From Diadema setosum (Eukaryota; Echinodermata; Echinoidea; Diadematoida; Diadematidae): 64,000 nucleotides of DNA. The DNA lies in the NCBI RefSeq assembly GCF_964275005.1, contig NC_092700.1, positions 17,703,649-17,767,648 on the forward strand, given 5' to 3'. Made by a program: the position numbers and the translations under genes. Below the pieces are notes generated by a model that saw nothing but the letters and a program-made list of their open reading frames with translations, had not been told where the DNA came from and ran no database searches. How positions within the stretch are numbered: the stretch's first letter is position 1; each line of letters begins with the position of its first letter. Of this stretch, positions 1 through 64,000 are shown piece after piece.

Positions 1-469
1 GATGACACTATGACAAGCATTGTAACATTGTAGCATAGTCACGTTACAGACACACATAACTGCCAGGTCTCATGCTAAACATAAAATTAAGTGTGCTATG
101 ATTCTGTACCTGTGCTATGATTCTGTACCTGTTTTTCAAAGTCAAACTGCTTGTGCAGCACACATTCTATTTCAGTGAAATACAAAAGAAGAAAAGAAAA
201 GGCAATAAAACATTTTGGCTATTACAAACAATGTGCTTGTGTGTGGTTGACGGGCGCAAAGTTGAGAATGAACACAGTCACAAGGCATCCCATCTCTTCC
301 ACAGGCAAGTGTGCATACATGTCTCTACAAGAGGTGAACTTAACAAAAATTGCACCTTACTGTGAATCCTACCAAAATATCAGAACACAAGAAACCTAGA
401 TTCTACAATTAACTTGCGTGATACAAGTTGTTTTAACGTATCACAGGGGAACCCAATTAATACTTTAAC

Positions 470-797
470 CAGGGCTCGACACTAACTTTATTTTTCGGTG
501 GCCCGATGGGGCCACCAAAATCATCAATTTCAAATTTTTGGTGGCCAGAGAGAAAAATTTGGTGGCCCGAAAAAAAAAAAACATTGATAAAAGTCCATTT
601 TTTTTGATAAGTCGCACACTCACTGCATGCATTTATGCCTTTCCGGCGCAAAAAGTTACGAATTTATTGACACACTTTTCAAAAAATTTTGGTGGCCCGA
701 GGTGGGACACCAAATTTGCCCTTTTCTGAAATTTGGTGGCCCGACTTTCATTTTTGGTGGCCCTGGGCCACCGGGCCACCGTTAGTGTCGAGCCCTG
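470..797. mobile_element. hAT-like MITE with GGTGGCCCGA sub-repeats
   Basis: Perfect inverted ends CAGGGCTCGACACTAAC / GTTAGTGTCGAGCCCTG, flanked by a 7-bp duplication CTTTAAC (463-469 and 798-804). Inside are repeated ggtggccc words on both arms. CAGGG termini and 7-8-bp duplications point to hAT. Confidence 0.85.
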
Positions 798-950
798 CTT
801 TAACAAGCTGGTTGGGATCACAGAAATTTCTGTGTTACACGTGTTGTAAAACCGGAAATGTTCCGTTGCATTTCAATTCCGCAAATTTGGCAAGAGCCAA
901 GATTTGCAAAATGAACATGCACGCAAAAGTTACTGTCTGCACTACATGTA

Positions 951-1337
951 CAGTTGAACCTCTCGTATCCGGACAAGTCGGGACCGGGGCTCATCCGGAT
1001 AAGGGATTTGGCCGGATACGGGAGACTCAATGCTTTATACATGCACATATACATACACATGTACTGATGTAGCCCATTGTAGTACCACATGTAGTAATGT
1101 GTATACTGCAACCTTTTCATTGTTACACTCAGTAACAGACCTCAAAATAGAGGTGTATGCTAATGTTGGAAGTAATATGTAATTCATGTGTGTTTGTGTA
1201 GGAGTTCTCGAGGAGTTGGGAATCCCCCTTTCCTCCCGTAATTATTAAAAAAAAAAAAAAAAAAAATCACGGCGAGATTGCGTCCGTATAATAGAGAGAT
1301 CCGGATAAAGGGAGGCCGGATAAGAGAGGTTCAACTG
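951..1337. mobile_element. Tc1/pogo-like MITE
   Basis: Inverted ends CAGTTGAACCTCTC with a following tatccgg word on both sides and TA at each border. It contains an A run at about 1247-1266. Confidence 0.8.
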
Positions 1338-1740
1338 TACATGCACTGAATGCCAGCGGCAATTTGCGAACATTTTATGCTGCAAATAAGGGCCGTCAAC
1401 TCCCAAGTTGCAAAAATTTCATGCAGCAAAAATGTCGTCGATTCCAAATCACAAAAATGGCGTGCCGTGAACATTTCTTGCTTTACATTATCAGGGATAA
1501 AAGCAATGCAATGAATACAGAAGGAATGGAAGCTTGTTACATCAGGTATCTGGCAATATCCGACCTCCTTTTAACAAGACTCCACTGTATTACAATACTC
1601 ATGAAAGACATAAGTTTGGACATGGCGAAAGTCGTGAATGTGAGAATTTCCTCGGTCAACCTCAATGTGACATCACATGAAAACGGGCTGCATCATAAAT
1701 GTCTGCACCTACTGGAAAATAAAGCAAGCCACCATATTTG

Positions 1741-2042
1741 CAGAGACTCCAACCCAAAGCACCTTCTGATCTGGAGAGTCTCCCGCATAAAACCCCTAGC
1801 AAACGGGAGATTCCAAGTTGATGTGTGCGAAGCGCGAAATTCTCAGGGTTCTAGATGCTCTCTGGTGCTATTTAGGCTTATTTTTTCAACATACAATAGC
1901 AATAAGTAAGAAATCCTTTCCAACGGGAGACACAGAGCCAGGGCGGGAGAAATTAAATCATAAGCGGGAGAACGGGAGATTTTGCAAAAATGAGTTTTCG
2001 GCGGGAAATCTCCTGTCGAAAACGGGAGAGTTGGAGTCTCTG
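1741..2042. mobile_element. hAT-like MITE
   Basis: Inverted ends CAGAGACTCCAAC / GTTGGAGTCTCTG flanked by TATTTG on both sides (1735-1740 and 2043-2048). Repeated cgggaga words lie inside. Confidence 0.8.
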
Positions 2043-2311
2043 TATTTGCCAATGGGTGGGGGGGGGGGGGCGGATGTGGTCAACATAAAGATTTATTGAT
2101 GCATGTAATAAGAACCCAGTTCATCTTATGGCTGTCGTAAGAGTACAATGCCACGCCATGTTCAAATCTCCCTTTTTTTTTTTTGGAGGGGTGGGGGGTC
2201 CTCTTTATTTAAAATCAACTATTCAGAATCATGCATAAGTCAATACAAGCATAAAACAATTGCAATCATAGTTCAATTTACTTCATATAAAAATCCTGTA
2301 TGTAATGGATC

Positions 2312-2876
2312 TTAAAGGTAGGGAATCCCATTTGCATGCCTTAAATGAAGAGTTGTATAAATACAGTGGTATGTTGAAGAGAGTATCATTTTAGAAACTC
2401 CCATAAAGTATTGAAAGTGGAAGGTAACATTTAGTACATTTTTATTGACCGTTAGATTTTGAATTGAATTTTTTTCGGGGCTCACCGTAAATTCCAGTAC
2501 ATTACTAGGCTACCTTTGCAGACCCATGCACTGCATGTGTGTCCATCATGTATATTTTGTGAAAGAAAGTTCATCAAAACTTACAAACATTTCTATATTG
2601 ATACATTCTTGCCACACACTCTATATGTTATTACATCAGCTCATATACTTTTAGATTTGTGTTTATAGATAAAAAATACAGAAGACTGCAACAAAAAGGC
2701 TTAAGTGTGGCTGACACACGGAACTACTGAACAGTTGAGTTTTGTGCATTATTCAAATTGTAGATAACTGTTGACTTTCAAATTTCTCAGCAGTGGCCTA
2801 AACAAGTCCCCTGAGGTTCATATTTAATGTTTTGCTGCATTTTTGGAGGTCTGTAAAAGGTATCCCCTACCTTTAA
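2312..2876. mobile_element. MITE with AAAGGTAGGG ends
   Basis: Ends ttaaaggtagggaat and tatcccctacctttaa are inverted copies. The roughly 540-bp inside is AT-rich and non-coding. Confidence 0.65.
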
Positions 2877-3545
2877 ACTCATATTTGAATTCTTTTACAA
2901 ATCTCCTATTTGTTTGTACAAAAACAAACTCTAAAAGTCATAGTTTGGTTGATGATAATATAGCAAAACTATAATATGTGCCAACTGACAAAGAAAGTGT
3001 TCCAATGGACATGCCAATCAGCAAACAAAGCAGGTAAGGATTAAGAAATACAGACAATAAAACTTTCAATTCAATCTGACCCCCCCCCCCCCATACCCTA
3101 AGCAGACGATGACAGAGCTTTACACTGTAGCAGCAACAACAACAATGACAAAAGCCAACCTACATTTACATGCCATTGACAAGGTAACAGACATGACAAT
3201 AAAGGTCCTCTAGAGGAAAAATGACCATGTTAACAGTGCACTTCAGAATAGCTATACTTGTACTACCCTCTTAAAATCAATGCAGACAGACACACATGAT
3301 TACTTTGCGGGATGAGGGGTAACTACAACCATCTCATAGTGTAGTCAAGGCAACTTGAATCACATTTTTTTACAGTACATTGTTGAAACAAAAGATCAAG
3401 GCACTTTGATACATTCTCAACAGGTCAGAGCAGTTCCAGACTACTGTACATGTATAAAAGCACTCCCATGTCTTTGCACTTCTGAAAAAGAGAAAAAGAC
3501 AATTTTGATCATAAATCTTGCTAACTAAAAATAACAACCAATGGC

Positions 3546-3761
3546 TAGTGTAAAAGTGGAAATTTTCGCAGTGTGGCTTTTTGCGCATTTCGTGCGACCA
3601 GAAACTAGCGCGAAAATAAAAGCATGCAAATATTTTTGCCTGCTACATTGTACATGTACCAAGACCGTGTAATGCCTCGATTCCACAGAATTACATTATT
3701 ACATTATACTTTGGCGAGCGCGAAAAATTATTCATGCATAAAATATCCACTTTTACAGTAA
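3546..3761. mobile_element. MITE with 'attttcgca' arms
   Basis: Left tagtgtaaaagtggaaatttt and right aaatatccacttttacagta are imperfect inverted copies; gcgcgaaa words lie inside both arms. Confidence 0.5.
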
Positions 3762-4300
3762 CTGAAAGAACATTTTTCACATCAGCTGTAGAAAAATCCT
3801 GTGGCCTTTCAATGAAATGCACAAATCTCATTATTCTTGTTGTATGCAAGCTTACATGTATCATCATCAACATAATATGCACCACCTCAGAAGTGGAAAA
3901 GGCCAAGCTTATGTAGCTCTGCCCTTAAAATGTTTTTTAAAGGTCATAAAATTCATACTACAGAAACCGAGATTAGATACACTTGTACAAGAAGCATGAT
4001 CCAACTTCATATCAAACACTACTGGACTATATATAACTTATTTCAGCAAAGAAACAATAGAATACAATTATAGTGGGTGGATTTTTTTTTACTGAAGATA
4101 CTCTCTCTATCTCACACACACAAACACACTACTGTTGTAACTAAATCTGAAAGTTTGTAGTCTATTTACTATGTGAATGGTGATATATACCTCTACTTTG
4201 GTCCTGATACAATTTAAAAAAAAAAAACACACAACAAAACAGCTGTTTTAATCAGAGTCAGCTTGCCATGTTCATTTTGGTCCTGTCATAGGAAGCGGCA

Positions 4301-4742
4301 TACTGTAATAACCAGAAACATTTGAGGCATGAAATTTCTGTCAATTGGAGTCAACGGCCTTTTTTCACAGCATGAAACTTTTGCAAATTGCAGACCATGA
4401 AAAATCATGCGTATAATATTCCATAAAGAGTCATTAATCATACAGAGATTTCTGAAAACACACAGCTGGTTGATATAAAACACACAACAAAACTGAATAC
4501 GCACTACTAAACAAGTGTAATTAAAGAAAAAAAAACAAAGTAAAGCAAAACAAATGCGCACTACCAGTATGAGTACAATGTACTAAAATACTTGCATACA
4601 CTAGTGTAAAGCATTGTACTGGCATTCAATGCCTTTAATATCTAGACTAAAACTTTCACATGCATTTTACTTTCATGCATCTTAGGTCTTCGCAAAATCT
4701 GTGAAAGTTTCATGAATTCAAAAATTTCTGGATTTACAGTTG
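4301..4742. mobile_element. MITE, diverged inverted ends
   Basis: tactgtaataaccagaaaca at the left and ttctggatttacagtt at the right are inverted copies, with gcatgaaat-like words following on both arms. Confidence 0.5.
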
Positions 4743-6757
4743 TACACATAACATGTTCCAATCACATGAGAGAAATAAAGACGCAATCGGTGGTGGGATT
4801 CTAATGAAGCCCAAAGGACAAAAGTGGAAAACTCTGAACTCATGAATTGCAGAAGATCTACACTGTAGTGGAGGTAATGTGAGAGGTTCTAGTCCTGGTA
4901 ACAGTTGAGCCTTTGACACGCATTTGTTCCCACAGCTATTACGACATATATAGCACTTGCTATGTTTAATTTGAAGCAGAGGAATGTGTATACCTGGCAA
5001 ATATTCAACAATACTGGTTCTTTCTGCCACACACACACGCCTCAACGAAAGGCAAACACTTATCAACTGTGAATTTCAAGGTTGAAGTACACTTGAGTGT
5101 TTGAAAGACCGAGTATATAATTAATTCATTAAAAGAATGTTAATACAAAATGTACATGTGTAGCTGCATTGTGGAAACTGAAAGACACATAAATTGAAAA
5201 CTATAGGAAAGAGAAAACATTGACAGCAAAAGTAAACATTCAGCAAGAATATCCATATTGCTATTTTGCTGTGACCACTCGAGGAACAGTCATAATTTTT
5301 GGCCTGTCACATACCTTTGCATCTTAAAATAAGAGGCACAGTGTGCATGGTTGACGCCATTTGCTGAATGTTGTGAGTGACCGAAAACGGGCAAACCACA
5401 AGAATTTGGCACTGTTTGCCGCTTTTTACACTGAAAGATGACTATGATGTTAAAAACCTCTCAGAGTCTAAACCACTCTGAATTATTCTGCACATGTAAA
5501 GTTTATGCAACGGTTGTCAAAAGCCATTGAAATAAAACAGAGAGAGGAAGTTGTTTGATCATATATTGTATCTTCCAGATGGCTTCTGCTGCCGGGAAAA
5601 TACCTAGTAGGAATGTTACTCTACATTTTATAGTTAAGCTTTGATAATTAACTTTACTCTACATTTCTATTAAATATAAATCTTTTCTGTTTTGGCAAGA
5701 CTAATGGAATTCATTCACATACACATTGTACATGTATGTAGGTCCTCTATAACAAAGCACTACAGTGCGAACTGGCTGTGATGGCACAGCTGTATGTGTC
5801 TGAATACCTCCATGCCAAAAGGATTAGAGCGTTTTAATCCTAATGGCAGTTCCTATAATTAGCTTCTGACTTGAGATGGCTTGTTGCGGTTTAGGCAGCA
5901 CTTAAGATTAAAAATATACTCTCATATGAGTTCAACTGCCAGTCCTCTCTGAGATGATAGACAATGATGATTTTTTTCTTCTTCAATTATGAATAAAGTT
6001 CTCTTTCAAAGCAAATACAAAAAGATAGCAGTAAGTTTGATGAGATAAACATCAATCATGTTCACAAAGTTTCAGTTGAAAATTGGCCATCTTGACTACA
6101 AGAAACATACATGTATTGCTGTCAAAGTAGACTATTCTTGGGCGATGAACACATCAGTTGCACCTTATCTCGAGCATATATACCAACATTAAAGCATGAA
6201 CTTGAGTTACTATCACAACTATTATCCTATTTGGTACTTCACATTAACATTTACCAATCTTTGACCACTCTACATAATGACATTTCTGTACAAACTTCCA
6301 TACACCTATCATCCTAGGCAACCAAGGTGTAGAAAGCATTTCACTTTGAAGGTAAAACTAGCTCTCATATTAGGGCTCAAACTTCATCTTCCACCATTCA
6401 GAATTTTCTTGCACTCTATTGGAAGGGTCTACTAAGAAACTTGCCTGGCTATTAAATGTGATATGTCAGGATAATGAGTTGTTTTAGAGTATTTCAAGAT
6501 CAAAAAGAGTAAAATAATTCAGATTGAATTACCTGTCTTTTATTCCTGAAGTGCCCTACGTACTGTTCAGCAGTGGGTAGGTAGAACATTACACAACGAT
6601 CGATCATGCCCTAGCAGAAGTATTTCCCAACAAGGCGCATGCATTTCACTCTTGTGCAGAAGATCGAGGGATACTGCTATGGTCCGATTTGCAATCAATT
6701 ACAGTGTATAAAGCATTCCACAGCAACCATGATCGGAAATGTTCTACGATTGCAATA

Positions 6758-6968
6758 CTGTACGAGCTGAAATTTTCGCGTACAGATATTTTCGCGAATT
6801 GCTACTAGGAGGACATTTTCACGTGTTGTTAATTTCGCGGTTGCGAGGTCTAACTGTACTTATCCTATTCGCACGTTGTTATTTTCGCGTGTTGTTATTT
6901 TCGCGGTTCAAAGGCGATTCGCGAAATTCGCGAAAATAAAACCACCGCGAAAATTTCAGCTCGTACAG
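6758..6968. mobile_element. Palindromic 'TTTTCGCG' MITE, copy 1
   Basis: Ends CTGTACGAGCTGAAATTTTC / GAAAATTTCAGCTCGTACAG are perfect over about 20 bp, with TA on both borders. The interior repeats gttattttcgcg in both orientations. A sister copy is at 11989-12202. Confidence 0.88.
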
Positions 6969-8072
6969 TACTATCAGCGTACCTTTTTTGGGGGATTAAT
7001 ATTTCACATTTTCATCGTTAACCAACTGAAATTGTGTTATCACAGCATTATTTCAAACATTTCTTATGCATAAGTGTCCATTTCATACCAATCATCAACA
7101 CTTTCTGCAGGCATATGGAAACTACAGTTGTATGTTCTACCTTGAATTAACCCATGGGTAACAAGGACCCATGAGTGCCATACATGAATACCATTGGCAA
7201 TTACCACTTCCTATGGGGCAGTTAATGCCTGTGTTCTAGCTTGGACATTTCCCCCTCATAATAGGGGCAATACATATGAAGTAACTTCATGTCCTGATTC
7301 AAATCCATGGCTGAGGTTTAATCCATTCAGAAAGTATTAAAACAAGCACTAAAAAGGCATACCTTGCACATGCATGTGTTCTTGCACAATCTGCAATTTG
7401 GTATTTGTTGGAATGCTGAACATGTTGTGTGCACTTAATAGGCCATGACTTACCGCATTTATTACTTCATATCCTGACCACACAACCATTTCCTTCATTC
7501 ATCAGATTTGGGCCAACGACAGCAACCTATTGGCATGTCTCTCAAAGGTTGGCCACATCTACTGTACATTGTAGCACCAAGTCTATAGCAGAGAGCAATT
7601 AAAGCAACTGTTGCAATATCCATTCATCTTCTTTACATGCTACAGACATCTTCTGCTTTATAGTCTCATGTAGACTGGCAGCAATTATGCTATCAATTGA
7701 TAACTGTTCACAGATAGTGAATTAAATGTATGCAATGGTCTGAAAGACATGAGTTGTTATCGTCACCTACATGAAGCACAAAAATTATATCCACTTCTGG
7801 TCTATCCAATATAGCATAGCACATTTCTTAAGGTGGTTTCGGCCTTGGAAATAGAAACTGTAAACCACTTACACTTTATCCTGCAACAAGATTCAGGTCT
7901 GTTCATTGTGAAGTTATTAAGTGGTGTTGTGCACAAAAATTTCTGGCAATAGCCATAAGAATGTGCAAGTAACAACATTACACAGACAATTAACGTATTT
8001 CTTCCTTTCTTGTATTTTGGGGGGTGTGGAAGCTCTCATTTCTGTTGCAGAAAATTCATATTCACAGGTCTA

Positions 8073-8217
8073 GGCAATTACCCCTGACCCTTCCCCTGAC
8101 CCTAGCCCTAATCCTAATCCTGAACCTAATCCTACCCCTAACTTAAAATCTAACCCTAACCTTACTCTTTACTTTAACCTAATAACTAACCAGTATTTAG
8201 CCGGAGGGGTAATTGCC
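8073..8217. mobile_element. Short inverted-end element filled with telomere-like CCCTAA repeats
   Basis: Ends ggcaattacccct / aggggtaattgcc are inverted copies. The interior is degenerate cctaaccctaa-like sequence. The right side (ctaaccagtatttagccgg) recurs at 24507-24540. Confidence 0.65.
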
Positions 8218-9387
8218 CTGATACGCACACCCACATCTGTGCCATATTTCATAAAAAGATGTATTCAAACATTAGTCAGAAAATCAAACTTAACTCAGGT
8301 ATTAGCCAATCATACTCAAGAATTCAGAGATTTAAGTTTGATTTTCTGACTTACATATAGTAAGTATGTGTGATCTCAACTTTTAGGCAGCAGGGTCTTG
8401 GTCCCATAATTTGAGATGTTTGACGCTAACACATATTGTATGATCTCATTTGCAAATCTGCTGCATTTCATTTTCTCTTTGCACAGACAAGACTCTCTGT
8501 TGCCTGGTGGTGTGAAAGAGTTGAGCTTAATGCCATGGTCATTCATGAGTTGTCATTGTCAGGTACAGCTAGCGCTAGTCTTCTCACAGACTGAATGGAG
8601 ACATTGTTTCATCACAAGAAGCATTTCATATCATCACGTATGGGAAGTACTGTTTTGAGTCCGCAACATGATTTTGGGGGAATATTCTCCCTGAAATAAT
8701 GCAGAAAGATTTAATACACTCCATGAAATTTGAAGAAACTAGATAATACATTCCTGCATTATGAGTTGACACTGTTTTGGTCTATTTAACATACACTGTC
8801 CTATCTAGATGGAAAGTTTATTTGTGATGTCACATTTAGTGGTATGGTATCAAGAAAATGTAGAATAGGAAATTCAGCCTATTCCTGTAAAAAGCATGAT
8901 TTTCCTGGACCCATAACTAAGATATCTGTATGATAAGGCAAACATTATTTTCCATGCCTATTGGAGAAGTTGGGTCAAATGCTCTTCCCATGTCCTCGAA
9001 AAAGAAAAAAAGATTCTTTTTGTGAATTTCTTTTTTACAGTGTATCTTCTTTCTTTCTTTTTCTTCCAGAGTGACATCAAGATTGCAACCTCTAATCCAG
9101 CCAGATTGACACATGAAATGAACCTAAGGAATAAATGACTGTGGTGCACATTATCTGATTTTCTTCAAACTCTCCTTGATTATTTGAATAGTTTCTTTGC
9201 ATTTGCCCACGTCTACAAACATACTTGGATAAATTACCACTTTAAGCAAATACAATGTATATACTGACTCACTCACACATATCATATCAACTCACTCGTC
9301 ATCACAACCTTTGAGTTGGCAAGGTTTCTTTCATTTGTGAATAAATTCGCTTCAATATGATAACAATGACATTCAAAAGACACTTAC

Positions 9388-9537
9388 TGGGTACCCTTTC
9401 ATAAAACTTGTTATCAGTAACAACTGCCGCATTTCTATGACAAATATGCTCTCAGCCAATCACATGAAAGGATTTCAGTAGCTTGTAAAAACTATCATAA
9501 CTTGTTGTTGATAACAAGTTCTATGAAACAGGCCCTG
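9388..9537. mobile_element. MITE with 'ttcataaaacttgttatc' arms
   Basis: Left ccctttcataaaacttgttatc and right gataacaagttctatgaaac are inverted copies about 25 bp long. It lies 155 bp beyond the stop codon of the minus-strand RWA-like gene, so it may sit in its 3' UTR or just past it. Confidence 0.7.
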
Positions 9538-9691
9538 ATTTGACAGTTTACAACTGCAATTACAGTCAACTCTATTTCTATTGCTTTGTGCTTAGAGCCA
9601 AAGAGCAAATACACATTTCAATGCATTTATGAAAATGCAGATAATAAATAAATGTTCTCACTCTGTTGAGGAGCTGGACAGTGCCCTGCAT

Positions 9692-12600
9692 TCAGTACAC
9701 TGAAGCTTCTTTCAGGAGGAATGCAACGCAGACTGCCAGACTGCATACCACAAAGCCTACTGCTAGATTGATCCCGACCCGACGCATCGACTGGGGAAGC
9801 AGGAACGTGGAGAAGATGGTGGTGATCTCAAACAGCCAATAGGAGATGAAGAGGTAGATGGCCGTCGCCAGGGAGAAGTTCAGGAGGGGGTATCCAGGAA
9901 TGTAGGCAATGAGCTCGGTGGCATTGCCCTGGAGAAAGATGTGGAGCTGGGAGATGTACGTCTCCAGGGTGATCTTGCCGAGGAAGGTGAAGAAAGCCAG
10001 GTAGCGGGTGCGCAGCCACGGCGTCAGGTTGCGCAGCATGAGGTAGCCGATGATCGGGAACCACGACGTGTACGGGTGGAGGCGGTTGTAGTCGTACTTC
10101 TCGCGGAGCATGAACTCGCGGTACCAGATAACGGCCAGCACGAGTATGAGTCCGACGATGAAGGCCTTGATGATGATGGAGAAGAGCATGTCGCGCCGGT
10201 CGACGTGGCGCTTGTCGAGGTAGTTCATCCAACGCTCAAAGTGGGGATAATTGTACGCGCACAGCATCCCAACGAAGCAGGCATAGTGGTCGAGACCGGC
10301 TCGAAACTGCCACTCGTGCATGGAGCCCTGGTAGCCGAGCACAAACCAGAGCGGTCGGAAGGCGTACAGGAGGAGGGGCGTGTCAAAGATGATGGCATTG
10401 CACACAAAGTAGGCCACAAACTTGGCTGCCATGAAGAGCGGACGCTCGTTCCAAGAGCGCAGGACGAACATGAAAAGGTAGACGGAGAAGAACCAGTAGG
10501 TGTGCATTGCACAGATGTAGTACAGCATGTAGCTGTTGTTGGTTGTCATCAGAACCATAATGACAAGAAAGTTAAGGCGGAAGAGCATCTTCATCATGCG
10601 CCACAGACTGTAGTCCTTCCTGATCCAGAAGAAGGAGAAGTTTCCTAGGATGTATAAACAAGAATATAGTGCAATATATAGGACAATTCTTCTTTGGGAT
10701 CTTGAACATTGAAATACAGAATATCCATGTACAAGTTAAAAGCGTGGTATAATTTCAGTTGATATGCAGATTCAGGTTCTAATGTTTTTGCGAGCTGAAA
10801 ATTGGTTTTGAAATGGCTCAGATATAAAAAAAAAAAAAGAGGTCTTAATAAAAGGTGGGTGATGGGACCCACCTTTTATTAGGACCACTTTGTTTTGCTT
10901 TGTTTTTAGATATCTAAACCATTTCAAAACCAATTCTCATCAAATAAACTCTGAATTCTTTTTGGAACTGTATGTTCTTTAATAATCAAAATAAGTGATT
11001 TCTAATTATCTTGCAAAAAGTAAAACCTGAATCCGCATTTCAACAAAAACTATACCATCCCTTTAATTGTAAATACATCTATCCCAATAACCACAATTCT
11101 TTTCATGACACCAGCAATTACGATATATAATACAATGAGTATTGTGGATGCCATTGTGGAACAGCACCTTTAAGTCAAAGAAACCAAAAACTGACGGGCA
11201 GACTAACATAATACTTGTATACTGGTACGTACATGTACCAGTGTAACTGAACCTAACTAACTTCTATCGAAGTTAATTAAGCGTGGCAATTGGTGAAAGT
11301 TGCAGTCAAAACAACTTTTCTTTCTTTTTTAATGTAGCATCCCTTTTGCCACGTCATGGTGCTCAGAGCGGCTTACAACTTATGAATACCCTTGTCACTG
11401 GTATCGCTTAATACAATGTACATTGTTCCAAAAAAAAAGTTCAACTAACGATTACGAACCTTCTGAATTATGAACCTTATTTCATTTTTGGATTAACGAA
11501 CCTTTGGAATAACACACCTTCTACATTTTCAAACAACAATCCTTTGGAATAACAGATCTTATTTCATTTTTGGTGCGATAACAAACCTTCAGAATAACAA
11601 ATATCACCCCTGGTATTATAATCCACAATAACTAGAAAAATGACTTCACCTCCAGCGAGTGTTCCAGGCAGACGTCACACACACTGTAATGGCCCATACT
11701 AATCACTGGTGCCCAGAGGTCTCTGTACTAGGCACGTATCTATACTTAAGGTATACACCTCAAGTAAGAGAAGAGCGCTCACAAAAAGAGTGTCCTACCA
11801 TGTATGTAGAAAACAAGTGCCCTGGCAAGGCTTCCCCTCCCCCCCCCCCCCCCCCCCCCCCGTGAACCCTGAACCTTCTTATTGAGCGTGTAGTTCACTA
11901 ACCACTAGACCTACATGTACTTGTAGACACTGTGAACTAAAACTTGTGAATATATAGAGCATCCTACCCACAAACCAAGCACCATGTACTGTACGAGCTG
12001 AAATTTTCACGGTGGTTTTATTTTCGCGAATTTCGCGAATCGCCTTTGAACCGCGAAAATAACAACACGCGAAAATAACAACGCGCAAATAACTAACTTG
12101 TTCAGTTAGACCCTCACAACCGCGAAATTAACAACATGCGAAAATGTCCTCCAAGTAGCAATTCGCGAATATATCTGTACGCGAAAATTTCAGCTCGTAC
12201 AGTACCATGGGAGGATATGAACCCTAGACTTTCTCATATCCACGCTATTCACTACACCTAGACATATAAGGGCTTTGACTGGTTATAACTTTTCAACTGT
12301 ATGCTTTTTCAACACATATGTAGTAACTAGCCATGCTGCATTCTTTGATGGCTCTCACCGAAACCCGTCATCCAGACGTAGCAGGCAATGTAGACACGCA
12401 CAAGGTTGTACGTCTCCGCCGCCTTGAAATAATGGTACCAGACAAACATCACTTGCATCCATCCTTTCCACTCCTCCGTTTGGTCCCTGAAAAATAAATT
12501 CAAGAAAGTGAAAGAAAGTTGCCTATGAGTAAGATTTACAACTGAGGAAATAGTGAGGAAAAAAACAAAAACAAAATATAGTATACTGTAACAACACAAC

Positions 12601-15600
12601 ACGCAATACATAAATTGCTCAGTGAAAATCAGATCACAGCCATAGGAAAACTGCACTGTAGGTTAAAGATTATGGCATCTCATCCAAAATTAGTGGCACA
12701 AAATATTGTTTTGACATAGATTAGTGTCACATAAAGAACCTTGAAATTTCTCCTGAGTGCAAGTTTTGAAGAAAATCAGTCCAATGATTAGTGAAAAACT
12801 GTGACTATTGTACTAATAATTGGTATCATGTGCCTTAACACCTAGATATCTATAAACATTGCAGCCTTGTTATCTTTCCATCTACGTTGTAGGTACATTC
12901 TAATACACTTCACAACAAAATGTTACATAATGATCCTCTTTTTCTTCAATGAACACAAAACAGAATCTGTGCGATGTCTACATTGAAACATATAAGACTG
13001 CATTCATATTTGGCTTCTCATGGAAGTCTTTTTTTTTTCAAAAACAAAAATGTTTCAAGCAAAATGTATCAACATCACTTGACAATAGTCACCTGTACAC
13101 AGTAACTTTTATTGATAGAGTACTGTTTGAATTCTATTACGTAATACTCGTATAAGTCTTCAGAGGTTAGCATTTCCCAGGTGTTTAAGGCAGTGAGGTC
13201 ACATAATGAAATTCAAAGTAGGTGAAAATTCCAAGCAGTCCAAGATTGTTATAAATACCCGTATCAGATACCAGAAACCATCCTTTTCAAGTGTGACGGC
13301 AGTGAATTATAAATCTCCAATGTCTAGTGATTGGGAAGACGACGCTACCTCTCAGCCCCCCTCCCCGCGGGGAGATCAGGGCATGGAAGGCCGCCTTGAA
13401 GCTCAGGCCATGGAGATCCGTAAACTTTTCGAGACACTCTCCCACTTCTTGGATAGAGCGGCGCCAGACCACGGCGATGACAAGAGGCATGTGTGCCATG
13501 CCGGCTCGGGCAGGAGAGTTCCTCCTCCCGACGATTTGTCTAGACATGCGAGCCATGTCCGCGGGGACAGGGGCGCTGCCCTGCCCACCGAAGACTTTAG
13601 CGATCTGATCAACCCCATAGGAAGCTCATGGGACGACGGTATTCTCAGCCTCTTTCCAGGCGACCCCGACTGCCTCGCCCTGGGAGGTGACTCAGCTTCT
13701 ACGGTTAATAGTCGTGTCGCTAAGAATTACGACCCGGCTGAATTCGATTCAGACGTCATGCCCACACAACCTAAGTCTGATACCGAGCTGGATTTTGACA
13801 ATGACATATATGACACTAACTCTGATTTTGGCCCGGCCAAATTTGAAAAATTGGCTGATTTGCTAACGAAGGCGGTTACTTTGCCTCCCAAGAAGGAAAG
13901 CCTCGATAAAATCGCCGAGCGCTACCAAACGCCATCAAATGCTCAAGCAGCTTGTACACCTAAAATCGAAAGCGAAATTTGGGCGACTCTCCCCGGCAAA
14001 GCTCGCGGCATTGATGCGAGCTTTCAACGGCTACAACAAAATGTTGTGAAGGGCCTTCTACCTTATGGGGAAATCCTATCTGAGATTTATGGATCATGCA
14101 CGAAAAATCAGCCAGTTGACACTAAGCGAATCAAACAACTCGCCATCAATGGCCTAACACTTCCCGGCTTTGCTTCATACGAACTGAGCATGCACCGTCG
14201 AGCTAGCCTGAGACCTTTTCTCAACCCCAGATACAAAGGCTTGTGCAGCAAATCGACTCCGCTTGATAGTAAGCTGTTCAGGAAAGACCTCCGAGAAACC
14301 TTGGCAAGCGTCGCACAAGCATACAATGTGGGTCAGAAACTATCCACCCAAGCCGGCAAAATGCAACGATCAAAAAGGATGCGAAGCACCCCCTTTCAAC
14401 CCTATGGCTACAAACAACGACCATCTTGGCAGAGCCAGAGGCCCAGCCGTAGATTCCCTCAGCAGTGGCATCGGCTCCCAGTATCGGGCGGTCTCAACAG
14501 TGCCACGCCCACCCCCATCACCCCGGCGCACTCCGACGGATACACGTCGCAACATGGTGCCCGCAGCCTCGGCTTGCTTCCCATCAAAAAACTAGTAAGT
14601 CCAAAACCATTCAAAGCTAGAAATCTCAAGCTTTTCAAAGATGATTGGTCAAAAATATCTTCAGATTCTTGGATATTAGATACAATATCCGGCTACAAAA
14701 TCGATTTCATTTCAACCCCATACCAGCCAATTCCTCCACCACAAAGTTCACATTCTCCCGAGGAGGAGAAGGCAATCGACGAAGAGTCATCTAAGCTTAT
14801 CTCAATGCAAGCTATTAGAGAGATTTCTCATTCCGAGTGCCAATTCATTTCTACTATTTTCACAGTCGCCAAAAAGACTGGCGGTATAAGACCAATCATA
14901 AATTTGAAAAACTTGAACAAGTTTGTGAGATATGAGCATTTCAAAATGGAACAGTTTCATCTGATGAAAGATTTAATTTTGCCTCTGGACTTCTTGACTA
15001 GCATTGATCTTAAGGATGCATATTTTTCAATTCCCATCCACCCTGCTCACCAAGTGTATTTGTCTTTCGAATGGAAAGGGCATCTTTACTGCTTTCAGTG
15101 CCTTCCCTTCAGAGTTCAGCCCCACGGATATTCACTAAGGTTATGAAACCCGTTATTGCCTCAGCAAGGAGTAGAGGCATTAGAACGATTATATATCTAG
15201 ATGATATTCTCATTCTTTCTCGCACTAGAGAAGAGTGCCTCGACAACACTAATTTCATGATCAACCTGTTATCCTCCTTGGGGTTCTCAGTTAACTTTGA
15301 CAAATCCCGTTTAAACCCAAAACACGCCGAGTCCTTCTTGGTTTTCATATTGATTCGCAGCAAATGAAATTCAGCTTGCTTCAAAACAAGATTGACAAAA
15401 TAACTACCCTTGCAAATTCAATCTTGTCTAAAGAAGAGACCATAATTCGGGATTTAGCCAAATTCATTGGCCTTGTCATATCTACGTTTGAGTGCTTCCC
15501 ACAAGGAACATTACACTTTCGTCACCTGGAAACAGAAAAGACAAATGCTCTACGTAATGCAGAAGGTGATTTTGACGCTTTAATTGCGTTATCTAGTCAT

Positions 15601-18600
15601 GCTAAACGAGAAATTCTTTGGTGGCTGTCTTGCAAAGTCGAAGAATTTGCCACCCCATCAACCCTGCCCCTATTAGCATAACAATCTCAACTGATGCTAG
15701 CATGTCCGGATGGGGAGCGGTCCTGAATAATGACAAATCCTTTGCTCAGGGAACCTGGACTGCCAAGGAGGCTTCCCTGCATATTAATGTGCTTGAATTA
15801 CTGGCAATTCAGAACGGTCTTGAGGCCTTGTGCAGCTCATGTACAAACGTACATATTCATATTCAGTCTGACAACACCACAGCTGTTTCATACATAAACA
15901 AAATGGGCGGTAACATACCCGAATTGAATAAATAACAGTCGACATTTGGAATTGGTGTCTAACCTCTAATAACTGGATGTCAGCTTCACATTTAGCAGGT
16001 GTAGACAATTCTGAAGCTGACTGCTTGTCTTGCAGAGACATGAACAAAGAACTACAATTATTACCTTATGTTTTTCATGACATGATCTACAAACTCCATA
16101 CACTCATTGTCCCTGATGTTGACCTCTTTGCGTCTCGCTTCAACAACCAACTCCCTTCCTATGTAACATGGAAGCCTGACTTAAATGCCCTGGCCTCCGA
16201 TGCCTTTTCCATACCTTGGAATGTTTTCACCCCATACATTTTCCCCCCATTCTGTCTCATCCCCAGGGTCCTCCACAAGCTTCAACTGGACCAGGTGGAC
16301 AAAGCACTCCTCATCGCCCCAATATGGCCGGCGCAGCCATGGTTCCCGACACTGCTGGAAATGATAACAGCCCCACCCCTACTACTCCCCGAGAGAAGCC
16401 TCGCCCCACACCCCCACCCACCAACAAATCTTCGGTTAGCCGCCTGGGTGCTCTCCGCCAGCGATGGCAAGCGACAGGCATATTGCAACACGCTGCAAAG
16501 CTCCTTTCATCATCATGGCGAGACAATACCAACAAACAATATGAGGGCGCTTGGAGACAATGGCATCGCTGGTGTTCTGAACAACCTTGTGATCTCTTTA
16601 ACCCATCAATAGAAAATATTGTGAACTTTTCAAGCTATCAGCATAGCTTAAACAAAACCTACTCCACGATTAACTCGTATAGATCTGCTCTCTCATCCAT
16701 ACTACCTAAAATTGAAGGGTACGACATTGGCAAACACCCCCTTGTAATCAGACTTATGAAGGGAGTATTTAACTTCGACCCTCCTAAGCCTAAATACAAC
16801 AAGACTTGGGATGTTGCAATTGTTTTAAATCACTTTGTATCACTTCAGGATAACCATGAACTTTCTCTGCTCGCCTTGAGCCAAAAACTGCTTTCATTGC
16901 TTGCACTCGTCTCGGCCCAGCATTCACAAACGCTGAGGTACCTTGATCTTAACTTCATGACATTATCGGCAGACGAGGCGACGTTTCACGTTAGAGATAC
17001 ATTGTATTCTTAAAACTACTAGTGCTAAGATACAATGTAGGTATTTCTAACCAAGTGATTAAAGTGCCTTCTTTCACATCCAATCCTAAACTCTGCGTGT
17101 TATCAACTCTTCAAGAGTACATCAAACGCACAGAACCTCTCCGACGAGTCAGTTCAGAAAGCAAACTCTTAATTTCTACGAAGCACCCACATAAATCGGT
17201 GACAACAAGCACCTTGGCGCGGTGGCTAAAAGCATCCCTCGCGGCCGCAGGTATTTAAACACTTCTACATTCTCAGCCCATAGCTACCGAAGCGCCGCAA
17301 CTTCTAAAGCTTTCGCACATGGAGTAAGTCTTAACGAAATCATGTCCACAGCTGACTGGATGAACGCTGGTACTTTTCGAACCTTCTATCTTAAGCCAAT
17401 TGACTCCACCTTTAGCTCCACAATTCTCAGTTCTTCTGAGTCAAGGCAGGCACATGTAAATTGTGGTATGTGATATATGTACATGTTTGATGTGAATATC
17501 TGGAGAACGATGTCCTTAATGATAGCAATACGAGTCAGATAAAGCCACAAGATACGTGCATTGGGGTATGCCAACACCTTAACCGTTCACCCGTTTAGCT
17601 TTACTTTGAATTTCATTATGTGACCTCACTGGGAAATGCTAACCTCTTCGACTTATACTTCATTATTACTAATAGAATTCTAATTATACTTAATATTATT
17701 TGTATAATATAGGAATTATCCAGGATAGCAGTAAAAATTATAATTGTACATTGTATGGTAAACAGTTAATGTCATCATTTAAGTGTAAACAAAGGTGTGC
17801 CATACACCAGTCAGCAAATTGATTTTAAACATAATAATCACACAATGGTGGCACACTGTTTAAATGTTCACCCATGGGCAGAATTCTTTGCCATACATGG
17901 GAGTACCACACATTCATGCTTACAATATTACGGAAGATACTAACAAGCAGAACAATGACACAACATTTTTGGCTAATCAAATGGAACACATTTTCTTTTT
18001 TTCAATCTATGCTACCAACAACACTCAGTGCCAACAACAAAACTCCCTGAAACAGATGACTGATAATTTGCAACATACACATTGTACGTGGAAATGTGAT
18101 TTTAAAGGACTCACGACGTAATGAAATTTGTGGTCTCTGAAAACATTTTTGAAAATGATCTGTAGAGATCTCCATTACAGGTTTGGCAAAGTCGCCATGA
18201 CAAGAAGATGAACAAATACAATGTACGCTTTCAGAATACTTCAACTGTAAATCCACATAACGTAACATCTGATGCCTTCTGTTGCTGGAAAAATGTCTAC
18301 ATCTGTTCTAACTGTACAACATCATGTACGAGCTTGAAATGCTACAATTGTAGAGGAATTGAAGTCTTTCATTAATCAGCATTTCTGTGGAATATTTTGT
18401 ATCATCTGTCCTCTCTGACCTATCATCATCCACAAAATAAAGAAAAAAAGGGACAAAAAAAAAATGTTCCCCTTTTATTAGAAGAATATACATATATGTG
18501 CACTCAACAAAACATTAGTTGCATTTTCTGGGTGCACTGTCTCATACACTTTCTTTTTTTTGTTTCCTTCTAATAGTTGATGTCAAATCTTGAAACCATA

Positions 18601-18976
18601 TTGTTCAGAATCGAATGCTTTTAACAACAGCTCTAGATGGTCATGCTACTTTGTACAATGTACAGTATACACCCAGTTGGCACAACTGGCATGGGATACT
18701 CAATCACAAAAAGCTGGCAGCAATACCTGGAAAATGGACAGGAGGGGCAGTGTTGAAAGGCCATGACCTAATTAGGTCTGGAGGCAGAAAAAGACACGAC
18801 CAGTCATATTTTGGGGCCAAGACAAAATTCTTCATTTTTCATGGTGTGATTTGTGACAATCCCCCAACCCCCCCCCCCTCCTCCCCAGCCATTCAAGTCA
18901 TTTCTAAAAAAAAATTTTCTTTCTCATCCACAACCCATTTCCGTGTAAGATCATTGCCACTTTAATATGCTATTAG

Positions 18977-19011
<35 letters not shown>

Positions 19012-22000
19012 TGCATCACTATACACAAACTACAAATGGTGGTCACAACAATCTGCAGCATGGTATGGAGGTTTAGGTACGGTAAAACAAGATATTTTCG
19101 CGGCATGAAATTTTCATGAGTTGCCTCTAACATTCAATGCATATCATATAGTGTAGACAACTGTATACGTACTAATGGTATACGTACTGTATGTACACAC
19201 ACACACACTTATACAAATATATCGTCGCTGGCGCGACAAGACATCGTATATAAAAGTCAAGTGTTCAGGAGAGCCAAAAATCATAGCGGCCAAAGCACTG
19301 CACAGAATGGGAGAGCCTTTCCTTGGACATGCCGTGGTGCTTTTATTTTTGGGGTAAGACAGTTACAGTAGGATTTGGACTACCTAGGACATCACTTGAC
19401 CGATTATTTGACCATTAATAAAAAAAAAAGTCATTTTCATTCACCAAAATTTCAGATACAAGGTCTTGTCAACCCAGCGACGATATGATGTTAAAAATGA
19501 ATCTGAGACAGATCAAGCACTGCTGTTATGTTGACAGCCAAAGACTCAGCGACCAGACTAAAGAGAGTGCAGCCTTGAGATGGCATAACGATCTACATCC
19601 AACCTCACTTCCAGTAAATCGAGTTTGAAGTTTTGCAAATCTACAGCTGTTTTTCTGTTTTCGCACAAAACTTCATATCTTACCCTAGGACCATGGACCA
19701 ACAACACTATCAAATACAGTGCATGAAAATTGATCTCACTTGACCCTTCATTTCGAGAATAATTTGCATTTAATCAAAACATATTGTTTTGCTATCTCAA
19801 CATAACCACAGTATCGCCATTGATATGGCAAAACAATGTAAGTCTCAATTACTAGCATGCATATGATGTATTACAATGTCAATATGCGCATGCTTCTGCA
19901 GTCGCATGCGGCGCGCAGTCTATTACTGCGTAAACATGGAGATGGCAAAACAATGTATCGGTTGCCACGTCCATTGCAAATTGCAAAATTCGCGAGATGT
20001 TATTTTCGCGAACCGACGCCGACGCTAACATAAATGCGCTATTACCCTAGCGCATGGAGACATTTTCGCGTGCTGTTAAATTCGCGATGCAACTGAGATT
20101 CGCGAAATTCGCGAAAATAACAGATAAATACAGTACCTTGTTTTCTGCTTCATGGACAAATTTTGTTGTATACAATGTACACTCTACGTATGGTTTTCTT
20201 TGTAATAAGAGCTCTCACACTGAGAGTACTGCTACTTTTCCTTTTACATTGTATTCCTTTTGGTGCATTATGTTACTTTTTCCTCTGTTTCTCTTCTAGT
20301 TCTTGGCCATGCTTGACATAAATACATTGTATATGATTCATGAAATAAGCATTTAAACAGATCAAGGGAATAGATCCAAATTCAGCAAATTTTTTTTCGT
20401 ACACTGTGTGGGTAATTTCTCTGGTAGGAAGCGTACAGTGAGCTTACATAGAGTGAATTTTAATAAATGCTGATGAAGGTAAGGAGCATGGCAAGTTGAG
20501 CCAAGTGTCTTGATGCTAAAAGGGTTTATAATTGGGAGGGATACCAAGTTTACATTAAAGAGGATGAGGGTTCCTTGTTCCAGTCTTGTAATCTCTGTTG
20601 AGAGGTCTATGTGTTCACTTTTCTTTCCAAGGAAGAGTGATACCCCCAAAGCACTTTTACAAGAACTAATCTGCTGGATTCTTTCAAAAGCAAGCTGGTA
20701 GAAGCAGGGTTTCAGAGGAATTTCACTTTGTGTGCAGGCAGGCATGGCTGCAGGCAGGCATGGCTGCCTGATATTCACAGCAATTTTAACCCGTTGAGGA
20801 CCCTAAATGCGTGGGTCTCATGCAGAATGTGTGAGACTTGGTGGCTCTGATTTATGTAAGGGGGGGGGGGCACTTTCAAAATATTAAAGAAGATAAGATG
20901 ATTCAATGGGTTATGCAGTGAGTCAGGTACAGTGTACATTGCTATGTCAGTGCATCCCAACTCTTGTTTAATAGTATGCATACTGAAGCTGGACAAATTT
21001 GCAGATGTTGTGGGATTTTATATCCCCTTATGCTAGATAAATTTTGCAATAAACACTTTGTACCTACAATACATCTTATGCTAGCCATACATTTGCAATT
21101 TGCGACGATAAAGGAAATGTTCTAATTCCATTCTGATCATATAAAGGTCTGGTTATTTGTCAAGACACCATAATTAACACCAGTGGAGTTTCTTAGGCTG
21201 CAACAAAACATTGTACTTGCTTTGGATTTTCATTGGCTTGTATCTGTGCGACTGTATGGCCATCACGTGTCAATTTCGGGACAGTGTGAAAGAATGAATG
21301 CTTCTATTTCTAAAGCAAATGAACCTGTGACCAAAGTTTTAAAAGTCCTCTCCAAAGTAATATCACATGCAAAAAGGATTATAAAGTGCTTTGCCAAGGG
21401 ACACAAACCACTGTCACTCAAAGGGACTTGCATTAAACAATCTGAGTGGAAATCATACCTGTTGAGTATTTTGTCAGGACAGGTCCGTACTGTGAAGGTC
21501 ATGGCCACGAGAAACATAATGAGCACAAGGAACAGGAACTGGTCCCTGACGTAGACCCTCTCCGCAGCCGGAAACCCCTTCAGGACGTCGCAGTAAAAGA
21601 AGTAGAGGAGGATAGCCCCGAGCGCCATGGTGTACAGCAGGAAGGTATTTAACGTGGGAGGGGGCTTAACGTTTGAAAAGTTCTTTTGGGCGGTCTCTGC
21701 AGGTGACCTCCCCTTGCCGGAGGCTTTGCTCTGCAGCAGCCGAGCACCATCTCCATCCTGAGGCTGATCTGTCACTTTTGCCGCCGGTTCCTCAAACGCT
21801 GCCTTCCCGTTCGGGAACTCGTCCTGCGATTTCGTCTGCTGGACGTCTCCGTTGGCAACTTTGACGGCCGAGCCGTGCAGCGGGTGGTCGTCTGCTGATA
21901 CCTGCTTCCTCGCAGGCTTGGTCGCTTTGCTTTCGCTTGCTTCCTCGTCCTTCCCGCTTTCCTCTTCGTCCATTAAGTTCCGCCTCTCTTCTCCCACTTG

Positions 22001-22237
22001 CAACAACGACTCCACATCCTCGATCACTACCGTGACTTGCTTTCGACGCGCGTACAGGAGCCGGATGCCGAGCACGACGCATGCCACAACCCACAGGATG
22101 AAGAGGGTTGCTTGGGGTATCGTCAGCCTAGTGAGGTCTTCCGCATCCTGTGCCGATGTGAGGTCGCTATCCCTCTTTGTGAAGTCCGGATCGCTGCGGG
22201 TGTGACTGTGCCAGTGACCTTTGAAGAGCACCTCCAT
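9692..22237 (-). CDS. RWA/Cas1p-type O-acetylation membrane protein, three exons
   Basis: Coding exons are 22237-21459, 12486-12359 and 10644-9692 (stop at 9692-9694). All junctions are GT-AG and the phases join exactly (AAC AG|G GAC; TTC G|GA AAC), giving 619 aa. The product is a Golgi-type multi-spanning protein of the Cas1p family, which supplies or transfers acetyl groups for O-acetylation of glycans. One membrane segment lies at about residues 42-63, then a charged Lys/Glu-rich stretch to about 194, then a dense run of membrane helices. Family motifs visible are [53 protein letters not shown] and [15 protein letters not shown]. As I recall the families, these match plant RWA more closely than vertebrate CASD1. 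No SGNH esterase domain is seen. I chose the ATG at 22237 because a strong pyrimidine-rich acceptor at 22305/22304 opens an exon with stops in all three frames before it. If instead an acceptor at 22246 is used, upstream coding exons would be needed and none are visible. Intron 1 contains a DIRS element. Confidence 0.88.
10741..11063. mobile_element. Palindromic MITE family copy A ('ggttttgaaatggct')
   Basis: The inverted centre gggtgggtgatgggaccc-like stem is flanked by aattggttttgaaatgg and ccatttcaaaaccaatt; it ends with accatccctttaa. Two more copies are at about 31347-31742 and 44386-44768. It lies in the last intron of the RWA-like gene. Confidence 0.8.
11436..11610. repeat. Degenerate array of 'acgaaccttnggaataa' words
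   Basis: Several near-copies of acgaacctttggaataac alternate with ttatttcatttttgg. The same words flank the LTR element (25605-25620 and 29599-29630) and recur at 30215-30260. Confidence 0.6.
11872..12265 (-). repeat. Two tRNA-like (SINE) fragments flanking the MITE
   Basis: On the minus strand, about 11872-11925 has tctagtggttagtg then ggttcagggttcac, and about 12210-12265 has taggtgtagtgaatagcg then gggttcatatcc. Both resemble box A / box B pairs of tRNA-derived SINEs. Neither folds convincingly as a true tRNA by eye. Confidence 0.35.
11989..12202. mobile_element. Palindromic 'TTTTCGCG' MITE, copy 2
   Basis: Same ends and TA borders as 6758-6968, in opposite orientation by internal sequence. 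It lies in the intron between the second and third coding exons of the RWA-like gene, between two tRNA-like fragments. Confidence 0.88.
13150..17658 (+). mobile_element. DIRS-order (tyrosine recombinase) retroelement, broken
   Basis: About 4.5 kb, lying inside the first coding intron of the minus-strand RWA-like gene and pointing the opposite way. Inverted terminal repeats lie at 13150-13220 and 17602-17658; they agree almost completely apart from a short extra stretch in the left one. Parts in order: gag-like region (about 13206-14590), reverse transcriptase with a YLDD motif (about 14590-15370), RNase H (about 15660-15940), a linker typical of the order, and tyrosine recombinase (about 16450-17430) with the [11 protein letters not shown] motif. 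It is a fossil with several (about five) interruptions of its reading frames. Full length with well-matched ends suggests moderate age. It is outside the host exons, so splicing should remove it. Confidence 0.88.
17659..21458. other. RWA-like gene intron, part between the DIRS element and the start exon
   Basis: No exon is seen. The stretch contains a long A run at about 18976-19007, a CA run near 19195-19210 and a piece of a 'ttttcgcg' MITE (19973-20135) whose other end may be at about 19077. The remainder is AT-rich and unassigned. Confidence 0.6.
19973..20135. mobile_element. Fragment of a 'TTTTCGCG' MITE
   Basis: Contains gttattttcgcg, gcgaaattcgcgaaaataac and ends aaatacagtac. A possible matching left end (ggtacggtaaaacaagat then attttcgcgg) is at about 19077-19107, which would make a 1.06-kb element. 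Confidence 0.5.
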
Positions 22238-22304
22238 AATTTGAGCTAATGTCACCAAAGATCTACCATGAATGAGTTGTTTGATCACTCCTGCTTGTCA
22301 CCCT
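22235..22304 (-). other. 5' untranslated part of the RWA-like gene's start exon (predicted)
   Basis: On the minus strand a long T-rich tract ends in ACAG just before 22304, a textbook splice acceptor. The 67 nt between it and the ATG at 22237 contain stops in all three frames, so the stretch cannot be read from an upstream coding exon. It holds a short out-of-frame upstream ATG followed quickly by a stop. I read it as the end of the 5' leader. Confidence 0.55.
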
Positions 22305-22542
22305 CTGTAAAAAAAAGAAAGAAAAATAATTAAATTAAAAAATAGACATACACAACAAAAAGCATTTAAAACAAATAAGATATTGAGCATACCTCACTGA
22401 CAATGGCCAGAGCAACAAAAAAAAAAAAAAAAAAAAAAAAAAATCAATTAAATCTGCAAAATTGGTAGGAAAGAAAAAAACATAGTCAGAACAGATCTAT
22501 CTTAAACTTTTGTCATAAAATGTTGATTACATTTACATTATA

Positions 22543-22726
22543 CAGGACTTGGACTCCTGTTATAACGAAGTCCTCGGGACCGGATGTTTTCTTTCGTTAT
22601 ATTGAAATGTCGTTACAACCAAGCAAATAAACAATGAAAATAGATAGAGTGGATAACGTTTCACCCTGAATTTTTACTTCATTGTAACCGGAATTTCATC
22701 GTGTTCGTTATAACGGGAGTGCACTG
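22543..22726. mobile_element. Tc1/pogo-like MITE ('gttataacgaa')
   Basis: Ends CAG..actcctgttataacgaa and ttcgttataacgggagt..CTG are inverted and bordered by TA. The start of another copy (cgcactcccattatagcaaa) is cut by the right edge of the window at 63974. Confidence 0.75.
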
Positions 22727-22974
22727 TAATAGTAACCCTGGCGGGGTCCCATTTCTTAGGGGACTATAATGGCATGGAATGCGCTCCCAATCAGCATCCT
22801 GGCCTCCACATCAATAGAAGCCTTTCAGGGTGCACTCGCATCACTCAACCACTAAATGATGTGGCATTTTTTACTTGCACCTTGTACTAAAAGCACCGTC
22901 TGTCGGCACTGCACGGGACACTCACTATAGATTCTAGTCCCCTCGACGCTACATTCAGAGTGATGGATCCTGTC

Positions 22975-23120
22975 GAGTACCAAAGTAGAAGTAGAAGTAG
23001 CGATTCTTGCTGCAATGGCAAGTGTCATGGTCATGTCAAGAATCCTGATTGGCTGTTGCTACAAGAGGTTGCTATTCTATCAAGAACTGCTATCTTAACA
23101 TCTTTTATGAAATGAGCTCA
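22975..23120. repeat. Diverged relative of the MITE at 56711-56869
   Basis: Shares gattggctgttgc, gaggttg, and tcttttatgaaatg in the same order, but lacks a clear left end. Confidence 0.5.
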
Positions 23121-23859
23121 TTTGTGTGCAGATTGGTATTAAAAACAGATCATTCAAAATCACACTTTATTCTCATTGAATAGTATTCTTTTTCCTGGTG
23201 AGCAACTGCAATCAACTCTACTACATTGTTCAATCTTGTAGTTCAGGTAATTGATACTATACTGTATAGAACACGTCTATAGTGCCCATGGTTATGTCAC
23301 TTCAGAGGCTGGCAATTATGCACACAATACCTCTGCTCTGGCTCATATCTTGTCAAGTGTAAATAAAAACAACAATGAAAAAAAAAAGAAAGAAATGAAA
23401 TGGTGTTGGCTGGGCTCTACACCAACATGTCATTATCAACTTTTCCTGAAAATTTAATCCAAATCTTTAAGTGTTTGAGTTATTTTGCAAGCAGACAACA
23501 AGACGTAAATTTACACAGAGAGACGACAAACCAAACCAACACAACACTGACAAAACATAACCTCCATCTCCATCATCATCGCATGGCAAGGTAAAAATGG
23601 GCAGAGGTTGCCTGCTGCTCATTCCTTGTCACTGACTTGATACTTATATTAGATCGTTCATAGACATAACTTACTTCTTTAAAATTTAGTATGTTATCAT
23701 GGATTAATAGTATGATATTGATACGTACAGCCGAACGACTGTTCAATTGTTCACCACTCCAGCAGGCTCCTCTGCATTTTTATCCTCTCTCCTACTCAAG
23801 GGTGGATAAACACATAAAATATGAATCCAAGACCTGCAGTTCAGTGCTGCTACGACGGA

Positions 23860-24310
23860 CTATGGTACTCAGCGGCGATTCTTTTAGTCCCAATTCTCAA
23901 GAATGGTGGACGACAGCAGGAGTTAGTTCGGAGTGTTCGTGAATCCGCCGGTTCTACTGGTTCGGTTCGACGTGATCAGCGTGCGTCCGCGAAGGTGCGC
24001 ACGGGCCAGGTACCGCGGATTAGTGGTTGTACTGTCGCTAGAGTAGGGACGAGGTGACTAGCTCGGGTTGAGAAAAGGAAGGAAGGAAATACAATTAGAT
24101 CTATATTACTTGGCGGATGTCCTCATAACAGTTAGTACGCGTAGTTATCGGATCTATTCCGCCTGTCTTGACCACACATCGGCGTTAACAGTCAGTGATC
24201 TCTCTACACAGAGTGATCGTGGAGACTTAAAAAAAGACAGAAAGGAAAAGACAAATTCGCTTCCGATCCAGACGTCCACCTTACCGGCCGTTTTTGCTTC
24301 CCAGGATATT
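23860..24310. promoter_or_regulatory. CpG-richer island, possible 5' exon/promoter zone of the RWA-like gene
   Basis: This stretch is clearly richer in C+G and CpG than the AT-rich flanks and lies 1.6-2 kb upstream of the start exon of the minus-strand RWA-like gene. No TATA box or initiator could be fixed. The link to the gene rests on position and composition only. Confidence 0.2.
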
Positions 24311-24358
24311 AACGCCCTCTAACGACGAAATATGTTGCAGGTGCTAAGCTAGCGATCT

Positions 24359-24542
24359 CGGGCAATCCCCCCCCCCCCCCCCCCCCGTGCCCTTCCTCTA
24401 ATGATCTGACCCTAAGAATCCTAATCCTAAACATATTCCTGACGGAAGACCCTAACCCAAACCGTTACCCTAAACCTAACCCTAACCCTAATCTTTACTC
24501 TACCCTTATCACTAACCAGTATTTAGCCGGGGGATAATTGCC
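24359..24542. mobile_element. Second copy of the telomere-like-repeat element
   Basis: Starts gggcaatccccc with a C run, continues with ccctaaccctaa-like repeats, and ends ctaaccagtatttagccggg then ataattgccc, matching 8073-8217. Confidence 0.6.
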
Positions 24543-25106
24543 CTCCGGGCAGTACTGTAATTGCCCCGATGATGCGGTTCCAAGGTTTCCTTGGATGTTG
24601 AATCGATGAATCCAGGGAGGTGAGACACCTCCCTGACTCCGACTTCAGTGCATTATGGATGACGGCCATAAGGGGGGGGGGGGGGGAGAGGAGGCTTCTA
24701 AAGAAGAACAAAAGTACTTGCAGTGGGTTATAGCCTACAATTAGCCAGGTGCTTTACTATGTCAGTGTATTATTGATTATCTTTTATTAGAAAAGCCCCC
24801 AATTAGAAATTCCCCTAAAAAAAGAAAAAAAAAACAGCTCTATAGTACCAAAGCGAATTATTTGGTCTGGGCCTATAAGATAAGATACTCAGTAATACTA
24901 ATAGGCCCATACTATACTACCATCTTTGGTAATACTAGACGTCTACGGATTACTGATCTCTATATAGGGTCCTATATTAGTAACACTAACGTACAGTATG
25001 TCAAACAAAATTACAATCAGATTTTCGCATTGATAACACCTAATATGATTAAATTTTCTAAATGCTGCTTCAAGGTCTTAGAATATAACATTTTAGCTCT
25101 ATTTTG

Positions 25107-25315
25107 CAGAAAACCCCATTCGATTTGGTTAAGCGGTCACAGAAAAATGTGGATTGTTTTAAAGCATGTCATGAGTCTGATTCTTCCAAGTTTAGCACTT
25201 CAATGATCTTGTGTGTAAATACAATAGACAGAACTTGGAGGGAAGAGATTCCCGGCATCCTCTACAAATTCCTCATAATCTTAGACCACTGAAGCAAATC
25301 GAATGGGGTTTTCTG
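25107..25315. mobile_element. 209-bp MITE with perfect 'cagaaaaccccattcgattt' ends
   Basis: The left end cagaaaaccccattcgattt and right end aaatcgaatggggttttctg are exact inverted copies; similarity continues inward (aagcggtc / gaccactg). Confidence 0.85.
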
Positions 25316-25620
25316 TAAGATGTGGGAAATGAGATATAGTTTCATACCCTAAATTTGTATTTAGATTGATTCAATATTACATTGCGGAAGGCCCCGTTGT
25401 ATTTTTTTTCCGGGGGGGGGGGGGGACATACGGTATATAGTTTACATCGAGATGAGTGGGTTTCATCACGGAGCTTCCATGATACAGATCAGGATCAGTG
25501 TCGTATTGGTAAGTCCGAAAATGGAATCCTCGAACAACATACTTTATGTACTAAATGTTCGTTAATTTTTATCGGAAAGAGGGTGAGGGAAAATTATAAG
25601 TACTAACAACCTTTCGGAAT

Positions 25621-26035
25621 GTTGTAAGCCGGGTTAATGATGACGCCGACAGTCTCCAGTTGACGTTGCATGGATTTTATTGAACAAATCAAACAGTCTC
25701 AGTCTGCCGATACATGTATAAACTCCGTATCATCCGCATTATCCTCAGCTACATGTCGTAATGCGTCTAGACTCTATACAGAATAACAAATATAGTCGAA
25801 CTTTTGATTATTCGACATCAAAGAGCTCGCAGAGACTATGTCCACGTCCATTTGTCTCACAAGTCAAAATCAAAGTCAAGAATCATTTAAATCTGCGTCA
25901 TCTTCTCATGAAAATAAAAGTTGCGTTGTGCCCATGCCAACCGTAACCACACGCACACTGCGCCATTGGCATGGACACAACGCGCATCAACGCATTGACG
26001 CAACAATAACAGATCGCATATTTCCATTTACCACA
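25621..26035 (-). repeat. LTR, downstream copy
   Basis: Partner of the LTR at 29184-29598, same 415-bp length. It is bordered inside by a purine-rich tract on the element strand (GCGGGGAAG) and outside by the target duplication ggaat. Confidence 0.92.
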
Positions 26036-26600
26036 AACTTCCCCGCGATTATATAACACAACCATGGGTTATATAATCCCAATTACATCATATCATTTTC
26101 ATAACATTGTACATAATAATACATAACAAAAAATTCCCCGCTCTTCATGTCAAATCATTATACACTTTACAGCAATCCCATATAGAGCGGATTAACAGTT
26201 ATAGATAATCACTAAAATATATTTCAGGAAAGCGTGTGTTCCCCGCTTTTCCAGTCAAATATACAAACGCGGAAATACTACAAAATCGAACATTATTTTT
26301 GAAATCTGCCAAAAGCTGAAACTCTTGAACCTTCCAAATTAACAGTAAATCATACAAACTCAGATACATGGCATAAAGGTTCGGGCCAAGAGAATAACAC
26401 ATCAATACGTTATCTTCAGTTCCGCTTCAATGTATAGCTCAGTTCTTCCACATTGTCAGTAAGCAATGTTCAGATTCTCCGGGAAAATGGTCTTGGTATA
26501 AGCCCAGAATAACGTCAAACGTGCCGTAACAGAACAATGTTCTGCGTCGTATATAAAACCATACATTAATGTCTGTATCAATTAAGATTTATATCGAGGC

Positions 26601-26686
26601 ACAACATAGACAGGTCTCTTAATACATATGCAAATTGTACATACAACATAGACAGGTCTCTTAATACATATGCAAATTGTACATAC
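26601..26686. repeat. Two tandem copies of a 43-bp unit inside the LTR element
   Basis: The unit beginning acaacatagacaggtctctt is repeated head to tail (26601-26643 and 26644-26686) in the non-coding part of the element. Confidence 0.9.
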
Positions 26687-27373
26687 AACACGACAACTTC
26701 CCCGCGATTATATCATACGACCCGTATGATAATAATCTATCTTCTAAGAGTAATATTTCTCAATTACTCAATATTACACAATTATATCAGGAAATGCAAC
26801 ACTTAAAACAAAGTGAAGTCACGGAATATTAGAATTCACTACTAACAGAAATGAGCTTCCCCGCTTTAGCAAGCATATAATAATAAAGGTAACTTCCCCG
26901 CTTTATGTGTCATATCGTCACAGTCAACAATTTGCTCATTGACAAAACTTCACACAAATTAAGGGATCATTCAAAGCATGAATTTTTGACCATCTATTCT
27001 CATTATCAAAAGTTTCTGACTCACTGAACAACCACTAATATTGTCAGAATGCCATGTTGTTCAGCTGCCAACAAAACAATTAAAACAATAGCCATAGTTC
27101 CTTCGTTTTTCCGCGTAATAGTGATTTCAAATGCTTTCATATCACTATTCCAATATCTCATTAAAAACTTCTTATCAATCACATATCAATTAAAACAACC
27201 ATATTATACTGATAACCATTTCTCGCATTGCATCTCTAAATTGGCATATAGTTCCTAATTCCATTGCTACTTGAGATGGTACACAAGTTTCAGCTGCAGT
27301 CATGAACGTATATAATTATATACACTGTAAGCGAATCAAGTCACAACGAATTCCATGGACGGACAACGAATTT

Positions 27374-28591
27374 CTAACCTGCAGCGACCAAGCTTTCATG
27401 AAATTTCGGTCTCCAATTGGACTCCCAGGGCCCCCATACCGTTCCCTGAACATGACATCCATTCTTCCACACGTTACAGATAGGTATGCATGCCTCCCTT
27501 GTTATTACATCATTGACAACAATGTTACCATGAGTAATATTCCCCTCTTTTGAAATTGACCACTCCTTTGGCGCTACGTGAGTGCTTGGTGGCTGCACTT
27601 TTGCATGCTTTTGGACATCCTGACCTTCATGTGATAATTCGGGACCCCTCTTGGTACCCTCTCCCACAGGTTTTGCAATTAGACGCACTCCAGCATCTAA
27701 ATCCTTTGCATCAACCTGTTCATCACATGACTCATGTCCATGTCCCCCAGCATCAATTTCTGCACCACCCTCATCTACATCAACGCAACCCAGAATCTGC
27801 GATCCCCCATCCAAAAGAATAGGTATGGCATCCTCCTTCTCCTTTTCAGCTGTATCTGAGGAAAGATCTAGCTGCTGAGCAACCGGGTCGGTGAACATTC
27901 CTTGTGTTCCAGCATCAGCACTCCCAGTTTTCAGCTTATCTCCCTCTAGCATACAATCTTCACGGAGAGCTAACAGTGCTTCTCTCCTAAGCACTTCAAA
28001 TCGGCATCCCCGATTTTTCATGTGCAAACGCCTCAACAAAATTCGTTCCCTCTCATCCCGTGTTCCACTGACAAACTGGCTGGACAGAGCTTCGTCTCTA
28101 AGCTGCCTCAGAGCCGCAGCTTCCTTCTCATCGTCTGCAGCATCTACCGATTTTGCATAAAGACGCATGAGAGCCCTACTGAAGCCTGCCAAGTCTTCAT
28201 CATCACGTTGAACACGTTTATAGAACAAACACCGCAAATAGTGAGAATTCTCTCGACTAAAACACAGACGGAGAGCTTTTACAACCTCTGTAAAACTCCT
28301 CCGCTTCTCGTCCGACAGACAATAGCGAATCTCTTCTCTTGCTGGCCCTATGAGGTTGTTCACTAAAACTCTAGCCTTTTCCTCATCACTTAAACTGAAA
28401 GGCTCAACAGTGAGATTGAACATTTCCATCCAATTAGAAAAAGGTGTTTCTGTGCCATCTTCACAATACCCACTAAACTTTTCAATTAGTGCATGGCCTA
28501 GAGCGAGATTTACACACAATCCTTTCATTGCCTGTCCAAATGAAGAGAAATTATCAATTTGCGCATCCTTATGAACAAACTGTTCACACAT
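27374..28591 (-). CDS. gag-like ORF of the LTR element (405 aa)
   Basis: A single open frame of 405 aa inside the LTR element. The first half reads like a retrotransposon gag: a conserved-looking block around NWMEMFNL, then a helical charged region with motifs such as LRCLFYKRVQRDDEDLAGF and ALMRLYAKSVDAADDEKEAA. The last third is acidic and low in complexity. I saw no zinc knuckle and no protease or polymerase after it. The likely role is a particle protein that lets the element move with enzymes supplied by a relative (inference). Homology to any named gag family was not established. Confidence 0.7.
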   Translation of the reverse strand: MCEQFVHKDAQIDNFSSFGQAMKGLCVNLALGHALIEKFSGYCEDGTETPFSNWMEMFNLTVEPFSLSDEEKARVLVNNLIGPAREEIRYCLSDEKRRSFTEVVKALRLCFSRENSHYLRCLFYKRVQRDDEDLAGFSRALMRLYAKSVDAADDEKEAAALRQLRDEALSSQFVSGTRDERERILLRRLHMKNRGCRFEVLRREALLALREDCMLEGDKLKTGSADAGTQGMFTDPVAQQLDLSSDTAEKEKEDAIPILLDGGSQILGCVDVDEGGAEIDAGGHGHESCDEQVDAKDLDAGVRLIAKPVGEGTKRGPELSHEGQDVQKHAKVQPPSTHVAPKEWSISKEGNITHGNIVVNDVITREACIPICNVWKNGCHVQGTVWGPWESNWRPKFHESLVAAG

Positions 28592-29183
28592 GACTAATTA
28601 CGCAGTTAAACTGACCAATTAAGACACGTCATTTTCAAACATGAAACGTAATGCCCAAATGGCATCATAGGTCCAAAATCTGCATGAAGTCCAATCGGTT
28701 AAACGAAAGTTCAGCATCATCCATTATTTCAGTTACCAAATACTTGCTCAGTGCGTGAGATGCCATATCGCAGCTCTGTAACCGTCGATTTCGCATCCCG
28801 ATTGATGTTCAGCCGCCCCCAACGCACGCCAGCGCACTCCGACGTCCACAGCAAAACTCCCGACGGACCATCATCAGCTCCAGTCTCCAGCCCACCATCG
28901 ACGAGCCTGATCATCATGAAGCTGCCTCACAGAGTAGTGCTGCTCTACCAGGGCTGATCAACGTAGATCGATCTACACCATCAAGATCAAGATCAAGATT
29001 ACCCAGCACTCCTCCATACTCCTGTCCGCTACTAAGTGTAGTCAAAACAGCAGGTCTCCTCGGAGCGAAACGTGGACCATTATTCCGTCATACTCGAGGC
29101 TGTTATTCGTCGATCAGGGTTCTTCAACTGGATGAAGTGGATCACTCCGTCAGGCTGTCATCATCCCACTCCTGACACCATTT

Positions 29184-29598
29184 GTTGTAAGCCGGGTTAA
29201 TGATGACGCCGACAGTCTCCAGTTGACGTTGCATGGATTTTATTGAACAAATCAAACAGTCTCAGTCTGCCGATACATGTATAAACTCCGTATCATCCGC
29301 ATTATCCTCAGCTACATGTCGTAATGCGTCTAGACTCTATACAGAATAACAAATATAGTCGAACTTTTGATTATTCGACATCAAAGAGCTCGCAGAGACT
29401 ATGTCCACGTCCATTTGTCTCACAAGTCAAAATCAAAGTCAAGAATCAATTAAATCTGCGTCATCTTCTCATGAAAATAAAAGTTGCGTTGTGCCCATGC
29501 CAACCGTAACCACACGCACACTGCGCCATTGGCATGGACACAACGCGCATCAACGCATTGACGCAACAATAACAGATCGCATATTTCCATTTACCACA
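29184..29598 (-). repeat. LTR, upstream copy (element reads leftward)
   Basis: 415-bp direct repeat identical in length to the copy at 25621-26035, with one base difference noticed. On the element strand it begins TGTGG and ends TTACAAC. The 5-bp duplication ggaat follows it on the plus strand. Confidence 0.92.
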
Positions 29599-29718
29599 GG
29601 AATTACGAACCTCATACGGAATGGCGAACTTTATTTGAAGGGAAAATCCGGGACAAAAATAGATAAAAGTAAAAGTCTAAACAGAAAGAGTAGAATCTTA
29701 TAAGCACAACGGTGATAG

Positions 29719-30172
29719 AAAGTTTGATCAAAAATCGGATGAAAATCACTGAAGCTATGAAATTGGGAAGTTTCGCTACTTTTTAACAAAAAGTAATGGG
29801 ACACTAAATATGAATATGCATAGAATATAGTGAGTTCAATGTCATCCCCTCACAATTTGCCATACAGTATTATACATGCAGTCATGAAATTTCCAGTTTT
29901 GTTTTTTTTTTAATCAAAGTAAAACGCATGTTAATATGCCCAAGCCTCAAATCCTGATATCTGACTAATCATTATTTCTAAGGTAGTCAGCAAGGAGTAA
30001 AATAATGTTTTACATTAATAAAGCAGAAAATGGATATTTTGTCAATTTTTGTACACAATTATTGTGAGGAGATGACATCATCAGTTCACTTATTTGCATG
30101 ATATTATTTCATATTAACTTTACAATGTCATGACTTACCTAATTTCCCTCCGATTTTGATCAATTTTTTTAC
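29719..30172. mobile_element. Inverted-end AT-rich element
   Basis: gtttgatcaaaaatcggatg and ctccgattttgatcaattt are inverted copies, with gatgacat/atgtcatc words in both halves around a centre near 29940. It directly follows the LTR element's target repeat. Confidence 0.55.
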
Positions 30173-30284
30173 TGTACGTTGTAGTTGTATACGAACATTA
30201 TGGCCTTGTAAACGAATCTCATTTCATTTTCAAAGTTACGAACCTCCGGAATAAAGAACCTTGCCCCCCTAGCTGTCACACTTT

Positions 30285-31060
30285 GTAGGATAAGGCGAAC
30301 GCATGAGAAACGAAAGTCGAGTTTTGGCATCCGTTGATATCCGTTAAAATGCGTTTCATGTCATTTTTATCCTTTGGATTCAATTCAATTCAATTCAATG
30401 TTTTTATTTCATTTTCCGACAAAAAAGATATGAACATCACTTTTTTGATAACATGTGACAGAAATTAAGGTGCGTAAAGTATAACATGAAAGAATGTATA
30501 TACAATGATTGTACCACCTTATAATAATTATACACTATCATATAACTCAAGTGATTAGAAGTAATTATGTAGTACGCAAAATTCGAAAAATGGAGGGACC
30601 CACTAAGAAGACAAAGCTTGTAGATTGTGGGCCCCTCGGATGAACGCTTATCTTCCGGTGATTTCCGTGAGAGCGGCCAGAAAACTAAATTGTGCATGCA
30701 TAAAGTTTTTTTCTCGCTATAAGTTAAGATAGCGCGATCTGACCCTTGTACAATAGTTGTATATGTTTTCTCCTGTATCTGTACTGTAGGGGGCCTACTT
30801 TGTCGTTTTCAAACTGCTAGGCCTCCTGTAGAGTCCGTTGCTGCAAGAGATGGAACGGATGGAACGGATGGAACGGCTATTATGTACAGGACTTCAAACG
30901 CATATTCCCAACGCACGATTCTCTGACGTTCGATGTATGTCTCATGCGTCACCCATTTGTTCCTCGTGCGATTTGTCCTGTGGACATGCGGTTCATATTC
31001 GTTTCTCATGCGTTTTGCGCACGTCCTGTACCTGTGTCCTGTATACACAATCGCCCCATA
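30285..31060. repeat. Probable inverted element with 'cgcatgagaaacgaa' arms, split by a retroposon tail
   Basis: cgcatgagaaacgaa at 30300 recurs inverted at about 30998-31013. Between them lies ttcaattcaattcaatg followed by a stretch (30375-30700) like that at 42907-43210, which I read as a retroposon 3' end. Confidence 0.4.
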
Positions 31061-31346
31061 AGTGAGGTGCGTTGTTTGTTGTTTTGTTCAGCCCCCATCA
31101 TAGACCTTGCGTAGCTCCCCGTACGCTCCGACCTCTAGAGAGAACGGAAACTTTACACTTGGTCCACAGGACTGACGATTCAAACAACGGATGAGCAAAA
31201 TATCGCTCGTTCCTAGGTCACTGGGCCCATCCGGCAAAGTGTGACAGGAGCCTATTAGGAATAATGAACGGTAACCCATTGGGCCTGATATCCTTACATA
31301 AGGACCAGGGTGACTGGGTTGGCATGATGCCACATTAAATCGATGC

Positions 31347-31742
31347 ATGGTTGAGATGGGGTTTCAGGTTTCAAACTTTTTTGTGAGGTAATGAGAAATC
31401 TCATATGAAATATTAAAGAGCATACAATTTTAAGAGGAATTCCAAGTTTATTTTGATAAAAATTAGTTTTGAAATGGCTGAGATATCAAAAAACAAAGAG
31501 GTCCTAATAAAAGGGGGATCCGTCTTTTATTAGAACCACTTTGGTTTTTTTTTTTTCCAGTCATATTCTATATCTTAGCCATTTCAAAACCGATCGTCAT
31601 CAAATAAACTTTGAATTTCGGGGTTTGAATATTCCTTTTAGCATAATGCTCTTTGATATTTTATTAGTATCATCTTATCATCTTGTAACAAGTTAAAAAT
31701 CAGAATCTCCCATCTCAACCAAAACTGTAGAGCCACCCCTTT
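31347..31742. mobile_element. Palindromic MITE family copy B
   Basis: Shares gttttgaaatggctgagatat, the central cttttattaga palindrome and a ccacccctttaa end with copies at 10741-11063 and 44386-44768. Confidence 0.8.
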
Positions 31743-31826
31743 AATAGAACTGTTTAATTGACCACTTCTGGTATTAAAACCATGGGATCGACGGCATACC
31801 TCCGAAGGTCTACACAATGAGAGATA

Positions 31827-32062
31827 TTAAAGGACAAGTTCACCTTCATAAACATGTGGATTTAGTGAATGCAGCAATATGAGTAGAACGCAGTAGTGAG
31901 AGCTTGAGGAAAATCGGACTATTTCCTGAAAAGTTATGAATTTTTGAAGTTTCTGCTCTGTCATTACTGGATGAAGGACTATACATCTTGTGATGTCACG
32001 TGTGTATAGAATGATGCAAAGAAAATACAAAAGAAAATTCAACATGTTTCACTTTTTTTCGC
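31827..32062. repeat. Dispersed repeat beginning 'aaaggacaagttcacc'
   Basis: Starts aaaggacaagttcaccttca and is non-coding. It resembles a dispersed element by its sharp start, but the partner end was not found here. Confidence 0.3.
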
Positions 32063-32177
32063 TGAGTTAACGGGGGGGGGGGTGAAGGTATATGATGATA
32101 ATAATCATTTCCTTCTTGTTTGTTTGGTTGTTTTTTTTTTTACATGGAAGCATTGTATAGTTTCTTTATACATAATA

Positions 32178-32204
32178 ATAATAGTAATAATAATAATAAT
32201 AATG

Positions 32205-32258
<54 letters not shown>

Positions 32259-32356
32259 GTAATAATAATAATCATTATTATTATTATTATCATTATTATT
32301 ATTATTATTATTATTATCATTATTATTATCATCATTATTACTATTATTATTATTAT
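32178..32356. repeat. (AAT)n followed by (ATT)n, a trinucleotide inverted pair
   Basis: About 95 bp of mostly AAT units turns into about 80 bp of ATT units, so the whole can fold into a long hairpin. Predicted ORFs here are all-Ile or all-Asn and not genes. Confidence 0.9.
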
Positions 32357-32645
32357 ATTCCTCTTTTTTTCATTGAAGCAAAAACAAAAAAGCAAGTCTT
32401 CATTATAGCCTGGCGCTATCACTCAATCACGCACTCTATACATGTGCCCTCGTCGAGTGCAGTTAATTATTGTATGTAGTCGGGCGATAAAAACATACTT
32501 GTGGCCATAGATACCTATAGGCTAACCCCATTATCATGATTATGTCGTCTGGTTCGACGTTGACATTCGAATGTAAACAGATGTGAGTGGAACTTATGAA
32601 ATGAGCTGCAGAAGATAAGGGGATCTATTAATAGCAGGCGGAGTC

Positions 32646-32668
32646 TATAAAAAGACATGTTTCATTCT
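32646..32668 (+). promoter_or_regulatory. TATA box and possible initiator of the PECR-type gene
   Basis: TATAAAAAG at 32646-32654 lies 142 bp upstream of the start codon at 32796. An initiator-like TCATTCT follows at 32662-32668, only about 16 bp on, which is nearer than the usual 25-30 bp; transcription may begin a little further down. Context and orientation fit the downstream gene. Confidence 0.5.
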
Positions 32669-32795
32669 GCACTACAAAATACAGTAAATATAGATCACAG
32701 CGAAAAGTTGCTGCTCATGTTGTCGACTCTAAGTGACAGTTGAAGAACTCGTCTTTAGCGACTGGACACCTAAAGTGAAGAAAAAATCGTTCAAA

Positions 32796-41889
<9,094 letters not shown>

Positions 41890-42007
41890 CTGCAGAATGT
41901 AAAATGTGGCATACATAGAAAATAATGTATGTCGACAGAGGTGGATATGGATTGATAGGAAACAGAATTTTCAGTGTATACGGCAGCATATTAAAGGGTA
42001 CACGTCA

Positions 42008-42412
42008 CGAGATCGATACGCACGAGTCATACAGCCCACGAGCTAGACGCTTAGTGAACGAGGCCCATGAGCTCGACATCAAGTAAAATAGGCCCATGAG
42101 CTGGACACTTGGCACTAGGCAAATAACACCTACGAGCTAGATACTAGGCAAAAAGGGGGGACGGGCATGAGCCCAACATTACATAACGGGGTTTATGTAC
42201 GCAGTGTCGAGCTCATGGATTTTTTTCTTTTATAGTGCCGAGTTCATGGGCATTCTATTATTAGTTCCTGGGTCTGTTTTACGTAGTGTCTATATAGCAC
42301 GTGGGCCCGATTTACGTAAATGCCTCATGGACCGTATAACTCATGGGCATTTTTTTTCAATGTCTATCTGGGTGACCTTATGACTTGTGGGTGTCGAGCT
42401 CATAAGATGACC
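42008..42412. mobile_element. Foldback array of 'cccatgagctcgacac' units
   Basis: The left half holds about five diverged copies of cccatgagctcgacat spaced 30-45 bp apart. The right half holds about six in reverse complement (gtgtcgagctcatgg). The turn is at about 42190. It begins 119 bp after the PECR stop codon, so it may be in the transcript's 3' UTR. Confidence 0.75.
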
Positions 42413-42906
42413 GCAGCATTAATAGTAGTTACTACAGTCTCGTATTTGTACCTGTGTACTGTTATAACTTTAACAACAAGAAAAAAATATCTGCTCAGTC
42501 CACTACAAAATTCTACGTGATGAGAAATCGTGGTGAAACACTAGCAAACATAATGTATATATGGCAAGAGAAAGCTTTCATCACAACCACAACGACAAAG
42601 ACCTTGATTATAACCCATTTTTACGCACTACTTGAATGCATTCAAAGTCCAAATTTAGTGGGTAAATACATGTGGGTCATGTTTAGACCTACTTCCGTGA
42701 TCAATGAATGTACATTTCAGGAACCTGAAAAAAAAATCAATGTGGATATACCGACATGTGCCAGGTATGTATTTATAGATATTTTCAGACATGTTGAGAT
42801 TGAATGATAACGCGCGCTGCTAACAGGCGTGAGAGTTGAACAAGTTGATAAGTTAATAACTAAATTGTATATGGTGAATAAATTGTGATGACAAGCAAAA
42901 ATGACA

Positions 42907-43215
42907 GTTCAATTCAATTCAATTCAATTCAATTCAATCCAGCAGTTTATTTATTCCCATCATCAAAAAAGAAAAAGAAAAAGAAAAAGGATCATGATCA
43001 AAAGTGGTACAAGTTTTCAATTTATCTTTCATTCGTCTGATAAAGGCATTTTTTTCAAATACAATATAAAGTATATCTGCACGAATGATGTCATAAAAGA
43101 GGAACAATGCACTTTGCCATGGCAACAAAAATAGTAAATAATCACAACGATTGAAAACAGTGTTCTACTAAAAAGCCAAGCTTGTAAGACGTGGAACACT
43201 GGAACAAACAACAAC
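42907..43215 (-). repeat. Retroposon 3' end with (TTGAA)n tail
   Basis: A ttcaa run (42907-42938) borders tttatttattccc and a stretch sharing aagccaagcttgta with about 30600-30640. This looks like the tail of a minus-oriented SINE or LINE. Confidence 0.4.
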
Positions 43216-43787
43216 AGCACCAAGTTGTTATACCAATAAAACATATTCATATATTAAATTCTTCTATATACTATTGTACACTTACAATAAACAATAAACA
43301 ATACTTACAAGCAAAGAGAAACGGAAGCACGTAAAACATACCTTTATAAAAACGTAACAATTAAAATGATGTAGAGTTATTAAGTTATAGGCCCTACTTA
43401 TTCTATAAAATTGCAAATGTTCAGGGCATTATTCAGTTTGAAAAGGAATCCATGCTTTCTTCATTTTAAACTGTATAGAGTATTGTGGATAAATTTTACT
43501 TACTCAGTAGCATAATTATATACTATATTGTATAGGCCTACATTTCAAAGGTAATTATCAAAACTTGTTTAAAGCCTTCCAGAATAGCATTAAGAACCTT
43601 GAAGAGAAGGAAAATAGGAAATGGTACTCCTTAACTAAAATGTTAATCTACATTGTAACAACCACTAAGGCAACGTTTTATACTGTAATAGACCTACATC
43701 ATGTATAGCTAAACAACTGATGAGCATTTCCTATGATATATCAGAATCATATAGAAGTGTTTTCAAGATTCTCATAATGCTAATAAG

Positions 43788-44057
43788 GTCCTAAGCCCAT
43801 CACACTGCACGATCCAACCGGTCGCATGACTGTGGACTCACCGCACACCCGCAGCTGGGCTTGCGACTGCGATGGCGTCAGTACATTGCTACAGCGTGAT
43901 TGGCTGAAAGTCCACGACCGGTCATGAAAATTCGACATGTCAAATATCTGCGACTGGCATTGCGACCCAGTCCAGGCTGGTGACGTCACACTTCCAGTAT
44001 AAGGTCGCACGACCGATGCATAGTGGCAAAGTCGTGTGGTGTGCAGTGGCCCTTACG
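43788..44057. repeat. GC-richer short element, ends loosely inverted
   Basis: Starts aaggtcctaagcccatcaca and ends gtgtggtgtgcagtggccct. Internal words such as gcgactg and cgaccggt occur in both orientations. It is likely a decayed MITE. Confidence 0.45.
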
Positions 44058-44385
44058 ACGACTGAATTGTTCGCAATGGAGCAGACATGCAAAACAAATT
44101 CGACAGAAGAAAAAGTGCATAATTTGACTGTGAATCGTGTGGCTTAAAAGTAAATAAGTGAGAGTATTCAGGGGGTTTGAGTACAATGTTCTAGTAAATC
44201 AAGATTTTTAATGAGAAAGAAATGGAGGCTTGCATACAGATTCCCTTGACAACCCTGCTTCTCATTTGCGCAGGTAAATCTTGAAACATCCGGTAAATCA
44301 ACTGATTAGAGGGACACTATTATCCGTGATAAAGTAGTCGCACTGTCTCTATTGATATTAGTATTAATGATAATTATTTTCCTTC

Positions 44386-44768
44386 AAAGGGATCGTATAG
44401 TTTTGGTTGAGACCTAATCAGGTTTCTAACATTTTTGGTGAGATAATGAGAAACCTCTTGTGAAATATGAAAGAGCGTGTAATTCCACGAGGAATTCAAC
44501 GTTTATTTGATAAACATTGGTTTTGAAATGGCTGAGATATCCAAAACAGAGCGATTCTAGTAAAGTGTGGGACCCTCACTTTATTACGATCGCTTTGTTT
44601 TACTTTGTTTTCGGATGTTTCAGTCATTCCAAACCCGATTTTCATCGAATAAACTTTGAATTCCTCCTAAAATGGTATGCACTGTACTATTTCGTAAGTG
44701 TTTTCTAGGTATCTTGCAAAAAGTTAAAAGCCCAATTCTCATCTCCACCAATACTGTACCATCCCTTT
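44386..44768. mobile_element. Palindromic MITE family copy C, both ends kept
   Basis: Starts aaagggatcgtatagttttg and ends aatactgtaccatcccttt (inverted), with the family's central stem. This copy defines the element ends best. Confidence 0.8.
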
Positions 44769-44857
44769 AAGCTTCTTTCTCTTTCTGCTTCTTTTTCTTC
44801 TCCTCATTCTGGGAGTAATCTGCCTCCTTTAATACTCGAGATTCTTGCATATATCAA

Positions 44858-44863
<6 letters not shown>

Positions 44864-44904
<41 letters not shown>

Positions 44905-44950
44905 CGTGTGTGTGTGTTTGTACGCGTGTGTGTGTGTGTGTGTGTGTGTT
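44864..44950. repeat. (TG)n microsatellite
   Basis: TG units with a short CG-rich interruption near 44892. Confidence 0.95.
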
Positions 44951-45607
44951 TAAGTAGGCCTACTTATGGTGGTGCGAATTTTTAATCTGTAATAATCCCT
45001 ATTACATTTACGTAAGATGTTGTATTCATATTAGATCTGAAGTCATCATGGTCATGCTCGATATGCAGAGTATATAGTAAAAGAGCATAGCCTGCGAAAA
45101 GCAATATAGGTTTACATGCACAGTGTCATTCTGCTTAACTGAAAATATATTGCCAAAAGCTCATACAGGGTCATGTAATTTACAGGAGCATCCTAAAAAT
45201 GACGTAAATTTGCTATGGCAACAGGATTATAAATGATCGGGTGTATTATGTTCGTCACCAAAAACAGCAATCTTTTATCAAACGCAAACCACTGGTGCTG
45301 CTTATGTCATGCTTTGCACATTAAAGTTGCATCTGAACATTGGTCATTGATCTGTCATTGATTATCCTTGTCTGCAGCTCATACACTGGTTTCTTCAGCA
45401 TGTGAAAGTGAATAATGGATTTAAAGGAAAATGGCATTGCAGGCACTGAGGCATCATCTCATGTACGATTCTTTTTCCGTAATGCATCAAACGACACCTA
45501 TAAAATAGAACATTTATTAGCCATAAGTAACAATTTCTTATCTTTATCGGCTGGTCGGTCAATTTGGTTGAGTTGAGGATGAGGGTCGGGCTTTGCAATT
45601 TACCATT

Positions 45608-45663
<56 letters not shown>

Positions 45664-45665
45664 GC
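45608..45665. repeat. (TTG)n microsatellite
   Basis: About 19 units. On the minus strand it would read polyglutamine, but no gene structure surrounds it. Confidence 0.95.
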
Positions 45666-46970
45666 GAGGAGTGAGGGAATGTACGTATATGGGTATGTGA
45701 TGAGCTCCTGCACTTTTCACCATGTAATGGCGCTACCATCACTGACCATGTATTTTGGCTTAGCGAGCATTTTGTACACAAGTATAAAAAAGACATTATT
45801 GTCTTCAATGTTACACATTGGACCATGTGAACAAACAACAACAAAAAAAAAAAAAACGTCGAGAAAAAGTCAATAGACATCCTTTCTATATCAGGGTTGT
45901 ACACACAAAGAGGTTTTCATCCCATTAAATATCGAAATTTTTCCTCTCACACGTTACAGATCTTCGTGAGATCAGCAGACTTGGCAGTCCTGATAAAAAT
46001 CAGTTAAATTTTCTGAAATTCGGGGGCTTAAGAAGTTGCCGTTGTTTCATAATTCCAACTTTTCCATATCGGAATGCATTGTAAAGTATAGAAGGGCGCG
46101 ATTACAGGGCAAGGCGGAGAAATTCGGAAAAAAAAAAAAACAAACTCGCATCATTCTTTAAATGACATCAGATGATAGAAGAGTATACAGTAAATGAAGG
46201 GGCTTGGTTGGGACGACCTTGTGTATAAAGAGGGACACATGGAGGTCCCCTCATTGGGCCGAATGCATAAAACAAGCAATTGCTTGTAAGCAATTGCTTC
46301 AAGCAAAAGCAGAAGCTCGTCTAGCAAAAGGTCTAGCTCAAGCTCGCTCTGCTCGCTCGGGCTCGGTCGCTACGCTCCCTCGCATACCGCCCCCAACCCC
46401 CTCCTTTATAAAAAGCTAGATCCGCCCCTGATCATCCACCCCTTCTTCGCCGAAGAATAATGTAAATACCAAGGGTTTTCAAGACAAATGCCGGTTTAGT
46501 CCATAAGAAATATGTTATTCGAAAACAACAACAACGAAAATAAATACCGCATAATAGACAAGACCAGAGCGAATTATCATTATAGGCCTATACACGTCCA
46601 ATCTCAACAAGGAACCACGCAAATGCATATGTTTATCAATTCATTTTCATTCTCAATCATTTCATTTATTGAGTTGCCACAAGTTACATTATTGAGACAT
46701 TATTATCCACACATCAAAGAACAGTGCGGTAACAATAGAAATAAATATCCCGTGTATTCAAAAATAACCTCACATGATAATCAAAATTGCAGGACACACT
46801 TAATTCCGTCTATACAGTGCTTCACCTGCATAATTGGAACTAAAATAATGAGTCGGAGAACATATATAGTACTTTAACAGAAAAGCAGAAGCTCGTCGGG
46901 GTAGGCATAAGGTGCCCATAAAGAAGTCATCATCCGACGATCCAGATGCTCTATCGCTACAGCCTTTGTC

Positions 46971-47055
46971 AATTCAATTCAATTCAATTCAATTCAATTC
47001 AATTCAATTCAATTCAATTCAATTCAATTCAATTCAATTCAATTCAATTCAATTC
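46971..47055. repeat. (ATTCA)n pentanucleotide microsatellite
   Basis: About 17 uninterrupted units. Shorter tracts of the same unit at 30380 and 42907 adjoin retroposon-like sequence. Confidence 0.95.
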
Positions 47056-48339
47056 ATATTTCCGAATCAATCATAACATTATAAAAATACACGTAAATAT
47101 GACCAAATTATGTACAAAAGTAAAGATAAAAAACAATGAAAACATTGACGAAACAAGATGAGATTGTCACGTGATTATAGAGTCCAAGAAGGCGAAAAAG
47201 CAAGCTCTCATTATCTCGCCTTCACGCCTTCAAGCAGTTTAGAGTTACTGATGCATATCTTGACCAAAGCACCACTTCACCAAACACATGCACTCGACTG
47301 CCATTCTTTAATTGATATGAAAAAGAGGACAAAAAAAAATACAAACTATATTTGTCATAAGAACATTTTTATTGAATACCAACGACAACATTAATCAAAT
47401 CAATTTACTATTTCAAGTATTTTTCTCTAGTTCAGAAAGTTGATGTATCACTTCAACGATTCTAGATTCCAATTTCTTTATGGTTTTTTTTTTCGATTAT
47501 TCATATTTTGTTCAAGTTCCATGATCAATGATAAAGGGTTTTTTCCAGTGATTTTTTTTTTGTTTTTGTTTTTGTTTTTGTTTGTTTGTTTTTGTTTTTG
47601 TTTTAAACTATAATTGAACTATGTCAACACTCATTTTGAGTGTTCCCGTTCCCGTTTTTTTCTTTTTTTTTTCTTTTTTTTGTTTTGTTTTGGTATAATG
47701 AAGCCAGAGACGTTCTTAGTTTTATTTGCATAAATATCCAAAAGAGAATTTTCTCCAACAGAAATTGAATTTAGTGTTTTGTCTATGCGTATTGTGTTGC
47801 AAAGAGACAGTGGTGGCAGGCATGGGCGTGGCTATTCCGCTGAGTGGTGTTAAAGATCAAACGAGGAGGAAGAGGAGAAAAGGGGAGGGGGTAGAAAGAG
47901 CACCCAGATCTAGTTGGATGGCAATTTTGCTATGGCTACCTAAAGCTACCACAGAAGTTTGATTACCTCGTATTTCGCCGAGGCAGAAAGTGATTTGTGT
48001 GAGTTGGATGGCTGGTTGCAACAAATGGAATTGTTTCTCGGATTTTCTATTGTGGTTTAAAGCGCAACAGAATCTGCACTTGGCATTTGCTGGTGTGTTT
48101 TTATAATAGATGTGCTATGATCAAAGCATCCAGACTTGGCGAGATGCAAAAATTATTTGACGTTGCATGGGATATCTTGAAAATTGACATATGTGGAAAT
48201 CGTCAGGTTCTGATCAAAAGCTCTTATTTGGGCATGACCTGTGAGTTGTTAAATGAATACGAATGGTAATGCCATGATGATATGCGGATTCCATGACAAA
48301 ATCCATGACATCATTCGTAGAGCTGGTCCGTCTTTGAGT

Positions 48340-48699
48340 GTTATATCCCCATTCCACAGAGATTTTTTTCTCTCTCTCATCGGTCACTCGTCGGAAGCCA
48401 AGTTTTGTGCTTCCGGCCACCCCCGAAGTGTATCGGACCGCAGTCTGATGAATCGAACTTGTGTTGATCGACCATCAGTTCAGTGTCAGACGTGTCGTGC
48501 GTGATCCTCATCGGACGATCATGCCTCTTCGGAGCACGCCCGACATGTCTGACACTGACCTGATGGTCGACCAACACGAGTCGGATCCATCGGACTGTGA
48601 TCCGGTACACTTTGGTCGGTGACCGGAAGTAAGAAACCGTGCTTCCGACGAGTGACCGATGAGGAAAAAAAAAATCTATGTGAAACGAGGATATTACAT
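48340..48699. mobile_element. Long palindromic element
   Basis: The left arm gttatatccccattccaca, then tcatcggtcactcgtcggaag, is matched inverted at the right end. The centre (about 48485-48562) is a second palindrome around gtgtcagac / gtctgacac. No ORF of interest. Confidence 0.8.
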
Positions 48700-49318
48700 T
48701 ATGATGAGAGCCTGAATCGTGTCTGTGACAACACGGATGCAAGATCGGCAGATGGTGCTACATAGCTGAGCGCCCCCATCGAGAGAGCCAGCAGTGGACT
48801 TGATGGAAAACATGCACTGCCATACAGAGTGGTAACACTTTGCAGCTAGTGAGGCCTCTTTGTGGTGCTTCAAACAACGCTGGAGACTCGGCGATCTCGA
48901 TATTGTCCTGGGGAAATAAATTGGACTTTGTTGTCTTGTATTGCATGAAATAATTTGACTGGAAAGGAGGGAATGAAGTGCTGCGAACGTTCTCGTCAAG
49001 TCTTGCATGATGTTGTGAGACATACCCGTGACTTACTGCCAAAATCAGATTATTTGCGCAATGGTTGAGCTCGCTGGCAGAGCGCCGCTTTTCATCATTA
49101 AATTTTGTGGGATATGATTTCGGAAATGATTTTACACTTTTACTGTGAAGGAATTGAATCAGTTTGGTGAATATATACCCTTGACCAGAAACGGATTTTC
49201 TTCGGTTACTATCATTTGGGTTTGTTTTCGTGGCTGAAATTAATTTCCCGGGGCATTTTTAACATATTTTTGTTTCATCTTTGTTTGTGTTTTTTTTTGT
49301 GGTTGTTTTTACAGATTT

Positions 49319-49480
49319 TTTTTTTTTTTTTTTTTTTGGGGGGGGGGGGGTGGTTTTTTTTTGTTTGTTTTTTTTAACAGATTTTTTTTCTCTTTTTTTT
49401 CTGACTTTTTGTATTTTATTTTTACATATTTACATTTTTTACATATTTTTATCAATACATTGAAGAAAAACAGCATATAA
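49319..49480. repeat. T-rich low-complexity tract
   Basis: Runs of T with a G11 stretch at about 49338-49350. It has no coding value. Confidence 0.8.
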
Positions 49481-50047
49481 CCGAAACAATAATATGAATA
49501 AGAATATAAAAAGTACAAACATTGCAAAAATCAATTCAAAAAGACTACCTTAACATCAATATATCAATGAAATGCAAAAATCATACATTACCATAAATAC
49601 ATTTCGTGTGAAGTAAATCTGGACTACTGAAAGGGATGCATTCTTTCTTGTCTTATTATATTAGATTATCATTTAGTTCCCTTTATCATATGTCTTGATT
49701 AGATATGGCCAGAAAAAAAAGAAGAATTACAAAGCTTGAAACAAGCGGAATGTAATTGGTGAGTGTTGAGAGCAAGATCTGAAATGATCAGATCTTTGAA
49801 GTAATCATTAGATTGATGGATTGAACTGATCGCCCGTCCTCTCGTGACCGGTACGAAGATTACAATTGACCTACTCATTTCACCCCCCCCCCCCCCACTT
49901 AGCTCAATCATTTCTAGCTCCTCCCATCAAAATTAGCCCCACCCCTTTTGTCTTCCCCTCCCCAACTCATGTCCTTTTCTACCCCACAATCTTCTATCCC
50001 CACCTTTATGCGCTTAGAAAAGCCAGTATTAAACGCTCTATAAGTGC

Positions 50048-50049
<2 letters not shown>

Positions 50050-50117
<68 letters not shown>

Positions 50118-50300
50118 CATCATTATTATTATTATGATATTGTTATCATCATTATTATTATCATCGTTAATATTATTACTACCATTATCATTATATTGTT
50201 ATTATTATTATCATTGTTATTGTTACTATTATTGTTGTTATTGTAATCATCATCATTGTCATTATTATCATTAATATTTCTATCATTATTATTATTACCC
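50050..50300. repeat. (ATT)n microsatellite, degenerate to the right
   Basis: About 23 clean ATT units, then mixed ATT/ATC/GTT units. Confidence 0.95.
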
Positions 50301-50814
50301 ATCATTCCGCTCCCCTGCATCTTCCCCTCCCCTTCTCCACCCCACTCATCATCACCCCTCTCCCTCCACATTTCCCAATGATCCCTACCCCCCCCCCCCC
50401 CCAAATCATCTTTCCTATCCCTTACACCATTCCCCTCCCTCCTTTTTCCAATATCCCGTATCTGCCCCGATTCGGTGGATTCATGGTAAATGACCCCCAG
50501 GTTCCCCCTCCCCCCGTCTGGCCTAAATAACGCAAAGCGTACTTTAATTGTAAAGATTATTAATACAAAAACCACCCATCCCCTCCAGTAGTCCAGATTT
50601 ACTCCACAAACATCATAAACAAAGCAATAATGAAAAAGCAATAATCATATAATTAACAATAGCATAATTACACATAGCATAAGAATCAAGCAATAATAAT
50701 AATGATAATAATACCAATGATAAACATAGATTACACAGCAAAGAAAGCAGAGAAAAACATATTGCTAAAATAACTTACAACTACAATCTCTACTTTTTTT
50801 TTTTTTTTTTTTTT

Positions 50815-51400
50815 TTTTTTAGTAAGGAGCAAGTCATGACCTGACAATTTTGTTCATCCCTCCCTATCCCTTCCCCCCCCCCCCTTGGTATGCTGCAGAG
50901 GTTGTCGTAGTTGTTGGTATTGTTTCGTTGTAAGTATTGTTGTTCATTCCCCCCCCCCCCCCCCAAGTTCCTGACGTAATTGTTGTGCAACCTATTCAAC
51001 GCTGGCTTCTTCGGCTTTGGTGTTCGGTTACCGAAAGCTTTCCGAAGATGGCAGTAAGCCAGTGTAGAAGAACGTGATGTTCGGATGGAATAGAATTGTT
51101 GTTTGTTTGTTTCTTTCTTTTTTTATGACTGGTAAAAAGGAGCTGGTCACAATTTTTTTTTTTTTCATCTCTCCAATACTCCCCCTCCCCTCCCATTGAT
51201 GTTGCAAAGGTTGTCGTAGCTGTTGTTCTTGATTTGTTGTTGTTGTTGTTATAGTTGGTGTTAGTGGTGGTTTGCTGTTCTTGACGTAACTGCTGCGAGC
51301 CCCATTCAACGCTGGCTTAAGTCTTCGGCTGTGGTGTTCGGCTGCCGAGATCTTTCCGATAGTGGCAGTAAGTCAGGCGAAGGATGTGTTCGGACGATGC
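50815..51400. repeat. Diverged tandem duplication of ~290 bp
   Basis: Copy 1 (about 50815-51085) and copy 2 (about 51120-51400) share in order gagc..gtca, a C-rich stretch, aggttgtcgtag, tgacgtaa, attcaacgctggctt, tcggc..tggtgttcgg, tttccga, tggcagtaag and gttcgga. Function is unknown. Confidence 0.75.
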
Positions 51401-51702
51401 CGATTTACAATCCCTCATTATGCCGGAGCATGGTCCCGCGCAAAGAACGATAAACGAGAACTCGAACTTAAGATCGGGTTAGTAAGTAGGCAGCACTCAC
51501 TCCTCGCTTGGTTTTGATATGGACAGGTGTTCTGGGAATGTTACTTTTTAAGTGGGTTGAAATTGGGTCAATTGTTGAGAGGAAAATGATTGACAATCGC
51601 CAGCGGTCGTCTGATCTTTCCAGCTGAGAAGTCAGACAAGAACCAGCCAAGTCATTGCAACCGTGTTACACAGCGTGCAATGGGGAGAATATAAACAGGA
51701 AT

Positions 51703-51705
51703 GGA

Positions 51706-51796
<91 letters not shown>

Positions 51797-52047
51797 GTAA
51801 ATAAATAAACAAATAAATAAATAAATGAATAAATAAATAAATAAATGAATAAATAAATAGATAAATAAATAAATGAATAAATAAATAAATAAATTGATAG
51901 ATAAATACATAAATAAATGAATGAATAAGTAAATAAATAAATAAACAAACAAATAAACGATAAATAAATAATGAATAAATAAGTATATCAATAAATGAAT
52001 AAATGAATGATGAATAAACGAATAAATGAATAAACTAATAAATAAAA
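51703..52047. repeat. (AAAT)n microsatellite, ~345 bp
   Basis: Very long tetranucleotide tract, pure on the left and increasingly interrupted (gaat, acat) to the right. Confidence 0.95.
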
Positions 52048-52747
52048 GGTGACACTTGTTCACGGAAAATGATTGACATGGGTATCCCTTGGAGGAAAGG
52101 ACCAAATCAATCGTTCTCAACCAGGAGTTGAACCGGTCGAGCCAGCATAAGGTTAGCTTAAGATCAGAACCTGACGACTTTTACCTGTCATATTTGAACG
52201 GTACCATTTCGGAGTTGTTGTTGTTGTGGGGTTTTTTTGTGGCTGGGAAATCCAGGTTTAGTGTAGGAAGGTGCCAGAATGAGTCGGTTGCTGGTTACTG
52301 TGAGGTAAGATATATTATAAGAGGTGACGTTGATTAGAGGTCATGAGAGAAAAAGCATCTCGCATAATATGCGGTTTGGGCAACCTTGAGATAGTGTAGT
52401 TTTGCTTCCTCCCCCTTCCCCCCCCCCCCCATCCCCCTTGCTATCTCTCTTTCCAAAACATATGCACTCTCTTACATGAAAGTATGAAATGACTTGGAAA
52501 TGAGCTGGAATATAGGCCTAGCTGGTTCTAGTGGCCAAACCACACTGACCGAACCCCAATGTGCCTCATGGAAGGCCAAATTTTAGTTGTTCAAAAGCCA
52601 GAATTGTTACTCAATAATTTCAAACTGATTGTATGCTCTGGCATAGGACCGGCTTCACTTTTGTTTGTTTGTTTGTTTTTTGTGTGTTTGTGTTTTTTTA
52701 TTTAGTTGTTTGTGTTTTGGGAGAAGTAGATATGAGACAAAATCAGT

Positions 52748-55154
52748 TTAGGCTCGACTTAAGGGGCGCTCGTCGCTTGGGACATTCTGTGGCTTCTCCT
52801 CCTCCTCCTCTACCGCCTCTTCGAATTCATCGTCGGTGTACCCATCGTTGGGCTCATACTCGTCATCGGCCGCGGCACTGCTGGAAGTATGACGCCGAGC
52901 CGAGCTCGTCGCCTTGCTCCTGGCCGAGAGACCCCGAGAGGAGTCGTTGTCGGACGCTGCCCTGAATGCGATGGCGCCCTCCAAATCGCCCTGTTGATCC
53001 GGGGCGAAGTCGTCGGCGAGTACGAAGACGTTCTCTTCTCGGCCGGCCTGCTTGGTGTTGTTGTCGTCGGACGTCGCGGCTGATCGACTTTGGTCGGACG
53101 TCGCGGCTGATCGACTGTCGTCGCTCCGTTGGAGGAGGCGGGCCGCCTTCTCCAGGACCTTCTGGGTGTCTTGGCGGCAGTGCGACGTGCCCCAAGACGA
53201 CTTTACGTCGTCGTGACCTGATGAGTAATGACCATGGGACAGAATTATTCAAAGAATATTCAAAGTGAGTCTGAGTTACCGAATGATTAATTGCTATGTT
53301 TTAATTCTTACGACGAAAACGTTACTCCTTGTTTGTTTGTTTGTTTGTTTGTTTGTTTGTTTAGTGATAAGTAAAAATTGACTGCGTTACACCAAGGTGG
53401 TACTATACACCAGTATTTCGATCCTTGGTTACATGCACTGTGTTTCGATGCATTTTAGTGAGAGTAGTAAGAGGACGGGGAGGAGAGAGAGTATTGAAAG
53501 ACGAAGAAGAATACGAAACCCCAAATGAGAATGAAGAAAGTGAGCCGGTAACAAATCAGTGTATATATAGGGAGGAACGAGAAATTGATGAGAGACGAGA
53601 AACGGATGGGCAAACGGAAGAATGGTAGGAGAAAGGAGAGAAGACGGAGGAGAGAGAAGAAGGAGAATAAGGGCGAAGAGGCGAGGATGAGGAAGAAGAG
53701 GAGAAGAAGAAGAAGGAGGAGGAAAAGAAGAGATGAAGGTCTAAAGAAGTAACGTGGCGAGGAGATGAAAGAGCAGATAGGAGAAGAAGCAGCTGGAAGG
53801 AAAGGAGTATATGGCACAAGCCCGACTCCGGGGTCAGATGGACCGAATGGGTGTTCCCTAAATCTCCAGCAAAAGGGTACTTTTCCCGCAACAAAATCCG
53901 GCCCAAGAAGGGGTGTATTTTACTTCTCACATGTTGCCTTCTCACCATCTCTTCTCTTTGTCAACCTCTTAGATATCTAAGAAGGGGATTACTAAATATC
54001 TTGAAAAATCATAGAAAATTGATCAGACAGTAATGTGAGTCATAATATTTTCATTTTGTTTGATCTCTGATCTGAGATCCCATTTTGAACACTCAAGAAA
54101 ATGTTTCCCAAGCAAGGTATTATAATTAGAGCTTCCCTGAGATAAGGGGAGGGGTTTTGCCTTGAGACAGGGGGTTGAAATGAAAGCCAACCTGAGATGG
54201 GGGATACATATACAAGAGTATTGTTCTGTATTTATGGGGTCTCCAAGTCGGGAAAAGCCCGCGAAAAGCACGCGAAAGGGACGTTCAGAAATTTTGTCAG
54301 CCCTGAGATGGGGATGCTTCCAAGTGGGGGGGGGGGGGGGGGCATGATTATGCATAGGGCCTGAAAGATACTGAGGTAGGGTGGGAGACAAGACGTCAGT
54401 GGAGGGAGAACTATTGGGGAAAGAGGGAGAGGAGGGAGAATGTTTCAGAGGAGTGCCTGTGAGGAAAAGGGTAAATTATGAAGATAGAGAATGAGAGGTA
54501 AGGAGATGAAGTTGCCAAGCAACCTACCCGATATTTGCGGGAAGGGGGTCGCTCTCAGTGGTGTCCCTGGCCGATGCCTTGCGCTCACCAGGCTTTTCCT
54601 GGCGGCCACTTTCCTGCGAGTGGCGCTATTGTCAGGAGGGGGTTGCTTTGGTGGTGTCGGCTGGATGGCGGGCAGTTTTGGCGGACTCTTACAAGGCTTG
54701 CCGCCGGTGGAATTCTTCTGTCTGGCGGTCTTTGTCTTCTCCTCGCTCATCACGGGTAGGCGCCCGGAGTTGCTTGCCCTCTTCTTGGGCGATTTTGGCG
54801 GTTTCGGAGCCTTGTTCTGTTTAACTGATGATGGTGGATGAGGTTTCATTATTTTACCCCTGTTGCCCAGAGTTGTGGTAGCTGAGGAATTCGCTGTGGT
54901 ACTGCTCCGTGTTGCCGAGATGTTGGGGTAGAAGCAGCCGGGCTGAGATGAGGAATCCTCCCTATCCATTAATCTCAGAGTTGCATCTGCAGCGATTGAG
55001 ATAAAAATAGTTGAATGTCACACACTCGTCACGGCTTAGGCCTAACAACAATACTTCTTCTCTTGTCTGTCTGCAGCAGCTTTTTTAGAATAATCATTAA
55101 TTGAAAGAAACTATATTTGTTTCTCTCTCTCTGCCGCAATGATGAAACACACAC

Positions 55155-55190
<36 letters not shown>

Positions 55191-56079
55191 GTGTTTTAAT
55201 GTTTCCAGTCGCTATACTATAATTCTCATTTCTTTTCATCGATAGGGGGAAAACCCTAATAAGGTAAACCCTATAGTATTGTAAGGTAGATCACTTCCCT
55301 GACCCGATGACAAGTTTCCTCTGTCGCTATGGTTACTCCGAAATGTACTTCATCTTCATAATTTGAGTCACTTTAGTTTTCCCGAAATCGATGTGGCCAT
55401 ACACTTAGAGACAGATTTAGCTGTGTGAAAGAGGTCGTGCATATTATTCCAAAAGGTCCATCTTCATCGATAAATTTAAAGTTGCTTTATTATAGAGAAG
55501 CATTCTTGGAATCAAAGTGGGGAAAACTTAGAGACAGTTAGCTGCCGCAAAGAGGCATAATGTTACTCCAAACTGTGCTTCTTCACCTACATAATCTATT
55601 TTCATGTCTTTTGAGAGAATTATTCACGGAATCGAAGTGGGAGTACACTTTAGTCAAGGTCATACACTGGAATTGTTCAGTCAAGGGCAGGTATAGGCCC
55701 ACTTCTCTTGCCCCTATAAGCTAAATGTTTGTAATCTCAGATCTCCATTAATATTTTTCTCAGATAACCTTCTGTTGATAAACTTCCATTCTGTTTTTCA
55801 AATCGAGTAGCATCTGACACAATATAAATAGACATTCTTTTTTTTTTCTTTTCTTTTTTTTACCATCAGGAAAGTATGAGTATACTATAACATATCTCTC
55901 TTGGTTTTCTCCTTTGACTGACCTTCAAGCGCAAGTCTGCGCATGGCAATTTCAATGAGAGCATCCTTCTCCTCGTATTCTGACAAATCCATGTTGGGCT
56001 GGTCTGTCTTCTTTCTGTTTGATCCCTGAGGCTTTATCGGGGGAAGACGTCTCTTTCCGCTGGAATCTCGAAAAACCAT
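52748..56079 (-). CDS. Uncharacterised, mostly disordered 361-aa protein, three exons
   Basis: Exons on the minus strand: 56079-55923, 54986-54528 and 53217-52748 (stop TAA at 52748-52750). Acceptors are strong (gctgcag; tcatcag); donors are GTCAGT (weak) and GTAGGT. Both introns are phase 1 and the frame is continuous. I do not recognise the family. Residues 1-20 are basic with LPPIKP; about 31-62 could form an amphipathic helix (EKDALIEIAMRRLALE). A long Lys/Pro/Ser-rich stretch follows (KAPKPPKSPKKR, PPKLPAIQPTPPKQPPP). The last exon has a short helix (TQKVLEKAARLLQRS), a 10-residue direct repeat (SRSAATSDQ / SRSAATSDD), the hydrophobic patch ENVFVLADDFAPD, and an acidic tail (DDEYEPNDGYTDDEFEEAVEEEEE). 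It is probably intrinsically disordered; a cytoskeletal or nuclear role is only a guess. Exon GC is well above the surrounding DNA, which supports coding. Confidence 0.7.
53067..53117 (-). repeat. Short in-frame tandem duplication in the last exon of the unknown gene
   Basis: A unit of about 27 bp occurs twice side by side, giving the two SRSAATSD blocks. The frame is kept. Confidence 0.8.
55145..55192. repeat. (CAA)n microsatellite in intron 1 of the unknown gene
   Basis: About 13 units. Confidence 0.9.
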
Positions 56080-56710
56080 CGTGACCTTTCTTTCAAATCA
56101 GTCTTTGAGGAAGCTGAACTGCAATACCTTTGCTAAATCTTTCAAACGGGTTAAGTATACTCTTTTTGTCAAAATGGCAATAATCTCATATACGTCTGCA
56201 AGCGCCAAAAGTAGAGCAACGTGTGGCAAAAGATAACAACAAACAGTGCGATGACTTCTCTTTTCGTTTCTATGGTAGAAATTGGTTGCTTTGTAGCTTT
56301 CACTTTGACGCGCGCAACGTTTGTGACGCAACAATACCTGTAAGCTATTTACGCGCGCCGTACTTTATCGACGTCATAATAGTTATAGGTTCATGTGGAG
56401 TTACCTACTTCTACTCGAACTTCGATTACTAAGTTAACTAAAGTGCATGGAACTTTTCTTCTTTCGATTCTTCTTCTCCTTCTGGTTAAATCTGCCTCTT
56501 TCAATATTGTAAACAGAAGATTCTCGCAGACTGTGTTATTTATATTACAATATGGTTTGTTTACATATGATTTGTTTTCAAGCACACAGATACCAAAAAT
56601 GAAGAACAGAGACTACTTATAGGGACTTTATGGAATTAGAAACTTTAATGAGCAGAGAGAGTTATCATCGATGATAGCGTGACAGTGCAAACACGAAATC
56701 TACCGTTGCT

Positions 56711-56869
56711 CCAGGCCCCGTTTCATGAAAAGTTGATATGATAGCAACTCCTGCTGGAATGGCAATTGTCATGGTAACAAGAATCCAGCCTCCTGATTGG
56801 CTGTTGCGATTAGAGGTTGTCGTTCTAGCAAGAGTTGCTATTTACATCTTTTATGAAATGGGGCCCTGG
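56711..56869. mobile_element. MITE with 'ccaggccccgtttcat' ends
   Basis: Ends ccaggccccgtttcatgaaa / ttttatgaaatggggccctgg are inverted. A diverged relative is at 22975-23120. It lies between the divergent unknown gene and archease. Confidence 0.8.
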
Positions 56870-57956
56870 TTTTAGTTTAAACTCAGAGACTCCAACCCCA
56901 GCATCTCTTACCAATGCTTACTGGAGATTCACCCGTCTATACTGGACCCCCACACAAACTTGAGGCAGTTTGACATGTTAACCGGGTTTGACATTTGAAG
57001 GGTTTTATAGCTAAAGGAGCTAACTCCATTCTTGGCAAGTTGAGATATTTGTGATAGTAAAACTGCTAAGAAAAACAAAGAAAATAATAAGAAAATACCC
57101 GATAATTCTAATCATAACTTCTATAATATTCCTTATTATGTCACAAGTTAGGTATTACTGGAAAGGTTTAATTTGCTCTATCTGGTGATGGACTTACTTT
57201 GAAATGTTTAATATGGCACTCGGCTCATTTTGCAATAAAACTCGATATTTGTATAATAATTCCGTGTGACCCTTTTAGAAGGTCCTGGGAATACAACAAT
57301 CAAATTCAAGAATTTCATACATTCACACTCCCCGATACAAGGATATCTTAATTGTCTATACGAGGTGATCAATATTGATTATAACCATGATAACTTACGA
57401 TATTTATAACCATAAGAATGACGACATTATAACACAATTATTGAAAAAAAAATACATCTCAAATGTATAAAAAAACATGTGACACGAAAAATTAACATCA
57501 AAAGGCGCCAGGAAGCTAAATGACCTTCAACTAAAAAGAAAGAAAGAAAGAAACAAACAAACAATAATCGAAGTGTTCCCCCCCCCCCTTTTTTTTTAAG
57601 AAATAAGACTGTTCTATAGGGATCGGCTAATAACACAGAGGCTGTACTGGAACTTTGATAAATCTCAAAATGGCCAAAGTCATTCAGTTCAGTTTATTTC
57701 ATTCTTCATAAAAATACATAAAGACACAAAGACACTTATGTAACTACCAGCATGCAGGACTTATTTCGCGGATGAGGATCAACAAAAAGAACTTACAGTC
57801 ATTTGACACGTTAACCCCAGTCGTATATGCTTTAACACGTTAAGAAGGACACCAAAAGTAAAATCAATTTCATTCAGTCTCTCATATCAAAGTGTGTCTT
57901 TTTAAATGACTAAAACGTCACTCATATAAGACTGTCATGAAACTGATCTCAGGTCC

Positions 57957-58001
<45 letters not shown>

Positions 58002-58204
58002 GATAGATAGATAGATTATCAGGGGCGGATCCAGGGAGGACCACAACCGGCGCACGCCCCCCCTTTATTTTTTGTTGAAACAAAAGAAATAAAAAGAAAA
58101 AATGGGGGAGGGGTGCGTGCGCCCCCCTTTATTTTTGTAAACACGCCCCCTCTTTACGAAATTCCTGGATCCGCCCCTGGATTATGGATAGATAGATAGA
58201 TTAG
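57957..58204. repeat. (GATA)n microsatellite interrupted by a MITE
   Basis: GATA units at 57957-58016 resume at 58185-58204 after the inserted element at 58020-58179. Confidence 0.9.
58020..58179. mobile_element. hAT-like MITE with 'caggggcggatccagg' ends
   Basis: Inverted ends caggggcggatccagg / cctggatccgcccctg, flanked by gattat on both sides. A lone right end of the same family (gatccgcccctg) is at about 46418-46430. Confidence 0.85.
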
Positions 58205-58255
58205 ATAGGCACTGTTTATAGCACGGAAGTTGGCGCTGTGTTGAGATTGAGACTC

Positions 58256-58984
58256 TTTTTTTTTACGCTTTTTTATAGCCTTTATTCAGACAAATCAAAT
58301 GAAATTGTTACATTGTAATGACACAAAATATAACTATAATACAATGTTTAACGGAAACAAAGGTTGTGTGCAAAGTAGTAGATAAAACATACTTAAATTG
58401 TACACATTTGACGTGATTCATGAATATACAATAAACACCTCATACAGAAATGGATATACATAATTCTAAGACACTCAGCCTTCTTACTCGAGGAAAGGAG
58501 TCACCAGTCTGAATAAAGATTTTATCTAAAACAAATACAAAAAACGTGAGAGGTGATGGACTTTCAAAATGTATCCTATTCACCAGTTTGAACATCATAA
58601 TGACTAATATTCGCAGGTCTTATGCAAGTGGAGATTCATAACCAAATGATATTTGATTAAGTTTTAATGATATGATTTTTATACGCTTTTTATAGCCTTT
58701 ATTCAGACCAATCAAATGAAATTGTTACATTGTAATGACACAAAATATAACTATAATACTTACACTGTTTAAACGGACAACAAAAGGTTGTGTGCAAAAT
58801 AAAACATACATAAATATTGTACACATTTGACATGATTCAGTCACCAGTCTGAATAAAGATTTATCTAAAACAAATACAAAAAAAAAACGTGAGAGGTGAT
58901 GGACTTACAAAATCTTTAAAATGTATTCTATTCCCCAGTTATGAACATCATAATGACTAATGTCTCTCAGGGTCTTATGCAAGT
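58256..58984. repeat. Direct duplication of a ~310-380-bp unit
   Basis: Copy 1 (about 58256-58633) and copy 2 (about 58673-58984) share tatagcctttattcagac, attgttacattgtaatgaca, tcaccagtctgaataaagat and cgtgagaggtgatggactt. Copy 2 lacks about 90 bp of the middle. It lies 260 bp upstream of the archease start codon. Confidence 0.85.
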
Positions 58985-59241
58985 GATTGCTTGGTGGTTT
59001 GAGCTATATTGCGCCATCTCGGGGTAACCCCTGTTATGTTTTACAGCAAAGTGTGTAGCATGCAGGGCGGCAGCAGACTGCTGCAGCACTTGATAACTCG
59101 CTGGGGATTGGAATCATACATCTCATCCTTTCGCGAGCAAGGACAAGGCTGTTAGTGTTATTGAAGTTCACAAATGAGAAAGACATGATCTAACATTCCA
59201 CCAAGTATTTTGATATAGCTTTGGGACATAATCCTCGTAAT

Positions 59242-60157
59242 ATGGCGAGCGCCGAAGGAGCGGAAAATGTCGATAAGGTGTCGGAAGGAAGTCAGACCAA
59301 CATTGACGAAGCAGCTGCGGACATAGAGAGTGCAACCGGACCCAAGGGTGGTGAGGCCGCCGAAGTTCCGGCAGGGGCGACTGGAGGAGCCGGTAATAAC
59401 GGTGCAGCTGCTGGAGAAATGACGGATGAACAACTTCACAACTATGCTGGCCATGAACATGCAGGCGCTGGCAATTACCCTCTATATGAGGATAGAAAAC
59501 CCGTTGGAAATTACGAGTGTGAGTAAGAAGTAGAATCCAGCTAACGTTAGAACTAGAACTCAGAATAAGTAGCCCATTTGTTCTCTCTGACTCTGTGCAT
59601 GGTGCAATGTGTGTGTGCTTTCATAGGCCCTACTGATTTATAGTTGAGAGAGTCAGACTCAGTGCAGTGGCAGTGCAGTACAAAGTGTAGACAGGGCCCT
59701 TATTTTTTCATCGTCAGATTATTAAATGATCAGTCTCATGAAAGTGGCCTTTAAAACCACTGGAATAGGACCAGCAGTGATTACTATACACCTGGAGTGG
59801 TGGGTGTACATCTGTTTTCCTCTTTGCTGTAAACTATCAGTGTGACTGATGAGCGAAAAACATGGGATTATGCGTGAAGTGTCCTAAAATTATGCTAAAT
59901 TGCCATGAAATTATGTCACATGTCAACCAATTGTGGCGCCTCATCAGCTGACAAGCAAGAAAACAAAAACAAAATAAAAGGTCCTCACACTTTTTTTTTT
60001 TTTTTGCTACCAATGCCCAATCGATCGCAGACGAGCAAAGAAACAATGAAAAATAAAAATATTGAATTGTGGTGCTCGTGCAATGGCATTGTGGTTCCCA
60101 ATCGCATTATGGTGCCCTTCGCATTGTGGTACATGATCGTCCTCCCCCCCCCCCCCC

Positions 60158-60188
<31 letters not shown>

Positions 60189-60480
60189 TCAAATTCTAAT
60201 GCTCCCAACTGAATTGTGGCGCTCAATCACCAAAACAAAACACACAAAAAAAGTCCACCAAAAAAAAAAAAAAATTTTCACAAGTTTTTATTGTCAAATT
60301 TGTTCAAAATCAGCTCACAAACTAACATTTAACCAGCCATAAAGAGGTACCACAGTACACAAAACACCTGGACATTTCCTGTCTGTAGCAATATTTTATG
60401 CTCGAGTTATGCTAAAAACAGCCAAATTATGTCTAGCATAATGCTAAATGCTGAAACGTCTAAAATTAATCCTCTTTTAA

Positions 60481-60511
<31 letters not shown>

Positions 60512-62524
60512 ATTTGCTTGTTAGCTGATGAAACTCGGAAGTGGCACCAAAAATATAAACTCAGCCCAGCCCCCCCCCCCCCCCACCCACCCACCCACTT
60601 TTAAAAATGTGGCGTCAGCCCTGTATGGAGCTTTTGACAATTTAAGCTCTACGGTATGTTAACACTACAGACTTACAAAAGTCAAGTAAATATTGGATTG
60701 AAGGTCTAAGCACTGTTGCCTGGATATGATGAATGAATACTTCTACTACTGTTACAGTTTTACATGAAGTTCTGACTGCTACTTCTACTACTATCATCAT
60801 TAGTATTATTATTATTGAAAATAGTAGTAGTAGTAATAATAATGATAATAATAACAATAATAATGATAATGATCTGGATCTGGATGAATCGGACACTGAA
60901 AAACTCTGGCTAAAGTACTGAGTATCACTCAGCACTGTGGTGTGATGTGCAGCTAATCACAACGGAGGTGACGCTGGAGCGCTTCTTTATGTATCAAATT
61001 TATGAATTTGTTTAATATTACTTGGCAGATTATTCCAATCCTTCACTGTTCTATTGGAAGAAGGAGTTGGCGAGAGCAGTTGAAAAACCGTGTAAAGTAG
61101 AATAATTATCAGGATGATAACTTCGGGTTGTACCTCTCAATGCTCAAATAGGGCTGATATAATCCTCCAACTTTAAGTCAATGTTGCTGTGCTTTATTTT
61201 ATGAAATGTTGATAGCCTTAAAAGCTTACCGGTACGTCGTTCTGGGAGTGGATGAAGTTTAAGATCCTTTATCATTCCAGAGACGGAAGACTGCCATTTG
61301 TTGTAATCATTATAGATGAATCTGGCTGCTCTATTTTGTACTGCTTGAATCTTCTTGATGTCACGTTGAGTGAAAGGGTCCATGGGCCAAGACCCGAAAA
61401 ATGGGTTGTTGGTACCACCTGAGGTGGCACAGCCTTTTTGGTGTCAGTTTGTTTGTCGGGCATAGATATGCTTATCAAGCTATGATAGCATTTCCAAATG
61501 AGTAGCTTAGTCATAATAAATGATTTTTTAACCAATTTGGTCTCGTTTTTATATCCCTATACTTCTGAATCGAAACTAACCGCTATACAAAGAAGAGCAC
61601 TGTCTTCTGTATGTCCACAGGTGTTCTGTTGTAAACGCGGTGCGCTTAGTCTTTGTTCAAGGCAGCGAAGGGAATATCCAAAGGGCTATGATGTCCACAG
61701 CTGTCACGCCGTGCGCTTAGTCTTTTTTTTAGACCAATGTACCGTTATCATATCTAAAGTTCCTCATAAAAGGGATTATCTATACTGTTTTTATACTACC
61801 CTATCAACAAATACATCAGTTTTAAACAAAAATCACACTGTTGATTTACAATATTATTTATTATAATGTATCATAGTGTACCGGTACATTGTTTTTGCAT
61901 TAACTTATATTGTTGGATGGAAATAAAGCGACATTGGCGTGGTATTAGCATTTTCACCGTAGCGCTTTCGCCGGAAAATGATAAATAATTGAAAAATACA
62001 GTAAAATTCACGAGGAATTGCTTTTGTTATTGTTGTTGTTTTTAGATAAAAGGACATACACTGTATCATATGCTTTGGATATTCCCTTCGCCGTCTAGAA
62101 TAAAGACTAAGCACTGTGGACATCATAACCCTTGGATATTCCCTTCGCTGCCTTGAATAAAGACTAAGCGCATCGCGTTTACAACAGAACACCTGTGAAC
62201 ATACCATAGAGCTGCATTTTACAGCTCTATGGAACATACAGAAGACAGTGCTCTTCTTTGTATAGTGGTGAGTTTCGATTCAGAAGTATAGGGATATAAC
62301 AACGAGACCAAATTGGTTAAAAATTCATTTATTATGACTAAGCTACTCATTTGGAAATGCTATCATAGCTTGATAAGCATATCTATGCCCGACAAACAAA
62401 ATGACACCAAAAAGGTTTTGCCACCTCAGATGGTACCAATATCTGGCCTGGCCCATGGACTACAAAGGGTCCTGCACTGTACAGCAATACTCCAAGTAGG
62501 AGTGATAATATTTTTATTATTGTT

Positions 62525-62569
<45 letters not shown>

Positions 62570-62810
62570 GTTATTATTATTATTATTATTATTATTATTG
62601 ATAATAATAAGTATTGCTATTGTTATTATCATCATTATCAATATCATCAGAACTATTATTATTATGATAGTAGTAATTAATGATATTGATATAATAGTTG
62701 TAATATTATTGATACTTCCATTATCATCAAAATATTTAAAAACAAATTATTGATGAATGTTATTACTTTCATTATCTCTTCTCAGATTTGGATCATACAG
62801 CTGATGTGCA
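59242..62810 (+). CDS. ZBTB8OS: Archease (RTCB tRNA-ligase activator), first two exons, 3' part outside window
   Basis: Exon 1 is 59242-59518 (92 codons plus one base, donor GTGAGT) and exon 2 is a 25-nt microexon at 62786-62810 (acceptor ttctcag, donor GTGAGT). Phases fit and give ...NYE-YLDHTADV, the archease N-terminal signature (human: KYEYLDHTADVQ). Archease promotes guanylylation and turnover of the RTCB RNA ligase in tRNA splicing and XBP1 mRNA splicing. The Asp in HTAD is, in the known family, part of the metal site. The N-terminal extension before the domain is longer than in human and rich in Ala, Gly and Glu, ending in a conserved-looking LYEDRKPVGNYE. The next exon (LHAWG...) is not within 62811-64000. 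The upstream TTG in frame is not used; the ATG at 59242 is the first. Confidence 0.87.
60950..62500 (-). mobile_element. LINE 3' fragment (CR1/L2/Jockey-like reverse transcriptase end), split by a foldback
   Basis: On the minus strand about 62500-62464 encodes LEYCCTVQDP. After the inserted foldback, 61383-61144 encodes DPFTQRDIKKIQAVQNRAARF and on to LEDYISPI; the tail (about 61065-60990) encodes TVKDWNNLPSNIKQIHKF in another frame. These are the hallmark C-terminal motifs of non-LTR reverse transcriptases (LEYCSTVWDP..., IQKVQRRAARFV..., DWNNLP). The tail has frame changes, so the copy is dead. Confidence 0.8.
61382..62463. mobile_element. Foldback DNA element with ~330-bp inverted arms, inserted in the LINE
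   Basis: Left arm (about 61382-61710) and right arm (about 62130-62463) are reverse complements: both carry the tggtacca, ggcatagatatgcttatcaa and gaccaaattggttaaaaa words and the gttctgttgtaaacgcg word. aaagggtcc borders both sides (61373-61381 and 62464-62472), as a 9-bp target duplication would. Long inverted arms plus 9-bp duplications are typical of Mutator-like elements. No transposase is present. The middle is AT-rich. Confidence 0.75.
62525..62605. repeat. (GAT)n then (TTA)n microsatellite
   Basis: About 15 GAT/ATG units followed by about 10 TTA units, in archease intron 1, 180 bp before the microexon. Confidence 0.9.
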
Positions 62811-62864
62811 GTGAGTACTCAACCCATACGTAATTCTGATTTGATAGTTATTTAATGTGTTCAG

Positions 62865-63945
62865 TCCCAACTTTCAAAGTGTACCAGAGCAAACTAGAGT
62901 GGTCTAAAAAGCAATCCAGAGCATACCTTGACTTGAGACTGAACTCTTCTAAAGGCAAGCCCTACATTAAAGCAAACCAAGTCAGGAAGCGTGCCACGGG
63001 TACTGTAGCTTCTCATGATGTGGTCCAGATCGTGCCAGGGCAAACTGTACAGTGTCGCAAAATGGGACTTACACTGTATCACACAACCAATGCCAGAATG
63101 AGCCATGGTGCATTGAATTTGTGTTCTATTTATATTGTATATGCCAGTAAAGGTTGATCCTAAATTTGAAGGATAAACACCAATATTTATTAAAAAAAGG
63201 TTGTAAGTTTGGTGTGTGAATTAATCTCATCTAAATAAAAAACTGTATGTATACTGTAAACGCACAAATTTTCGCAGTGCATTAATTTTCATGCATTTCG
63301 CGCTTCTTTTGCCTAGCCCGAATTCTTTAAAACCCCTGAAAATATCTCACAATTTTCTCTGCACATTTCGCATGAGTTGACGATCGTGTAGCATGAATTC
63401 AAACCCATGCATATGTTTTTGAGCTGCTCAGTGCAAAAAATTAATCTCACAAAAATACTGTATTGACGCTTACAGTAATCACTTGAAAAAAAAAGTACAC
63501 TTGAACAAGTAATGTAATTTGTGATCCAATGTTGAATCTGACCTAATAAATCATGGGTAAACAGAGATTCTTTTTTATGTAATGTAGGTGCATTAAGAGC
63601 ACAATGCAGTAACTACATGTAATGATTTTCTTTCAGTAGAATTAAACAAATTAAAAAATCTTGAAACAAATGAATGCCACAAAGTATACATGTAAATGCA
63701 GTAATATTTCTCTATTTGATACATATTTTAGATTTATAAATGTCTACAAAAGTGCTTCCATTTGCAAACAGTATGACACTGGAAATCCCCTTCCTGCATA
63801 CTTCAGAAAATGTGGCACACTCCCTGACCTGTGTTAGACTGTGCTGCTATGGTACAATCCTAGATCACTCTGGTTTACTCTGGCTTGGTATGCTCCAGCA
63901 CAGTTTGCTTCATTTGGGACTGAAGTGACTGAGTGTACCCTAAAT
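62865..63945. mobile_element. Probable diverged foldback element with a nested MITE
   Basis: Left words accagagcaaactagagtgg and gtcaggaagcgtgccac recur inverted on the right as gccagagtaaaccagagtga and gtcagggagtgtgccac. A separate element with tactgtaa ends and attttcgca (63254-63477) sits inside. Confidence 0.45.
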
Positions 63946-64000
63946 AGTCACTGGATACAAATTAAAACTTGTTACAGCGCACTCCCATTATAGCAAACAC

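Follow-up and report, generated by a model that had tools for sequence, protein, structure and literature searches.

The window, i.e. the whole 64,000-nucleotide stretch of Diadema setosum DNA that was analysed, carries on its minus strand three exons that join at GT-AG boundaries into the coding sequence of a membrane protein of 619 amino acids (Table 1). The in-phase joins, the stop codon and the length of the product proposed in an earlier sequence-only reading were all reproduced, and the protein motifs quoted there are found in the protein. The start codon has A at position -3 and G at +4; what is probably 5' untranslated sequence ahead of it in this exon contains an upstream open reading frame of five codons (22269-22252). 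Exon 1 codes for an N-terminal tail, a hydrophobic helix (residues 43-61), a charged loop (about residues 64-190) and two further helices; the loop, previously noted as a charged insert after the first helix, indeed holds 10 Asp, 14 Glu, 12 Lys and 7 Arg in residues 64-190. A DIRS-like retroelement on the plus strand, recognised from its open reading frames and from matches to RVT_1 and RNase H, is located inside intron 1.

Table 1. Features of the three-exon gene and of the region upstream of it, in window coordinates
Feature	Position	Strand	Remarks
Coding exon 1	21459..22237	-	Start codon 22237-22235; ends inside the R260 codon; donor GTATGA
Probable 5' untranslated part, same exon	22238..22304	-	After acceptor TTTCTTTTTTTTACAG; stops in all three frames
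Intron 1	12487..21458	-	8972 bases, phase 2
Coding exon 2	12359..12486	-	Includes VWMTGF, K267 and H278, the equivalent of the catalytic histidine
Intron 2	10645..12358	-	1714 bases, phase 1
Coding exon 3	9692..10644	-	Remaining helices, R318, R325, Q535; stop codon TGA 9694-9692
Upstream stretch scanned for an SGNH domain	22305..64000	-	None detected

Comparison of the window protein with the Pfam profile Cas1_AcylT (PF07779) gave an E-value of 3.7e-87 and a score of 293.6 bits (cut-off 27.3) over profile positions 46-480 of 482, and its resemblance to the Cas1p family far exceeds chance. Residues 1-172 lie outside this match, so that the first helix and the loop are placed by hydropathy alone. 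The hydropathy scan found nine clear helices in the window protein, six in Arabidopsis RWA2, eight in the model of the host CASD1 described below and 12 in human CASD1; the scan undercounts helices, since it recovered only six in RWA2, and 10 transmembrane helices are predicted for RWA-type proteins in the available text of PMC6110886. A search of the PDB with the window protein returned no credible relative (best E 0.93). The viral and prokaryote contigs searched likewise yielded no relatives of the gene, and a larger tree was therefore not possible.

The sequences taken as references for Arabidopsis RWA2 and human CASD1 are presumably those of the two proteins. In the human CASD1 reference, nine of nine published residue numbers land on the right letters; furthermore, all three members of the alignment match PF07779, RWA2 having been checked by Pfam alone. 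Over 405 core columns the window protein is 44.4% identical to RWA2, versus 29.4% to human CASD1 (both presumed sequences) and 29.1% to the CASD1 found on C24 of the host genome. The same picture emerged from site patterns, with 39 columns joining the window protein and RWA2 against human and C24 CASD1 and only 3 and 2 columns in favour of the other pairings, and from a quartet analysis, in which the corresponding unrooted grouping, with RWA2 as its one plant sequence, was ahead of either alternative by 88.9 log-likelihood units. The likeness to RWA rather than to CASD1 that had been proposed from the letters is thus borne out, as is the claim of an animal host, which uses the echinoderm mitochondrial code. 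All six site residues compared with human CASD1 (again the presumed sequence) are identical, namely R428, K435, H446, R489, R496 and Q714, corresponding to R260, K267, H278, R318, R325 and Q535 of the window protein. According to the accessible part of PMC13043746, these six residues have been probed by mutation and matter for transmembrane acetyl transfer.

Like plant RWA, the window protein is a membrane-only member of the Cas1p family in which an N-terminal helix precedes a long charged loop, and catalytic residues are common to both; its charged loop is, however, longer, and its host is an animal that also carries a full CASD1. With animal CASD1 it shares the Pfam family and the six catalytic residues of the membrane domain, whereas no luminal SGNH domain is detected in the window gene and core identity reaches only 29%, even to the CASD1 of its own genome. 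The fungal Cas1p of Cryptococcus belongs to the same family and shares the membrane domain but, as described in the available part of PMC2824669, has an N-terminal SGNH-type domain that sets it apart. HGSNAT and bacterial AT3/OafB, for which the accessible texts of PMC12423673 and PMC13043746 propose a transmembrane acyl-transfer fold and mechanism in common with CASD1, are members of other Pfam families and are likened here by description.

No CASD1-type N-terminal luminal SGNH domain (GDS, DxxH) was detected for the window gene. Spliced alignment with a human query gave no signal in the 41.8 kb upstream within the window or in the 40 kb beyond, so that the sequence-only reading is supported on this point over 82 kb searched. 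Scores over the 41.8 kb were 75.5 on the strand of the gene and 81.5 on the opposite strand, with 58.5-90.0 for 16 shuffles preserving 2-base blocks only; the far 40-kb stretch peaked at 93, equal to the 92.5 of a control strand unrelated to it, and neither a GDS nor a DGxH motif appears in the translation of this top hit. As a positive control, the human SGNH query scored 334 on the C24 gene, with nulls up to 92.5, and for a different region the method also picked up a relative at 29% identity (262 vs 76); it would miss an SGNH domain that has diverged strongly or that lies over 82 kb upstream. A scan for GDS and DGxH motifs upstream gave nothing convincing, and a Pfam scan of 236 upstream minus-strand stop-free open reading frames of at least 36 amino acids, with low complexity removed, gave no esterase at E 0.1. 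The latter scan is weak evidence because even the genuine SGNH domain of the host CASD1, with its pieces joined, reaches 26.8 bits, just under the NXPE4_C cut-off of 27, and for this reason the controlled spliced alignments were relied upon.

The second, SGNH-bearing CASD1 for which a search had been suggested is present on C24 of the same genome as a separate, intron-rich gene (MGDSRMRQLF, VDGLHL). Its product shares 48% identity with human CASD1; nothing in the model corresponds to the first 62 residues of the human protein. In a control run the aligner recovered the three exons of the window gene but placed the acceptor of exon 2 36 bases early, and the exon edges of the C24 model are therefore approximate and its first piece doubtful. 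With this ordinary CASD1 on C24, the window gene is regarded as a distinct RWA-type paralogue and not as a truncated CASD1. We consider it likely that the window holds a complete echinoderm host gene for a membrane-only ('RWA-type') Cas1p acyltransferase, separate from the ordinary CASD1.

The acceptor ending at 22305 means that one or more exons must precede it, and SGNH coding is split over many small exons in the C24 CASD1, so that the gene might instead be a CASD1 with SGNH exons at a greater distance upstream or too diverged to be recognised. Stops after the acceptor had been taken as proof that no upstream domain can be joined. All three frames do stop just past it, but upstream coding exons are not thereby excluded, since a later acceptor could be spliced and only the first bases of the exon are out of frame. 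These stops nevertheless argue against hidden SGNH exons, as do the silence of the 41.8 kb and 40 kb upstream and the location of the SGNH-bearing CASD1 elsewhere in the genome, and we hold this reading to be very unlikely. Most improbable is a decayed or silent copy, which the retroelement within intron 1 might suggest: the element is restricted to the intron, 619 codons are open, the six functional residues are retained, and third-position G+C in the coding frames is 0.76 in exon 3 and 0.61 in exon 1.

The RWA likeness might also stem from transfer of a gene from an alga, a plant or another eukaryote and not from ancient inheritance, as the window protein is nearer to RWA2 than to the CASD1 of its own host, has only three coding exons, and shares neither of its two intron positions with the C24 CASD1 model, which has 21. 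However, 56% of the core columns differ from RWA2, so that any transfer would not have been a recent one from a land plant, the gene sits in a 37.9-Mb contig, and an ancient, intron-poor paralogue would fit equally well; transfer thus appears unlikely. Contamination was set aside, the gene lying within that contig and having a retroelement in its own intron.

Searches of the literature on reduced wall acetylation or RWA2 with sea urchin, oyster, metazoa and choanoflagellate found no animal RWA gene, the metazoa matches being plant-related by title, and the accessible parts of the echinoderm CASD1 literature describe no such RWA-type gene; it may already stand in protein databases through automatic annotation. 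The available texts of PMC2824669, PMC6110886 and PMC13043746 assign one-piece Cas1p/CASD1 to fungi and animals and membrane-only RWA to plants and green algae, a divide that an animal with both kinds breaks. The window gene also bears on the timing of the joining or loss of the SGNH domain, and offers a natural test of whether glycans can be acetylated in an animal by the membrane domain on its own, as PMC13043746 demonstrates with an engineered deletion of the human protein.

The most likely function of the RWA-type protein would be O-acetylation of glycans in the Golgi using cytosolic acetyl-CoA, its expression, Golgi location and activity being presumed; at a guess, the acceptors would be sialic acids or other glycans, and the genome has 143 exon-level matches to the sialyltransferase family (GT29). 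The sequence-only reading had required a separate partner esterase, as in plants. This requirement is not supported, since cells regain O-acetylation of sialic acid with human CASD1 deleted of its SGNH domain, as the accessible part of PMC13043746 reports, and a membrane-only protein can therefore be an O-acetyltransferase alone. In the same text, the H446A mutant is inactive even with the luminal domain intact, an effect perhaps partly of folding, and the readout of CMP-sialic acid acetylation by the membrane part is indirect.

Of the partners proposed earlier, plant-type TBL esterases (PF13839) had no matches in the genome, another difference from plant RWA, although this search had no working positive control, control genomes being silent as well, and does not prove absence. 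The genome has at least 27 matches to NXPE4_C, 24 of them starting at position 1 and reaching 219 or 220 of 220; in the NXPE loci read, GDS is present in eight of eight and a D-x-x-H-P motif in six of eight. The PF24536 search missed the exons of the C24 CASD1, and a split SGNH domain can thus escape it. If any partner exists, NXPE proteins are better candidates, and these matches and motifs would suit a split system in which the window membrane protein works with separate NXPE SGNH enzymes. Humans have NXPE proteins and are not known to have an RWA-type gene, which counts against such a system, and its pairing of the window gene with NXPE is putative. The available part of PMC12216134 reports that human NXPE1 acts as an O-acetyltransferase on sialic acid, albeit with free acetyl-CoA in the in vitro assay, and a two-part model for plants is described in that of PMC6110886; on the other side stands the activity of the CASD1 membrane part without its luminal domain (PMC13043746, accessible text). 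We regard the split system as rather unlikely. Its extension to a plant-like, two-component glycan acetylation beside one-piece CASD1 in animals is doubtful; here the RWA-type protein would supply acetyl groups and the large NXPE set would pick acceptors, in correspondence with an extensive repertoire of sialyltransferases.

The Cas1p-family gene of the window has three coding exons, joined in phase across GT-AG introns into 620 codons (619 residues and a stop). The start codon is flanked by A at −3 and G at +4. A strong acceptor has its final base at 22305; since stops follow soon afterwards in all three frames, positions 22304-22238, which include an upstream ORF of 5 codons, are read as 5' untranslated sequence. 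Residues 173-595 of the product match Cas1_AcylT (PF07779, 3.7e-87); both further Pfam families listed for the protein fall below their cut-offs.

A genome-wide search (912.7 Mb in 102 contigs; the window is C16:17703649-17767648) with the PF07779 profile gave nine exon-level matches at two loci, three in the window gene and six at C24:12107652-12131136. The latter locus supplied the second, SGNH-bearing CASD1 that the sequence-only reading had suggested seeking in this genome: spliced alignment with human CASD1 yielded a stop-free model of 22 pieces and 725 residues (exon edges approximate), in which the SGNH motifs MGDSRMRQLF and VDGLHL precede the membrane part. Its product scores 570 bits with PF07779 and 26.8 bits with NXPE4_C, slightly below the cut-off of 27, and it is the ordinary CASD1 of the host. 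Neither intron of the window gene coincides with any of the 21 intron positions in the C24 model. The C24 protein carries leucine (CTG, C24:12130851-12130849) where human CASD1 has R428, which belongs to the four acetyl-CoA-binding basic residues.

For comparison, reconstructed rather than database-derived reference sequences of human CASD1 and Arabidopsis RWA2 were used; both matched PF07779, and nine of nine published residue numbers landed on the correct letters of human CASD1. In a core of 405 ungapped columns, the window protein shares 44.4% identity with the RWA2 reference, 29.4% with the human CASD1 reference and 29.1% with the C24 CASD1, and the C24 protein is 48.1% identical to the human reference. 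In the unrooted quartet, the pairing of the window protein with RWA2 beats either alternative by 88.9 log-likelihood units, and 39 columns back it versus 3 and 2 for the alternatives. In 23 columns RWA2 shares its residue with both CASD1 proteins and the window protein differs, and in 14 the window protein shares its residue with them and RWA2 differs; the window gene therefore shows no particular affinity to CASD1. The tree separates two kinds of protein, and the window gene and RWA may have a unique shared ancestor or may both retain the ancestral state. RWA2 has a long charged stretch after its first helix, and the charged loop of the window protein occupies the same place; the basic residues with which the loop opens, YARRKQ, suggest a cytosolic orientation.

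The simplest reading is that the window protein would be a stand-alone transmembrane glycan O-acetyltransferase. According to a 2026 study (PMC13043746), human CASD1 has in its membrane part an O-acetyltransferase that works on its own with cytosolic acetyl-CoA, and in CHO cells sialic acid O-acetylation is still restored by CASD1 lacking the luminal domain; the authors of the study call for the O-acetylated product to be demonstrated directly. The residues named there as important are H446, Q714 and the basic R428, K435, R489 and R496. The H446A mutant is inactive, and folding may contribute to this effect, since activity is lost although the luminal domain is intact. In the alignment to the human CASD1 reference, the window protein keeps all six such residues (R260, K267, H278, R318, R325 and Q535).

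An SGNH domain encoded upstream was sought with human and C24 queries, and none was found in the window or in the 40 kb beyond it. The best tblastn E values in the window were 1.9 and 1.1, respectively. Spliced searches of 41.8 kb upstream gave 75.5 and 70.0 on the gene's strand and 81.5 and 81.0 on the opposite strand, while target shuffles scored 58.5-90.0 for the human query (16; 2 + 14) and 58.5-68.0 for the C24 query (two). For the next 40 kb the scores were 93 and 66 with the gene's strand and 65 and 64 with the opposite one; 93 is the top score outside true CASD1, but a control strand of C24 reaches 92.5. As a positive control, the human query scored 334 on the C24 gene, and for another region a relative with 29% identity was recovered at 262 versus 76. 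A domain strongly diverged, or lying farther upstream than the searched stretch, is possible. It is possible that the window protein works in a split system with a separate NXPE-type esterase. NXPE1 is reported to acetylate sialic acids in vitro (PMC12216134), and PF24536 (NXPE, NXPE4_C) has 27 matches in the genome, 24 of them covering the 220-position profile from 1 to 219 or 220; all eight NXPE loci read carry GDS, and six of the eight a D-x-x-H-P motif. The plant TBL profile PF13839 gave no genome match in a search without a working control. The NXPE family is large, with most matches on contig C17 and most matches each contained in one open frame.

For the putative stand-alone enzyme, sialoglycans are a fair guess as acceptor, because the genome holds at least 143 exon-level matches to the sialyltransferase family GT29 (many on C13, C15 and C7), O-acetylated sialic acids are said to be present in echinoderms (PMC8319020) and, according to one abstract, gangliosides among invertebrates have so far been detected only in echinoderms (PMC8228791).

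RWA proteins have been described from plants and green algae (PMC6110886), and those of Arabidopsis consist of the membrane domain only (PMC13043746); the N-terminal esterase-like domain is described as conserved among animal homologues and missing in plants (PMC2824669). Literature searches, which covered papers, turned up no published RWA-type gene from an animal. The window gene places an RWA-type protein in an unexpected host, an animal. In mitochondrial COX1 (contig C102), judged against the expected residues, AAA occurs at five in-frame sites, four where animals carry asparagine, and ATA at eight, at least five where isoleucine is expected. This mitochondrial code (table 9) is the echinoderm code, which flatworms also use; the code and the whole COX1 sequence together point to an echinoderm host.

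Among the scanned frames of the DIRS-like retroelement, which are interrupted, reverse transcriptase and RNase H were matched, and a tyrosine-recombinase-like frame was judged by eye. Several open frames on the minus strand at 52751-56097 resemble exons of a further gene, which would lie upstream of the acetyltransferase gene.

Features of the window
Feature	Position	Strand	Remark
Coding exon 1	22237-21459	-	779 bases
Coding exon 2	12486-12359	-	128 bases
Coding exon 3	10644-9692	-	953 bases
DIRS-like retroelement	13197-17473	+	intron 1, antisense to the window gene
Two near-identical stretches, same orientation	25722-26053 and 29285-29700	+	translated frames
407-aa open frame	27377-28597	-	PNMA/gag match (2.6e-10) present in both ORF sets containing the frame
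Several same-strand open frames	52751-56097	-	one with high third-position G+C
Coding-looking open frame	59194-59523	+	MASAEGAENVD close to start; no match in Pfam scan
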